DNA of 49,711 bases. Source: a virus. Position 1 is the first letter of the stretch; every line of letters starts with the position of its first letter. Location of the stretch: positions 1 through 49,711 of the IMG/VR virus record IMGVR_UViG_3300030328_003172; one strand, 5' to 3'. The translations under genes and the position numbers were made by a program. Positions 1 through 49,711 of this stretch are shown piece after piece. Under the pieces are notes generated by a model that searched no databases, was not told the DNA's origin, and saw only the letters and a program-made list of their open reading frames with translations.

Positions 1-186
1 GATCTCTTTATCAGAGTCCTGCATGTCATCCATTTGATCCTGTAGTTTTTCTACATGTCTCTCTAATTGATTAACCTGATTAAGTAAAACTGATTGATTA
101 GTAGAGAGATCAAACGTTCTAGTAAGAGTCCAGCCGGCTAGAGCCAGAAGGATTCCTACAAGTAAAGTCATTAATTTTTCAATCAT
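1..186 (-). CDS. Membrane-anchored coiled-coil protein (C-terminus missing)
   Basis: The gene runs off the left edge, so only the first 62 residues are visible. Residues 4-20 form one hydrophobic segment (MTLLVGILLALAGW), which reads as an uncleaved N-terminal membrane anchor. The rest is a charged heptad-like stretch (QVNQLERHVEKLQDQM) predicted to be a coiled coil. Small proteins of this shape in marine phages sit near lysis or virion genes, and an inner-membrane spanin-like role is possible but unproven. The ATG at 184-186 overlaps the end of the Cys-rich gene by 8 nt, which suggests translational coupling. No domain can be named. Confidence 0.65.
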   Translation of the reverse strand, partial: MIEKLMTLLVGILLALAGWTLTRTFDLSTNQSVLLNQVNQLERHVEKLQDQMDDMQDSDKEI

Positions 187-364
187 AAACTACTTCGTTT
201 TCAAACGATATGTCGCTTGCATGATCTTTTTCTTTTTTATAAGTTCTTTTACATTCACAATTTTCACAAGTACATGCTCCGCCAGTATCTAAACTACTAT
301 CCGGTACATGTAGTTCGCTTTTACAATGACAATCACAGTGGCAATTTTTACATTTATTTGCCAT
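179..364 (-). CDS. Small cysteine-rich protein
   Basis: This is a 61-residue protein whose N-terminal half is packed with Cys and His (CKNCHCDCHC, then CTCENCEC near residues 30-38). The rest is a charged tail. The paired CxC/CxxC pattern suggests metal (zinc) binding or a redox role, and no family is recognised. I chose the ATG at 362-364 because the longer frame opens only with TTG and has no ribosome site. A 20-codon ORF with a perfect AGGAGG lies just upstream and overlaps this start in another frame, so translation is probably coupled or the two were once one gene. Confidence 0.6.
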   Translation of the reverse strand: MANKCKNCHCDCHCKSELHVPDSSLDTGGACTCENCECKRTYKKEKDHASDISFENEVVYD

Positions 365-416
365 CTTTCTGCCAACTAAAAAGCCAAGCAATAAATTTAT
401 TCCACAACTTTTTCAT
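354..416 (-). CDS. 20-residue Trp-rich amphipathic peptide ORF
   Basis: The ORF begins MKKLWNKFIAWLFSW and ends with QKDGK. It has four basic residues, three Trp and three Phe. Its ATG sits 6 nt after AGGAGG, the best ribosome-binding site in this corner of the window, and the ORF starts 12 nt after the preceding gene's stop. Its TAA lies inside the first codons of the Cys-rich gene in another frame. The composition fits a membrane-associated amphipathic helix. It could be a free micropeptide, a leader that couples translation of the next gene, or the N-terminus of a frameshifted fusion. Confidence 0.5.
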   Translation of the reverse strand: MKKLWNKFIAWLFSWQKDGK

Positions 417-428
417 TGATCCTCCTGA

Positions 429-734
429 TTACTTACTGTGAAAAACAGTAGCTGCTTTAATATGTTCTGTAGTAAAATTACAGTACACATCGCTTTCAAA
501 TAAAACAGCACCTGGAAAAGGAACATAAATTGCTTCTGCAACTGCAGGAGTTTTTATTTTAAATTTTATAGTTCCGCTCGCTCCGCCATCTCTTAAATGA
601 AAATCACCAGCTACAGTATTACTATCTAGATATACTCCGTATACTCTAGTTCTACCTGATCTAATAGTACCTGTTTCTGCATTTTGGTAAGAAGATGTAA
701 CATCTTCTGATGATCCAAATATATTTGCTGCCAT
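429..734 (-). CDS. Small beta-rich phage structural protein (hypothetical)
   Basis: The protein has 101 residues, is rich in Gly, Thr and Val with alternating hydrophobic residues, and has no signal peptide or membrane segment. The N-terminus MAANIFGSSEDVTSS and the pattern of short beta-like strands resemble small virion accessory proteins of marine phages. The SD AAGGAG lies 7 nt before the ATG. It follows another small beta-rich gene downstream of the capsid terminator. A decoration, neck or fibre-attachment role would fit the position, but no diagnostic motif is visible. Confidence 0.6.
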   Translation of the reverse strand: MAANIFGSSEDVTSSYQNAETGTIRSGRTRVYGVYLDSNTVAGDFHLRDGGASGTIKFKIKTPAVAEAIYVPFPGAVLFESDVYCNFTTEHIKAATVFHSK

Positions 735-750
735 AAATTTCTCCTTAATA

Positions 751-776
751 TAAGGAGCTCCCGAAAGAGCTCCTTA
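751..776 (-). other. Perfect intercistronic hairpin
   Basis: A 10-bp perfect stem (751-760 with 767-776) closes a 6-nt loop between two small structural genes. The minus-strand transcript carries no U-tract after it, so it is not a classic terminator. The stem includes the sequence AAGGAG on one side, and the true SD of the next gene follows a few nt later. It may act as an mRNA-stabilising or processing hairpin, or limit read-through between the genes. Confidence 0.6.
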
Positions 777-784
777 ATTATTGA

Positions 785-1210
785 TTAAAAGTTTCTGTTT
801 TGAATATATTCAACAGTCAAAACACCAACACCATTACCGGTTGCAACAGAGTCATAATAGATAGTAACGTCAGATGTACCAACGTCTTTCCAATTTGCTT
901 CTGTTCCAGTAGCTGCTGCTGTTACTCTATGGTTTCCCAAAGAGCTAGTAGCTAAACCATCAACATACAGATCTGGATCTGCAGATGTTCCAACATCAAT
1001 TGTGTTAGTTCCACCATCCCAAGCAGTCGATACCAAAACATACATATTTGTAATTTGGCTGTTTGCTGGAATAATAATAGAGCTAGCTGTACTAGCAGCA
1101 AGTTCAGTAATTGCTGCTGATTGTGTCATAACGGTGAATCCAACGTTAGCGCTGGCACCTTCTCTTACTGTTCCGGCTTTAATTGGTCCGGAAAATGTAG
1201 TTGTACCCAT
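785..1210 (-). CDS. Conserved marine-phage virion protein (decoration/fibre-like)
   Basis: The protein has 141 residues and begins MGTTTFSGPIKAGTVREG, an opening I associate with small structural proteins next to capsid genes in marine phages. It is rich in Thr, Ala, Val and Gly, with repeated short beta strands, and carries no membrane segment. A perfect AGGAGG lies 7 nt before the ATG. It has its own leader after the capsid terminator, so it can be expressed separately from the capsid operon. A head decoration or surface-exposed role is inferred from position and composition only. Confidence 0.65.
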   Translation of the reverse strand: MGTTTFSGPIKAGTVREGASANVGFTVMTQSAAITELAASTASSIIIPANSQITNMYVLVSTAWDGGTNTIDVGTSADPDLYVDGLATSSLGNHRVTAAATGTEANWKDVGTSDVTIYYDSVATGNGVGVLTVEYIQNRNF

Positions 1211-1230
1211 AATTATCCTCCTAGTTTATA

Positions 1231-1277
1231 AGATGTAGGCTCTAGGCCGTCGACTATACTCGTCTACATCTATTATA
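1231..1277 (-). promoter_or_regulatory. Possible promoter -10 and leader hairpin
   Basis: On the minus strand a perfect TATAAT (1272-1277) directly abuts an 8-bp inverted repeat (1264-1271 with 1231-1238), and the AGGAGG of the 785-1210 gene follows. The arrangement sits immediately after the capsid terminator and would restart transcription there. No good -35 box is visible, so the promoter call is tentative. The hairpin would lie at the extreme 5' end of the mRNA. Confidence 0.35.
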
Positions 1278-1303
1278 ATAATTGTATAGTGGGGAAAGTA
1301 TAT

Positions 1304-1346
1304 ATAAAAAAAGGGGCGAAGTAAACACTCCGCCCCTTTTATAAAT
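1304..1346 (-). terminator. Rho-independent terminator after the capsid gene
   Basis: On the minus strand an AAAAGGGGCG arm and a CGCCCCTTTT arm form a 10-bp stem around a 12-nt loop, followed by a run of seven T. It starts 20 nt past the stop of the major capsid gene and ends the head operon. The plus-strand reading has a shorter T-tract, so the main direction is leftward. Confidence 0.93.
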
Positions 1347-1365
1347 TTAAGCTTGATTAGTAGGC

Positions 1366-2277
1366 TTAACTTGATCCAGATGAGCCAAATACGCATCTAG
1401 GGTCTGAGAATCCAAAAGAATATCTCTCTCTAGCTTTGTATCTAACGTTACCAGTATCGAAGTCACCTTCCATTGCAGTTCTTAATGGTGATCTGACAAA
1501 ATGTTTAAAGCCATTAGGTGTGTCTGTAATGATAAAGAAAGCATTCACATCGTTTAAGAAGTGATTTACTCTGTAGCCTTCAGGTATCATGTTCATTGCA
1601 TTAATAGCGTTAATGTCATTGTCAGCAGTTCCAACTCTTAATGGAGATTTTAAGATTCTCTCAGCAGTGAATTGTAATTCTTTTGGAATTATCAATTTTC
1701 TACCTTGAATAGCGATTCTTAATCCTCTCTCATCAATGAAAGCAGCAATTTTAATAAGTGCGTCTTCTAATGAAGTCTCACTTAAGTCTGCTTGAGTTGT
1801 GAAAGTGTTCACCAGGTCAGTACCTGAAACAGTTGGGTGGGCTGTGCTGCATAAAACAACACCGTCACCACCAAGTTGAGAAGTACTGAATGCACTGTTA
1901 AGTACTTCAGCTCCTTTAACCTGTTTGGTATTAGCCATTGAACGTGCCAACGCTTTTGCGTAACGATTGCCGAGTCTGTCATAAAGATTGTCCTCGATTG
2001 CTTCCTCAGTGATAGAGAATGCTAGTGCAACTGTTTGGTGAGTGTATCTTGCAGTGAACGCTTCTTTTGCGTCATCGAAAGTCACCGATGCACCTTCAGC
2101 TTTAGTAGCTGCGCTACCAAATCCTGAAAGCATTACTTCTTCTTCGAAAGCTCTGTCAGATGTTTCTGTTTGAAAAATCTCTGCAGCTTCGTTGTCGTAC
2201 CTGTCGTACTCTAGTCCAAACAATGCATTCAGACCAGGTTCTAGTTCTTTAACTAGCTGTGCTCGTGATATAGCCAT
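1366..2277 (-). CDS. Major capsid protein
   Basis: This 303-residue protein begins MAISRAQLVKELEPGLNALF and continues with a DRAFEEEVMLSGFG segment and an AFSITEEAIEDNLYDR segment. I recognise this pattern from major capsid proteins of marine siphoviruses and podoviruses, which presumably have the HK97 fold. The position supports it: scaffold, a conserved head protein and a decoration-like protein lie directly upstream in the operon, and a strong terminator follows. Conserved Gly and aromatic residues near the C-terminus (RYSFGFSDPR) fit the closing strand of this family. The start has an AGGAG 6 nt upstream. The function is known for the family, while the fold is inferred. Confidence 0.88.
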   Translation of the reverse strand: MAISRAQLVKELEPGLNALFGLEYDRYDNEAAEIFQTETSDRAFEEEVMLSGFGSAATKAEGASVTFDDAKEAFTARYTHQTVALAFSITEEAIEDNLYDRLGNRYAKALARSMANTKQVKGAEVLNSAFSTSQLGGDGVVLCSTAHPTVSGTDLVNTFTTQADLSETSLEDALIKIAAFIDERGLRIAIQGRKLIIPKELQFTAERILKSPLRVGTADNDINAINAMNMIPEGYRVNHFLNDVNAFFIITDTPNGFKHFVRSPLRTAMEGDFDTGNVRYKARERYSFGFSDPRCVFGSSGSS

Positions 2278-2289
2278 ATTATGCTCCTA

Positions 2290-2871
2290 TTATGTTTGTC
2301 CAACAGTACCAGACTTGTACGAGTGTGCGTTGATTACAACCAATACGTTTACTCCAGATGAAGCAGTCGTATCAGAGTTATCCGGGTCTTGCGATATATC
2401 AACAGCTTTCAAAACGAAAGTTGAAGATGAATCTGCAGTAGCCACATCAAGACTCTCTCTACCTTGACCAGATGTTGTATCACCAGTTGTTGCATTTATT
2501 TTGTAATTCGCAAATAAATGTGAAACAGTGAAAGTTGCGTCCGCGTTTACTTCGAACACAACATCTGGACCATCGATAACTTGAGCCATGATATCATTTG
2601 CAGATATCGAAGCAGGATAATAGTTTTTCCATGTCGGCTTAGATGTTGTAGGATCAGTATAGAATACTCCATTGAATACACCAACAACCGGATTATCAGT
2701 AGCACCTGCTCTTTGGATTGTTCCATTAAGCGAAGTTTTTACTAAGTCACCTTGATATATCGCAGTTCCATAATTCTTTAGAATACGATATCTGTTTTGT
2801 GCACCATTGTATGGAGAACCATCTAACTGTCTACTAGCTCTTAAACCGAAATTTCCTGTATCGTTTGCCAT
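2290..2871 (-). CDS. Capsid decoration/stabilisation-like protein
   Basis: The protein has 193 residues and begins MANDTGNFGLRASRQLDGSPYNG, the signature opening of a family encoded immediately before the capsid gene in many marine phages. Its body (YGTAIYQGDLVK, then VVGVFNGVFY) is beta-rich and resembles head-stabilising or decoration proteins, which coat the capsid surface after expansion. It has an AGAGGA ribosome site and lies 12 nt from the capsid start. The role is inferred from family and position, and no enzyme motif is present. Confidence 0.6.
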   Translation of the reverse strand: MANDTGNFGLRASRQLDGSPYNGAQNRYRILKNYGTAIYQGDLVKTSLNGTIQRAGATDNPVVGVFNGVFYTDPTTSKPTWKNYYPASISANDIMAQVIDGPDVVFEVNADATFTVSHLFANYKINATTGDTTSGQGRESLDVATADSSSTFVLKAVDISQDPDNSDTTASSGVNVLVVINAHSYKSGTVGQT

Positions 2872-2930
2872 GTCGTAGTCCTCTACTTAGTTAGTTAATG
2901 TTAATTTACTCAGTAGTGATACCAAAAAAA

Positions 2931-3404
2931 TTATTTTTTCGAACCACCACCAAAGGTCACCCTTGATTGCCTTTCAATATTGATTGGCATCTCAGGTCGC
3001 TGCTCCTTCATAAGATCATTATCTACGGCTTGTATTTGATCGCGAGTTTTGTTCTCGAAATACTCTTTCCGCGATTGCATGATCTCTTCCGGTATCCTTG
3101 CAAGCAAATGGCCACCAACCCCGATGATCCCTTTATGTTTTCCATCCTGAATTGTTGGGTAGTCATGTGGGCCGATTTCTTTAACTATGTCTTCGGCTCT
3201 GACAAATTCCCAACCTTCCCTTAAAGCTTTAGAGACGTTTGCTGAATCCATGAAACCCATGGTTTCTGCTCTAATCCATCTCTGAACATAGCCTGAAGGT
3301 GCAGGCGGAGCATCTAAACTTGATGGTGGAGTCCAATCTGTTTTTCTTTTAACTTTATCACGCATCTCGGACTCGCGCGATGACGTTGTATTATTTTTTT
3401 TCAT
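2931..3404 (-). CDS. Conserved head-module protein of unknown function
   Basis: The protein has 157 residues with a basic N-terminus, then a conserved core WTPPSSLDAPPAPSGYVQRW, IRAETMGF and GVGGHLLARIPEEI, and a Gly-rich tail (VTFGGG). I know this pattern as a conserved hypothetical of marine phages that always sits between scaffold and capsid genes. It is hydrophilic and lacks membrane segments. A minor capsid or scaffold-accessory role is likely from position, but nothing visible identifies a biochemical activity. It is separated from the scaffold gene by only 8 nt. Confidence 0.6.
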   Translation of the reverse strand: MKKNNTTSSRESEMRDKVKRKTDWTPPSSLDAPPAPSGYVQRWIRAETMGFMDSANVSKALREGWEFVRAEDIVKEIGPHDYPTIQDGKHKGIIGVGGHLLARIPEEIMQSRKEYFENKTRDQIQAVDNDLMKEQRPEMPINIERQSRVTFGGGSKK

Positions 3405-3412
3405 AATATCTC

Positions 3413-4372
3413 CTATTTAACGTATTTCGCGTATTCCTCTAGTGGCACCCCTAATTTTTTAGCTATCGCTACTTGTGATTTGGTGAGTCTCACGGTTTTG
3501 CGTCCACCTTGGTTACGCACAGCAGGTGCAACGGTTTGGACGGGTCTCCTTTGCTCCTGAGTTTGATTAAACTTATTAGGAAAATAATTCCTAATTCGTT
3601 TATCTAGTTGGTTATAGTACTCATCTGAGTCTCCTGCAACCCCACTTGATAGTATATTTTTGTGGATAGCTATAGCAGCATCGTGCATAACATCGTCCTC
3701 ATTGAACCAAGGATTATTTTCAGCCCATTCTTGAGCTTTTAAGCTTGGTCCCTGTGGTTGGGTGACTGGCTGAGCCGGAATCATATCAGCTGTTGGTTGT
3801 TTAGCCTCTTGTTCCTTCAAAAACTTAGTCTGTGATAGCCTTTCTTTTTCAATAGCTAACTGCGTAAGTTTTTGATTTGCATCAACAATTGATTTTGCAT
3901 CTTGTCCTTCTATTGCTTTTTGCAATAAAGTATTAGCTGCAACCTCATCTGTTTGAAGTCGTTTTTCAAATTCATTTAAGTAGTTTTCCTCCATTTTAGG
4001 ATACTGACTTTGAAATTGTTTAATTTCTGCTTTTAAACCTTGAGCATACTGTAACGCTGCGTCAGCTCTTCTGTCTGATTCACGTCTTTGTTTAGTTAGT
4101 TTATTTATTCTTTTTTGAACAGAATCTGATGCTTTGTTTAAATCAAAACCATCATCTTCTTCAGTTTTAAATTTAGATTCAGTTACAACGTCAATAGGTG
4201 TTTTATCTCTATTGATTTCTGCACCTTCTTGTTCTACTTCCTCTTTTTGTAAACTAACCTCTTTATCTTCAGGTTCAGCTTTAGCTGGTTCAACTTGTAC
4301 ATTTTGAGCTTTTACATCATCTGTATCTAAGTCTACTTCAACATCTCCTTTATTTAATTGTGTTTGTGACAT
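3413..4372 (-). CDS. Capsid scaffolding protein
   Basis: This 319-residue protein starts with a very acidic, disordered region (residues 1-85). A long coiled-coil-like helix follows (about 90-190), then a Pro/Gln linker and a basic C-terminus ending KLGVPLEEYAKYVK. This layout of an acidic N-terminus, a helical rod and a basic C-terminal capsid-binding helix is typical of phage scaffolds. The gene lies between the GroES-like gene and the capsid gene cluster. Scaffolds direct assembly of the procapsid around the portal and then leave. Sequence identity to a named family was not checked. Confidence 0.78.
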   Translation of the reverse strand: MSQTQLNKGDVEVDLDTDDVKAQNVQVEPAKAEPEDKEVSLQKEEVEQEGAEINRDKTPIDVVTESKFKTEEDDGFDLNKASDSVQKRINKLTKQRRESDRRADAALQYAQGLKAEIKQFQSQYPKMEENYLNEFEKRLQTDEVAANTLLQKAIEGQDAKSIVDANQKLTQLAIEKERLSQTKFLKEQEAKQPTADMIPAQPVTQPQGPSLKAQEWAENNPWFNEDDVMHDAAIAIHKNILSSGVAGDSDEYYNQLDKRIRNYFPNKFNQTQEQRRPVQTVAPAVRNQGGRKTVRLTKSQVAIAKKLGVPLEEYAKYVK

Positions 4373-4381
4373 ATTTATCTC

Positions 4382-4834
4382 CTAGTATAAATGCAGTATA
4401 TCCTCTGGATTACTGATAGTTGCGATGATTTCATCATCGTTTAGTATTCGAACTTCAGCACCTTCTATCTTGAAACGAGAACCAGCATATCTTCCAAAGA
4501 TTACCCAATCTCCTTTCTTGCACCAGGGACCAGTTGGGAATCTCCAACTATCTCTGTAAGCTAATGGTCCAACTCGTAGCACGTACGCACACACGGTGGT
4601 CATTTGAATGGTTTCTTGAGTTTTATCAGATAGAAGAATTCCACCTTTGGTTTTTTTAGGACCACTATAAGGTAAAACTAAAATTCTATATCCTGTAGGT
4701 TGAGGAAGTCTATCAAGAGACGTCTTATCAATTGCATGAGGATCTAAATATAGTTTTTTTACTTCTTCTTCTGATTTGTACGCATTAAGCAAACCTTCTT
4801 TATGCTTCGGTACTTCCTTGGTCTGTGTCTTCAT
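4382..4834 (-). CDS. groES: GroES-like co-chaperonin
   Basis: This 150-residue protein has a short N-terminal extension and then a Cpn10 fold. Strands occur at TGYRILVLPY (47-56) and a mobile loop with the hydrophobic GIL tripeptide at KKTKGGILLSD (60-70), which in GroES docks on GroEL. GDWVIFGRYAG (108-118) and the closing EVRILNDDEIIATI follow. GroES proteins cap the host chaperonin and help fold large capsid proteins, as T4 gp31 does. It sits directly upstream of the scaffold and capsid genes, which fits that role. An insertion near residues 91-104 (YRDSWRFPTGPW) departs from host GroES and may alter the dome. Confidence 0.85.
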   Translation of the reverse strand: MKTQTKEVPKHKEGLLNAYKSEEEVKKLYLDPHAIDKTSLDRLPQPTGYRILVLPYSGPKKTKGGILLSDKTQETIQMTTVCAYVLRVGPLAYRDSWRFPTGPWCKKGDWVIFGRYAGSRFKIEGAEVRILNDDEIIATISNPEDILHLY

Positions 4835-5018
4835 TTGGCTCCTGTTTCTTCAGCAGGTCTTGTAAGTCCCTGTGCAGATCTTCATTCGATCTGATTTGTC
4901 CTATTATATACTTATACTCGTCGAACGTGTCAACACCTAATTTTAGCTTCTGTGTTAGAGCGTCTATCCTAGGTTTTAGGAGTTTATTTTGAATAAATTT
5001 GATTGTATGGTAATCCAC
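4800..5018 (-). CDS. Small helical hypothetical protein
   Basis: The protein has 72 residues, is almost entirely helical by composition, and begins MDYHTIKFIQNKLLKPRID. It has a repeating Leu/Ile pattern and an acidic C-terminus (NEDTDQGSTEA). The 3' end overlaps the start of the GroES-like gene by 35 nt, so the two are probably co-translated. Small proteins of this kind recur in the same place in marine phages, but no function is known to me. It is unlikely to be a shadow because the frame has good coding character and joins its neighbours closely. Confidence 0.6.
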   Translation of the reverse strand: MDYHTIKFIQNKLLKPRIDALTQKLKLGVDTFDEYKYIIGQIRSNEDLHRDLQDLLKKQEPNEDTDQGSTEA

Positions 5019-5021
5019 AAA

Positions 5022-6080
5022 TTAGATTAGCCCTTTGTAATATTTTCTTAATGAAGGATTTGATAACATTTTTCCGTCGACTTTGCCAGATATATAACTA
5101 CCATGATAAGGTTCCATATGAGGATTATGTTTTGTGTCTGGTTTTGGTCTTCTCGCTAGACCACCAGCTTGTTTCTTTTTTTGTGAGTCCCAAGGAATAT
5201 GTATTGGACGAACAGGTCCATTTTTTTTAATACTTCCACCTTTTTTAAAACCTCTATCTCTAAAATATTTACCTTCTTGTGTAGTTGTTTTTTTATTTTT
5301 TTTCCATTGGTTTTTAGAAAGACCAAATCCTGGTTTTGATGGACGAGATCTAGGGTTTTGTCCTGTTTTAATTAGTTGATTTAATTCTTTTTTTGATAAG
5401 CTTTTTAAAGCCCTTTCATGTTCAGGGAAAAGTCTTCCTGTTTTTTTATTAATTACACCTCTGTCCTGCATTTTTAATTTGTCGCTAACGGTAAGTTTCT
5501 TTTTTAATCCCATTACATCAGCTGGTGTAACGGTAAGTTTCTTTTTTAATCTTTGAGCTTCTTTCCACCCTTCTTTACCACGCCAAGCTTTAATGTTACC
5601 TGAGCCTGATCTGCCTCTTAAAAATGGAACGCTTGTTATTCCACCTTTTTTCTTGCCTAACCACCCATCTACATAACCCAAAGCTTTCTTTCCCAATTTT
5701 GTTATTTTTTCTTTATGCTCTTTAGCTTTTTCTTTTCCTTTAGAATAAGAAGGAGTTTTCTTGTGTGCATCTAGTAAGGCTCTCCCTTTTTTTTGTTTTT
5801 CAAGTGTTATTTGAAGCGCTTTCCATTCATTTTTACTTTTACCTTTTAGAACTGTTTGAGCTCGTTTAATATCTTGTGAAGTTACTCTATCTCCGGCTTT
5901 AAGAAAATCTGCTAGTTCATATGCTGTATTACGTCCTGTAGCGTGTCTTTTTCTTATTGTTCCACCTTCAGCTTTTTTCTTAGGCTGTGGTTTACTTCCG
6001 TATTCATCAGTCCATTCACGAGCTATCTTTGGCTCATGTTTCCATAAATATCTACGTTGTTTTTCTGATCTGAATGGCAT
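5022..6080 (-). CDS. Very basic virion-module protein with KGG motifs
   Basis: The protein has 352 residues, with Lys and Arg making up roughly a quarter. The N-terminus MPFRSEKQRRYLWKHEPKIA matches a short module found at the start of many marine phage proteins. Four Gly-Gly motifs follow basic residues (EGGTI near 39, KKGGI near 145, KKGGS near 280, AGGL near 305). An internal repeat, LKKKLTV, occurs twice, 14 residues apart. There is no membrane segment or enzyme motif. A DNA-contacting or ejected virion protein would fit the charge, but this is inference. It is followed by the small helical gene with a 3-nt gap. Confidence 0.65.
   Translation of the reverse strand: MPFRSEKQRRYLWKHEPKIAREWTDEYGSKPQPKKKAEGGTIRKRHATGRNTAYELADFLKAGDRVTSQDIKRAQTVLKGKSKNEWKALQITLEKQKKGRALLDAHKKTPSYSKGKEKAKEHKEKITKLGKKALGYVDGWLGKKKGGITSVPFLRGRSGSGNIKAWRGKEGWKEAQRLKKKLTVTPADVMGLKKKLTVSDKLKMQDRGVINKKTGRLFPEHERALKSLSKKELNQLIKTGQNPRSRPSKPGFGLSKNQWKKNKKTTTQEGKYFRDRGFKKGGSIKKNGPVRPIHIPWDSQKKKQAGGLARRPKPDTKHNPHMEPYHGSYISGKVDGKMLSNPSLRKYYKGLI
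5486..5551 (-). repeat. 24-bp direct repeat, period 42 nt
   Basis: Two identical 24-bp copies (5486-5509 and 5528-5551) lie in frame within the basic protein gene and encode the repeated LKKKLTV segment. The 42-nt period keeps the reading frame (14 codons). It looks like a recent in-frame duplication. Confidence 0.85.
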
Positions 6081-6469
6081 TATTTTTTACCTCCGCCGTT
6101 CCTGAAGATTTGAGTTCCCTTAATACCAAAAACGCTCGCCACGACAAGAATCCAGAGATTTGTAAACCATTTTGGCAAAGATTGGAAGTGCTCAAAGAAA
6201 ATATTTATTTTGTCCATAGCTGCCGGATCGTCCGACCAGACCCCATATGCAAGCACCAAAATTGGCAGGGTCAAAATCGCAAGGACCACCTCGTCTTTAT
6301 AGTCGTTTTGACGAGCTTCTAATAATTTTCCCTGGTAAGATTCCTCGCCACGCGCTTGTCGTTCAGCGTGCATCAATTGTGCATCTGACATAGCCATCTT
6401 CGTCTTCTGCTTGTTAGCATAAATTTTACTTCCAGCGTTAATTGCTAATTTAATTGCGCTTAGCCACAT
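6080..6469 (-). CDS. Holin-like membrane protein (GTA_holin_3TM type)
   Basis: The protein has 129 residues. An amphipathic N-terminus (WLSAIKLAINAGSKIYANK) is followed by a polar helix. Two clear membrane helices come next: VVLAILTLPILVLAYGVW (about 62-79) and FTNLWILVVASVFGI (about 102-116). A basic tail closes the protein. The layout resembles the 3-TM holins of gene-transfer agents and marine phages, which permeabilise the inner membrane at lysis. It ends 1 nt into the next gene. No endolysin is next to it. The family assignment is by pattern only. Confidence 0.6.
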   Translation of the reverse strand: MWLSAIKLAINAGSKIYANKQKTKMAMSDAQLMHAERQARGEESYQGKLLEARQNDYKDEVVLAILTLPILVLAYGVWSDDPAAMDKINIFFEHFQSLPKWFTNLWILVVASVFGIKGTQIFRNGGGKK

Positions 6470-6788
6470 TTGGAAACTCCTTAATTAAAACTTTTATTTT
6501 TTCTTTCCTTCTAATACTAAGATATTTCTTAATTACTTTCAATATCTCTATGGCACTGGCTCCTCTAACTCTCCAACGGTAGGAAGTTTTCCAATGTTTT
6601 TGTCTTGGAGGGAATTCATTAACGTGACCTACCTTAAAATACTTTTTTAATGCTAAAATGACATCTTTATCAGTCATTTCGCATGAAATTGTAGGGTAAT
6701 AATGTTTGCCTCGGTTTTTTTCTTTAAAAAAGCTACCTTCGCCGTCTAAAATACCGGCAAAATAAGCTAAATTATTTAACCCCGACAA
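6450..6788 (-). CDS. LAGLIDADG homing endonuclease, single motif
   Basis: The core motif LAYFAGILDGEGSF near the N-terminus is the LAGLIDADG helix with its catalytic acidic residue. YRWRVRGASAIEIL and a basic C-terminus follow, as in small intron-type endonucleases. With one motif the enzyme would act as a homodimer that cuts a long, near-palindromic site and promotes spread of its own gene. I chose a TTG start at 6788 because GAGGGG precedes it by 6 nt; an upstream GTG at 6818 is possible. The gene overlaps both neighbours (17 nt of the upstream gene and 20 nt of the holin-like gene), so it is a free-standing insertion without an intron. Confidence 0.8.
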   Translation of the reverse strand: MSGLNNLAYFAGILDGEGSFFKEKNRGKHYYPTISCEMTDKDVILALKKYFKVGHVNEFPPRQKHWKTSYRWRVRGASAIEILKVIKKYLSIRRKEKIKVLIKEFPNVAKRN

Positions 6789-7488
6789 ATTTAACCCCTC
6801 TTCCTCGTTGAACAGCACCTACTCCACGTATTCCATCTTCTCTAAAAGGACATTTTCCATGAGGATTAGGTCCTTTTTTAGGAGGAGGTCCATATCTTTT
6901 ACCACCAGATAAACCTCCTTTTTTATAACTTTTTGGTTCCTGAAAATCAAAACCCATGTAATAAGGTTGATAGGGAGTAATTGCAGGTTTGGCTGGTTTT
7001 ACTGCTGTAGGAGTAGGACAAGGAGGAGGTGTTCCATCTGGACATTTAATACCGCCGTTTTCTCCACCAGTCTTTGTAGGTGGTGTTTTACCATAACCAG
7101 CGTCTTTTAAAAATTCTTTTCCTTCTGGTGAATTAGGTTTTAAAGTTCGTTTTGAAGGATCTGGATTATATTGATTGCCAATATAATACTCTCTTGCTAA
7201 TCCATGTTTAGTTGCATATTTTTGTCTGTCTTTATAAGACTTTTTATTTGCAAAATTTATTGCGAGGCTTAGGGGTCCAACAGTAGGAACAATATTTTTA
7301 TAAGGTGTATCATCTTTCCATTGATTATGTGTAGGAGTTGTATTACCACTAGTACCACCATTACCACCTGTAGGAGTTGTAGTAGTTTTTGTTACGTGAG
7401 AATATCCTGTATCTGTATGAGGATTAGGTCTTCCGGAAACAGTTCCAGTTGTTTTTTGTTGTGTTAGTTCATGAGGGTTTCTGGCCAT
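6772..7488 (-). CDS. Low-complexity virion-module protein with C-P-F-R-E tail
   Basis: The protein has 238 residues. The N-terminal half is Thr/Gly/Asn-rich and low complexity. A middle section has NPDPSKRTLKPNSPEGKEF, and a Pro-rich linker follows. The C-terminus has a YKKGGLSGGK motif, a GPPPKKGPNPHGKCPF segment and a VKFVGVK end. I associate the Cys-Pro-aromatic-Arg-Glu plus Lys-Phe-x-Gly-Val ending with hypothetical proteins next to portal genes in marine phages. The homing endonuclease overlaps its 3' end. It probably belongs to the virion or DNA-delivery apparatus, but this is unproven. Confidence 0.6.
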   Translation of the reverse strand: MARNPHELTQQKTTGTVSGRPNPHTDTGYSHVTKTTTTPTGGNGGTSGNTTPTHNQWKDDTPYKNIVPTVGPLSLAINFANKKSYKDRQKYATKHGLAREYYIGNQYNPDPSKRTLKPNSPEGKEFLKDAGYGKTPPTKTGGENGGIKCPDGTPPPCPTPTAVKPAKPAITPYQPYYMGFDFQEPKSYKKGGLSGGKRYGPPPKKGPNPHGKCPFREDGIRGVGAVQRGRGVKFVGVK

Positions 7489-9836
7489 TATTTATCTCCT
7501 TTTTCCTGAGCCTGCTCTTTCTGTAGTTTTAATTTACCACGTTGTATCTCTTCTGCCAAGTCTAGTTTATCTTCCGCTATATTCTGTTGTGCGTTGAATT
7601 TATTAGTTTCTACTTCTAGTCTTTCAGCAGTTTCTTTTGCTTTACGTTGAATATCTTGTGCTTTTAAATCTAGTTCTCTTTGTTTTAACATAACTAATGG
7701 ATCTTGGTTCATTTTACCTAAGAACTGCATTTCTTGAGTAACTAATTCATTAGTTAATACTACAACTTGATCCGCAACAGCAGCAGCGTATTGTATTTGA
7801 AATTCTTCTGGGTTAGTTTGTTGTAATTGCATTAATTCCGGTTGTTGCATAAATGCTTCCCATACTTGTTTTTTAGCTTTTAAACTAACGTGTTCAGAAA
7901 TATGTCCTTGTAACAAAGCATACACTTGAGGATTAGATTGAACCATTCTAGTTTTAATAAAAGCCATATGTGCATTCATATGAGCGTCATGATTTTGTTC
8001 AGGAAAAGCTTTAGGTAACTGCATTTGTAAAGCAGCAGTATTTTCAGAAGCCGGATCAATAGGTTTAGGTGGCTCTGGTTCAGGTTGTAATAATGAATCA
8101 ATATTTCTTACTCCTAACGCTTCATACATTCTTCTGTAAGCTTCATACATATTATGAATTTGTGGATTGGCTTGAGCCAATTGTAATTCAGTTTGTGCTA
8201 ATGTAACTCTTTGTGACATAGAAAAAATATTTGGATCTGCCACTGGAACCACATCTACTCTGTCATCAAAGTCAGCAACTTTAATATTTCTTTCTCCCCC
8301 TACTACATTATAAGGATATTCAGGGGGCAAATATTCAGAAAATATTCGTGCCATTATTTTAAACTCTTCTTTCATAGAATAATAAGCACGTTTATGAATA
8401 GCTGACATTACTCTTGATCCTCTTTCAAGTAGTGCAACAGTAGTACCTACAGCTGCTTGCTGGTTACCATCTCCTACCTGTAAATCAGCAATTGCCGCAA
8501 ATCTTCTTCCTGCGTCTACACAAAAACCTAAAAGAGAAAATAAAGTTTGACTTGGTTCTTTAAAAGGAAGTAATTGAAATTGGTCTCTAATGTTTCCTCC
8601 AGGTGCATCTACATCTCTAAATTCACCTGGTTGAAGAGGTTCCGCATCATCTCTTACTCTTAATCCTCTTGATTTAAATCCGGCTGGTAGATTAACTAAA
8701 GTACCGGCATCAAGTAACTGTCTTAATGCACCAGTTGCTGCTTTAGATAATCCACCAATCATATGAATAAGACCAAAGCCATAAAAGCCTAAGCCAGGGA
8801 GAAACTTATAATGAACAAAATGTGGAATTCTTTTTTTAGTTGGATCATCAGGTTTATAATTTCTGTAAATAGATAAAATAGTCATACTATCTTGATCCAT
8901 AGTTACTACATATGGAATTTTAATACCATCTGGACTTTCATGACCAGGTAAGTCTAAATCCACATGCATTTCTACAAAATTATATAACTCTTGATATTTC
9001 TGTGGAGTTACTCCTTCTAATTCTTGATATTTTTTTCTAGCTCTATCTTCACTAAAAAAAGGTTCTGGTAACTCTACATCTCTATAAAATCCAGAAGCTT
9101 GTCTTTTTTTAATTTGGTTTTTAGTTACTCTTTGAACTTCAGAGATTCTTTCTGCTTCGTAAAGATCAGAAGCATTATAAGGAACTACTAAATCCTCTGC
9201 GTGAATAAAAGTTGCTTTACATCTTTGCATAGCAGGATCATAATAAACTTTTTTAAATGTAGAACCTGCTAATGGTAAAAAGAATAACATCTGATCCATC
9301 TCAGGAGTATATTCTTCCATTACATCAGTAATTTGATAATTCATGTAATCTCTTACACGATTAGATTGTTTAATAGTCTCCGCTGTTTCTTTACCTACAA
9401 CTTGACATCGTACAGGTCCTTCTGATGGTAACAGTTCCTTAAAAGCTTGTGCTTGAAATTGTGTAGCTGCTTCTGCTAGTAATGGATGTGTGACACCTGA
9501 TGCTCCTATAAAAGGTCGAGTTACATCTTGGTATTTAAAACCAAGAAGATCTAGTCCTTTAGTGTAAGTTTCAATGTAAGATTTTCGAGCTAAAGAATCA
9601 TCTTTAAAGTCAGCTAATAATTTGGATGCAAGAGGTTTTAAATCTTGATCACTCATAAATTCTGCTAAATTTGCATAGAAATCTTCTTGTGGTAATTCGG
9701 GAGCTGGGTCACCTGCTAAAACATTACCAGACTCATCTTCAATTACATCAATGTCTTCATTAATAGAACCTTCAGGTGTTTCTATTTCTAAATCTTCTTG
9801 TTCTTCAACTTCTACTAAATTTCTTGGGTCTGCCAT
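7488..9836 (-). CDS. Portal protein (P22-like)
   Basis: This 782-residue protein has an acidic N-terminus and a core starting near residue 70 (KSYIETYTKGLDLLGFKYQD, then GASGVTHPLLAEAATQFQAQ). FPEQNHDAHMNAHMAFI and a helical Gln/Glu-rich C-terminal barrel follow. This matches P22-type portals, which form the dodecameric ring at the capsid vertex for DNA entry and exit and dock with terminase. The length fits P22-type portals, which run about 700 residues or more. It sits a few genes downstream of terminase and overlaps both neighbours by a single base or so. Only the ring function is inferred. Confidence 0.9.
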   Translation of the reverse strand: MADPRNLVEVEEQEDLEIETPEGSINEDIDVIEDESGNVLAGDPAPELPQEDFYANLAEFMSDQDLKPLASKLLADFKDDSLARKSYIETYTKGLDLLGFKYQDVTRPFIGASGVTHPLLAEAATQFQAQAFKELLPSEGPVRCQVVGKETAETIKQSNRVRDYMNYQITDVMEEYTPEMDQMLFFLPLAGSTFKKVYYDPAMQRCKATFIHAEDLVVPYNASDLYEAERISEVQRVTKNQIKKRQASGFYRDVELPEPFFSEDRARKKYQELEGVTPQKYQELYNFVEMHVDLDLPGHESPDGIKIPYVVTMDQDSMTILSIYRNYKPDDPTKKRIPHFVHYKFLPGLGFYGFGLIHMIGGLSKAATGALRQLLDAGTLVNLPAGFKSRGLRVRDDAEPLQPGEFRDVDAPGGNIRDQFQLLPFKEPSQTLFSLLGFCVDAGRRFAAIADLQVGDGNQQAAVGTTVALLERGSRVMSAIHKRAYYSMKEEFKIMARIFSEYLPPEYPYNVVGGERNIKVADFDDRVDVVPVADPNIFSMSQRVTLAQTELQLAQANPQIHNMYEAYRRMYEALGVRNIDSLLQPEPEPPKPIDPASENTAALQMQLPKAFPEQNHDAHMNAHMAFIKTRMVQSNPQVYALLQGHISEHVSLKAKKQVWEAFMQQPELMQLQQTNPEEFQIQYAAAVADQVVVLTNELVTQEMQFLGKMNQDPLVMLKQRELDLKAQDIQRKAKETAERLEVETNKFNAQQNIAEDKLDLAEEIQRGKLKLQKEQAQEKGDK

Positions 9837-10111
9837 TATCTACCTCTTCCTAAATTTAATGCTTTTCCAAATCCTCGTAACGCTTTTCCTACAATTCCTA
9901 ACTTAATTTTTTTAATTGGTTTTTCTTGTAGAATTTTTCCTTTATAAGTTGGTCTAGGTCTTAACACACTTCCGCCTTTATCATAACCCGTCAATTGTTT
10001 AGCTACCTTTCTCATCTGAGGAATGGCTCTTGCCGTTCGTGCAGACAGCATAGGTTTTGTTTTACCTTGCATCTGGGCTTGTTGCAACTTTAATTTAGCT
10101 AAGTTTTTCAT
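9836..10111 (-). CDS. Small basic protein with a KGG motif
   Basis: The protein has 91 residues and is strongly basic. It has a helical N-terminus (MKNLAKLKLQQAQMQGKTK), a YDKGGSVLRPR motif near residue 43, and a Gly/Arg C-terminus (LRGFGKALNLGRGR). It lies between a large virion protein and the portal with a 2-nt gap. The same K-x-G-G motif is found in several other virion-module proteins of this window. No function is recognised. Confidence 0.55.
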   Translation of the reverse strand: MKNLAKLKLQQAQMQGKTKPMLSARTARAIPQMRKVAKQLTGYDKGGSVLRPRPTYKGKILQEKPIKKIKLGIVGKALRGFGKALNLGRGR

Positions 10112-10113
10112 AA

Positions 10114-12828
10114 TTAAAATATAGGAGCAAAATACTCTCTTTTTGGCTGTATTGCAACTAAACCACCTACTCGGTAAGATCTCATCTTTTTCTTCAGTAA
10201 TTGTTTAGCTGCGTCTTCCGGTATTTCTAAAGTGTATGCCCAAAAAGCTTCTTTGTTTGATTTAGGTCCCGCTGTAATATCTTTTGCTTCAAATCTTTGT
10301 TGCCCTGCATTTTTTTTATCTAATATATAATCTCTGTTAGCTTTTGTTTTAAAAGAAGCAATAAGTTCTCCTTCATTATCTACAATCTGATAAGGACGAT
10401 TTACAGCAGAAGGCTCGTTAAACATTTTTGTTCTTTTAACATTTAAAGTTATTCCATGATCAGCTTTTATTTGTTTAGCTATTTTTTCTAAAGTTTTAGG
10501 ATACTCTGCAAGAGATTTAGATTTAACTTTACCTGGAGCAGGTAGCGCTGCTTGATCGAATGCTTTATGTTTTGATCCTCTATTATCTCCGTAATATAAA
10601 TAGTTTCCTGCCTCTTTAGGGTGATGAGTATTCTTACCTACCGGAACAATACTAATACCTCGTTTACCAGTTCTGATAGCATCATCTACCATAGCTTTCA
10701 TTCCTAGTTGCCAATAACTTCTCATATAAGGAAACCAATCAACTTTATCTTTTAATTCTTTTTGAACAATGGTACCCATTTTATTTATAGCCGCTTCATC
10801 CATTAATTCTGATTTTACAAAATACTTTCTTAGAAAAGCTTTTTCTTTTTCTATTTTGTTTAAAGCTTTTATTTCAGAATCTGCTAAAGATCTTTTTTTA
10901 GATGCATTTATTAAAGGAGTCATTGAGTCATTTAACTCATTCATTTTTCTTTTGATAAGAGATTCTATTAAAGTTTTACCATAAGGACTACTCATCATTG
11001 CTCTCATATCTGCGGTTCCTTCTTTCCCCCAGTATTTTTGAAGAGTATCAGATTGAATTTCTTCTATAGCGTATACTGGTTGACCCTGCTCATTATATCT
11101 TGTTTTATATCTTATATGAACTGTAGGATTAGAGTCTGGAAAATGGGCGGGATAAACTGCTTTTCCTTTTTTTGTGTTTAAAGGGATAGCTTCATCAAGA
11201 TGAATTACTTTTTCCTGATAATCATATCCTCCTTTAGTTGTAACACTATCATGTGTTGTTTTACCTTTAAAACCTCGTTGTTTCTGAGGACTTACATAAG
11301 GTCTTAATTTTTGAACATTAGTTATATAGCCTCTTAAAATTTGTTGGGCCCCATCTGGTAAATTAGGCAGAGCCGTAGTTAATATTTCTAAATCATCTCC
11401 CCAACCTACTAGCTCTTTTTGGCTAGAGCTGCTGGCACTAGCTCTATGAGTTAATCCACTTTCCAATTGTTTAATTTTCTCTTGTACTTTTAATAACTGG
11501 GCTCTTTGAGCGGTGTTATTTGTTTTAAATATTTGTTCTTCGAGTATCATTTTAACACTATTACCCATTCTATCCGTAGAAGCGTATAAATCATAAAAGT
11601 CATCACCGATTGGTACCGGACCCCCTCCATATGTACTTATTTTTAATCGTGAAGCAGGGTTTTCCTTAAGCATTTTAAGAATATCTTGTTTACTAATTAC
11701 AACATTCTTAAACTCTTTTGGCATGTCAAATAAAGCTCCTCCAATAGGTTCTCCTTTAGAGTTAAGTTTTAAAATACCTGCGTCGAACAATTCTTCTTTA
11801 TTTATTTTTCCACTTTTAATTAAATTAGTTAGCTGTCCTATAATCTGTCTATTGTTTGCTCCTTTAAAATTTAATTGAGCAATAGTATCATAAGTCTGAG
11901 ATCCTAAAAATTCACTTACGTCTTTTTGAGGTCCAACTCTAATAGGAGTAGAAACCTCACCAAAATTTAATTTTTCAGTTATCTTGTCGGGTACATTGGG
12001 TTGAGAAAGAGTCTTGTCTGATTGTGCTCTTGCGTCCACAATACTTTTTTTAATTTTTTTATAATCGTCTACTTTTTTAATTCCAGATACTGTGTTTCTA
12101 TAAGTAGCTGTTAAATCTCTCATTAAGACTGGATTAGGAACAATGGTAGCAAAAAACTCTTCTAAATTAGTATTAATCATTCGTTCAGTTCCACTCAGTC
12201 TGTTTTCAGGTAAACCTCTTAGCCATTGAATGTAAGCTGATCTTTCCTCTCCACCCCCTAATTTAGCTACTTCTATCTCACTTAAATAAGCTTGAGCCTG
12301 TGTCCCTGTTCCTCCTGTATTCACATTTCTTAGATTACGTTGTCCCTGAGGATCAGCTGGAAATGGTTTTCTAAATCTAGATGTTAAGTTTCGATATCCT
12401 TCCATTATACCTTTTCTGTACATGTATCCCAGTCCGACACCCGCCGTTCCTCCTAACCACCACGGTAAGGATCCAGCCGACATAAGAGGAATTCCAATAC
12501 CATGAGCAATAGTTCCTCCAACATCTCCTTCTCCAATAGCTTGTTTAAATCCTTCAATCTCTTGATTTGTATAATCCATCGCTCTTGCTTCTCCCCAGAC
12601 AGGAAGAAGATCTTTCGAGATTTCATTTAATAGATTTATGGACTGCGGACCCAGTTGCTTAAGAGCTTTTAATTCTCTTTCTGTTAAAGATCTCTGTAAC
12701 ATTGCTCCTGGAGGAGGAAGATCACTTAATGTAATAGGTGCTTGTTCTTTCTCGCTTACAGTTTGAATACCTACTTCTGTTTCATCCTCCGGAATTCTCG
12801 GAACATAATTAGCATCCCACATTGTCAT
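10114..12828 (-). CDS. Large virion protein with polyvalent-type domain
   Basis: The protein has 904 residues. A glycine-rich hydrophobic stretch near residues 105-140 (GIPLMSAGSLPWWLGGTAGV) could insert in membrane. Around residues 555-625 an HIRYKTRYNEQG...YAIEEIQSD region resembles a domain of phage polyvalent proteins, which are carried in virions and ejected into the host. The very C-terminus ends YRVGGLVAIQPK. It lies upstream of the portal. It is probably an internal virion or pilot protein with an uncharacterised enzymatic domain, and I could not identify catalytic residues. Confidence 0.6.
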   Translation of the reverse strand: MTMWDANYVPRIPEDETEVGIQTVSEKEQAPITLSDLPPPGAMLQRSLTERELKALKQLGPQSINLLNEISKDLLPVWGEARAMDYTNQEIEGFKQAIGEGDVGGTIAHGIGIPLMSAGSLPWWLGGTAGVGLGYMYRKGIMEGYRNLTSRFRKPFPADPQGQRNLRNVNTGGTGTQAQAYLSEIEVAKLGGGEERSAYIQWLRGLPENRLSGTERMINTNLEEFFATIVPNPVLMRDLTATYRNTVSGIKKVDDYKKIKKSIVDARAQSDKTLSQPNVPDKITEKLNFGEVSTPIRVGPQKDVSEFLGSQTYDTIAQLNFKGANNRQIIGQLTNLIKSGKINKEELFDAGILKLNSKGEPIGGALFDMPKEFKNVVISKQDILKMLKENPASRLKISTYGGGPVPIGDDFYDLYASTDRMGNSVKMILEEQIFKTNNTAQRAQLLKVQEKIKQLESGLTHRASASSSSQKELVGWGDDLEILTTALPNLPDGAQQILRGYITNVQKLRPYVSPQKQRGFKGKTTHDSVTTKGGYDYQEKVIHLDEAIPLNTKKGKAVYPAHFPDSNPTVHIRYKTRYNEQGQPVYAIEEIQSDTLQKYWGKEGTADMRAMMSSPYGKTLIESLIKRKMNELNDSMTPLINASKKRSLADSEIKALNKIEKEKAFLRKYFVKSELMDEAAINKMGTIVQKELKDKVDWFPYMRSYWQLGMKAMVDDAIRTGKRGISIVPVGKNTHHPKEAGNYLYYGDNRGSKHKAFDQAALPAPGKVKSKSLAEYPKTLEKIAKQIKADHGITLNVKRTKMFNEPSAVNRPYQIVDNEGELIASFKTKANRDYILDKKNAGQQRFEAKDITAGPKSNKEAFWAYTLEIPEDAAKQLLKKKMRSYRVGGLVAIQPKREYFAPIF

Positions 12829-13103
12829 TTCATTCTCCGTCTTAGTTCACGCTTTTTGGTATTTCTTAACCAATCGCCATGAGCTGTTTTAGCTTTTTTA
12901 ATAATTCCTAATACTTCTTTTCTAGAAACTCCTTGGTTTCTTAATCTATTTCCTTTATCAATAATATTATTATAAGCAAAATTTTTATTCACTCCACCCG
13001 ACATTCCTTTTAATTGCAAAACAGTAGAGTTAAAAAATTGATCTTTGGTATATGGTTTTTTAGGAGGAACAATAGTTTCTCTTTTTTTAGGTCTTCGCAT
13101 CAT
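12825..13103 (-). CDS. Small basic protein, unknown
   Basis: The protein has 92 residues, very basic, with a Pro/Lys N-terminus (PPKKPYTKDQFFN) and a helical C-terminal half rich in Lys and Arg (GVSRKEVLGIIKKAKT). Its stop overlaps the start of the next large gene by ATGA, and its own start is 1 nt from the upstream gene, so it belongs to the head operon. The fold is unknown. DNA or RNA binding is compatible with the charge but not shown. Confidence 0.5.
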   Translation of the reverse strand: MMRRPKKRETIVPPKKPYTKDQFFNSTVLQLKGMSGGVNKNFAYNNIIDKGNRLRNQGVSRKEVLGIIKKAKTAHGDWLRNTKKRELRRRMK

Positions 13104-13735
13104 TAGAAACCTCGCTTTGCTAATCTAGGTTTTATAAGTAAACCACCTTTCCTTACCCACGTTCCTTTTGTTTCTTTCTCATGACGCTCTAAATCTTTTT
13201 GCATATCTCTTTTCCATTTCTTTTGTTTTTGTTGCTTCTCCAGGTATTCTCTAAATTTAAAATAGAAGTCTTCCGGCCTTTGGCCTCCACGTCCTCTTTT
13301 GCCTTGTGATAAACCACCTTTAGCTTTTCTACCTATTTTTTCTTTCATAAATTTTTTTACGGATGTACCAATTTCTTCTCTTATTTTTCTCATTTGAACT
13401 TTACTTGCCATCGGCACTTGCATGGTTGTAGTCTTGTCTCCTTGATGTCCTCTGCCCACAAAACTAATAGTAGGTGCTTTAGACCCAGCTGGCTTCTTTT
13501 GTTTCTTAGCTAGCTTAGCAGCTCGTCCTTGAAACTTAACACTTCTAATTGCTTTTTTAATATGTTCTTTGCTATAAGGAATAACTCCTTCGCTTTCGTA
13601 ACCAGTCCTTGTTTTAGTTTTACCTTTATAAGCGTCATGTTGCTTTTTACTTTTCTTATGAGCTCGATAACCTTTACGAAAAGCTTCTTTAGCGGTTTTA
13701 TAAATTAATTTAGCAATTTCTTTTTTTGGATCCAT
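13103..13735 (-). CDS. Very basic protein with two KGG motifs
   Basis: The protein has 210 residues of Lys/Arg-rich sequence with a helical N-terminus (PKKEIAKLIYKTAKEAFRKG). KAKGGLSQGKRG lies near residue 140 and VRKGGLLIKPR near the end. It is between terminase and the portal cluster. It resembles other basic proteins of the module and might bind DNA or another negatively charged partner in the virion. There is no enzymatic motif. Start and stop share bases with both neighbouring genes, which supports a real gene in one operon. Confidence 0.55.
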   Translation of the reverse strand: MDPKKEIAKLIYKTAKEAFRKGYRAHKKSKKQHDAYKGKTKTRTGYESEGVIPYSKEHIKKAIRSVKFQGRAAKLAKKQKKPAGSKAPTISFVGRGHQGDKTTTMQVPMASKVQMRKIREEIGTSVKKFMKEKIGRKAKGGLSQGKRGRGGQRPEDFYFKFREYLEKQQKQKKWKRDMQKDLERHEKETKGTWVRKGGLLIKPRLAKRGF

Positions 13736-15213
13736 TAGTAATATTTAGGCCTCTCCCCACGTCTATGTTTAGGTTCTTGTTGCTCGTCCGAAAACAATTG
13801 TACAAAATTTCCCTTTCTATACCTTAACACAGCTTGGGTGGTGCTGTCCACGTAGTCATCGTGTTCTCCGAACGGAAACGCAGCACATTCCTCAATAACC
13901 TCTTCGGCCCACCTTTCTCCTTCAGGATAGAACACTTGTCCTGATTCAAATATTGGAGCACATGCGTGAACTCTAGAGTGTTTATCTTTACCCTTTACAG
14001 GGACAAATTCTACAACAGGGACACCCATTTTTCTCATTTCCTGGATCAGGGGTTCTCCTGTAGCCTTCTTCTCCACGACCACCGTTTCTGGGTCCCAGTA
14101 TCGGTATTGGTCAAAAGCTATCATTTTAAGTTCTGGAAAATCATATCTTCCTCGTAAAGCGTCTAATAATATTAAAGCAGGTTTCTGATCTTCGAATGGA
14201 GTGAATACTCCCCACGTAGTGATTGCAGAATAGTCTGCAGTTTCTTTTTTAGAAAAAGCAGTATCATAACTTTGAATAACATGTTTTAAATCAGGTAGTC
14301 TATTTCCTTCCCACACTTGCCACCACTCTCGTTTAAGAATAGCTCCTTCTTCTGCAGTAGGATTTTGCATATACTGCGCATTCCATTTTGAAATTGGTAT
14401 AGACGCTTTTGTTCCAAGCAGGGACTCCAAAGTCCAATATTCAGGCCATACAGGTTTATCATTCGGCAAGATCGCAGGAAATTCAATTACATCCCATTGA
14501 TCGGTACCTGGGTTCCGCTGTTCGCGAATTAACTTCCCTGTTAAATCATTTTGAGCCCAACGTGTCATTACTAACACTATGGAACCACCAGGCTGTAATC
14601 TTTGACGGGGGCCAGATGTATACCACTCAAAAGTCTTTTCTAAAGATTCCTTTGAAGTAACAGTTTGTTCAGTATGTGGGTCATCAATAATTAGTACATC
14701 AGCACCACGTCCCGTGATGGAACCACCTACACCAGCAGCATAGTACTCCCCTCCTTGATTCGTCTCCCAACGTCCAGCAGCCTTGGAATCCTGTGAAAGA
14801 GTAACGTTTTGAAAAATTTGTTTATATTCTGCAGAATCAACAAGATTCCTTACCTTCCGACCAAAACGTTGTGATAATTCTGCATTATGCGAAACTTGCA
14901 TGATTTTAGCTTTAGGATTCTTTCCCATGATCCAGGCAGGTAATAAGTAAGAGGCAAACTCAGATTTTGTATGACGTGGAGGCATATTAACAATAAGTCG
15001 TTTAAGAGTGCCATCGGCTATCCTATCAAATTTCTCGGCAATTAATTGATGGTGGCCCCATTGAGACTTATTTTTAGCTTTTCTGTAAATGAAGTCAGGC
15101 CAAACTTGAGTTACAAAGTATAAAAAATTTGTTCTGCTATGTAATATTTTTTTAGCATCTAAGTATTGTTTAATTTTTTCTAGTTTCTGCCTTGGTAATT
15201 GATCTAGCTCCAT
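13735..15213 (-). CDS. terL: Terminase large subunit
   Basis: This 492-residue packaging motor has both domains. The ATPase has a Walker-A-like MPPRHTKSE (77-85) and a Walker B ending VLIIDDPHT (174-181). The C-terminal RNase-H-like nuclease has its first acidic residue in SYDTAFSKKETADYSA near 310, and a final EHDDYVDS near 450. It cuts concatemers and pumps DNA into the procapsid through the portal. A promoter with a perfect TATAAT lies 9 nt before its ATG and no SD is visible, so the mRNA may be leaderless. The small subunit is about 3.6 kb upstream, not adjacent. Confidence 0.96.
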   Translation of the reverse strand: MELDQLPRQKLEKIKQYLDAKKILHSRTNFLYFVTQVWPDFIYRKAKNKSQWGHHQLIAEKFDRIADGTLKRLIVNMPPRHTKSEFASYLLPAWIMGKNPKAKIMQVSHNAELSQRFGRKVRNLVDSAEYKQIFQNVTLSQDSKAAGRWETNQGGEYYAAGVGGSITGRGADVLIIDDPHTEQTVTSKESLEKTFEWYTSGPRQRLQPGGSIVLVMTRWAQNDLTGKLIREQRNPGTDQWDVIEFPAILPNDKPVWPEYWTLESLLGTKASIPISKWNAQYMQNPTAEEGAILKREWWQVWEGNRLPDLKHVIQSYDTAFSKKETADYSAITTWGVFTPFEDQKPALILLDALRGRYDFPELKMIAFDQYRYWDPETVVVEKKATGEPLIQEMRKMGVPVVEFVPVKGKDKHSRVHACAPIFESGQVFYPEGERWAEEVIEECAAFPFGEHDDYVDSTTQAVLRYRKGNFVQLFSDEQQEPKHRRGERPKYY

Positions 15214-15222
15214 AAGTATTTT

Positions 15223-15250
15223 ATTATAAATGTTTCTGTGTAGGTTGCAA
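15223..15250 (-). promoter_or_regulatory. Sigma70-type promoter of the head operon
   Basis: On the minus strand TTGCAA (15245-15250), a 16-nt spacer and a perfect TATAAT (15223-15228) stand 9 nt before the terminase ATG. The predicted transcript would start only a few nt before the ATG, with no Shine-Dalgarno. It likely drives the terminase-to-capsid operon. Confidence 0.7.
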
Positions 15251-15354
15251 CTAAAGACTTTTTATAAGTAACATCTACGTATAAAGGGGTGATGGGGTTA
15301 TTGATTATGGCTTGGCGATTTTTGAGATTGTAGGATCACTATTGAATGAGGAAT

Positions 15355-15387
15355 AAAAAAAAAGAAGGCGATTGTTAAGTCGCCTTC
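15355..15387 (-). terminator. Rho-independent terminator
   Basis: An 8-bp stem (GAAGGCGA with TCGCCTTC) around an 8-nt loop is followed on the minus strand by nine T. It ends the transcript of the small gene at 15424-15681, just upstream of the terminase promoter. The block 15214-15423 holds only this terminator and the promoter. Confidence 0.93.
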
Positions 15388-15423
15388 CTTCAGTTCATTA
15401 GCTTGTTAGGTTAATGATTAGGT

Positions 15424-15681
15424 TTATAAATTGCGAGTGAGATTAAATTGCTCAGCTAATTCTTCAACAAGTTCAGTAGCAAATTTCATTACTACTTCAT
15501 TGTCTTTGTTCGCTTGTATAAATTCAAATATCTTACCATCTAAATAACAAGCTAACATTTGCCAATTAACTCTCTTTTCTTTTTTCTGTCTTTCAAGAAA
15601 AGATTTTAATCTCTCAACAATCTCATTATTATCTTTAGAAGTCATTACTAAAGATTTTAATTCAACTAATTGATTTGACAT
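15424..15681 (-). CDS. Small helical hypothetical protein
   Basis: The protein has 85 residues, helical and charged (KSLVMTSKDNNEIVERL, then VMKFATELVEELAEQF). It has no membrane segment and no family is recognised. It forms its own transcription unit: a promoter with TTGACT and TATATA lies about 30 nt upstream, and a strong terminator lies 37 nt past its stop. A GGAG is present 10-12 nt before the ATG. This monocistronic arrangement suggests it is expressed at its own time. Confidence 0.65.
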   Translation of the reverse strand: MSNQLVELKSLVMTSKDNNEIVERLKSFLERQKKEKRVNWQMLACYLDGKIFEFIQANKDNEVVMKFATELVEELAEQFNLTRNL

Positions 15682-15707
15682 AATATAAAATACTCCTTTC
15701 TAATATC

Positions 15708-15736
15708 TATATAATTATCCCATCAAGATAAGTCAA
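15708..15736 (-). promoter_or_regulatory. Promoter with GGGATA box
   Basis: On the minus strand TTGACT (15731-15736), a 17-nt spacer and TATATA (15708-15713) precede the 15424-15681 gene. The spacer contains TGATGGGATA. The same TTGACTTATCTT start and GGGATA box appear in the promoter at 16912-16940, so both may be bound by one regulator. Confidence 0.72.
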
Positions 15737-15759
15737 CATCTAAATTAATTAATTTTAAT

Positions 15760-15858
15760 TTATTTTTCAGACGATTTCGCAACTGGTCGGGCGAGCCCTG
15801 TAGCCATTGCTAATCCTGAAGCGACCTGCCAGTTTTTCTTATTGACCAATAACGGCAT
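15760..15858 (-). CDS. Possible 32-residue peptide
   Basis: The ORF begins MPLLVNKKNWQVASGL and continues with AMATGLARPVAKSS. Its composition is protein-like (Gly, Ala, basic residues, one Trp), with a weakly hydrophobic middle. There is no good ribosome site. A neighbouring spacer (17720-17755) carries a diverged copy of the segment encoding NWQVAS. It may be a small gene or a remnant of a repeat unit. Confidence 0.4.
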   Translation of the reverse strand: MPLLVNKKNWQVASGLAMATGLARPVAKSSEK

Positions 15859-15922
15859 ATTTATCTAGCTTTTAACTACGGGAATGGCATTTTCATAACC
15901 TCTGCATCTCTTTCTACCTGTG

Positions 15923-16054
15923 TTATACCACAAAAACCCAAGCAAAACCACAGCTTTCTACGAAGCGAGTTCCCCGGCGCGCCAGCGTAAATCTATATAT
16001 ATTAAATAACCCAAGTAAAACCTTGCCTTTTGAAACGGGAACGGCATTTGTCAT
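15923..16054 (-). CDS. Possible 43-residue ORF across the repeat R2
   Basis: The ORF starts with MTNAVPVSKGKVLLGLFNIY and has an AGGAAG about 6 nt before its ATG. The same frame stays open upstream to the stop of the 16205-16891 gene. It is basic with a hydrophobic C-terminus. No relative is recognised, and the spacer is repeat-rich, so it could be chance. Confidence 0.25.
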   Translation of the reverse strand: MTNAVPVSKGKVLLGLFNIYRFTLARRGTRFVESCGFAWVFVV

Positions 16055-16152
16055 GTGCTTCTTCCTGAAGACTGACCTAAAAAACCCTTGATTTACTTGA
16101 CTTTCTTGAACTCTGTCCGCGGGCGCCAGCGCGATTGCTCTACTATATATAG

Positions 16153-16191
16153 AAAAAACCCCATTCCAATTTCGTAAGAAACGGGAACGGG
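16153..16191 (-). terminator. Terminator with repeat R3 as 5' arm
   Basis: On the minus strand CCCGTTCC pairs with GGAATGGG (one G-U) and an inner GTTTC/GAAAT extends the stem. GTTTTTTC follows. It lies 13 nt past the stop of the 16205-16891 gene. The left arm is the repeat found seven more times in the region. Confidence 0.75.
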
Positions 16192-16204
16192 ATTTTGTGT
16201 TTGA

Positions 16205-16891
16205 TTAATTAGGCTTTGATTCTGCTCTTATCTCTTTGAACAGATTAGAGAAACGACCTTGCTCTTTCATGTCCTCTCCATTAGTTTGGACACGATTGCC
16301 CTCACTATGTATTAAGACTCTTTCCCTAATAGGTTTAGTTGTCATGATAGTAGTGTTATCTATGCCTGAAGTATTTATCATCAGTATTTCTTCTCTATCA
16401 GGGTGTTCACTAGGTGTTACATCTAAATTCTTAATAGGAATATTCTTCCCATTATTAGCTTTGACACACCAAGCCTCAGAAATAAATGAGTAGTATTTAG
16501 CATTAAAGTCATCAAGCATACCTGATATAACTTTAACTGCCAAATTTTTAGATAGATTAGTAGTGAACTTACACCCAATATATGCAACTGCATACTTGCT
16601 ATCTGGGTTATCATCTCCTAACACACCTGCATCTTTTCCCATTTGAATGAACTGACTTCCTCTTGCTGTAATCAATTTTCTTTCAAAAGGAATAAGAAAC
16701 AAACTAGGCATTTCTTCTTTTACTTCTTGTTTATGAAACTCAAAACAATCTATTCCCATGTGACATGCATAACTGTGAAACATGTCTATGTCATGATAGT
16801 TCCAAGTATCTTGACCTCTTAGTGCTGTGAACTCGACAGGAAAATTCTTCATGAATTGTTCTGTCATCTCTTGTAGTTTATCTTTGTCCAT
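16205..16891 (-). CDS. Conserved phage hypothetical protein
   Basis: The protein has 228 residues, soluble, with a mixed alpha/beta composition. Conserved-looking segments are RGQDTWNYHDIDMFHSYAC near residue 25, YYSFISEAWCVK near 132 and TPSEHPDREEILMI near 158. I have seen the SEAW...PSE-HPDR-E pattern in marine phage hypotheticals, with no assigned function. It has an AAGGAG ribosome site, its own GGGATA-type promoter and a terminator, so it is a single-gene unit. It could be an early host-takeover protein given that layout, but this is speculation. Confidence 0.7.
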   Translation of the reverse strand: MDKDKLQEMTEQFMKNFPVEFTALRGQDTWNYHDIDMFHSYACHMGIDCFEFHKQEVKEEMPSLFLIPFERKLITARGSQFIQMGKDAGVLGDDNPDSKYAVAYIGCKFTTNLSKNLAVKVISGMLDDFNAKYYSFISEAWCVKANNGKNIPIKNLDVTPSEHPDREEILMINTSGIDNTTIMTTKPIRERVLIHSEGNRVQTNGEDMKEQGRFSNLFKEIRAESKPN

Positions 16892-16911
16892 ATGACTCCT
16901 TTGTTATTTTA

Positions 16912-16940
16912 TATATAGTTATCCCACGAAGATAAGTCAA
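16912..16940 (-). promoter_or_regulatory. Promoter with GGGATA box
   Basis: On the minus strand TTGACT (16935-16940), a 17-nt spacer and TATATA (16912-16917) lie just before the AAGGAG of the 16205-16891 gene. The spacer carries TCGTGGGATAAC, nearly the same as in the promoter at 15708-15736. The identical first 11 nt argue for a shared regulator. Confidence 0.72.
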
Positions 16941-16944
16941 GAAA

Positions 16945-17052
16945 TTAAAGTAAATAATATAAAAAAGAGACAACTCCAACCAACAGCACGATCCGTGCAG
17001 GCCCAGCTGCCAGTAGTGATATTATACCTACAACATATATTGCGTATATCAT
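16945..17052 (-). CDS. Small membrane protein (35 residues)
   Basis: The ORF is almost entirely hydrophobic: MIYAIYVVGIISLLAAGPA forms one helix and IVLLVGVVSFLYYLL a second, joined by a short GPAR turn. The start lies 11 nt after the stop of the 17064-17459 gene, in a repeat half-copy (AATCCCGTTCA). A longer reading of this frame from 17205 overlaps the neighbouring gene and is a shadow. A small inner-membrane protein, perhaps holin-like or superinfection-related, is possible. Confidence 0.5.
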   Translation of the reverse strand: MIYAIYVVGIISLLAAGPARIVLLVGVVSFLYYLL

Positions 17053-17063
17053 CGTGAACGGGA

Positions 17064-17459
17064 TTATGGTACTTTTACGTAATAGGTAGGTTCGGATGTG
17101 CCGGTAGCGGATGGTAATACATCTTCCTGCTGCTTCAAAGCTTGACCCACAGCAACGGCATCCTTTACCTGCAGCTCTTGCGCTCTTACCTCGACGGCCC
17201 ACCACACTAGTTTATTCTTGAATGTCCGGTACGACTCTTCATCCTTGGTAAGGGCGTATACTTTCTCCATAAGCGTCACCCCTTCCTGGTCAGCTGAATC
17301 TTCCAGCATCTCCCAAATCTCTGTTCTGTGCTCATCATAAAAGTCGCTCGTCTCATGATAATAGATCAATCCACTGACGCCTCCGCTGCAGCCATGGTTC
17401 GCGATGTCTTTGATATCTTCCTTGTCTTTCTTATTTAAATAGTCTGTTATAGTTCTCAT
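17064..17459 (-). CDS. Conserved phage protein (DUF7222-like)
   Basis: The protein has 131 residues. Its core IANHGCSGGVSGLIYYHETS with DFYDEHRTEIWEMLED near residue 45 is a pattern I know from a family of hypothetical proteins in marine and other phages. I chose the ATG at 17459 because AAGGAAG lies 5 nt before it, whereas the longer GTG start lacks one. The gene has its own TTGACA promoter about 90 nt upstream. Base composition is GC-richer than its neighbours (many Gly/Ala/Val codons with G or C). The function is unknown. Confidence 0.7.
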   Translation of the reverse strand: MRTITDYLNKKDKEDIKDIANHGCSGGVSGLIYYHETSDFYDEHRTEIWEMLEDSADQEGVTLMEKVYALTKDEESYRTFKNKLVWWAVEVRAQELQVKDAVAVGQALKQQEDVLPSATGTSEPTYYVKVP

Positions 17460-17546
17460 AGCTTCCTTTCTTTTTAAGTAGCCCACCAAGAAACAGGAGC
17501 CATGTGCAATGAATGCAAATGAAAATCTTAATGAGCTACCATCTAG

Positions 17547-17574
17547 AACCTATCATCTCCCATATTAATGTCAA
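17547..17574 (-). promoter_or_regulatory. Promoter with perfect -35
   Basis: On the minus strand a perfect TTGACA (17569-17574), a 16-nt spacer and TAGGTT (17547-17552) precede the 17064-17459 gene by about 90 nt. The spacer has ATATGGGAGATG, a relative of the GGGATA box in other promoters here. Confidence 0.45.
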
Positions 17575-17666
17575 CAAGAATTTTTGAGGGTCCTACCTAC
17601 AGGTAGTGAGCTCCTGGTCCCAGTTCTTTTATATATAACCAGCGAAGCTCAAAATTTTTTACAGCT

Positions 17667-18120
17667 CAACGGGAATGGCATTTTCCTTACCTTTTCGTAT
17701 GCTCATCAGCCTGAACAGGAAGCGACACCGGCTGCTCCCAGTTTATAAGGTTACAAAAGTCAAGCCACTACACTTTGTGTTTGAAACGGGAACGGGATAC
17801 TAGATGTGGTAGAAATGAGGAGAAAGACGATCCAGCATCTCGCGCGGAGCCCGCGTACGCTGGTAATGATTCAGGGACAATGACACCAGATTGTGTATAC
17901 AAACGGGAACGGGATTCTACATCTTGTGATTTTCCTTGACAACAGGAGGAAGCGGCCAGGGCCCTGCCTCATCCCTATTATAGTAACAGCGAATTAGTGA
18001 GGATTGTTGCGGGAAACGGGATTACGGGAACTCTGTCCCGGCACGGTCCGTGCGAAGGATGCTAATTAGTTTAGACCAGTCATATGGTTTCTCTAACGTT
18101 AAAACGGGAAACGGGAATCC
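17667..18120 (-). repeat. Dispersed PFP repeat, copies R4-R8
   Basis: Five copies start at 17667, 17783, 17901, 18011 and 18101, with quasi-regular spacing of 116, 118, 110 and 90 nt. R7 spans the stop codon of the nuclease gene, and R8 lies inside it and encodes the segment GPGFPFPVLTL. R4 and R5 flank a segment that resembles the 15.8-kb spacer. The 562-nt block 17460-18021 has no long ORF; it contains R4-R7, a possible promoter and GC-rich stems such as GCGCGGAGCCCGCG. Confidence 0.82.
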
Positions 18121-18423
18121 AGGACCGGTGACCACTGTACGACAATCGTAAACCTTTAAGACCGAACCCGAGAGGGGTCGGGCCAACACAAAAACATTTC
18201 CTCCAACTCTTAATCTCTCGTAAATCCAGGCTTTTTGAAACTTAGATAGCCGAAGTGAGTTTCCTTTTATTACCTTAAGCTCTAACCAAAAATCTTTACC
18301 ATCAATACACCCATTTACATCAGGTATACCAAGTCCTACTCTACTTTCTATTCTTACTAAATGCGCGTCTTTTAATCCTTTTTTTACGTCTTGCCATAAC
18401 TTTGCTTCTGGGCCCTTTGACAT
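18022..18423 (-). CDS. PD-(D/E)xK nuclease (VRR-NUC-like)
   Basis: This 133-residue protein has the small-nuclease layout: an early Glu in PEAKLWQDVKKG, GIPDVNG (32-38) with the catalytic Asp, WLELK (46-50) with Glu and Lys, and a Gln in LSKFQKAW. Such enzymes resolve branched DNA or act as endonucleases in phage replication. It is preceded by GGAG and overlaps the metalloprotease gene by 83 nt. The C-terminus is extended (RTDRAGTEFP) by repeat sequence, so the 3' end may have been rewritten. Specificity is unknown. Confidence 0.75.
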   Translation of the reverse strand: MSKGPEAKLWQDVKKGLKDAHLVRIESRVGLGIPDVNGCIDGKDFWLELKVIKGNSLRLSKFQKAWIYERLRVGGNVFVLARPLSGSVLKVYDCRTVVTGPGFPFPVLTLEKPYDWSKLISILRTDRAGTEFP

Positions 18424-18757
18424 TTATTTCTCCATTAATTAGTGTTGAAAGATAAGGTAAGAACCATTTATTATCTTTAATAACTTGTACTAACAAATTA
18501 GTCAAAGCATTTACAGTTAGCTCTTCTTTTTTTGTGTTTGTTAAAGGACCACCATCAGCACTTAAACCCGAGTAATCCAACCCGGCATGCAATACTTCAT
18601 GTAAGAACGTATTCCCTTTTTCAATACCTTTAAGATTTTTTTCCAATAAGATTGTCTTCTGCTGCGCATCATATTCTCCTAATGTAATCTGATCCTTGAA
18701 TATTATATTCTTAATAGAAAGGTTATCATACCCAATTTTAATTTTTTTCTTTAACAT
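18341..18757 (-). CDS. Small HExxH metalloprotease-like protein
   Basis: The protein has 138 residues. NTFLHEVLHAGLDYSG near residues 49-64 carries the zinc-protease HExxH motif, and a downstream Glu in TKKEELTVNAL could be the third ligand. This resembles the small zincins of phages and IrrE/ImmA-like proteins. The final 27 residues are very basic (VMARRKKRIKRR) and overlap the nuclease gene, perhaps an extension. An AAAGGTG ribosome site is present. Substrate is unknown: lysis, virion maturation or regulator cleavage are all possible. Confidence 0.65.
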   Translation of the reverse strand: MLKKKIKIGYDNLSIKNIIFKDQITLGEYDAQQKTILLEKNLKGIEKGNTFLHEVLHAGLDYSGLSADGGPLTNTKKEELTVNALTNLLVQVIKDNKWFLPYLSTLINGEINVKGPRSKVMARRKKRIKRRAFSKNRK

Positions 18758-18831
18758 GTACTTTCACCTTTCCCACCTGGGTTTTAATAAATGATTTATT
18801 GTGTATAAAATTAAGTACAGCTAAAAAATCT

Positions 18832-19368
18832 TTAAACGTCTGGGTTTTGTCCGCTTTCGTTTTCAACGACTGTAGCGTCCTCTGATATTTCGATAACCTT
18901 CGTCTCGCCAAGCTCATCTTTTAACTCCTTAATAGATTTAATTAAATCATCCTTACTAAGTGCAGATAAATTCTGCGTCTTAATTTCTTTTCTATCAATG
19001 TAAAATCCTGCTGCTTGACCTAATCTAAATTCAGAATTAATAGCAGCAGCCAGTTGTCCTTTGTCTTCTGCTCTTTTAGATAAACCGTCGAGTCTTTTCA
19101 AATGTCTTAAAAAATCTTTGTAATGAGTAATACCTTTTTCTCTCATCTCTTCAATGTAAGCAACTACATGAGGAGATTTATCCGGGTTAGTTAATATAGA
19201 TCCCCACTTCTCACAAGTAGGCTTAGAATAACCAGCTCTTTCAGCAGCTTCTTTTTTAGTTATGTTCGGATAGTGCGCAACAAACACTTCAGCAAAAGTT
19301 CTTTGCTTTGGAGTTAAATGTAAATGTGTTTTCTTTTTGTTAGCGATAGTAAGTCCAGTTCTACTCAT
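18832..19368 (-). CDS. terS: Terminase small subunit
   Basis: This 178-residue protein has an N-terminal helix-turn-helix region (LTPKQRTFAEVFVAHYPN, then KKEAAERAGYSKPTCEKWG), typical of phage small terminases that bind pac or cos. A Lys/Glu helical oligomerisation region and an acidic C-terminus follow. The ATG at 19366-19368 is chosen because AGGAG lies 10 nt upstream; the earlier ATG has almost no spacing. The start shares TAATG with the small membrane gene upstream. It is separated from the large subunit by about 3.6 kb, unusual for this pair. Confidence 0.78.
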   Translation of the reverse strand: MSRTGLTIANKKKTHLHLTPKQRTFAEVFVAHYPNITKKEAAERAGYSKPTCEKWGSILTNPDKSPHVVAYIEEMREKGITHYKDFLRHLKRLDGLSKRAEDKGQLAAAINSEFRLGQAAGFYIDRKEIKTQNLSALSKDDLIKSIKELKDELGETKVIEISEDATVVENESGQNPDV

Positions 19369-19490
19369 TAGATACATGCTCCTATGTGTGCTACTAATAA
19401 ATAAACAACTGCTACAATCATTATGACTTTATACTCAAGTTCATATCTATCTAACAACGATGTAATTCTTTTTTTAATCTGTTCTTTCAT
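19368..19490 (-). CDS. Small membrane protein (40 residues)
   Basis: The ORF has a charged N-terminal helix (KEQIKKRITSLLDRYELE) and then one membrane helix, YKVIMIVAVVYLLVAHIGAC. An AGGAG lies 6 nt before the ATG. Its TAA overlaps the start of terS (TAATG), so the two are translationally coupled. This clean SD, the coupling and the transmembrane design argue for a real gene. The role is unknown. Confidence 0.7.
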   Translation of the reverse strand: MKEQIKKRITSLLDRYELEYKVIMIVAVVYLLVAHIGACI

Positions 19491-19510
19491 TTCCAGCTCC
19501 TGTATAAGAT

Positions 19511-19539
19511 TATCTAGACTAAATATATATCATTTGCAA
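19511..19539 (-). promoter_or_regulatory. Possible promoter of the terS unit
   Basis: On the minus strand TTGCAA (19534-19539), a 17-nt spacer and TAGATA (19511-19516) stand about 20 nt before the start of the small membrane gene. The -10 is weak. It borders the candidate origin region. Confidence 0.4.
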
Positions 19540-19578
19540 GAAAAGGTCACCAGCCCTTTAGGGTAGTAGTATGAAATT

Positions 19579-19661
19579 CTGGGTACTTTCTGGGTACTAG
19601 TATGACAAAATAAGTGTTGGTATTACTACTTAATAACTCTTTTTCTGTTAGTCTGGGTACT
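19579..19661 (+). repeat. Three iteron-like repeats (CTGGGTACT)
   Basis: Identical 9-bp copies start at 19579, 19590 and 19653 in the same orientation. The first two are 11 nt apart, one helical turn. Such short direct repeats beside a DnaA box are typical of initiator-binding iterons, though no matching initiator is known here. Confidence 0.6.
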
Positions 19662-19724
19662 ATTGAGGTAAAGTATAGTAAGAAGTACTTATACTTCAAA
19701 GTATCTATATAGGTATCGGAAAGT

Positions 19725-19733
19725 TTATCCACA
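19725..19733 (+). promoter_or_regulatory. Perfect DnaA box
   Basis: TTATCCACA is the exact consensus of the strong bacterial DnaA box. A chance match in a 50-kb AT-rich window is plausible on its own. The position 6 nt from the parS palindrome raises its weight. Confidence 0.6.
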
Positions 19734-19738
19734 TTACA

Positions 19739-19754
19739 CGTTTCACGTGAAACA
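19739..19754. promoter_or_regulatory. parS-like ParB binding site
   Basis: CGTTTCACGTGAAACA matches 15 of 16 positions of the near-universal bacterial parS (TGTTTCACGTGAAACA), including the perfect 14-bp palindrome. parS binds ParB, which loads and spreads on DNA in chromosome segregation. No ParA or ParB gene is visible in the window, so host ParB would be the partner. Confidence 0.8.
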
Positions 19755-19768
19755 TTGGTCCAAATACA

Positions 19769-19824
19769 GATCAAGTGAGCAACTAAAGATGAAAAAAACA
19801 ATTTAAGGATTAGCTCACTCGATC
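19769..19824. repeat. 12-bp inverted repeat with 32-nt loop
   Basis: GATCAAGTGAGC (19769-19780) and GCTCACTCGATC (19813-19824) pair with one mismatch (a G-U wobble in one RNA strand). Downstream are a second hairpin (GAGCCAGG with CCTGGCTC, 19829-19860) and a third (AGTCTTTT with AAAAGACT, 19868-19890). The latter two may terminate transcription of the small gene at 19922. Confidence 0.65.
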
Positions 19825-19921
19825 TTATGAGCCAGGTTCCACTCTCGCTTTCCCTGGCTCTGAAAGGAGTCTTTTATATGTAAAAAGACTTTAATATTTT
19901 AAACCAAAATGTCATATGTGT

Positions 19922-20134
19922 CTACCTATTTCTCCATCCACCTTGATCTACTCTTTGATCTTCTATTTGTTTAGCTAATTTTTTATTATCTTCTTTGACC
20001 TCTGTTAATTCTTTTTCAGCGTCCTGCCTTTTCTTCTTTTCTTCTCTCCACATTTCCAACAAAGTTTGATAGTCGTTGGTAGGCTCTGCCGGAGCATCAA
20101 ATTCTTCTTTAGTTATTTCTTTCCATTCAGCCAT
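19922..20134 (-). CDS. Small coiled-coil hypothetical protein
   Basis: The protein has 70 residues. The N-terminus MAEWKEITKEEFDAP is followed by a long Lys/Glu coiled coil. The C-terminus is polar and basic (DQGGWRNR). It overlaps the 35-residue gene upstream by 22 nt. No family is recognised. The ribosome site is weak (GAAG). It is the last gene before the structured island, so it ends the early operon. Confidence 0.6.
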   Translation of the reverse strand: MAEWKEITKEEFDAPAEPTNDYQTLLEMWREEKKKRQDAEKELTEVKEDNKKLAKQIEDQRVDQGGWRNR

Positions 20135-20220
20135 GATTTTTTTCTTCGTCCCATATAGTATTCAGAAGGCTCATAGTTCCATTTCTTACCATGATGTCCT
20201 CTAAAATCAGCATATTTCAT
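20113..20220 (-). CDS. Small basic protein (35 residues)
   Basis: The ORF reads MKYADFRGHHGKKWNYEPSE and then YYMGRRKKSW, polar and rich in aromatic and basic residues. It begins 1 nt after the stop of the methyltransferase gene and overlaps the next gene by 22 nt, which fits the compact style of this operon. No clear SD is seen. The aromatic/basic pattern looks coding, but no relative is recognised. Confidence 0.45.
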   Translation of the reverse strand: MKYADFRGHHGKKWNYEPSEYYMGRRKKSWLNGKK

Positions 20221-20221
20221 T

Positions 20222-20869
20222 CTAACTTTTACTATTATCTTTTTTATTATTAAGTTCATTTATAGGCCTTTGCATAATCATTTTTCTATCGCCGTTGGAT
20301 ATAAACTCAAAACCATATTCATTCAAGACCTCCCTGATTAAATGTGTGTTATAAGTCTTCCAATCATCAAAAATAAATAATGATCCAGGTGCGGATCTCT
20401 CAGCAAAAAACACAGCTTCGTTCATTACGTCAGTGGTTTTGTGAGGGCCATCAAAATGAACCAACCCGTACTCATTTAATAGATACTGCTTGCTTTCATG
20501 GTAAAACTCAACACCATAGTAGTATTTCTCCATAAAGACCTTGTCAGTCATATGCATGTGATTAAATCTCTTCTGTTCAGCAAAATCTTTCCTAAACTCC
20601 AATAACATCTTTTCGTCATAATCTAATTTGGTTGCCTTAACTTTGTCATAATGTTCATAAACTAGATCTCCGTAAGGATCTATGCCAATATGAAAGTGTA
20701 ATCCCGAGTAATTTGGTCGGATATACTCCATTATAATTTTAGTGCTTAGTCCTTTTCTAACTCCAATCTCTGCAGTTAATAAAAGTTTTTTATTTGGAAA
20801 TTGCTTGCCTAATGTTTCGCAGTGAGCTGCTAACAAATCGTATTCTCTGCTATCTCCTTCAATTGTCAT
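20222..20869 (-). CDS. SAM-dependent methyltransferase (Methyltransf_24-like)
   Basis: This 215-residue protein has the class I methyltransferase signatures: TAEIGVRKGLSTKII (32-46) as the glycine-rich SAM-binding loop, HIGIDPYGD (59-67) with the ribose-binding Asp, and VHFDGPHKTTDVMNE (136-150) with SLFIFDDWKTYN near 163. The pattern matches the family that often lies with sugar or polysaccharide genes. Its substrate here is unknown: DNA base, small molecule or glycan. Start and stop share bases with the upstream gene (ATGA). Confidence 0.75.
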   Translation of the reverse strand: MTIEGDSREYDLLAAHCETLGKQFPNKKLLLTAEIGVRKGLSTKIIMEYIRPNYSGLHFHIGIDPYGDLVYEHYDKVKATKLDYDEKMLLEFRKDFAEQKRFNHMHMTDKVFMEKYYYGVEFYHESKQYLLNEYGLVHFDGPHKTTDVMNEAVFFAERSAPGSLFIFDDWKTYNTHLIREVLNEYGFEFISNGDRKMIMQRPINELNNKKDNSKS

Positions 20870-21168
20870 CGAAAGTACCTGGCTCTTTTCTTAAGATATT
20901 TTTTTTGAAATATCGTAAAAGAATAGGGTTTAGTTTTAGATATTTTTTTATACTTATCAAATACATATTCTGGGTCATATGAAGCGAACATACACACCCG
21001 TGAATAATCTTTTGACTTAAGTCTAAACCATTTTTGTGCAGCCTTCTTAGCCACAATGAGACTTTTCTCAATTCCTCTATAAAGAGTGTCATCAAATGCT
21101 CTCCATAAGACTGCTTTCCATAAGCGAGTCTCCGGCTCCGCCGGTTGTGATTCGTATTCTGTATACAT
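20866..21168 (-). CDS. Conserved small phage protein
   Basis: The protein has 100 residues: ETRLWKAVLWRAFDDTLYRG, then KKAAQKWFRLKSKDYSRVC and a basic C-terminus. The Leu-Trp-Arg-Ala-hydrophobic pattern followed by a DY-x-x-VC-x-hydrophobic-A segment recalls a hypothetical family seen in phages and proteobacteria. An AGGAG lies 6 nt before the ATG. A longer reading in another frame (20859-21248) is rejected for poor coding character. Confidence 0.7.
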   Translation of the reverse strand: MYTEYESQPAEPETRLWKAVLWRAFDDTLYRGIEKSLIVAKKAAQKWFRLKSKDYSRVCMFASYDPEYVFDKYKKISKTKPYSFTIFQKKYLKKRARYFR

Positions 21169-21222
21169 TGCTCCTGTTGTTTATGACAGGAGACAGTTCT
21201 GTGGAAGATCGATGATGGTAAC

Positions 21223-21465
21223 TCATTGATGAAGCTGTCCCCTATCATTTGAGTTCGTCACTGGTCCGTGTTCCGTGTTTGCAGCGTTTTGTACAACGCA
21301 TATAGGACAATTGCTATAGGATGTGTCAACAGTTTGCAAGGGTTTTTGTAAAAGAATCAATCCCCCATGAACATGACTTACGTAGTGGTTGCCATTACAT
21401 AAATGACAGCTACCAACTCCATTATCAACAACGTTTCCAGCATTTTCTTTATTTTTTCCTTCCAT
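21223..21465 (-). CDS. Small zinc-ribbon-like protein
   Basis: The protein has 80 residues and two CxxC pairs (CHLC near 21-24 and CPIC near 54-57) separated by about 30 residues with several His (GNHYVSHVH). The layout suggests a zinc ribbon, with nucleic-acid or protein binding likely. GGAGG lies 5 nt before the ATG at 21465. The gene overlaps the next upstream coding region by 17 nt. Confidence 0.6.
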   Translation of the reverse strand: MEGKNKENAGNVVDNGVGSCHLCNGNHYVSHVHGGLILLQKPLQTVDTSYSNCPICVVQNAANTEHGPVTNSNDRGQLHQ

Positions 21466-21676
21466 TCTTCCCTCCACTTTTATCCATATCTTTCAATACT
21501 TTAGCCTCATAAGCTTCCGGTGTTATTCCTCTTTCTTTCGCTCTTCTTTGCACTTCTTTATCAATAAGAAGTTCAATGTATTCTGCCGGTTTTCTATATT
21601 CTTTTAAACATAGAGCCTGCAACAGGGTGTGAGATTTTTTTCGCACAGCCACTGATTTCCATTTACTGATGTCCAT
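21449..21676 (-). CDS. Ribbon-helix-helix-like DNA-binding protein
   Basis: The protein has 75 residues. A short strand (SKWKSVAVRKKSH) is followed by two helices (LLQALCLKEYRKPAEYIELLI and KEVQRRAKERGI), the order expected for an Arc/CopG-type repressor. The C-terminus is basic and Gly-rich. Such proteins autoregulate early operons. No cognate operator is obvious next to it, but the GGGATA box in early promoters would be a candidate to test. The assignment is by topology only. Confidence 0.5.
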   Translation of the reverse strand: MDISKWKSVAVRKKSHTLLQALCLKEYRKPAEYIELLIDKEVQRRAKERGITPEAYEAKVLKDMDKSGGKNGRKK

Positions 21677-21941
21677 AAGTTATTCCTTCTTTGTTAGTTT
21701 TAAATTTAATGATATTACCATAATCCATATGCTTAATCTTTATAGGTATGTTACTTAAAGTACCTACACCTTTATTACGATCGCCTTTTGTAATTTTAAC
21801 CCACATTTTTTCATCACCAAATGTTTTATCTTTAAACCAAACATAAACCATGCCTGGGTAATTATGTTCAGTATTTTTAATTAAATGATAAGTATCTACT
21901 CCATGATGCTTACAAGTATATAATATATTATTAGGTTCCAT
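21663..21941 (-). CDS. DUF2314-like protein
   Basis: The protein has 92 residues. Beta strands MVYVWFKDKTFGDEKMWVKI, then GVGTLSNIPIKIKHMDYGN and IKFKTN resemble the DUF2314 fold seen in bacteria and phages (a Trp-Val segment, an x-G-x-L-x-N-x-P turn and a Tyr-Gly-x-x-Ile-x-Phe closing strand). Function of that family is not established. It overlaps the ribbon-helix-helix gene by 14 nt. Confidence 0.55.
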   Translation of the reverse strand: MEPNNILYTCKHHGVDTYHLIKNTEHNYPGMVYVWFKDKTFGDEKMWVKITKGDRNKGVGTLSNIPIKIKHMDYGNIIKFKTNKEGITYGHQ

Positions 21942-21952
21942 GTTTCCTTTCT

Positions 21953-22060
21953 TTAATCATTACCGTGTTCAACTATTTGATAGGTCCAGCCTTCCGGCAT
22001 GCCGTCAACTGAGTCCACAACTCCATTTATAATGTTTATTGTAATAGTAAGTTTTTTCAT
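21953..22060 (-). CDS. Small conserved protein (35 residues)
   Basis: The ORF reads MKKLTITINIINGVVDSVDG and ends with an MPEGWTYQIVEHGN segment. Many phages carry short proteins with this design: a strand, a Val-x-x-Val-x-Gly turn, a Pro-x-Gly-aromatic segment and a closing strand. AAAGGAAA lies just before the ATG. It is short but clearly gene-like, with good spacing to both neighbours. The function is unknown. Confidence 0.75.
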   Translation of the reverse strand: MKKLTITINIINGVVDSVDGMPEGWTYQIVEHGND

Positions 22061-22072
22061 ATTTTCCTTTCT

Positions 22073-22189
22073 TTATAATAAGTACCACATTACACAAACT
22101 AGAATCAACAAACTTATTCTCGGTAAAAATATTCCGATGCATAAGCAGATTAAAAGCAGTGCTTTAATTGTTCCAGCTAGCGCAATCAT
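22073..22189 (-). CDS. Small membrane protein (38 residues)
   Basis: The ORF has two hydrophobic segments: ALLLICLCIGIFLP and SLLILVCVMWYLL, joined by a short Arg-containing turn. It is coupled to the upstream gene by ATGA. A similar reading on the plus strand (21999-22232) is a shadow. The topology fits a small inner-membrane protein. The role is unknown. Confidence 0.6.
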   Translation of the reverse strand: MIALAGTIKALLLICLCIGIFLPRISLLILVCVMWYLL

Positions 22190-22464
22190 AGTGTTAGTTT
22201 ATTTTGTAGTCTTCTTCTTAACTCTGCTCTAATAGTGTTGTCCGCTGCATCCTCATCAAAGAAGTTATACCCACGATCTCCATCAGTAGGTTCAAAGACC
22301 GTATTAACTAATCTTTCTCTTGCATGTTTCCAACGATAGTCATCTTTATCAAGTACCCCTCCATTAGAGTCTAGAGTGGGTACTTCTTTTATAATGCTAT
22401 GAACAGCTTTAGAGAAGACAGCCCAGTTACAATGATACTCTATTGTTCCTTCTGTTCTACTCAT
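22186..22464 (-). CDS. Small hypothetical protein (92 residues)
   Basis: The frame begins MSRTEGTIEYHCNWAVFSKA at the ATG 22464. The longer reading has no support and includes the small membrane ORF. The body is charged and ends in RRRLQNKLTL. Start and stop are both coupled to neighbours (ATGA). GGTGG lies a few nt upstream of the ATG. No family is recognised. Confidence 0.55.
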   Translation of the reverse strand: MSRTEGTIEYHCNWAVFSKAVHSIIKEVPTLDSNGGVLDKDDYRWKHARERLVNTVFEPTDGDRGYNFFDEDAADNTIRAELRRRLQNKLTL

Positions 22465-22532
22465 ATTGTCACCACCATTACTACTGTTGCAAATAAACAG
22501 ACAACCAAACAATAAAAATTTAAACTACTCAT
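22461..22532 (-). CDS. Tiny single-TM peptide (23 residues)
   Basis: The ORF is a single hydrophobic helix (FYCLVVCLFATVVMVV) with a short polar N-terminus. It is bracketed by TAATG with the upstream gene and ATGA with the downstream gene, exactly the coupling used by neighbouring real genes. It may be a membrane peptide or a translational bridge. Confidence 0.5.
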   Translation of the reverse strand: MSSLNFYCLVVCLFATVVMVVTI

Positions 22533-22909
22533 TAGTTATCCTTTCCATTATTTGAATTCCACGTAGCAAACTGATCCTTAATCATATTTAACAATTGAGT
22601 GAATTTAGTATCAGCAGCTGGAGTGACATGTTTATTTCTAACTTCATTCCCCAACTTTAAAACTAATTGATTATCTTCCAGTTCAACTGTAATTGATTTA
22701 ATATCAACTGGCTTAACTGGAGGAACTGTAGGGTGAGGGTCAGAGCCCATTACAACACTCGAAGAAGACTCTATTGCTGTTTTAGTTTCAACAGCTTCAG
22801 TCCTGTGTGTAAAAATATCACCAGCTTCAGTAAGACCTTTTTTTTGACCTACTATATATAACATCTCGATCAAAGTATTTATTTTTGCCGTTATTTCTTT
22901 TTTTTCCAT
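22532..22909 (-). CDS. Hypothetical protein of the early operon
   Basis: The protein has 125 residues from the ATG at 22909, where AAAGGA has usable spacing; the ATG 9 nt earlier abuts it. The N-terminus is helical (KKEITAKINTLIEMLY) and the middle is a Pro-rich linker. The C-terminus has a beta/helix pair (SITVELEDNQLVLKLGN, then LLNMIKDQFATW). It is the first gene after a candidate promoter and starts the 22.9-to-19.9 kb operon. No family is recognised. Confidence 0.55.
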   Translation of the reverse strand: MEKKEITAKINTLIEMLYIVGQKKGLTEAGDIFTHRTEAVETKTAIESSSSVVMGSDPHPTVPPVKPVDIKSITVELEDNQLVLKLGNEVRNKHVTPAADTKFTQLLNMIKDQFATWNSNNGKDN

Positions 22910-22935
22910 TGTTACCATCCTTTGTTTATCCCATA

Positions 22936-22964
22936 TTCATATAATATATCCCATCACTATGCAA
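22936..22964 (-). promoter_or_regulatory. Promoter with GGGATA box
   Basis: On the minus strand TTGCAT (22959-22964) is followed by AGTGATGGGATA and, at 15-17 nt spacing, TATATG or TATGAA. It precedes the early operon. A second ATATGGGATA lies just downstream. The shared TGATGGGATA links it to the promoters at 15.7 and 16.9 kb. Confidence 0.5.
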
Positions 22965-22970
22965 GAGTTA

Positions 22971-22997
22971 TTTACAAAGAGTTTTAAAAAGTATAGG
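22971..22997 (+). promoter_or_regulatory. Weak plus-strand promoter
   Basis: TTTACA (22971-22976), a 15-nt spacer and TATAGG (22992-22997) stand 7 nt before the ATG of the 23005 gene. It is weak and has a short spacer, but its distance to the ATG repeats the near-leaderless pattern seen elsewhere. Confidence 0.35.
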
Positions 22998-23004
22998 GTG
23001 ACTG

Positions 23005-23241
23005 ATGTCTTATTTATTAACTATTATTATGTGTTCCGGGTTAGCTAATCAGTGCCTGCAGCCCTTCACATTTCCGACACAATACACTGATTCTTACACA
23101 TGTATGGTAGCTGGATACGAAAAAGCCAGGGACAAAACCATAGAAATAGGGCGTGAAGAGGTAAATAAGCACCAAATATACATCAAATTTGACTGTACTC
23201 TCGTCATAGTTCCCCCAGAAAAGCCTAAGGTTGAGACTTGA
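23005..23241 (+). CDS. Small phage protein with N-terminal hydrophobic segment
   Basis: The protein has 78 residues. The hydrophobic N-terminus MSYLLTIIMCSGLANQC might be a short signal or anchor. The body contains YTDSYTCMVAGYEKARDKT and an IKFDCTLVIVP segment with four or five Cys in all. The Cys pattern and a Tyr-aromatic segment recall a family of small proteins in marine phages. It starts the only short plus-strand cluster, divergent from the early operon. Confidence 0.6.
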   Translation: MSYLLTIIMCSGLANQCLQPFTFPTQYTDSYTCMVAGYEKARDKTIEIGREEVNKHQIYIKFDCTLVIVPPEKPKVET

Positions 23242-23267
23242 CAGGATTAGATAAAAATGCATATAAT
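23238..23267 (+). promoter_or_regulatory. Perfect consensus sigma70 promoter, leaderless
   Basis: A perfect TTGACA (23238-23243), an 18-nt spacer and a perfect TATAAT (23262-23267) end 6 nt before the ATG at 23274. The expected transcription start falls on or within a few nt of that ATG. It overlaps the last codons of the upstream gene. It is the strongest promoter seen in the window. Confidence 0.85.
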
Positions 23268-23273
23268 GTTCCT

Positions 23274-23552
23274 ATGAAAGCTTATCGGTTTAAATGCTGG
23301 TATAATGAGCTTTTTTGCGATTATACAATAAACGCAACAGATGATACTCATGCTCAGCAAGTTATGGCCGATGCTGTAAATAACGGTGATGTTGTCTTTA
23401 AAGATGGTGGCGGATTTAGAGATGACAAAGTACTGTTTATAACTTTTGAGGAGACGAAGCACAATGAACCTACACGAGTTAGTACAGGAGAAACTAAAGT
23501 TGGAACATCAGTGGGCCAACCAAGCGTTAGAGCAGAAAAAAGTAACTCCTGA
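23274..23552 (+). CDS. Small hypothetical protein from a leaderless promoter
   Basis: The protein has 92 residues from the ATG at 23274 (MKAYRFKCWYNELFCDYTIN). The longer TTG start at 23238 is inside the -35 box and is rejected. The first 60 residues are mixed alpha/beta (TDDTHAQQVMADAVNNGD, then DDKVLFITFEET), and the last part is polar and overlaps the next gene. No SD is present, consistent with a leaderless mRNA. The function is unknown. Confidence 0.6.
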   Translation: MKAYRFKCWYNELFCDYTINATDDTHAQQVMADAVNNGDVVFKDGGGFRDDKVLFITFEETKHNEPTRVSTGETKVGTSVGQPSVRAEKSNS

Positions 23553-23664
23553 CATGAGATGGATAGATGTTAAAGTTAAAGATCTTAAAACTAAGATTAA
23601 CGATCAATGTGTGACAGACGCTAAAAAAGAATTGGTTGTTGAAAGTAATAAAATAGAAACTTAA
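23464..23664 (+). CDS. Small helical hypothetical protein
   Basis: The protein has 66 residues from the ATG at 23464, with GAGGAG about 9 nt upstream. It is a single helical coil (NLHELVQEKLKLEHQWANQA) and then a polar helix (VKVKDLKTKINDQCVTDA). It overlaps the preceding gene by 89 nt. It ends 2 nt before the convergent zinc-ribbon gene. No family is recognised. Confidence 0.6.
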   Translation: MNLHELVQEKLKLEHQWANQALEQKKVTPDMRWIDVKVKDLKTKINDQCVTDAKKELVVESNKIET

Positions 23665-23666
23665 AC

Positions 23667-23858
23667 TTATCTATCTATAAATATTCCAGGAAGTTCAACT
23701 TCCTTATAGAGAACTTTTCCGTTTATTTTTTGTTCAACGAAAGAATCACATATTGCACAAGTAAATATTGTAGGTTTTCTAGTTTTGTTGAAGTGAGTGT
23801 ACTCAGTGCATTTAGGGCACTTGCCCATATTTAATATTTCTTTAACTATTAAAGTCAT
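23667..23858 (-). CDS. Small zinc-ribbon protein
   Basis: The protein has 63 residues with two CxxC pairs (CPKC near 14-17 and CAIC near 34-37) and short strands between them, a zinc-ribbon layout. An alternative ATG at 23828 would remove 10 residues. It overlaps the end of the DNA polymerase gene by 17 nt, so it is probably co-expressed with replication. Zinc ribbons bind nucleic acid or protein partners; the actual partner is unknown. Confidence 0.6.
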   Translation of the reverse strand: MTLIVKEILNMGKCPKCTEYTHFNKTRKPTIFTCAICDSFVEQKINGKVLYKEVELPGIFIDR

Positions 23859-25725
23859 CCGTTTGTCCCCAGTTCTTTCCTACAGCTATATCTACTTTTG
23901 AAGGAACTTTCAACTCAGGTATACAAACTTCCATTATTTCTCTAATTTCTTTACACGCTGGATCTAATCTTTCATAAGGAATACTAAAACAAAGTTCATC
24001 ATGTATTTGAATTAAAGGATAATAATTCTTTTTTGCACAATTGATCATTGCTTGTTTTACTTGATCTGCAGCTGATCCTTGAATTAATCTATTTAAAGCT
24101 TTATAGGTCATAGCTCTTTTAATACTATTCTTACCATATTTATTTACTGCATCTTCAAAATTTGTAGCTTTATGTATTCCAAATGAACTTGGTTCCCAAC
24201 TATCAAATCTACATTTTCTGCCTTTAAGAGTCCAGATAGCACCGTTTTTATTAGCTGAATCAGATGCTTTGTTAGCTAATTGTTTAACAAAAGGAACTCG
24301 TCTATTATATTCTTGTAAAATTTGTTCAGCCTGCTGCTTATCTATACCCAGTTCTCTAGATAATTTGTTTTTACCCATGCCATAAAAAATTCCTAAATTA
24401 ATTGTCTTAGCTTGAGATCTAGGAATTCCTGCCATGTCAGCTACAGTTTGATGAAAGTCTGTATTCTCGTTATGATATGCTTCGACTAACTCTTCAGATC
24501 CTTCGAATCCTATACTTGATGCATAATGAACTACTAGTCTCGGCTCTTGCTGAGAGTAATCAAATGATCCCCATCTACAATTCTTATCTGGTAAGAATAA
24601 AGATCGGATCCTGGGTCCGAGTTCCTTGTTCCTAGCTGGAATTTGCTGTAAATTCGGATGAGCATAGGAGAGCCTACCGGAGACGGTTCCCCCTGCATCA
24701 CCCTTTAACTGATTTATTTCCGCATGTACCCTCCCATTATGTTCAAATTTAAAAATTGAATCGATGAAAGTAGAATGAAATTTATTCACTTCTCTAGCTT
24801 CACGAATCAAACCAGCTATGGGTTCCTCACAATTAGTCAACCAATTCTGAGTAAAAGATGGTTCTTTAGCCTTTTCTGTTAAAGGATAAGATATCTTCAA
24901 CTTATCAAAAGCTTTTGCAATTGATCTAGCTGCCCATATATCTACTTCCATACCCGCAGCTTTTTTAATTTTCAATAGCGCTTTCTTTTCTTTTTCTAAA
25001 AATTCTTTTTTAAGATTATTAGCACCTTCTAAATCAACTCTTACTCCCTTAGCTCTCATTTGAATAAGAATAGGAAGTAGCTCCATTTCCATTTCCCAAA
25101 CATCAGTTAAGTCTTGTTTAGTAATTTCAGTTTTAAATCTTTGCCACAGTTTATATGTTAAGACTGCGTCTTGCTCTGCATAAGGTCCTACAAATTTAGC
25201 TGGTAGCTTATACATTTCTCCCTTAGCATCTATTCCCCAATCTTCAGCTGCTTCTCTTAATCCGGCTTCAGATTTCAACTCAGACAGGTAATCCACCGAT
25301 AAAGCGTTTAAGCTGTACGTACGACGGTTTTCATCAATTAGGGCTGCTGCTACCATAGTATCGGCGATTTGGCCGTATACGACGATGCCATGGGCTCTTA
25401 ACCACCCAATATCGTAAGAGGCATTGTGAAATACCTTTATTGCTTTAGATCTACAAATATCCTGAACCCAGTTTAGAACCATTCTAACATCCATATTAGA
25501 GCCAGCTTCATGAGCAATTGGATAGTATCCTTTAAAATTATCAGTAGCTACAGATATCCCTATTACATTACCATTCATAGTAGGCCAGCCAGGTCCTTTT
25601 ATTTTGATATCAGGATCTTTAGTTTCTAAGTCAATTGCTATTTCAGCAGCATGTCTTAAATCTGGAAAGGTAGTAGGAGTAGTCCAATCTGAATCTTGAA
25701 AGGTAAAGTTAATTTGATTTGTCAT
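23842..25725 (-). CDS. polA: Family A DNA polymerase with 3'-5' exonuclease
   Basis: The protein has 627 residues. The exonuclease domain shows IDLET (31-35, Exo I), FHNASYDIGWL (99-109, Exo II) and YAEQDAV (182-188, Exo III). The polymerase domain shows DYSQQEPR (389-396, motif A), RSQAKTINLGIFYG (436-449, motif B) and IHDE (574-577, motif C). No 5'-3' exonuclease domain is present. The residue matching E. coli Phe762 is Leu444, which studies of marine phages associate with slower, higher-fidelity replication and often temperate lifestyle. It replicates the phage genome together with the helicase and primase upstream. Confidence 0.96.
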   Translation of the reverse strand: MTNQINFTFQDSDWTTPTTFPDLRHAAEIAIDLETKDPDIKIKGPGWPTMNGNVIGISVATDNFKGYYPIAHEAGSNMDVRMVLNWVQDICRSKAIKVFHNASYDIGWLRAHGIVVYGQIADTMVAAALIDENRRTYSLNALSVDYLSELKSEAGLREAAEDWGIDAKGEMYKLPAKFVGPYAEQDAVLTYKLWQRFKTEITKQDLTDVWEMEMELLPILIQMRAKGVRVDLEGANNLKKEFLEKEKKALLKIKKAAGMEVDIWAARSIAKAFDKLKISYPLTEKAKEPSFTQNWLTNCEEPIAGLIREAREVNKFHSTFIDSIFKFEHNGRVHAEINQLKGDAGGTVSGRLSYAHPNLQQIPARNKELGPRIRSLFLPDKNCRWGSFDYSQQEPRLVVHYASSIGFEGSEELVEAYHNENTDFHQTVADMAGIPRSQAKTINLGIFYGMGKNKLSRELGIDKQQAEQILQEYNRRVPFVKQLANKASDSANKNGAIWTLKGRKCRFDSWEPSSFGIHKATNFEDAVNKYGKNSIKRAMTYKALNRLIQGSAADQVKQAMINCAKKNYYPLIQIHDELCFSIPYERLDPACKEIREIMEVCIPELKVPSKVDIAVGKNWGQTDDFNS

Positions 25726-25936
25726 CTAATTCCATACCTAATTTTGCGTAGTGAATAATTTTATTATATCTTTGCTTGTTAGTTTCTCCAGGCTTTTTGC
25801 GAGTGGCGTATTTAACTATATTAGAATCAATTGTATTTAATTTATTTTTCATGCAGTAAACAACTGGTTGGATAGCATGTTGAACATAATGCTTTCCCCC
25901 TTCTTGATACTCTAAAGCTTTTTTTTTAGACTCCAC
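25709..25936 (-). CDS. DUF3310 protein
   Basis: The protein has about 75 residues. The segments YVQHAIQPVVYCMKNKLN, SNIVKYATRKK and YNKIIHYAKLGMEL match the DUF3310 pattern found near phage replication genes, a family sometimes annotated as a nucleotide-kinase-like helper. I start it at the GTG 25936, with GAAGGG just upstream; the GTG at 25948 is also possible. It overlaps the polymerase gene and the PP-loop gene. Exact function in the family is not known to me. Confidence 0.7.
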   Translation of the reverse strand: MESKKKALEYQEGGKHYVQHAIQPVVYCMKNKLNTIDSNIVKYATRKKPGETNKQRYNKIIHYAKLGMELDDKSN

Positions 25937-26801
25937 ACATCCCTTCACATTCGTTATTAAATAGATCTAATTGGTCCTCTGATTTCTTTTTCTTTTTTAA
26001 TAATTCATTGAAGTCTATATCTCTTAAAGGGATACCTTTTCTGTGTAAAAATCTTTTTATATTAGGGTCTCTGGCTGAATTTCTTATCATATCATCTAAT
26101 TGGCAGGCTTCCTCAAATTCTTCAGGAGTATCTGTTTTAATCTCATTCCAAAGAGTATTATCATGATAGGGACAACCAATACAAGAACTTTTTGCTGGAG
26201 TTCTATAATTTTTTCCTTTGTACCAATCAAGACAAGACTGCCTAGACATTTTGTGATCAATTAAAGGCCAGGTATTTTTTACCCATTTTTCTCTAGAGGG
26301 TTTCATTCTCATTGCTTCATCAGTAGATATTCCTACCCACACTTCTACCCACATATCTCGTGGAAATCGTTGTCTATCTTTTAATCCTATTAAATGTCTT
26401 ATCTTTCTATTGATAGGAGTTATTTTATAATTTCTAGTGCATTGGCGAGGGCCAATACCAATTTTATTTGTTTTAGTATTACGTGCAAAAAAAGGAATAT
26501 GTAGAAATCCTTTTTCTTTTTGAACTTCGTCAATCATATCTTGTTTAATACTGCCTGATTTTAAATGATTCTTTGTGATAATTACAGGGAAATCTAATTG
26601 AGATTTTAACCACTCTAAATGATCATATACTTTGCGCGGCTCCCAACCGGTGTCCGCAAAAATAGCATAATCTGGCTTGTGGCCAAAAGCCCCTTCATTA
26701 GCCATGAGTGCCATAGTGGAAGATTGCACTCCTGCTCCCAGTGATAGAATCCTAAATTTAGGTTCTCCCGAATAATCCCAATCGCCTTTAGCCACTACCA
26801 T
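25926..26801 (-). CDS. PP-loop ATPase (PAPS reductase/DndC-like)
   Basis: This 291-residue protein has the PP-loop SLGAGVQSST (20-29), then DTGWEPRKVYDHLEWL (50-65), and RQCTRNYK (119-126). Cysteines C190, C207 and C210 (CIGC) could hold a metal or iron-sulfur cluster. PP-loop enzymes adenylate a substrate and are used in sulfur transfer to tRNA or DNA and in sulfate reduction. Among phage proteins it is a known family with unclear role. Gene order (helicase, PP-loop, DUF3310, polymerase) points to nucleic-acid modification or nucleotide metabolism. It overlaps the helicase gene. Confidence 0.75.
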   Translation of the reverse strand: MVVAKGDWDYSGEPKFRILSLGAGVQSSTMALMANEGAFGHKPDYAIFADTGWEPRKVYDHLEWLKSQLDFPVIITKNHLKSGSIKQDMIDEVQKEKGFLHIPFFARNTKTNKIGIGPRQCTRNYKITPINRKIRHLIGLKDRQRFPRDMWVEVWVGISTDEAMRMKPSREKWVKNTWPLIDHKMSRQSCLDWYKGKNYRTPAKSSCIGCPYHDNTLWNEIKTDTPEEFEEACQLDDMIRNSARDPNIKRFLHRKGIPLRDIDFNELLKKKKKSEDQLDLFNNECEGMCGV

Positions 26802-28386
26802 AAACGTCCCTTATAAATTGATTATACAATCTTGCCAATGGAAAAAAGTATTCATGGTTGGTTCTAAGCAAATGTAAGGTTTCTCGCGCTCTGGTAATAC
26901 CCACATACCATACTCTAGCTTCAGAACTTCTAGCGAGTCCCACCTTATGTCCAAAATGTGCTGGCCAATTAGCTTTTTCATAAACACAAACATGATCTGC
27001 CTCCCCTCCTTTAATAGAATGAATAGTATCAATAGTCAACCTTGATGCTAAATTCAAATCAATTTTATTTTCAATAATTTTTTCAAAATATAATTTATCT
27101 TTTTCAGGAAAATTTCTATTAAAGACTTGCTGCCACGGTCCTGGCGTTGCTGTGAGTCCAGCAAAAGTTCGAAGGAATTCTAAGCTAAGATGACCGGAGT
27201 CTTCGATATTCATCCATCTTTTGCTTTCAATGGATCTCCAACCAAATGCGATCTCATTAACATATGAATAGACTATACCAGCTTCCTCCTTATTGACAAC
27301 ACCTTTATTAATTAACTTATTCCAACTATTTACAGCCTTCCATTTATTAATATCAAAAGAGGTTTTGCCTTTTGTGTTTTGAAAAAATAAACCGTGGGCT
27401 CTAGCTAATTCTTCTAATTCCCTAACGATTTCTTGAGTTCTACCAAGTAGTAACCAGTTCCCATCAGATTGTTCTATTATTTCTGCTAAGTCCTTAAATT
27501 TAGAATAAGTTTGAATGTGTCCTTTTTTGGGAGAAGGTAAAAATTTTTTAGAAACTCTCGGTTTAATCATGTCCGCTATGTAAGAACTAAAATCATGCAC
27601 TACTTGGGGTATACGATGAGATTGAGTTAATATATAATCCCGTCCTGGAAAATCTATATAATTAGTAACGTCTGCCCCATTCCATTCAAAAATAGCTTGG
27701 TCATCATCTCCCGCTACATAAACTCTTTCCGCTTTCATAGCTAATTTAAAAATCATCTTCCATTGTAAAGGAGTAAGGTCTTGAGCTTCGTCAATAATTA
27801 AAATTTTTAAAGTAGGAGCCTCTTCCTTATCAATAAAATGTGTAATCATATCTGTAAAATCAACTCTATGATTTTGTTTAAATAATTCATACTGTTCACA
27901 AATTAATTTATACCTGGGAAGAGTTGCTCGTTTATAAACTTCTTCCACAAACTGCTGCTCAGGAGAAACTAATCTATTTCTAGATTTATCATAAACCCTA
28001 AGGGACCAGTCATTAAAGACTTTCATGCCATCATGATTTTCATAGGCAGGTCTAGGCATTCCTAAATTTTCTGCAAATTCTATCATGTCTACTTCCGGAT
28101 CAATTACCGGTAATTGTTTTCTAAATTTTCTACAGAAACTATGTATTGTTCTAAAGTTAGAAAGATCGTCCTCATTACAATCAGGAAATTTCTTATTGGC
28201 TCTGTTTCTAGCTTCATCCACAGCTTTGTTAGTAAAAGATAAATAAGCTACTTCTCTAGGTAATACACCTTTGTTGAACCATTTATCTAATCTATCTAAA
28301 AGAGTTGTTGTTTTTCCTGTTCCCGGAGGACCAAAAATCTTAATCGTCTTTTTTCTCAAAAGGTGCCTGTCGGCGCTTGAATACAA
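26788..28386 (-). CDS. SF1 UvrD/Rep-like helicase
   Basis: This 532-residue protein shows the SF1A motifs: GPPGTGKT (19-26, motif I), the Q-like SFTNKAVDEA, IDEAQDLTPLQW (motif II), GDDDQAIFEWNGA (motif III), QSHR (motif IV), IHSIKGGEADHV (motif V) and VGITRARE (motif VI). It unwinds DNA 3'-5' in the family, as a replicative or repair helicase. The start codon is TTG with a strong GGAG 7 nt upstream. It overlaps the primase gene by 47 nt. A second reading at 26811-27032 is a shadow. Confidence 0.93.
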   Translation of the reverse strand: MYSSADRHLLRKKTIKIFGPPGTGKTTTLLDRLDKWFNKGVLPREVAYLSFTNKAVDEARNRANKKFPDCNEDDLSNFRTIHSFCRKFRKQLPVIDPEVDMIEFAENLGMPRPAYENHDGMKVFNDWSLRVYDKSRNRLVSPEQQFVEEVYKRATLPRYKLICEQYELFKQNHRVDFTDMITHFIDKEEAPTLKILIIDEAQDLTPLQWKMIFKLAMKAERVYVAGDDDQAIFEWNGADVTNYIDFPGRDYILTQSHRIPQVVHDFSSYIADMIKPRVSKKFLPSPKKGHIQTYSKFKDLAEIIEQSDGNWLLLGRTQEIVRELEELARAHGLFFQNTKGKTSFDINKWKAVNSWNKLINKGVVNKEEAGIVYSYVNEIAFGWRSIESKRWMNIEDSGHLSLEFLRTFAGLTATPGPWQQVFNRNFPEKDKLYFEKIIENKIDLNLASRLTIDTIHSIKGGEADHVCVYEKANWPAHFGHKVGLARSSEARVWYVGITRARETLHLLRTNHEYFFPLARLYNQFIRDVYGSG

Positions 28387-29872
28387 TGTTACTCCTTTCT
28401 ATCACTGGCTCGTCCACTTTCCGACATAACCAGACGTATTTTAATTTAAGCTTATCATAATAATCATGTTTGGTGCATCCATTCTTTTTAAGCATACTAA
28501 TAATTTCAAACTTCTTGGCTGCCTTATCTGATTTCTTAATAAATCTTTCAAACGTACGATATTTAAATACAATTAAACCTTCGTGTAGATACCACATTTC
28601 AGCTTCTACTTGAGATGCATTGTCTGCCTGTTGTGTTTCTTGAGTAAACTGAATCATTGTATCTTTAAACTCTTCTTCTGCTTCATTACTTTCGTCATAA
28701 CCTTCAATAGGTTGTTGCATAGTTTTAAGTTTATTTAAAAATACTCTATAATCTTTGTCTTTTACTTTTTGCCATACAATATCTGCCTGATCAAATAATT
28801 GTTCTGATAATAACTGCTGTTGATTAAGTTGTTTTCCAGTAAGTTCTACAGTTTTTTTGTCTATAGTTAAAAAATAAATAGGAGGTTTTGTTTTTAAAAC
28901 TTGAAAAGAATCCATAGTAGGCATGTAATCTATACTATCAATTCCATATTTTAATGTTTTACAAATAGCAGAGTTACAATGATTTTTTAAAGGTGCATCA
29001 TTACATTTATATTGATATTCTTTTTTTTCATATTGAGAAATTAAAGCTTGAACTTCGCGGTCCGCTAAAGGTTGAGTAAAACCTTCGTTTCTTTCCCATA
29101 CTTCTTTTTGCCATCCTTCTGGATTTCTTTTTTTAGCTAATGTAGCAAAGCCTGTTAATGCATTATTTCTAAATCCATCAGCACAGCCATTTCTAATTAA
29201 TGCTTGAAGACAAGGGGGAAATTGATCAAACTCTCCTTCAAGAGGAAATCCATCTGATTCTATTTTGATAGATCTAAAGGCAGAGCCGGATATTCTATAT
29301 TTTTCCACCCAACTAAAAAATTCATTAATAGGTATTCCCATACCATTGTCGTGAATTGCATGCCTAGTAGTTCTTGCTGCTTGTTGATAAGGAATATTTA
29401 ACCAATTTCCTAAATCATTTTTATGTACCATTATCTTTCTTTGTTTAGGAAAAATTTCACATCCTGATAATCCTAAGTCGGCTGCAAGTTCATGTAGTTT
29501 ATCAATCATGTCAGATGCAGTGACAGCATCTCGTGTATGAATAAATAAATGTAATCCTCCAGATTTTGATCTGTAAGGAACTAAAGGATATTTTTTTTGT
29601 CTAATTTGTTTTATTAAAGCTCTAAAATCTATGTCATACTTATCAACATCAATGCACCCCCAGGTACAAGTGTTGTCGGATCTAATAGGAATTATACCTA
29701 AATTAATCTCTCCGTTTAAATGTCGTTGAAATAATTCATCAGTGACAGGGCCACGTTTGGTCGTGGCCCTCCCTTTTTCTTTACCGGTCTTGGTATCTCG
29801 CTCGCCGTTGAGATAATACTCTCCGTAAGCAACATCAAGTCCGCAGAACAGCTCCTTGAATTTCTGTAACAT
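28340..29872 (-). CDS. Archaeo-eukaryotic-type primase
   Basis: The protein has 510 residues. The AEP core shows GCIDVDKYD (72-80) with the metal-binding Asp pair, KSGGLHLFIH (103-112) and GNWLNIPYQ (155-163). A later CNDAPLKNHCNSAICK segment near residue 300 is a zinc-binding knuckle. The family is close to the primases of TOTE-type conflict systems and phage replicons. It makes primers for the family A polymerase next to it. The C-terminal third is helical and Gln/Glu-rich with no recognised domain. The start lies in TAATG with the upstream gene. Confidence 0.85.
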   Translation of the reverse strand: MLQKFKELFCGLDVAYGEYYLNGERDTKTGKEKGRATTKRGPVTDELFQRHLNGEINLGIIPIRSDNTCTWGCIDVDKYDIDFRALIKQIRQKKYPLVPYRSKSGGLHLFIHTRDAVTASDMIDKLHELAADLGLSGCEIFPKQRKIMVHKNDLGNWLNIPYQQAARTTRHAIHDNGMGIPINEFFSWVEKYRISGSAFRSIKIESDGFPLEGEFDQFPPCLQALIRNGCADGFRNNALTGFATLAKKRNPEGWQKEVWERNEGFTQPLADREVQALISQYEKKEYQYKCNDAPLKNHCNSAICKTLKYGIDSIDYMPTMDSFQVLKTKPPIYFLTIDKKTVELTGKQLNQQQLLSEQLFDQADIVWQKVKDKDYRVFLNKLKTMQQPIEGYDESNEAEEEFKDTMIQFTQETQQADNASQVEAEMWYLHEGLIVFKYRTFERFIKKSDKAAKKFEIISMLKKNGCTKHDYYDKLKLKYVWLCRKVDEPVIERSNIVFKRRQAPFEKKDD

Positions 29873-30717
29873 TACCAGGGTTGTCCGGTTGGTTTACCCT
29901 CTTGTGTTACAGGTTCCGCTACTGGTTTCGGTTTCGCGGCTTCCTGTTCATATTTAACGTTCACATTACCTTTAAGACAACTATCATAAAAGCCCATTGC
30001 AGCATCCAAAGTCATTTGGTTCTCAACAGGTCCAACATGAGATATCTTCCAACCATACCAAGTTCCCTTAGCATTCTTTTCTAAAACAGTGTTTAGTCTG
30101 TACCGCTGAGTAAACATAGCTGGAGTATAGAAACCACGACCATCAGATCGTTTTTCCTTTACACTTCTCATCATAGAATTCCACATCTTAGATTTTTTTC
30201 TTTGAGTGGCTTTCATACTCATGAGAGCAGATTCTTGAGGCTGACCATTTTCAACTCTAATCACAAAATGTGATGCAGTCTCTTGAATATAATTACCATT
30301 TGGTAATCTATCCAAGTTTTGATCATCTCTAGTTGTCTGTGCTAAAATATTAGAATCAGCTGGATGTGTTGCAGCTGGTGCATTCGCACCTTCCTGCCTA
30401 TCCGGCCATTCTAAGTACTCTAACTTGTAGTAACAAGGAACTACTTCAATACCTTTTTGACCATCGAATAGATCTTGTGTCACACTATTAAAGATCATTC
30501 CTGGTCTAGCTTCAGGTATAAAAGCAGGATCACCTTGAGTTACTTGTGGAGATAACTGACCTAGTACCTTTAAAAAAGGTAAGGCTAAATCATTAGCACC
30601 CATTTGTTCAAAGCCCTTATCTGCCATATTTTCTGATACAGTAGATAAACTAAACTTTGGTTTCTGGGCAACTTCTCCGTTCTTGTTTCCGTTCTTCTTT
30701 TTATGTCCGTTTGCCAT
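29872..30717 (-). CDS. Putative ssDNA-binding protein
   Basis: This 281-residue protein has a basic disordered N-terminus and a conserved DLALPFLKVLGQLSP segment. Beta strands GIEVVPCYYKLEYLEWPD follow, and then SALMSMKATQRKKSKMWNSM. The C-terminus is Pro/Lys-rich and ends PTGQPW. I associate the LPFLK-x-LQ-x-LSP pattern with phage ssDNA-binding or annealing proteins next to replication genes. The location between primase and a helical protein of the replication operon fits. The function is inferred. Confidence 0.55.
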   Translation of the reverse strand: MANGHKKKNGNKNGEVAQKPKFSLSTVSENMADKGFEQMGANDLALPFLKVLGQLSPQVTQGDPAFIPEARPGMIFNSVTQDLFDGQKGIEVVPCYYKLEYLEWPDRQEGANAPAATHPADSNILAQTTRDDQNLDRLPNGNYIQETASHFVIRVENGQPQESALMSMKATQRKKSKMWNSMMRSVKEKRSDGRGFYTPAMFTQRYRLNTVLEKNAKGTWYGWKISHVGPVENQMTLDAAMGFYDSCLKGNVNVKYEQEAAKPKPVAEPVTQEGKPTGQPW

Positions 30718-31286
30718 TATAGTTTTTCCTTCGTTTTTATTTTAGTTCTATTAGCCACATAAATACTAAACAAATCTTGAGGAATAGCAATTCCTTCTTC
30801 AATTTGTTCACGAGCCCACTGCTTAAGTTGCATCGCGTTCACTTCTTGTTTTTGAACGGGTCTATGTCCTGCCTTCTTTAAAAGCTCCAGAACCGTTTGA
30901 GCTTTTACATCATCACCAGCAGTAAAAGATACTCCAACATTATTACGAATCAAATCCGCATGGTTATTATCACGTAACCATTTGAACGCCTCTTCTTGAC
31001 GATCTTTGGATATTCTTGCGCCATAAAATGGAGTTATTTTAACTGATGTGCCGTCGGCCAAGTCTAAAGACGATACCCCAGCTTCCGTTAGTAGATTAGG
31101 GATAGTCTCTTCTGAAAGAAATAACGCATCTTTTTTAGCCTTTTTAAGGTTCTCTTCAATAATCGCTATCTCTTTTTCTTTTCCCTGAAGTTCTACACAC
31201 TTCGCTGAGATCGTTTTGACTTGTTCGTCTGTTGCTTTCATAAATCCAGCACCAGACACTTTTTGTATGTCTATTGTTTTTACCAT
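30717..31286 (-). CDS. Conserved replication-operon protein
   Basis: The protein has 189 residues from the ATG at 31286, where GGAGG lies 5 nt upstream. The earlier start lacks an SD. Residues 25-75 are a helical coil. A conserved core IPNLLTEAGVSSLDLADGTS, then FYGARISKDRQEEAFKWLR and NNVGVSFTAGDD follows, as in hypothetical proteins next to phage SSB-like genes. It is the first gene of the leftward replication operon. No enzymatic motif is seen. Confidence 0.65.
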   Translation of the reverse strand: MVKTIDIQKVSGAGFMKATDEQVKTISAKCVELQGKEKEIAIIEENLKKAKKDALFLSEETIPNLLTEAGVSSLDLADGTSVKITPFYGARISKDRQEEAFKWLRDNNHADLIRNNVGVSFTAGDDVKAQTVLELLKKAGHRPVQKQEVNAMQLKQWAREQIEEGIAIPQDLFSIYVANRTKIKTKEKL

Positions 31287-31303
31287 TACGACCTCCACGA
31301 AGC

Positions 31304-31331
31304 AAAATAAACTATTGATTTTTAAAGTCAA
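31304..31331 (-). promoter_or_regulatory. Replication-operon promoter
   Basis: On the minus strand TTGACT (31326-31331), a 16-nt spacer and TATTTT (31304-31309) precede a GGAGG-led start at 31286. It would drive the leftward genes from 31.3 kb toward the polymerase. It overlaps the divergent helicase promoter, so transcription in the two directions may interfere. Confidence 0.6.
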
Positions 31332-31343
31332 GTATTTTATTAC
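31315..31343 (+). promoter_or_regulatory. SNF2 helicase promoter (leaderless)
   Basis: TTGATT (31315-31320), a 17-nt spacer and TATTAC (31338-31343) stand 8 nt before the ATG at 31352. The predicted transcript starts 1-3 nt before the ATG. Four of six bases match consensus in each box. Confidence 0.5.
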
Positions 31344-31351
31344 TATGGGAG

Positions 31352-32776
31352 ATGGTAACTAAATATAATTTTAAGACTGAACCTTTTGCTCATCAAAAAG
31401 ATGCACTTACTGCAAGTTGGGATAAACACAGTTATGCCTTATTTATGGAAATGGGTACTGGTAAAACTAAAGTTTTGTTAGATAATATAGGAGTTTTAAG
31501 ATCACAAAATTTAATTAATGGTGCTTTAATTATTGCTCCTAAATCTGTTTATACTGTGTGGTATAATACTGAAATTCCTAAACATTTAAATATAGAATAT
31601 GACATTTTGTTATGGAAAAGTACCATGGCACGTCAGAAATTAGTAGATTTTATGGAAAAACCATCAATAAAATTAAAAATATTTGTAATAAATGTAGAAG
31701 CTTTTTCTAGTGATAAGGGATCTTTTTGGGCAGAAGAGTTTTGTAAAAGACATACTAATTTAATTGCAGTAGATGAATCTACTTGTGTTAAAAATTATCA
31801 AGCTAAAAGAACAAAAAATATTATTAAATTAAGAAAGTATTCTAATTATAGAAGAATATTATCAGGATTTCCTACTCCTAAAAATCCACTAGATCTATAT
31901 ACTCAATGTAATTTTTTAGATCCTAAACATTTAGGATTTAATTCTATTGTTGCGTTTAGAAATAGGTATTGTCATTTTGAAACTTTGTATTTAAGTGGTA
32001 GACAAATTCAAGTTCCAGTTGGCTTTACAAATTTAGCAGAAATAGAAGCAAAACTAAAAAACTTTGCTTATAGAAAAACTAAAAAAGAATGTTTGGATCT
32101 GCCGGACAAAGTTTACACAAGAAGAACCATAGGGCTAAGTGAAGAACAAAGGTTATTATATGATGATATAAGAACTCAAGCACGAGCCTCTTTAAAAGGC
32201 CAGGAGCTAACAGTAACAAATGTAATTACAGAAATATTAAGGCTTCATCAAATTACTTGTGGATATTTTAAAAGTAGAGAAGGAAATATTCAAAATGTTG
32301 TTAATAAAAGAATAGACGCTTTACTTGAAGTATGTGAAGACACAGATCAAAAAATAATTATTTGGGCTACTTACGTTCATAATATTCAACAGATTAATAG
32401 AGAGCTAATAAAAAAATATGGTGTAGATTCAGTTGTTACTTTTTATGGAGACACTTCTTCAGAAAAAAGAACTGAAGCAATAGAAAGATTTCAAAATGAT
32501 CCTAAATGTAGATTTTTTGTAGGTAATCCTGCTACTGGAGGTATGGGGATAACTTTAACAGCAGCTGGAGTAGTTGTTTACTATTCAAATAGCTATAATG
32601 CAGAGCATCGGGTACAGTCGGAAGATCGTGCACATCGAATTGGTCAAGATCAAAAGGTAACTTACATTGATTTTGTGGCCGAACAAACAATTGATGAAAA
32701 AATATTAAAGGCTCTAGATACAAAATTTAAGCTTTCAGCAAAGACTCTTGGCGAGGTTGTGCGTGATTGGTTTTAA
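31352..32776 (+). CDS. SNF2-family helicase/translocase
   Basis: This 474-residue protein is the only large plus-strand gene. MEMGTGKTK (32-40) is the Walker A motif, AVDESTCVKN (139-148) is a DEST variant of motif II, and LSGFPTPKN (170-178) is motif III. SEDRAHRIGQ (near 430) is motif VI. SNF2 proteins translocate on duplex DNA. In phages they may assist replication fork restart or displacement of proteins. It converges with and overlaps the RecB-like nuclease by 50 nt, which may limit read-through in both directions. Confidence 0.95.
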   Translation: MVTKYNFKTEPFAHQKDALTASWDKHSYALFMEMGTGKTKVLLDNIGVLRSQNLINGALIIAPKSVYTVWYNTEIPKHLNIEYDILLWKSTMARQKLVDFMEKPSIKLKIFVINVEAFSSDKGSFWAEEFCKRHTNLIAVDESTCVKNYQAKRTKNIIKLRKYSNYRRILSGFPTPKNPLDLYTQCNFLDPKHLGFNSIVAFRNRYCHFETLYLSGRQIQVPVGFTNLAEIEAKLKNFAYRKTKKECLDLPDKVYTRRTIGLSEEQRLLYDDIRTQARASLKGQELTVTNVITEILRLHQITCGYFKSREGNIQNVVNKRIDALLEVCEDTDQKIIIWATYVHNIQQINRELIKKYGVDSVVTFYGDTSSEKRTEAIERFQNDPKCRFFVGNPATGGMGITLTAAGVVVYYSNSYNAEHRVQSEDRAHRIGQDQKVTYIDFVAEQTIDEKILKALDTKFKLSAKTLGEVVRDWF

Positions 32777-33425
32777 ACTCTTCTAATCTTCTCCACCATT
32801 TGTCTTTATACTCACTTAATTTATTTCCTGACATTTCAAATTCTTGAAAAACTAATCCTACAGATGCTACTAAAATAGTACCTTTTTTAATTTCTCCATA
32901 TTCTTTTTCATGAGCGCATATATAAGCAGCAAGTTGAAGATAATAATCCTCCACATACTCTTCTCTTTTGGGTTTATTTGCCTGTTTAAAATCCAGAATA
33001 GTAGGGTTTTGTTTATAGAGTCCTATACAATCGATAGTGCCTGCATATTCCTTTGGATAAATAATATTTTGCTCAACTCCCCATACTTCATCTAAATAAA
33101 TTAAACCTTTAGATATGATTAAATTAGCCATTTTATGTGTCAAAGGAGCGTCGTGGGCAGGCGAATCAAACTTTTGGGAGTGCATATACCTTTCTAATAA
33201 TTCATGCATTTCAGACCCTCTGGCTGCAGCTTCTTTCATAATTCTTTTAGATTCAGCTTCGCCAACTCTAGCTCTCCATGCCTTTATTCCGTCAGATTCT
33301 ACTTTAGTTTTAGACAAAATTGTAGTGACAGATGGTAATTTTTCTTGACCATCTAAATATACTCTTCGGCCCTGGTCCGTTGTCCGAGTGTATTGTTTAT
33401 ATTTATATTTTGGAACAATCTTCAC
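32727..33425 (-). CDS. PD-(D/E)xK exonuclease (RecB/MGME1-like)
   Basis: This 232-residue protein has a conserved RGSEMHELLE (70-79) with His74, then EQN (118-120), AGTIDCIGLYK (128-138) with Asp132, ILDFKQANK (143-151) with the catalytic DFK, and YLQLAAY (162-168). This is the core of single-strand exonucleases of the MGME1/T7-exo type that process recombination and packaging ends. The start codon is GTG at 33425, with a weak ribosome site. It converges with the SNF2 gene. Function in recombination is inferred. Confidence 0.87.
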   Translation of the reverse strand: MKIVPKYKYKQYTRTTDQGRRVYLDGQEKLPSVTTILSKTKVESDGIKAWRARVGEAESKRIMKEAAARGSEMHELLERYMHSQKFDSPAHDAPLTHKMANLIISKGLIYLDEVWGVEQNIIYPKEYAGTIDCIGLYKQNPTILDFKQANKPKREEYVEDYYLQLAAYICAHEKEYGEIKKGTILVASVGLVFQEFEMSGNKLSEYKDKWWRRLEEFKTNHAQPRQESLLKA

Positions 33426-33438
33426 ACGAAGATATCTA

Positions 33439-33636
33439 TCACACAGTCCGTGTAAGTAAAGAAAATATTATATATGCCATACCACTAATCAAGGCCCCTA
33501 CCGACACTAATAAAATACTTTCAATTCTGTCAATTTGTTTTTTTATTCTTGTGATTCGCTCATGTGTCTGTTTTTGCATAATTCGACACAATTTTTCATG
33601 AGAATCTATTCTTTGTAATGCGCTATCCTTGGCCAC
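33439..33636 (-). CDS. Holin/XhlA-like membrane protein
   Basis: The protein has 65 residues from a GTG at 33636 that has AAGGAG 8 nt upstream. The longer reading from 33657 is less well supported. A coiled-coil region (KLCRIMQKQTHERITRIKKQ) is followed by one membrane helix (ILLVSVGALISGMAYIIFSLL). This matches the haemolysin XhlA layout, which helps phage lysis. It overlaps the large virion gene by 14 nt. Whether it is a second lysis protein beside the holin-like gene at 6080 is not known. Confidence 0.6.
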   Translation of the reverse strand: MAKDSALQRIDSHEKLCRIMQKQTHERITRIKKQIDRIESILLVSVGALISGMAYIIFSLLTRTV

Positions 33637-36544
33637 GTGGTTGTCTCCTTGTTGCAATTGTATTTCCTAATGGATCAAAAGGGAATAATGAACCATAATC
33701 TACCGGTTGTACACCTGGGCCCGGCATTCTTAATCCTTGTTGTCTAGGTAAAGTATTTTTAGTAATTGGTGCATTAGATGGCATTGCATTAACGGCACTC
33801 GCCATAAGTTTTTCTTCTTCAACATTAGCCGGTAAACCACCAATTTGATCAAATAAAATTTCTGGAGGAGGTAGATTATTAAGACTAGCTAAATATTCTT
33901 TTTCATTTAATTTAGGAAATAATTGTTCTTCCATTTTTGAATCCATATTCAAATTTGATAATTTATCAATATCAGCTTTATCCTCTTCTAGAATTTGGAA
34001 AATTCTTCGCATTGAAGCATCACTTGTATCAAACGTAAGATCTTCGGTATCATACTCATTACCCCATAACGCATTTGATAGTTTTGCTAATCCTAGTCTT
34101 GAAGCAGAGCTTAAACCAAAATATTTTTGAGGCTCTTTTAAAAAGTTTTCAAATTGTTTATTAATAGCGTGAGCTGCTTCTGGATTAGATAAAATTTTAT
34201 TAGCTCGTCTTCCTAAATATAGCATTAAAGCCATAGGAAAAAATCCCATACCATACGCTCCTGCACCGACTGCAATGTTGGGACCAGATAAAACTAATCT
34301 TCTAGCTAAAAAAGTAGACGCTTCAGGAACAGTATAAGATTTAACAGCATCCATGTAAGTTAAAAGATCATCGTAGTTTTTTAATAATGCATTAGCTTTC
34401 TGAGGTCCAAAAATTACTTTCATTTGAGTAGCTGCAGCCTCATTATTTAAAATCATTTTTCTAAACATATTAGGGTCAAAAAACATATTACCACCATTTA
34501 AATTTCTTGCATCCATTCCATTAGGCATTTTCATTTCATCTAAGGTTTTATAAGCCATACCATCCGCCGCTTTGGCACCTTCTTTAGATAAATAAGCTGA
34601 AATCCAATCACCCATAGGATTTTTATCAATAGGTCTAAAAGACATTTGATAAGCTTGACCTACATGAGCTCCCCACAATCTTCTTAAAGTTTCATTTCCT
34701 TCTTTGCTTCCTTTACTTACAAAGTTAGTTTTAAAAGTAGTATTTCCTTGAATATCTTTTAGTGCTTTAATGGTATAAACATCTGCATCAATTAATTTTT
34801 GTAAATCAGTAATTGCATTAAAACTTAAATTTGTTTTGTTTTGAAAAATATTTTTACTTATTTTAGCTAACATTTGATCTCTCTCAAATTTTCCTATTCC
34901 TTTAAAATTTTGAAGTTGTTTAAAGGAAAGAGCATTTTCGTCAAATGCTGATAATTTTCTAGCGGTAATAGAGTTATAGGTTTTAATATTATTAGCATAA
35001 AAGTCATAAGCAAATTCAATATTTTCTTTTAATTCTTTTTTCTTAGCTTGACTTAAACCAGTTTTACCTACTGTGGATTTAACTTCTTGGGATACTACAT
35101 TTCCTCCCTGTTCTAGTATGTCTCCGGTTTTAACATCCCATCTCAACGACACTTCTCTTGCTGGACTTAAATCCATTTTTGCAAAATCTCTTTCTAATGC
35201 TTTTTGAAGACCGTTATACATCATAACTCCTTCTTTATTTTTACTTAGCATGTCCGTTGTTTGATTTAACAAAGTTCTTAAAGCGGTATACTCTGTTATA
35301 GAAATAGGTCTGCCTGAGGCTACTAAAGCCTTATAAGCATTATAAAATATACCCCAGGGATCCATTTGACGCATCGGATCTATAAACGCAGCTTTTACTT
35401 CAGGAGGAGCAAAAGCACTTGCTTCAACTGAGTTCATATATTGTTTTACGGAAGTTAAATCAATAACTCGAGGATCTCCCATTGCTTTAGCCTGATCAGC
35501 AAATCTATTGTAATTAACTTTATTCAGATTAGCAAACTTTTCATAATTTTTTAAAAGCGCTTCTGCTGCGTCTTCGGAAGCTGCTGCAGCTGTCGCTAAG
35601 TGCATCCCTGGCTCTAGTTCAAATATTCTTTGAGATTGTTGGTTAAAATGTTTAATAGCTCCTAACTGAACATCTTTAGCTGGTCCTCCAATAAGTGGTA
35701 ACTGACCAAATACTCTATTAACTGTTTTTAAAAATTTTCCTCCCCACGTATTTGGATCTGCCAGCATAGCATAAGAAGCTTTAAAATTGTGATTTTTGGC
35801 AATTTCTGCTACCGATCTTGCATAAGGAGTTTCTAATCCAAACATTTTTCTTAATCCATACGCCCCACCAGCTGCAAGAGGTCCTAACATCTCAGCTCCT
35901 CCATTAAATGTAAGAGCAATTCTAAAATCATCTAAGGATCTTAGAAGTTGATTTTTATTCATCATTTCTTTATATGTTTTGTCTCCAACTTTTCTTTTTA
36001 AATCTAGTTGATCTCGTGCAATTTCATCTGCTAAATCATAAGCAATTCCACCACCTGTGTACCCCACAGAAGCTGTTAAAGCATATCTTACTGCCATGTT
36101 AGAGTTAGCCATTCCAAATGGACTTACCATTTTTTTTACTTGTTTTAATCCAGTAACAGTTTTATTAAGTACTGGGTTTTTAAAAGAAGATTTTATTTTA
36201 GATATTTCCCCAATAAATTTCTTAGGATTTAAAATTGCTCCCGCTAATCTTTTTCTATCCCAAAGCATTTGTGCCATTAAAACACCAATGTCAGTATACA
36301 TTGCAACTTTATCTCTGTTTAGAAGATCAGCAGTCATGTCCCGGATTGGATCGGCAAATCTTTCTTTTTCTTTAGCTACCTTTTCTGCTGCATGATTTTG
36401 TTCTGCCTCCATTAAATCTAAAGGACGAGTGTCTATTTTGCCGGATTTTTGTAGCTCGTCAATAAAGATTTTTTGTTGCTTATTAAGCATTCTTAAATCT
36501 ATTCTATTTCCTTGCAGTAATTCTTCTAATTTTTTAACATCCAT
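33623..36544 (-). CDS. Large internal virion protein
   Basis: The protein has 973 residues, mostly helical, with an acidic and basic patchwork. Small hydrophobic patches (LGPLAAGGAYGLRKMFGL near 225 and GPNIAVGAGAYGMGFFPM near 760) are glycine-rich and membrane-compatible. It ends with a Pro/Asn-rich tail. The size and position upstream of the lysis-like gene and downstream of other virion genes fit an internal core or ejection protein like those of podoviruses. No lytic transglycosylase or peptidase motif is visible. Confidence 0.6.
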   Translation of the reverse strand: MDVKKLEELLQGNRIDLRMLNKQQKIFIDELQKSGKIDTRPLDLMEAEQNHAAEKVAKEKERFADPIRDMTADLLNRDKVAMYTDIGVLMAQMLWDRKRLAGAILNPKKFIGEISKIKSSFKNPVLNKTVTGLKQVKKMVSPFGMANSNMAVRYALTASVGYTGGGIAYDLADEIARDQLDLKRKVGDKTYKEMMNKNQLLRSLDDFRIALTFNGGAEMLGPLAAGGAYGLRKMFGLETPYARSVAEIAKNHNFKASYAMLADPNTWGGKFLKTVNRVFGQLPLIGGPAKDVQLGAIKHFNQQSQRIFELEPGMHLATAAAASEDAAEALLKNYEKFANLNKVNYNRFADQAKAMGDPRVIDLTSVKQYMNSVEASAFAPPEVKAAFIDPMRQMDPWGIFYNAYKALVASGRPISITEYTALRTLLNQTTDMLSKNKEGVMMYNGLQKALERDFAKMDLSPAREVSLRWDVKTGDILEQGGNVVSQEVKSTVGKTGLSQAKKKELKENIEFAYDFYANNIKTYNSITARKLSAFDENALSFKQLQNFKGIGKFERDQMLAKISKNIFQNKTNLSFNAITDLQKLIDADVYTIKALKDIQGNTTFKTNFVSKGSKEGNETLRRLWGAHVGQAYQMSFRPIDKNPMGDWISAYLSKEGAKAADGMAYKTLDEMKMPNGMDARNLNGGNMFFDPNMFRKMILNNEAAATQMKVIFGPQKANALLKNYDDLLTYMDAVKSYTVPEASTFLARRLVLSGPNIAVGAGAYGMGFFPMALMLYLGRRANKILSNPEAAHAINKQFENFLKEPQKYFGLSSASRLGLAKLSNALWGNEYDTEDLTFDTSDASMRRIFQILEEDKADIDKLSNLNMDSKMEEQLFPKLNEKEYLASLNNLPPPEILFDQIGGLPANVEEEKLMASAVNAMPSNAPITKNTLPRQQGLRMPGPGVQPVDYGSLFPFDPLGNTIATRRQPRGQG

Positions 36545-38748
36545 TATTCATCATCTCCTATTATAGCTCCTGAAAAACCTTCAAAAAGTTGATTTGTCAT
36601 TGAATTTATTACATCCTCATCTAAGTTTTCGTTTTGACTGATAATAGCTTTTATATTTTTTCTAAAATTTTTCTCTTCGGTAGATCCCTCTTGTGTTAAT
36701 TTATATCCGTCATTATAAGCTACAAGTTGATCAGTTTTTATACCTAGTATATTAGCTTGTTTTATATCATTTTGTATGGCATCTGTAAGATTTTTTTCAA
36801 GTGTTAAATATTTAGCTATTGCCATTTGTGGTGATACTGTCCAACCAAAAAGTCTAGTAGCTTCTTCAGCTCTTTTAATATCCTGAACCGCTAATCTATC
36901 TTCATTTTTTAAAAGATTAGCAAGAGCGTATGATGTTAATAGTTCAATTGTTTTTAACTTGGCTTGTTTTTGTAATTTTGTTGAGCCATCCATACTATTT
37001 GCTAAGCCAGTTCTTACATCTTCAAACCACTTTAATCCATCTTTCATCTCCTTATCAAAAAATTCTACTTGGTCTGCTGTTAATTTTCCATCTGGATTTG
37101 CTTTTGCAGCCTCTTCTCTTGCTATTTTTTGATTTTCCATAAACTGAGTCTTGTCTCGGCTAATGTCGTTAAAATATTTTTCAAATTTTGTATCCCCCAC
37201 ATGAGACATAATTATATCCATTGTTTTATCCGTAAACATACTCAATGTACCTGCTGAAGCTATTAAGTCAGGGTCCATTTGGATCATAGATAAAGCTTCT
37301 TTAGTTCCTTTTAATGCATTTACTTTTTGAGTAATTTTATCATTGAACTTAGCTATTAAAGCTGTATCTGGAGCATCTATGATTCGGTAATCAAATTTTG
37401 TAACATCAATAGGTCGTGGATTACTTCCGTCTCGATCAGTTACAGTTGCTTCTACTCTTCCATCTTCAGATATTCTAGCAATCGCTGTTTGAGTGTCTTC
37501 TTCCCATCCTACTATTTCACCTGCTTCGTTATATTTAGGCATTTTAAATCTGACTATTTTTTCTTTAGGCCCCCATTTTGTTGCTTTATCCTTAGAGTTT
37601 TGATTTGCTATTAAAGCTTTTTTAAGCTCTAGATCATCTTTTCTTCTTTGTGTTTCAAGCGCTAGAGCCATCGGTATAACTTGTTGTCCTGCCTGACCAA
37701 GAACATCTACAAACCCTTTAAAGCCAGGTTGATCAGTTCTATTAGTCATTAAGTTAGCTGCTAATTGTAAAAGTAATAAATTTTTAGATTTTTTACTTTC
37801 AGGACCCATAATATCTTTGACTAGGTTATCTAATTGAAGAGCGTATGGTGATCTACCAGCTTTAGCTAACGCGGGAAAAAAATTATATTCTATCATTTGA
37901 TCAGCTAGAATATTTTGATTTTCTCTATTTTTAAATTCGTTGTTAATTTCTACATCACTTAGTATTGGGGCATCTGATGTATCTATCTCTTCTCCCTTTT
38001 CGTCTATTAAAACTTCTTGGTTATTGTTATTGTTGTTATTATTTTCCGGTTTAATTTCCGCCCCTTCCATTTGATTATTTTCAAGTGCATTATTTATAAC
38101 TTCTGATTCTGCGTTTGGAGCAATCTCTATTCCTGCATCTTGTTGATTTTTTTCCATTGATTCTATAATTTCTGAAGTAGACATCCCTGGAAAAGCTTCG
38201 TCTACAGTTTGAGTTTTTTTAGGAGTTATGGGTGTAACAGGATCTACTTTTTCTACGAGTAAAGAATAAGCTTGTTCATAAGGAATATTATTATCTTTTG
38301 CATATTCAGATACTTTTTCATACACCTCAATCATTTCTCCTGGTAATTTTCCTGGTTGAAGTTTAGCTGGATTAGGTATTGATGCACCAGAGGCCATCAT
38401 TTCATCAAATTCAGCACTTGTTTTTTGAGCATCTGCTAAAGGTGATATTCCTAATTCTTTTAATGATGTTTGTGTCATATTAGGATCTGGCTTATTTCGA
38501 TTCTGGTAGGCATTTGCTGCCAGACTGAGACCGTAAGCACCTAAAACCCATGGGTTCTTAGTAATGGGATTAACAAAACTAACAGGTTTTTTTATATATC
38601 CTGGTAATCTATTATAATAGCTACCAGCGGTATGTGCCGCTTGTCTTAATCCTTGTTTACTAAATAAAGGTGCGCTTTCATAAGGAACCGGTAATCCCCC
38701 GCCTTGAAGTTTATTAATAAAAACTTTTTTTCTGAGTTTAGTAATCAT
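36544..38748 (-). CDS. Virion-module protein with KGG-like N-terminus and Asn tract
   Basis: The protein has 734 residues. The N-terminus has NKLQGGGLPVPYES and a small Gly-rich segment (PWVLGAYGLSLAANAY). An acidic, disordered region spans residues 150-280 with eight consecutive Asn near residue 240. The C-terminal half is helical. It ends 1 nt into the next large virion gene. It is probably another internal or ejected virion protein. The Asn tract is a simple-sequence expansion. Confidence 0.55.
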   Translation of the reverse strand: MITKLRKKVFINKLQGGGLPVPYESAPLFSKQGLRQAAHTAGSYYNRLPGYIKKPVSFVNPITKNPWVLGAYGLSLAANAYQNRNKPDPNMTQTSLKELGISPLADAQKTSAEFDEMMASGASIPNPAKLQPGKLPGEMIEVYEKVSEYAKDNNIPYEQAYSLLVEKVDPVTPITPKKTQTVDEAFPGMSTSEIIESMEKNQQDAGIEIAPNAESEVINNALENNQMEGAEIKPENNNNNNNNQEVLIDEKGEEIDTSDAPILSDVEINNEFKNRENQNILADQMIEYNFFPALAKAGRSPYALQLDNLVKDIMGPESKKSKNLLLLQLAANLMTNRTDQPGFKGFVDVLGQAGQQVIPMALALETQRRKDDLELKKALIANQNSKDKATKWGPKEKIVRFKMPKYNEAGEIVGWEEDTQTAIARISEDGRVEATVTDRDGSNPRPIDVTKFDYRIIDAPDTALIAKFNDKITQKVNALKGTKEALSMIQMDPDLIASAGTLSMFTDKTMDIIMSHVGDTKFEKYFNDISRDKTQFMENQKIAREEAAKANPDGKLTADQVEFFDKEMKDGLKWFEDVRTGLANSMDGSTKLQKQAKLKTIELLTSYALANLLKNEDRLAVQDIKRAEEATRLFGWTVSPQMAIAKYLTLEKNLTDAIQNDIKQANILGIKTDQLVAYNDGYKLTQEGSTEEKNFRKNIKAIISQNENLDEDVINSMTNQLFEGFSGAIIGDDE
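38020..38043 (-). repeat. Asn codon tract (8 codons)
   Basis: Eight consecutive Asn codons (mixed AAT/AAC) lie in the disordered region of the virion gene. The mixture of codons argues for selection or old expansion and against a single slippage event. Confidence 0.85.
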
Positions 38749-38750
38749 CG

Positions 38751-39614
38751 TTACCCTCCGGTAAACGCTGCGTACGCCCCAATTCCTGTACCAACCGCTT
38801 GACCTAAAGGACTCGGTTGAGGTGCTCTGGTTTGAGCAATTCTCTGTTGAGAAGAACTAGGAACACCTGATTGAATATCAGAAACAAACGCAACTCTTTG
38901 ATAAGGTTCTTGGATATTTTGTAAAGCTGTTTGTCTTTGTGCTTCTAACGCTGCTTGATTAACTCCTCTTTCTACTCCTCCAGTTCCCATTAAACCTTGT
39001 AGTTGACCAGATCTTCCTTGTTGAGCTATGTTTGCAGCATTTAAATTAATTTCTCCTGCTTGAATTCCTGTTTGAGTTTCTAATGCTCTTTGAGTTTGAA
39101 GTTCTCCTAAAGCAGATTGATATCCTGTACCATAAATTCCACCTAATGTATCTGCTTTTTGTCTTTGTAGTTCCGCTATACCGACACCTTCTCTTCCTCC
39201 ACCAAAATTACCCGACTGAATAGCGTTAGCAGCAAGTTGATTTTCTTTAGCTGCATAATCATCAGATACTCTATTAACTACATTTTGAATATAAGGATTC
39301 ATTGCAGCTTGAACTTGTGCTGCAGTAAAAGTTTGTCCAGCTGCGGTTTGTGCTCCACTTGCTGCAGTAGTAGCGTCTGTAATTTGTTGTTGTCCAGCCA
39401 TTCCGGATCGTGCTAAAGTTCTAGCTTCAGTTTCAGGTGTAGTCATTGCTGCTACTTGATATGCGGGCAAAGTAGTTTGCTTTTTAGCCAACTCTGTTGC
39501 AGCATCCATTAAACCTAGTCTTCTAGCTTCTATTTCTGGTGCTTCTCTAATTGTTTGAACGTTAGTAGTATCGGCTGGTACGCCTGAACCACCTCCTCCT
39601 CCTCCTGAACTCAT
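38751..39614 (-). CDS. Ala/Gln-rich virion (DNA-injection-like) protein
   Basis: The protein has 287 residues and starts with a run of Gly (MSSGGGGGGSG). Long helical repeats rich in Ala, Gln and Thr follow (TTAASGAQTAAGQTFTAAQ, then ALGELQTQRALETQTG). It closes with VSDIQSGVPSSSQQ, which resembles proteins of marine phages that assist DNA ejection or form a virion tube. The gene start shares ATGA with the gene upstream. The role is inferred from composition and neighbours. Confidence 0.6.
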   Translation of the reverse strand: MSSGGGGGGSGVPADTTNVQTIREAPEIEARRLGLMDAATELAKKQTTLPAYQVAAMTTPETEARTLARSGMAGQQQITDATTAASGAQTAAGQTFTAAQVQAAMNPYIQNVVNRVSDDYAAKENQLAANAIQSGNFGGGREGVGIAELQRQKADTLGGIYGTGYQSALGELQTQRALETQTGIQAGEINLNAANIAQQGRSGQLQGLMGTGGVERGVNQAALEAQRQTALQNIQEPYQRVAFVSDIQSGVPSSSQQRIAQTRAPQPSPLGQAVGTGIGAYAAFTGG

Positions 39615-40039
39615 TTATTTTCTCCTAAAAATTTATCAAGTTGAACATGTGTTTTATTATATCCTTTACCTTTTAAAAATCTTTCCCATCCAGGACGTGC
39701 ATAAAATTCCATTTTAGTTACTCCCTGTGTTTTGGCCCATACTTCCATTGGTTCTAAAAATTTTGTCCATAATTCCATTCTCTCTCCTGTAAGTATCCTA
39801 AAATTCATTGTACGATACTTAGGATACTGTTTTAATTCTGTTACTCCAACTGCATATACTTTTTGGTCTTGTTCGGACCAAGCTACCCACAGTTGCATCA
39901 GATTTTTTTTAATCTGATCTTTAATATGTTCGTGATCAGCGTATCCACCTGATCTTTCTAAAGCTTGTTGGATATAATCTTTTACAAATATCCAAACTTT
40001 ATCTATTTCTTTAGTTTCCCATATTCTTAGTAGCTCCAT
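39611..40039 (-). CDS. GNAT-like acetyltransferase-fold protein
   Basis: The protein has 142 residues. The order of strands and helices (MQLWVAWSEQDQKVYAVGVT, then TMNFRILTGERMELW and MEVWAKTQGVTKMEFYAR) fits a GNAT fold, but the acetyl-CoA loop is poorly conserved. Similar proteins are encoded among tail or virion genes of marine phages. It may be a modified enzyme acting on a virion protein or a structural relic. It shares 1-4 bp with both neighbours. Confidence 0.5.
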   Translation of the reverse strand: MELLRIWETKEIDKVWIFVKDYIQQALERSGGYADHEHIKDQIKKNLMQLWVAWSEQDQKVYAVGVTELKQYPKYRTMNFRILTGERMELWTKFLEPMEVWAKTQGVTKMEFYARPGWERFLKGKGYNKTHVQLDKFLGENK

Positions 40040-41601
40040 TAAGAGGCCATTCGTTTTGCTAATTTATCAAACTCAGCCATCTGTTTGTAAAAAAATTTTG
40101 CTCCTAAATCTCTTTGTTGTTTTTTATTTCTTGGATTTGCTCCTAAAGCAATGCCTGCACCACGTACCGCTTTTGATTTAGTTACAAATTCGCCATCGGC
40201 TAGTTGAGCTAACATAGTATCTTTTTCTTCGTTTCCTTTACCTTTGTCATCTACAACTAATTTACCAGAAGTTCTTTTATAGTTTTTTGGATTATTTTCG
40301 TTTTGTTTTGTTTTGTGAGGTAATTTATGAATTAAATCTCCAGATTTAACTGAAATAGAATTCATGTATTCTAACTGTTCTTGAAGTTTTTTTCTCCATT
40401 GTTCAGGAGTTAGATTTCCACCAGGTGCCTTCGGACCACCTTCTCTTGGTGAACCCGGCATTGGTTGTTGTGGTTTCGATGGTTGTCCTACATCTGGTCC
40501 CGCTAAGTCACGATCTTTTGGTCGTCTACGTTCGGCAGGGTCATCTTCGTATTCAGATGGAGATTTTACAGGTTCGTTAGATGCTTTTCCTCCTCTAACT
40601 AATTTCATAATTCCCCCTTGGGCTTTCTCAGGTGCAAAGCTGGTAAGCTGTTGTTGTTGAGCTGGAGTTAATTGATTATAGGGTTTGTTAAAAATTAATT
40701 GTGCCCAATGATCTAGATTCATGGAAGTTTGTCCTCCACTCATTAATTTCATTACTCCACCACCTTTTTTCCCCTGTAGGCTGTCATATAATTCTTTTAC
40801 TGCTCCTGGTCCTTCATTCATTTCTAAATTATCTAGATAATCTCTTTCATATCCATACTCAGTTTGTAATATATTTTTATAACTAGCAGGACCTCCTTCT
40901 TGAAGACCAATGATTCCTCCTGTTTTAATTCCGCTGTAAGGTTTCTCAGGATATTTAGAATAATCAATTGGGTCAATGTTAGGGTCATCATAAGGCATAA
41001 ACTGACCTGGATTTTGTGCATAAAATTTATTGTATCCTGGATACTTAGGATCTTTTGGTGGCTCAGGATCAAACATTCCTAAACCATATGCTGCACCGGC
41101 AGCTCCTAGTGAACCTAATCCTACTTTCATTTTATCTGTTTGAGCCATAGTAATTGGAACCCGTCTAAGATTACCTTCCATGTCTCGGACGGTTTCAAAT
41201 TGTGCTCCTTCTTTACCCATAATAGGTTGTTCACTTTTAAATACTCCAGTTATTTTATCAAACCAACCTGGATCTTGGTTAGTGACGGATATACTTTTTT
41301 GTGAAGGGTCTAGTAGTCTTAAATTTTTAAACCTTATTTCTTCTGCAGCTGTTAAACCTTCGGGTATCTTGGGCTTCTTAGATGGATCCAAAGTAATATT
41401 CTCGTTAATATTCAAAGCAATATCTTCTTGCCCTATCATAGGTGTTTTTCCTTTATTAAAACCACCTGTTAATTGCATGGTTAATGCTTGTGTAGTTGTG
41501 TCTTTAAATGAGTCTTTCCAAAGATTGCTGCCTCTTTTACCACCTAGGGCGTTTATCCCTACGTTGGCGGCATACATCATTGCTAGTGTTGCTGGATCCA
41601 T
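40039..41601 (-). CDS. Virion-module protein with repeated GG motifs and a GEFV box
   Basis: The protein has 520 residues. The middle holds three GG motif pairs: IKTGGIIGLQEGG, KKGGGVMKLMSGG and KAQGGIMKLVRGG. A Pro-rich linker follows. The C-terminus has MLAQLADGEFVTKSKAVRGAG, the GEFV-x-(S/T)-K-A box seen in proteins of marine phage tails, and then a basic helix. The GG motifs recur in other proteins here. An AGGAG is 6 nt before the ATG. It is probably a virion protein; the function is unknown. Confidence 0.55.
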   Translation of the reverse strand: MDPATLAMMYAANVGINALGGKRGSNLWKDSFKDTTTQALTMQLTGGFNKGKTPMIGQEDIALNINENITLDPSKKPKIPEGLTAAEEIRFKNLRLLDPSQKSISVTNQDPGWFDKITGVFKSEQPIMGKEGAQFETVRDMEGNLRRVPITMAQTDKMKVGLGSLGAAGAAYGLGMFDPEPPKDPKYPGYNKFYAQNPGQFMPYDDPNIDPIDYSKYPEKPYSGIKTGGIIGLQEGGPASYKNILQTEYGYERDYLDNLEMNEGPGAVKELYDSLQGKKGGGVMKLMSGGQTSMNLDHWAQLIFNKPYNQLTPAQQQQLTSFAPEKAQGGIMKLVRGGKASNEPVKSPSEYEDDPAERRRPKDRDLAGPDVGQPSKPQQPMPGSPREGGPKAPGGNLTPEQWRKKLQEQLEYMNSISVKSGDLIHKLPHKTKQNENNPKNYKRTSGKLVVDDKGKGNEEKDTMLAQLADGEFVTKSKAVRGAGIALGANPRNKKQQRDLGAKFFYKQMAEFDKLAKRMAS

Positions 41602-41635
41602 ATTTCTCCTGTTTTAAATACGTATAATATCCAAT

Positions 41636-42484
41636 TTACTTAATTTTTTGCCCTTCGTCAATAAACCTTCCCTTATAACTATAGTCTCCATGATGAGTTA
41701 TATAGGCATCTACATTAGCATAAATCTTACCGCCAATGGTTGTCCACTTCTTACAAAAAGCAAAATCTTCACCCATAAAGGTGCCTTTTTCTTGATCAAA
41801 TTCAGTATCCCAAAAGTTCCAAAAGTTCTCTGTTTCTCTCATTTGTTGGTTCAACATAGTTTGTTGTTTAATCTTTAAATGAGGATATTCTTTTCCCATT
41901 TTTTCAAATACTTGACGTTTAATTAACATGAATCCTGCAGGACCTCTTTTAATCTCGGTTATACCATCTTGACAATCTATGTTTTCGGGATCTACAAACG
42001 CCATTGGATAGTAGTATCCGCACTTACTAATATGTCTTCCTGATTGTTGGCTAATATTTTTAGCTTTATCCCAGTCAATAACTTTCATTGGATAGGGAGT
42101 TAAAACTATATCTTTATCTGCTTTTAACATAGTTAAAACAGATGTTTCATCAAATTCTACATCTGTATCTACAAATAACATATGAGTGCATTCAGATTTT
42201 AAAAAAGCTGAAGTACATAGGTTTCTACCTTGCGTTACAATAGAAGAATTAATTAAATGAAATGTAACTGGTATTTTATGTCTTTGTAAAAGTGCTTGTA
42301 GTTCAAGAGTTGCCCTCATGTAATGAATATCAACTCCCCCATGACAAGGAGAAGTAAAAAATAATTTAATTTGCTTATCGTCTTTTTTAGTATCCCAATC
42401 TAATACATCATTTCCTTTATCGGTATTTTGACCAAATATATTTTTTTCGTTTATTATACTTCTTTCATCTATTTTATAACTCAT
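41636..42484 (-). CDS. Glycosyltransferase (GT-A fold)
   Basis: This 282-residue protein has a GT-A core: FFTSPCHGGVDIHYMRATL, then HMLFVDTDVEFDETSVL with the DxD metal motif and GPAGFMLIKRQVFEKMG. GEDFAFCKKWTTIGGKIYAN is the acceptor-side loop. It would transfer a sugar from a nucleotide donor. The gene overlaps the second glycosyltransferase by ATGA, and both sit among tail genes, so the likely target is a virion or host surface molecule. No signal peptide is present. Confidence 0.85.
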   Translation of the reverse strand: MSYKIDERSIINEKNIFGQNTDKGNDVLDWDTKKDDKQIKLFFTSPCHGGVDIHYMRATLELQALLQRHKIPVTFHLINSSIVTQGRNLCTSAFLKSECTHMLFVDTDVEFDETSVLTMLKADKDIVLTPYPMKVIDWDKAKNISQQSGRHISKCGYYYPMAFVDPENIDCQDGITEIKRGPAGFMLIKRQVFEKMGKEYPHLKIKQQTMLNQQMRETENFWNFWDTEFDQEKGTFMGEDFAFCKKWTTIGGKIYANVDAYITHHGDYSYKGRFIDEGQKIK

Positions 42485-43422
42485 GCATATCCTTTTATTT
42501 TAAGTAGTTGATCAAATAAACTTACCCACTCTTTGGCTCTCATGTCCCAATTATAAAAAGTTCTAAAATATTTAGCTTGATCTTTAAGTCTTTGATGTAA
42601 GATAGGCTCGTGATAATTATCTGCCACAAATTCAATTACCGCTTTAAATTTTTTAGCCAGTGTATGCATGTCTGTTTCATAATTTACATAATGAGCATAT
42701 TCAGTGCATGTTTCAAATAAAGCACCAAAATTAGTTACAATAGCCATGTTACCAGCTGCCATTGCTTCCATGGCTGAAATACAAAATGTTTCTTCCCAAA
42801 TAGAAGGATAAGCAAATATCTGACTTTTTTGCATAGCATCTATTACTTCTAGATTAGTTTTATACCCCATATGATTTACATTTTTTAAAGAATCCATTTT
42901 ATCATACATAGGTTTAAATTGTTTATCGTTCTGAAGCTCAAATTCACTACCATAAATTTTAGTAGAGCTATAAACATCGAGAATAATGTCATCTCTTTTT
43001 ATTAATTCCATAGAACCTAATAAAACATTTAACCCTCTCCAAGGAGTAGAGGTATGAATTAATTTAATAGGGTCTCCTTTTTTCCATGTAGGTCTTTCTT
43101 CCCATTTAATATCTGGTAAAGCATTTTTAATTACACAACATTTGTGAGTAGGTAATCCATATGCATACCTAAATTTTTCATAACACCAATGAGAATTAAA
43201 TACATACCAGTCATATTTTCTATGATTTTCTTTTTCAGAAAACCAAGGAGCTATATTAGGTTGATCGTAGGAATTTTTCATCCATAAGATACTAATTTTA
43301 TCTGAGTCTATAGCTTCTTTTTCGGGAACAGAAGTAGTTATTTGAAATTTTTTAAAATAAGACGGATCTACCCTTTTTTGTAGTTCCGCTAATTGTATTT
43401 CTGTACCGCCTTTTGCTTCCAT
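42481..43422 (-). CDS. Glycosyltransferase (GT-B, family 4-like)
   Basis: This 313-residue protein has the GT4-type C-terminal motif EETFCISAMEAMAAGNMAIV, with the E-x7-E pair near residues 215-223, and a donor-binding LIHTSTPWRGLNVLL segment. KGGTEIQLAEL at the N-terminus is a donor/acceptor loop. It is shorter than bacterial GT4 enzymes, missing part of the N-terminal domain, but the catalytic motif is intact. It works next to the GT-A enzyme. Confidence 0.88.
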   Translation of the reverse strand: MEAKGGTEIQLAELQKRVDPSYFKKFQITTSVPEKEAIDSDKISILWMKNSYDQPNIAPWFSEKENHRKYDWYVFNSHWCYEKFRYAYGLPTHKCCVIKNALPDIKWEERPTWKKGDPIKLIHTSTPWRGLNVLLGSMELIKRDDIILDVYSSTKIYGSEFELQNDKQFKPMYDKMDSLKNVNHMGYKTNLEVIDAMQKSQIFAYPSIWEETFCISAMEAMAAGNMAIVTNFGALFETCTEYAHYVNYETDMHTLAKKFKAVIEFVADNYHEPILHQRLKDQAKYFRTFYNWDMRAKEWVSLFDQLLKIKGYA

Positions 43423-43631
43423 TATTTTAACGGCTTTTCTCCAAATACATCAAATCCTTTGGGAATAATAATTTTGACATCTCTTTTTATATCTTTTGGA
43501 TCAGGATTTTCAAGCTTTACTTCGTCTTCGTTTTTATATCTTTTTCCTGTCTTGATATTAGTTATAGTAGTTTGAGCATCACATTGAATAATAGGAACTT
43601 TTTCCCCATTAATTATAGTATATTTTGTCAT
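43422..43631 (-). CDS. Small conserved tail/neck-associated protein
   Basis: The protein has 69 residues, beta-rich with a hydrophilic centre: TTITNIKTGKRYKNEDEVK, then DIKRDVKIIIPKGFDVFG. I associate the I-x-TGK-x-Y-x-(N/D)E pattern and the R-x-V-x-I-x-(V/I)P close with small hypotheticals encoded between tail genes in marine phages. It shares a base with both neighbours. The function is unknown. Confidence 0.6.
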   Translation of the reverse strand: MTKYTIINGEKVPIIQCDAQTTITNIKTGKRYKNEDEVKLENPDPKDIKRDVKIIIPKGFDVFGEKPLK

Positions 43632-43960
43632 TATTTTCTATCTTGTTCTAGTATAGCTACGGTGCCGGTAACCACACCAGTATAGCTACTTGTTAAATTT
43701 AATATATCATTTTCTTCAAATACTTTTACTCCTGTTAATAAATCAGATGATGTACCTGCTCCTAACGTACGTTTAGAAAAATTATAAGTAGCACTAGCTG
43801 AGTTATCAGTAATACTTGCTGTAACACTTACTGTACCACTACTTGAATTATAAGATTGAATACTTTTAATCATAGCCACTGTTTCAGCTGGGCAAGTGTA
43901 AACAGCTACTGGATTTGTAGTTGTTAGATTAAATTGAGCATTAATAAATTTATTTGCCAT
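43631..43960 (-). CDS. Small beta-rich virion protein
   Basis: The protein has 109 residues of beta character: MANKFINAQFNLTTTNPVAV, then MIKSIQSYNSSSGTVSVTAS and VVTGTVAILEQDR. It resembles small head-tail or decoration proteins of marine phages that follow a fibre-like operon. Its start overlaps the stop of the 46-residue basic gene (TAATG). A neck or fibre-binding role is inferred from position. Confidence 0.55.
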   Translation of the reverse strand: MANKFINAQFNLTTTNPVAVYTCPAETVAMIKSIQSYNSSSGTVSVTASITDNSASATYNFSKRTLGAGTSSDLLTGVKVFEENDILNLTSSYTGVVTGTVAILEQDRK

Positions 43961-44100
43961 TATCTACCTTGTCGGTTGTATTTCTTATACATACGTTTTG
44001 CACTTTTGTTAAGTCTTTTTTTATGCCTGCCCGGTCTTTTTTTAGGTTTTTCTCTTTCAAACCATGCTGTTCCAAATTGACTTTTTTTCTTTTTAGCCAT
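43960..44100 (-). CDS. Small basic conserved protein (46 residues)
   Basis: The ORF is rich in Lys and Arg: MAKKKKSQFGTAWFEREKPK, then RPGRHKKRLNKSAKRMYKK and a YNRQGR end. I know the KKRPG...KKR..K.Y+..Q/G-GR pattern from tiny proteins next to tail genes in marine phages. It is coupled by TAATG on both sides. A nucleic-acid or assembly role is possible, but unknown. Confidence 0.7.
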   Translation of the reverse strand: MAKKKKSQFGTAWFEREKPKKRPGRHKKRLNKSAKRMYKKYNRQGR

Positions 44101-44267
44101 TAATCGTTTAAAAAATAAGACACTGATTCAGTTTCTTCCTTTATATCTTGGGGATAAGTAGAATTAAGAGTTTGTATAATATTATTAATATCTCTGCCAA
44201 ATTGATTTAAATTAGCTGGTTCGTATTGGGGAGTTGCTTGAGAAACAATTTGAGTAATCTTTGCCAT
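44100..44267 (-). CDS. Small conserved protein (55 residues)
   Basis: The ORF reads MAKITQIVSQATPQYEPANL, then FGRDINNIIQTLNSTYPQD, and ends with an EEESVSYFLN-like helix. The DINN-hydrophobic-hydrophobic-Q-x-L helix and the acidic Phe-Leu end match small proteins in the same place of marine phages. It sits between the P22 gp10-like gene and the basic protein, coupled on both sides by TAATG or ATGG overlaps. The function is unknown. Confidence 0.65.
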   Translation of the reverse strand: MAKITQIVSQATPQYEPANLNQFGRDINNIIQTLNSTYPQDIKEETESVSYFLND

Positions 44268-46468
44268 TATCTTCTTCCTCCTACTTGTATATCTGCTCTA
44301 AAGGTACCAAATCTCCATGTTTGTCCAGTTCCGGTATTAGCTATTTTAAAAGATGCAGCTCTTCCTCTAGATCTACAGAACACTTGTTTAGTACTTGTAG
44401 TTACTGTAAACGGACCTGTTATTAAAGGGCCGCTGGCCGACGACGCTCGTGTGTCCGATGGGAAGTCTCTAAGAAAAATAGTTACTTGTGCATCTCCAGT
44501 TTGATTTTTAAAATCAGGAATAAATCTAGAAATACGCATCATATATTCCCCGCTACCTTCTTTATCAATATCAAAGTCTCCTGATTCTATTTGAGCTGGA
44601 ATAGCTGTAGTGGTTCCATTAGTTTTAACTTGATCGTTTCCTGTTTCATGTTCATAGTAAGTAGTAGCTCCGGCTGATATTCCAGAAATACTTCCTTGAG
44701 TCGGACTTTCTGAAGAATCATATGCAGTGGAATAAGGTTTACCATAAACACCTTGATCCACCCAAGTTGTTCTTTTCATTAAAGTTCCTGCATTTGTAGT
44801 CCATACTCCACCTGGGATATTTTGAGAATCTCTAGTATTATAAGTCACCGATCTATCAACAGAAGTAGCACTTCCGCTCGGATAAAACCATGTAATTTCA
44901 TTAAATTTATCATTAACTCCTGCATGTACAATTAATTCGGCGTCATTATTTATATCTCCAAAAACATAATCTTCTACCAAGCATGGTAATTTTTTAACTG
45001 ATGCTCCATCAAAATAAAAGAAACTATCTTCCGACATCCAATAAATAATACCATCTACTTCAATAGCTGCATGCTGAGCAATTAAACCACAATTAGTTCC
45101 TACTTGTTCAAAACCAAAGGTAAAAGGAGCCCCAATAAATCTCATGGTAAACATAGCTGTATCAGTCCAAATATAGTTACCGTTTCTTCCTCTTAAGGTA
45201 CCTATTATTTTAGATCCATCAGCAAGTCTTTGTGTACCAGCTGTGTTAGTTGCCGTAGGAGTATAGTCATTGATATCTTCTTGATCGGAGAATCTAATAA
45301 ACATATCATCTTGAGAAGAAGTCGTTCCTATAGTTGTTTCAGTTCCAAAAAAACATAAGTGTCTATCAGGTGTAGATACTAACATATCTCTCGATGCCGT
45401 AGGTGCATTAGTTACTAATGTAGCTCTATTTGGATTCGAAATAGCACCTGCAGCTGAAGGATCCCATTCTACAACTACACTATTATAAATTAAAGCTATA
45501 AGTTTTTGACCATAATTTGTAAGTTTCCATTGACCCGGATCTATAATTACTCCAGCAGCTGTATTAGATCCCCACCCTGTGTAATTAGTAGCATCTTGAA
45601 CTGCACTACCATCAGCATGGGTAACATCGCTCGTTCCTCCTTGTCCTCTTGATATTCCTGAAATAGTATTGGTTGTAGTATTATTAGAGGTATAAGTAAC
45701 TAGTTCTGCGGTAGATCCGCTTCCAATTAATAAAGTTCCTGTAGCCGGCATAGAAGATGATGACGCTAAAACAACTGAGCTAGCTCCTGAAGCAAATGTA
45801 CCACTATTATTAATAGTAGTAGTTGCAGTAGTGGTTGTACCTCCAAATTGTCCTGTACCAAATCCATAACCAGGTAATTGAAACGCTGGTCCTACAACGT
45901 AATAAACGTCTAAGGTTGCGGTTCCAGTAGTTGAAAATGCTGTTCCTGTTTCGTTAGCAGCCATTTGAATAGTAAAAGTAGTGGTAGTAGGAGTACTTTT
46001 TACTTCAAAAGTCTTCTCAAAATCAGAATCTGTAAAACTTGAAGTTCCTGGAATTAAACTTACATTGGAAAATACTACTAAATCTCCTACGCTTAAACTA
46101 TGAGCACCGGTACATGTAACGGTTACTACATTAGAAGCTGAACTAGTTGTAAAACAATTAGTCATGCCTGATTGTTGTAAAGAAGCATTTAAAGGATGAA
46201 TGTCATAAAAACTTCCTTCATAATAAATATATAAAATTTTATCTGTGCCGATAGCGGCATATCGATTGCCTGATAAATCAAACCAAGTATGTTGATCTCG
46301 TGCTACCCCTACTAAAGAATCAGCTCCTAATTGAGCCCATCCTCCTATTTTTTCTGGTAATCCATATCTAAATCTAACATACTGGCCCCCGGTCCATCGT
46401 CCTTCAGCACCGGTTTCAGTTACTTGTTTATCAAATCCAGGAATTAATTGTACTTTTGCTAGTGCCAT
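44267..46468 (-). CDS. Tail/neck protein, P22 gp10-like
   Basis: This 733-residue protein starts MALAKVQLIPGFDKQVTETG and has a RWTGGQYVRFRYGLPEKIGG segment, the recognisable opening of P22 gp10-like DNA-stabilisation or head-closure proteins. The rest is a long series of beta strands with Ser/Thr/Gly inserts (residues 100-300), then NGNYIWTDTAMFTMRFIGAP and a repeat of propeller-like blades. It would seal the portal channel or connect tail parts. A promoter with TATAAT lies 7 nt before the ATG. Confidence 0.7.
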   Translation of the reverse strand: MALAKVQLIPGFDKQVTETGAEGRWTGGQYVRFRYGLPEKIGGWAQLGADSLVGVARDQHTWFDLSGNRYAAIGTDKILYIYYEGSFYDIHPLNASLQQSGMTNCFTTSSASNVVTVTCTGAHSLSVGDLVVFSNVSLIPGTSSFTDSDFEKTFEVKSTPTTTTFTIQMAANETGTAFSTTGTATLDVYYVVGPAFQLPGYGFGTGQFGGTTTTATTTINNSGTFASGASSVVLASSSSMPATGTLLIGSGSTAELVTYTSNNTTTNTISGISRGQGGTSDVTHADGSAVQDATNYTGWGSNTAAGVIIDPGQWKLTNYGQKLIALIYNSVVVEWDPSAAGAISNPNRATLVTNAPTASRDMLVSTPDRHLCFFGTETTIGTTSSQDDMFIRFSDQEDINDYTPTATNTAGTQRLADGSKIIGTLRGRNGNYIWTDTAMFTMRFIGAPFTFGFEQVGTNCGLIAQHAAIEVDGIIYWMSEDSFFYFDGASVKKLPCLVEDYVFGDINNDAELIVHAGVNDKFNEITWFYPSGSATSVDRSVTYNTRDSQNIPGGVWTTNAGTLMKRTTWVDQGVYGKPYSTAYDSSESPTQGSISGISAGATTYYEHETGNDQVKTNGTTTAIPAQIESGDFDIDKEGSGEYMMRISRFIPDFKNQTGDAQVTIFLRDFPSDTRASSASGPLITGPFTVTTSTKQVFCRSRGRAASFKIANTGTGQTWRFGTFRADIQVGGRR

Positions 46469-46475
46469 AATATTA

Positions 46476-46504
46476 ATTATAACTTAAAATTTTGAACCTT
46501 TAAA
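46476..46504 (-). promoter_or_regulatory. Late tail promoter, leaderless
   Basis: On the minus strand TTTAAA (46499-46504), a 17-nt spacer and a perfect TATAAT (46476-46481) end 7 nt before the ATG of the tail gene. No SD is present, so the mRNA probably begins at the ATG. It lies in a 108-nt gap with no ORF. Confidence 0.6.
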
Positions 46505-46541
46505 CCCTTGTAACAAAAGCTTTAAGGCAGAGGGAATCAGT

Positions 46542-46560
46542 GGTGGATCATCCCTCCACC
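46542..46560. other. Short palindromic hairpin
   Basis: GGTGGA and TCCACC pair across a 7-nt loop just after the stop of the first oxygenase gene. It lacks a T-tract. It may stop or stabilise the end of the oxygenase operon mRNA. Confidence 0.4.
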
Positions 46561-46576
46561 AAATTCTTGGTATATA

Positions 46577-47212
46577 TTACTTTTTAGGGTAAGTAAAGCC
46601 TTTAAACCAGGAAGGTATACCTAATAAAACTCTTTTATCCAACACATTTTCCTTGGCAAGTTTAGATCCTTTTTTATTATAATGTAAAAATACTTGACCA
46701 CAGTCTGTGCCCGTAAATTCTTCTCTCCAATGTTCCAGATCACATCCAGAATATATTAACATATCTCCTGGTTCTAATATAACTTTAATACCAGCTTGAC
46801 CTTTTTTACCTGTTGGGTCTAAATAAATAGGCCATTCATCTCCCCCTAGGTTCAAGGTAGTAGATATCTCGCAAGAGTATCTATCTTTATGTCTAGCTAA
46901 TACGTCTCCTTTTTTATAAATTCTTGCATAAGAATAAGTTTCACTTAACTTTAAACTAGTATGTTTTTCCATTACAGGCTTTACTTTCTGTAACAAAGTT
47001 TCCATAACTAAATCTGCATAATGTGAATAAGTATTAGGTACTTGATCGTCATTCCATACGCCCCAGTACTCTGTAAAAGGAGATATATATTTTTGATCAA
47101 ATAAAAATCTTGCTACTTTTCTTTTATTTAAAAAATAAGAATAAGCAAAATCCGCTAATTCTTTTGAAATTGCATTTTTTAAGATGCTATATTTATTTTT
47201 TTTGAACGACAT
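46577..47212 (-). CDS. 2-oxoglutarate/Fe(II) oxygenase 4
   Basis: This 211-residue protein has a prolyl-4-hydroxylase-like core: ARHKDRYSCEISTTLNL with H108-x-D110 as the iron ligands, then GDMLIYSGCDLEHWREEF with the distal H161. GQVFLHYN may place the 2-oxoglutarate end. It hydroxylates a protein or small molecule using 2-oxoglutarate and iron. It is the last of four such genes in one operon. The C-terminal tail (SWFKGFTYPKK) is basic. Confidence 0.82.
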   Translation of the reverse strand: MSFKKNKYSILKNAISKELADFAYSYFLNKRKVARFLFDQKYISPFTEYWGVWNDDQVPNTYSHYADLVMETLLQKVKPVMEKHTSLKLSETYSYARIYKKGDVLARHKDRYSCEISTTLNLGGDEWPIYLDPTGKKGQAGIKVILEPGDMLIYSGCDLEHWREEFTGTDCGQVFLHYNKKGSKLAKENVLDKRVLLGIPSWFKGFTYPKK

Positions 47213-47930
47213 TTAATACTCCTTTTGGTATAGCTTGGCAGTTCCAATGTATAAATCTAAAGGGTTCATATCCCATATCTAACACATATTGATGAGGCAT
47301 GTAAGAGGGAAAAAATATTATTCTCCCAGGCTTTACTTCATAATTAATTTGATAACTTGCATAAGTTATTTTAGATCTATCTTTTTCAGGTAAAAGATTC
47401 ATCATATTTCCTGGTCTTGGATCCTCAAATAAAGGTCTAGATGTCTTACTACTAGCTTTTAAAAAATAAAAACCAGATATATGACCATTCCAATGAGTGT
47501 GTAATGTATGATGTCCACCACCTTGTTTAGCAAATTCTTGCACCCACATTTCTGTAGTAAATAACTGATGATTATCCATGTCAAAACCCATTTCTACCAA
47601 TAAATTATGGGCTGTAGCACCTATATAATTTTGAAGATCTAAAAAAGCAGGGTCTCCTATTAAAGTTGTTGAATGAAAGACCTGTCCCAAATCTCCTTTA
47701 TCTCCAAACTTTTTATTTCTTTCATCGGTATCTTTTTTTAAATTTTTCTTTGCTGCTTCAATATAGGAATTAGAAGCTTTATTTAAATCTTTAACAAAGG
47801 AAGGTTCATCAGCAAACCATATAGGACAAGGAAATAAATCTTCTCGAGTCAATTGTTTAGGAAATGATTTGGCACTTCCACAGGATATCTTATCCAATTC
47901 TTTTTTAGTTTTTATTTTCTTTTTTTTCAT
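47193..47930 (-). CDS. 2-oxoglutarate/Fe(II) oxygenase 3 (2OG-FeII_Oxy_5-like)
   Basis: This 245-residue protein has the GGGHHTLHTHWNGHISGFYF segment (137-156) with the first iron ligands H144/H146, then GRIIFFPSYMPHQYV with H213, and RFIHWN. This is the pattern of the 2OG-FeII_Oxy_5 family. It is preceded by a Lys-rich tail. It overlaps oxygenase 2 by 26 nt at the 5' side and oxygenase 4 by 20 nt. The substrate is unknown. The position in an oxygenase series next to a fibre gene suggests virion targets. Confidence 0.85.
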   Translation of the reverse strand: MKKKKIKTKKELDKISCGSAKSFPKQLTREDLFPCPIWFADEPSFVKDLNKASNSYIEAAKKNLKKDTDERNKKFGDKGDLGQVFHSTTLIGDPAFLDLQNYIGATAHNLLVEMGFDMDNHQLFTTEMWVQEFAKQGGGHHTLHTHWNGHISGFYFLKASSKTSRPLFEDPRPGNMMNLLPEKDRSKITYASYQINYEVKPGRIIFFPSYMPHQYVLDMGYEPFRFIHWNCQAIPKGVLNVVQKK

Positions 47931-48435
47931 TTGCGCCTTTCTTTTTATACCAACAGGGAATAGTGTATCTATTACCTCCTCTTATTTCTGAAACTCCATG
48001 CTCATATTTTAACCCATCATATATTATCATACGACCGGTTTGAGGAACTACTCTACTTCCATCGGCAAAATAAGTATGTCCTTCAACAAAATCTTCATTT
48101 AAATATAAAACTGAAGTAAGACCTAAGGGACTAGTTCTATATTTTCTATCATAATGCATGACATGATAAGATCCCTCTACATGTTTTTTAAGCTCGCTTT
48201 TTTCTATATTAATATCTTTTCCGTAATAAGTCTGCACTATTTTTTCTATTCTTTTTAATATATTAGTTAAATAAGAGTCTTTTAATTCAGTGTCATATAT
48301 AGGGTAGGCAGACGGAGAATTTATATCCATCCAATTAGAAGGAAATTTAGCTGCTTTATCTTTATTTTTATTAAATAATTTAATGAGGTCTTTGCTTTCT
48401 TTTTTATTCACCACTTTTTCTATGATCATAATCAT
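47905..48435 (-). CDS. 2-oxoglutarate/Fe(II) oxygenase 2 (P4H-like)
   Basis: This 176-residue protein has the compact prolyl-hydroxylase core: HVMHYDRKYRTSPLGLTSVL with H94-x-D96, GHTYFADGSRVVPQTGRMII, then YEHGVSEIRGGNRYTIPCWY with H146 and R156 as the 2-oxoglutarate anchor. It lacks any signal peptide and so acts in the cytoplasm. It has an extended basic C-terminus (ANEKKENK). It is co-transcribed with three other oxygenases. Confidence 0.85.
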   Translation of the reverse strand: MIMIIEKVVNKKESKDLIKLFNKNKDKAAKFPSNWMDINSPSAYPIYDTELKDSYLTNILKRIEKIVQTYYGKDINIEKSELKKHVEGSYHVMHYDRKYRTSPLGLTSVLYLNEDFVEGHTYFADGSRVVPQTGRMIIYDGLKYEHGVSEIRGGNRYTIPCWYKKKGANEKKENKN

Positions 48436-49068
48436 TTACTTAAATGGCCATCCTAAATTCCAAATAACCAAGCTATGTCTAGATCCTTTGGTGACTGGAC
48501 ATACTCTATGCCAAACAAATGAAGGAAATACAACTAAAGATCCTTTAGGTAATATTTCTTTACATTTACGTACGTTTCTTTTTTTATCAGGATCATGATT
48601 TCTAAAATCAAATTCTAATTCCCCTCCTTTATAGTCTACTCCTCCTTCAGACAGACTAACTGTAACAGATAATTTTCTAATTTTTCCATTTGAAGGGTCC
48701 CCTTCTTGTTTTAGATAAGGTCTATCCCAACTGTCACAATGCCAATCATAATATTGGCTTTTATTATATTTAGTGAACTGACAGCTTTCGGAAAAATCCC
48801 ATTGAAAATTCCATCCTGCATCAGCATTAGCTCGATGAACATAGGGTTGGATTTCTTTATATATCCACCTATCATTCATCCAAACTATGTTTGAATCTCT
48901 TTTAGTTTTTAAATTTTTAATTTGAGATTTATTTAATTTTTTAGGATCGCCAAATCCACCCGTAACAGCCATTTGATCTTGTAATTGTTTTCCATAACGA
49001 ACAATATCATCACAAAGCCTAGCTGGAATTGCTCTTTGAAAATACCAATAACAATTAAATAAGTTCAT
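48436..49068 (-). CDS. 2-oxoglutarate/Fe(II) oxygenase 1 (PKHD-type)
   Basis: This 210-residue protein has YDWHCDSWDRPY with H110-x-D112, GGVDYKGGELEFDF, then GSLVVFPSFVWHRVCPVTKG with H187 and SRHSLVIWNLG with R197. This is a PKHD-type hydroxylase. It lies immediately after the fibre gene, with a 45-nt gap and no strong ribosome site. It may modify the fibre next to it or a host product. The family usually targets proteins or small molecules. Confidence 0.87.
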   Translation of the reverse strand: MNLFNCYWYFQRAIPARLCDDIVRYGKQLQDQMAVTGGFGDPKKLNKSQIKNLKTKRDSNIVWMNDRWIYKEIQPYVHRANADAGWNFQWDFSESCQFTKYNKSQYYDWHCDSWDRPYLKQEGDPSNGKIRKLSVTVSLSEGGVDYKGGELEFDFRNHDPDKKRNVRKCKEILPKGSLVVFPSFVWHRVCPVTKGSRHSLVIWNLGWPFK

Positions 49069-49113
49069 CTGTTCTTACTACATATCTTAATTTAAATAGA
49101 GAGTAAATAAAAA

Positions 49114-49711
49114 TTAGTCTATTTGGATAGTTCCGGAGACAGTAAATGTAGTTGTTTTTGTACTTCCTGGAGTACATGCTGTAGTATTAGATGGAGGTCC
49201 TACTGTTATTTCAGGTGCTTTTGCTGCAGGATATCTTAAATAAACAATTCCTGATCCACCCGAGCCTGCACAAGATGCACTTTCACCGTTAGATCCACCA
49301 CCACCGCCTCTGTTTACAGTTCCGTTATTTCCTGGTCCTGCTGAAGAACCACCTGTTCCAGGTACAGCAGGTGCACCAGTTCCGCAAGGAGATCCTCCTC
49401 CCTGGGCTCCTGGATTATATGCTGCTCCACCTCCACCACCAGCGTAAGATAAAGCTGAACCTGAAATTGATACGGGTATACCAACACCACCAGCACCTCC
49501 GGCTCCACCAGTTCCTGAAGAAGATGCACCAACACCACCTCTACCACCACCTCCTGATGATGCGTAGTTTCCTGGTCCTGCTCCTCCACCATCACTTCCT
49601 TGAGGTCCTCCTTCAGATACAGGTACGGGAGGGGTATTACCAGATGCACCATATTGTTGGTGACTACCTCCACCTCCTGATCCACCAGCAGTATTACTAA
49701 TTCCACCTCCA
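49114..49711 (-). CDS. Glycine-rich fibre/adhesin C-terminus (5' end missing)
   Basis: The last 198 residues are visible. The region is rich in Gly with Ser, Ala and Pro between the runs (GGGGRGGVG, GPGNNG, PGAQGGG), then SGGSGIVYLRYPAAKAPEIT and a beta-rich tail ending TFTVSGTIQID. This resembles glycine-rich adhesins and fibres that recognise the host, with a conserved GGSGIV-x-x-RYP close. The 5' end lies off the window. Pro and Gly in alternating repeats would be candidate substrates for the oxygenases downstream. Confidence 0.8.
   Translation of the reverse strand, partial: GGGISNTAGGSGGGGSHQQYGASGNTPPVPVSEGGPQGSDGGGAGPGNYASSGGGGRGGVGASSSGTGGAGGAGGVGIPVSISGSALSYAGGGGGAAYNPGAQGGGSPCGTGAPAVPGTGGSSAGPGNNGTVNRGGGGGSNGESASCAGSGGSGIVYLRYPAAKAPEITVGPPSNTTACTPGSTKTTTFTVSGTIQID

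Follow-up and report, generated by a model that had tools for sequence, protein, structure and literature searches.

A block of 2OG-Fe(II) oxygenase genes behind a Gly/Pro-rich tail fibre in marine phages and its possible role in fibre hydroxylation

In many marine phages, at least three different oxygenase genes stand as a block behind a Gly-rich tail fibre. We are slightly inclined to the reading that at least one of these oxygenases is a prolyl hydroxylase of the adjoining fibre, which would make the block a virion-maturation cassette. Four observations form the basis of this reading: the identity of the enzymes, their conserved active sites, the reciprocal linkage of block and fibre, and a Pro signature in the linked fibres.

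Four oxygenase genes follow the fibre gene

The window, the whole 49,711-nucleotide stretch of virus record IMGVR_UViG_3300030328_003172, contains four consecutive minus-strand ORFs (46577–49068), which the initial annotation described as oxygenase genes directly following a Gly/Pro fibre. Both parts of that description held, with Pfam matches for three of the genes, structure for the fourth, and 45 bp between the fibre stop and the block. The fibre ORF (49114–49711, minus strand; phrog_2295, 6e-17), the candidate substrate, encodes the C-terminal part of a Gly/Pro-rich tail-fibre protein, and its 5′ end lies beyond the contig. It is followed on the same strand by Oxy4 (48436–49068; phrog_61), a PKHD/P4H-like 2OG-Fe(II) oxygenase; Oxy3 (47905–48435), a prolyl-4-hydroxylase-like 2OG-Fe(II) oxygenase; Oxy2 (47193–47930; phrog_81), a 2OG-FeII_Oxy_5 protein; and Oxy1 (46577–47212), which has a 2OG-Fe(II) oxygenase fold by structure. 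By ORF coordinates, 0 bp separate Oxy4 from Oxy3, and the next two junctions are overlaps of 26 bp and 20 bp. Further along the minus strand are a virion structural protein gene (44267–46468; phrog_3287), the usual neighbour after the block in the compared loci, and a small conserved gene, p109 (43631–43960; phrog_1276).

The block combines distinct oxygenase families

All four oxygenases fit the metal site of the 2OG-Fe(II) superfamily, Oxy1, Oxy3 and Oxy4 with H-x-D...H and Oxy2 with H-x-H...H. The intact motifs and distal His reported at the outset were confirmed, the metal ligands being invariant across diverse relatives. Oxy4 matches PF13640 (6.7e-16), and its best PDB profile matches are the PKHD-type proteins Sbal_3634 (3dkq, 2.5e-13) and PiuC (9ghl, 9qn0), both products of cellular genes; the P4H 5c5t also matches (7e-5). 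PiuC-type PKHD hydroxylase genes are linked to iron uptake. Ligands H110, D112 and H187, together with R197, are invariant in 46 Oxy4 sequences. Oxy3 also matches PF13640 (9.4e-8), with Bacillus P4H as its best profile matches (3itq and 5hv0, about 5e-12); H94, H146 and R156 are invariant in nine sequences. R197 of Oxy4 and R156 of Oxy3 are both conserved at +10 from the distal His, about where a basic residue binds the 2OG carboxylate in the superfamily. Oxy2 matches PF13759 (5.4e-14) and the PDB entries 3bvc (1.7e-19) and 2rg4, in which an identical motif aligns with its H-x-H. Its H144, H146 and H213 are invariant in 42 sequences, and an Arg at +11 varies across a wide alignment.

As first proposed, the families are distinct: profile comparison ties Oxy4 to Oxy3 (95% probability) and not to Oxy1 (6%), and Oxy4 and Oxy2 share a single 27-column stretch only. 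Above curated Pfam cut-offs, the block proteins match PF13640 or PF13759 only. The PHROG label of Oxy3, DNA endonuclease V, is unsupported and conflicts with its PF13640 and prolyl hydroxylase profile matches; judged from sequence, it looks wrong. Oxy3, Oxy4 and, by its predicted structure, Oxy1 resemble prolyl hydroxylases, a likeness of sequence and fold.

Oxy1 is labelled a ferrochelatase

Oxy1 belongs to phrog_2954, which is named ferrochelatase in PHROGs and in the pelagiphage literature (PMC9599517, PMC11561400). This name is probably wrong, because the AlphaFold model of Oxy1 (pLDDT 93.8) matches prolyl hydroxylases. The top PDB fold matches are to the Pseudomonas P4H (4iw3, 4j25), a P4H bound to EF-Tu, and the best 50 matches listed are all 2OG-oxygenase-fold entries. 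Bacterial P4H differ from Oxy1 in their substrates, and identity to those among the fold matches is low (11–13%). Oxy1 gave no Pfam match at E ≤ 0.1 and no ferrochelatase chain in a PDB profile search at E ≤ 1; with the fold matches, these results led us to reject a ferrochelatase identity. Metal ligands H108, D110 and H161 are invariant in 44 sequences from diverse relatives. In the Oxy1 alignment, Arg or Lys is absent about 10 residues past the distal His, Q173 and H177 are invariant, and R163 lies at +2.

Block and fibre are reciprocally linked

Across the compared loci, the conserved core of the block is Oxy4-Oxy2-Oxy1, Oxy3 is optional, and the gene order fibre-Oxy4-Oxy2-Oxy1 is near-invariant. 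Linkage was scored as a Gly-rich ORF within 3 kb of the block on either side. Such an ORF was present upstream in all close loci (85/85) and downstream in 1/45. In the pooled remote loci the counts were 36/43 upstream and 5/24 downstream, with 15/17 and 5/17 for loci seeded with Oxy1 and 21/26 and 0/7 for those seeded with Oxy4. Small genes lie between fibre and block in remote loci, for example one of 167 aa in HTVC023P and one of 188 aa in S-SM1; the distance test for that reason replaced a test limited to the closest gene of 150 aa or more, under which remote loci scored low (4/31 and 16/42). In the opposite direction, 69 of 70 loci found by the fibre motif alone have an oxygenase among the next three genes.

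The arrangement of fibre and block is present in the isolates HTVC033P, HTVC023P, Mosig and cyanophage S-SM1; gp58, gp60 and gp61 of HTVC033P are direct counterparts of the block, and the Gly-rich fibre is gp62 in HTVC033P and gp59–gp62 in HTVC023P. In HTVC008M, the Gly-rich gene is on the opposite strand. The tie between block and Gly-rich fibre is reciprocal in several phage groups.

The fibre is Gly-rich without collagen periodicity

Pro makes up 8.6% of the Gly-rich part of the window's fibre fragment, which holds NTPPVP...GGPQG and TVGPPS. Full-length relatives carry PF21722 (Gly_rich_2), the nearest, L199, at 1.1e-24 and 88 bits, HTVC023P gp62 at 67 bits and the Mosig protein at 50 bits (cut-off 24.3); the window's own fragment, cut by the contig end, falls below the cut-off. 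Closest to this fibre family among known proteins are PF21722, which it matches, and the gp38-type phage adhesins, which are Gly-rich and form a polyglycine-II sandwich; the family differs from these by its Pro-rich turns and its linked oxygenases.

The initial comparison with collagen modification is apt in logic and not in structure, as the fibres have neither long Gly-X-Y repeats nor a collagen helix match. Gly autocorrelation is raised at lags 1–3 only, with no collagen-type signal at 6 or 9, and the longest Gly-X-Y run in the Gly-rich genes listed from eight example loci is 7. A collagen fold was rejected on this lack of periodicity. The weak fold matches are Gly-rich bundle domains (Bxb1 tail tip, ALK/LTK Gly-rich domains). 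No solved homologue was found by sequence, and in a tblastn search of isolate phages only the non-repetitive part of the fibre aligned, to long-tail-fibre distal subunits of Vibrio phages. C-terminal fibre halves are 40–50% identical to the first sequence, and close oxygenases about 80%.

Oxygenase-linked fibres are enriched in proline

Generic Gly-rich fibres contain 7.0% Pro with oxygenases (n = 36) versus 1.5% without (n = 24), a difference of about fourfold. Pro is the best discriminator of the 20 residues between these two sets (AUC 0.95, p = 3e-9; p = 2e-12 when redone per locus), with related phages counted many times in both p values. The motif GN.PP..P.QG occurs in 27/36 linked and 0/24 unlinked fibres. 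Base composition is not the cause of the difference, since Pro is equal in the remaining genes of the same contigs (3.8 versus 4.2%) and the oxygenase set has the lower GC; regression on GC leaves t = 6.2. Exceptions are the Pro-poor fibres L559, L501 and L538, which are oxygenase-positive, and the Pro-rich fibre L495, with no oxygenase within 3.2 kb.

When loci were grouped more strictly by shared genes, five oxygenase-positive lineages stood against 10–12 negative ones (p about 0.05), and lineage-corrected support for the Pro signature is marginal. Grouping by any shared gene gave one main component, and the tree of the Gly-rich domain, poorly resolved for counting independent gains, contained one supported independent pair. 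The enrichment of Pro where oxygenases are present suggests that the phage hydroxylates prolines of its own fibre. The hydroxylation first proposed for the fibre is therefore favoured by reciprocal synteny and by the Pro content of linked fibres; it is unproven, and phylogenetic independence is limited.

A proposed maturation cassette and its alternatives

For a virion-maturation cassette we infer co-expression, substrate, residue, chemistry and benefit. The oxygenase genes, packed after the tail-fibre gene, would probably be co-expressed with the fibre late in infection, and the host would supply the O2, Fe(II) and 2-oxoglutarate with which the enzymes hydroxylate it. Candidate prolyl hydroxylases are Oxy3 or Oxy4, or Oxy1 by structure. 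Their target may be Pro-containing turns, such as GNTPPxSPPQGN, that would link polyglycine-II-like strands, and hydroxyproline could stiffen the adhesin, lock the turn geometry or change the receptor-binding surface. A prolyl reading offers no reason why a single residue type should call for three to twelve different oxygenases.

Alternatively, the targets of the oxygenases in the fibre, or in another virion protein, might mainly be residues other than Pro (e.g. Lys, Asn/Asp, His, Cys), one residue or protein per enzyme, with the Pro-rich motif part of the fibre architecture for another reason. Reciprocal linkage and the several enzyme families of a single block fit this explanation, as do the uncharacterised specificity of the Oxy2 family and the enrichment of Cys, like Pro, in linked fibres. 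It is nonetheless unlikely, as no other residue separates the two sets of fibres as well as Pro, and two or three of the enzymes are prolyl-hydroxylase-like. Less likely still is the published view, given in PMC9602691, PMC9599517 and PMC11561400, of auxiliary metabolic genes serving host metabolism (2-oxoglutarate/nitrogen balance, iron), for which the fibre side would be a common accessory insertion site. S-SCSM1, with 24 such genes, agrees with that view, and some cyanophage copies adjoin uvsW/uvsY and not a fibre (PMC2984593). However, the near-invariant, reciprocal order does not resemble that of a hot spot, structure makes the 'ferrochelatase' taken as iron partner a 2OG oxygenase too, and only the fibre carries the Pro signature.

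Action on nucleic acid, in DNA repair or AlkB/TET-like base modification, was proposed because Syn9 has oxygenase genes close to repair genes (PMC2984593) and would suit the PHROG name of Oxy3-like proteins. We consider it very improbable, given the Pfam families matched, the conflict of that name with the prolyl hydroxylase matches, and the location of the block among structural genes. We likewise place little credence in a role at the host surface, where polymers or receptors would be altered to match the receptor used by the adjoining fibre, as in superinfection exclusion: the block does travel with a fast-evolving fibre, but the enzymes are conserved while the fibre diversifies, and such a role predicts no Pro signature.

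Relation to known systems

The initial annotation regarded the grouping as undescribed. Pelagiphages and cyanophages are in fact well documented to carry clustered 2OG oxygenases, which PMC9599517, PMC11561400 and PMC9602691 treat as auxiliary metabolic genes; the link to the fibre is what the literature searched lacks, with no paper found there that ties an oxygenase cluster to an adjacent fibre or to Pro, and nothing specific on phage hydroxyproline or hydroxylated fibres. In the available text on the S-SCSM1 virion proteome, hydroxylation goes unmentioned and no oxygenase is listed among the non-structural virion proteins (PMC9602691). An unpackaged enzyme is still compatible with fibre modification. 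Pelagiphage and T4-like cyanophage clusters (HTVC023P-type, HTVC008M, S-SCSM1) have the same gene families, with phrog_2954 adjoining 2OG oxygenases; those have been published as metabolic genes with a heme/iron partner, whereas in the present analysis that partner has a 2OG oxygenase structure and the block goes with a Gly/Pro-rich fibre.

Mimivirus encodes the collagen lysyl hydroxylase L230, and the hydroxylase substrates of PBCV-1 and Mimivirus are collagen-like or Pro-Ala repeats. The cassette proposed here would resemble these systems, in which a 2OG hydroxylase encoded by the virus meets viral substrates that are Pro-rich or collagen-like; unlike it, they belong to large eukaryotic viruses and have no multi-enzyme block beside a phage fibre. 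The prolyl 4-hydroxylase of chlorovirus PBCV-1 is recorded in PMC9301287 (citing Eriksson 1999), and the same paper names P4H genes alongside viral collagen in a general way.

More tentatively, and with somewhat more doubt than confidence, we propose that several marine phage families possess a dedicated multi-enzyme cassette for the maturation of a polyglycine-II tail adhesin, in which hydroxyproline would be formed and perhaps further residues hydroxylated. This would be a prokaryotic-virus counterpart of collagen processing and would explain the abundance of 2OG oxygenases in ocean phages, where they are among the commonest of the so-called auxiliary metabolic genes. If the cassette does modify the adhesin beside it, many genes now counted as metabolic would belong to virion maturation, seasonal and ecological interpretations of the 'ferrochelatase' gene would have to be revised, and the assembly of infectious phages in the ocean would depend on oxygen and iron.

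Other genes near the block and Oxy1 matches in bacterial genomes

Two glycosyltransferase-like genes do lie about 3.2 kb downstream, as initially noted: a group 1 glycosyltransferase (42481–43422, minus strand; PF00534, phrog_2170) and, paired with it, an Anp1-like protein (41636–42484, minus strand; weak Anp1, phrog_1574). The subsequent glycosylation proposed from them was not borne out. The pair is an optional insert outside the conserved core, present in 5 of the 30 loci that extend 6 kb or more downstream, and the region of HTVC033P that was fetched shows no glycosyltransferase relative; a conserved partner step of glycosylation was rejected on the 5/30 count. A single-sequence Oxy1 scan of bacterial genomes found no more than four contigs, and the titles of three name Pelagibacter or Pelagibacteraceae.

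Gene order around the oxygenases

The gene run at the right end of the window lies on the minus strand. It begins with a Gly/Pro-rich tail-fibre gene truncated by the contig end (49711–49114), from which 45 bp separate four 2OG-Fe(II) oxygenase genes (46577–49068), Oxy4 (210 aa), Oxy3 (176 aa; 47905–48435), Oxy2 (245 aa) and Oxy1 (211 aa; 46577–47212); the initial annotation's observation of four oxygenases directly behind the fibre is sound. A virion structural gene (phrog_3287) follows Oxy1; next come two small genes, then a pair of glycosyltransferase genes. Elsewhere, the window has genes for terminase, portal, major head protein, DNA polymerase, primase and helicases. The closest isolate at the DNA level across this right end is Pelagibacter phage HTVC033P; the paper describing it deals with HMO-2011-type phages (PMC9038755). 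In HTVC033P the counterparts of Oxy4, Oxy2 and Oxy1 are gp61, gp60 and gp58, and gp62, a 580-aa Gly-rich protein, is directly upstream of gp61.

Among non-redundant IMG/VR loci, the usual order is fibre–Oxy4–Oxy2–Oxy1–phrog_3287, with Oxy3 present in a minority. A Gly-rich ORF lay no more than 3 kb upstream of the block in 85/85 close loci, 15/17 remote Oxy1-seeded loci and 21/26 remote Oxy4-seeded loci, and at most that far downstream in 1/45, 5/17 and 0/7, respectively. Podoviral HTVC033P and HTVC023P and the T4-like Mosig all show the fibre-then-block arrangement, and in cyanophage S-SM1 a 350-aa Gly-rich gene precedes about nine oxygenase-like genes. HTVC008M is an exception, with its Gly-rich gene a few genes beyond the block on the opposite strand. 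Morphology and host differ among these phages, which argues that the linkage is not mere synteny of a single lineage. A reciprocal search of viral contigs, independent of the oxygenases, used a DNA pattern for the fibre inter-domain linker (E-L-N-K-A-x-G-V-W); of the 70 contigs it recovered with at least 700 bp downstream, 69 had an oxygenase among the first three genes that follow, and the hit in the remaining contig does not resemble a fibre. HTVC023P carries four Gly-rich fibres in tandem before its oxygenases (gp59–gp62; 5204–10900 of its locus), with proline at most 11% in the Gly-rich parts, and adhesin duplication and diversification are possible there.

Proline signature of linked fibres

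A generic pattern marking where Gly-rich domains of any kind end (GGSGIV..RY) recovered 118 fibre loci, many without oxygenases. Proline content of the Gly-rich region was 7.0% in contigs with an oxygenase (n = 36) versus 1.5% in those whose downstream DNA was free of oxygenases for 4 kb or more (n = 24; AUC 0.95, p = 3e-9), and of all 20 residues proline separated the two sets best. Elsewhere on these contigs, genes showed no proline difference (3.8 vs 4.2%, p = 0.16). GC content was 0.37 in oxygenase-bearing contigs and 0.45 in the others, which would reduce, not increase, proline, and the oxygenase term had t = 6.2 in a regression including GC. The motif GN.PP..P.QG occurred in 27/36 oxygenase-linked versus 0/24 oxygenase-free fibres. 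Motif-bearing loci outside both sets all had less than 4 kb of downstream DNA, and one of these contigs (L557) stops within a gene of the kind preceding Oxy4 in related loci. Repeating the comparison per locus with all Gly-rich ORFs gave 6.9% versus 2.5% proline (p = 2e-12). Isolates fit this pattern: proline was 8–11% in HTVC023P, 6–7% in HTVC033P, 6% in Mosig, 6.5% in S-SM1 and 4% in HTVC008M; the window fragment has 8.6%. Three oxygenase-positive fibres were proline-poor, and one proline-rich fibre had no visible oxygenase. The loci counted are not independent of one another; grouping by shared genes left 5 oxygenase-positive and 10–12 negative lineages (p ~0.04–0.05), and the Gly-rich domain, with its prolines masked, gave a poorly resolved tree.

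Identity of the oxygenases

In Pfam, Oxy4 and Oxy3 match PF13640 and Oxy2 matches PF13759, while Oxy1 has no match. Against solved structures, the profile of Oxy4 relatives matched PKHD hydroxylases (3dkq, 2.5e-13; PiuC, ~5e-11) and, more weakly, prolyl 4-hydroxylase (P4H) 5c5t (7e-5). The Oxy3 profile matched a Bacillus P4H (~5e-12), and that of Oxy2 matched uncharacterised 3bvc (1.7e-19) and 2rg4. The AlphaFold model of Oxy1 (mean pLDDT 93.8) has as best PDB fold matches the Pseudomonas P4H 4iw3, in complex with EF-Tu, and 4j25, with Dictyostelium PHD and human PHD2 just below (TM ~0.55–0.6). The metal ligands are invariant in 44 diverse relatives of Oxy1, 46 of Oxy4 and 42 of Oxy2; the Oxy1 2OG-binding site lacks the usual Arg/Lys.

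The Oxy1 family, phrog_2954, carries the PHROGs label 'ferrochelatase', and its sequence and predicted fold alike indicate one more 2OG oxygenase. Papers relying on that label report that 'ferrochelatase' always adjoins a 2OG-Fe(II) oxygenase in HTVC023P-type pelagiphages (PMC9599517) and that ferrochelatases are enriched seasonally (PMC11561400). Given the sequence and fold of Oxy1, the partner auxiliary metabolic gene (AMG) of these papers probably belongs to the same cassette as a further member. Published AMG conclusions on heme and iron depend on this label, and the pelagiphage and cyanophage gene that bears it combines a 2OG-oxygenase fold with a complete metal triad. Oxy3 relatives are labelled 'DNA endonuclease (V)' in PHROGs, under phrog_2297 and phrog_274 (for example, viral loci L206, 14618–15633, and L207, 11511–12023); the window Oxy3 matches both, as well as PF13640 and prolyl hydroxylases.

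Fibre structure and proposed modification

Full-length fibre relatives are about 600 aa long, and a conserved linker connects their two Gly-rich domains (PF21722). In the AlphaFold model for the C-terminal half (pLDDT 83), short strands are separated by mostly extended coil, and its only plausible fold matches, weak and not significant, are the Bxb1 tail tip and the Gly-rich domains of ALK/LTK, which consist of polyglycine-II helices. The related polyproline-II geometry is favoured by proline and hydroxyproline, so these residues may plausibly stabilise the fibre.

The initial annotation proposed hydroxylation of the fibre or other virion proteins followed by glycosylation, with a collagen-like logic. 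Fibre linkage and the proline signature make the predicted hydroxylation better supported than it was from sequence inspection alone. Support proved weaker for the likeness to collagen, glycine in the fibre being clustered and lacking collagen periodicity, and for the glycosylation step, the glycosyltransferase module being present in only some members of these phage groups. The oxygenase cassette has been reported before, as AMGs. No account of its coupling to a Gly/Pro fibre turned up in the literature searched, which leaves out most subscription journals and preprints.

Other genes

Only some loci (such as L164, L184, L120 and HTVC023P, L204) have the two-gene glycosyltransferase module (phrog_2170 and phrog_1574; window 41636–43422), inserted at one position behind the small gene p109. 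HTVC008M encodes a further 2OG oxygenase and a tryptophan halogenase between its terminase subunit genes (gp78–gp79; 8525–10484 of locus L205), opposite to the main oxygenase block. In the window, a gene of the phosphoadenosine phosphosulfate reductase family (phrog_424; 25926–26801) adjoins the DNA polymerase gene, and a co-chaperonin GroES-like protein (phrog_3188; 4382–4834) is encoded amid head genes. Of the large genes seen, only that for a SNF2-type helicase (31352–32776) is on the plus strand; the window's other family-matched genes are on the minus strand.
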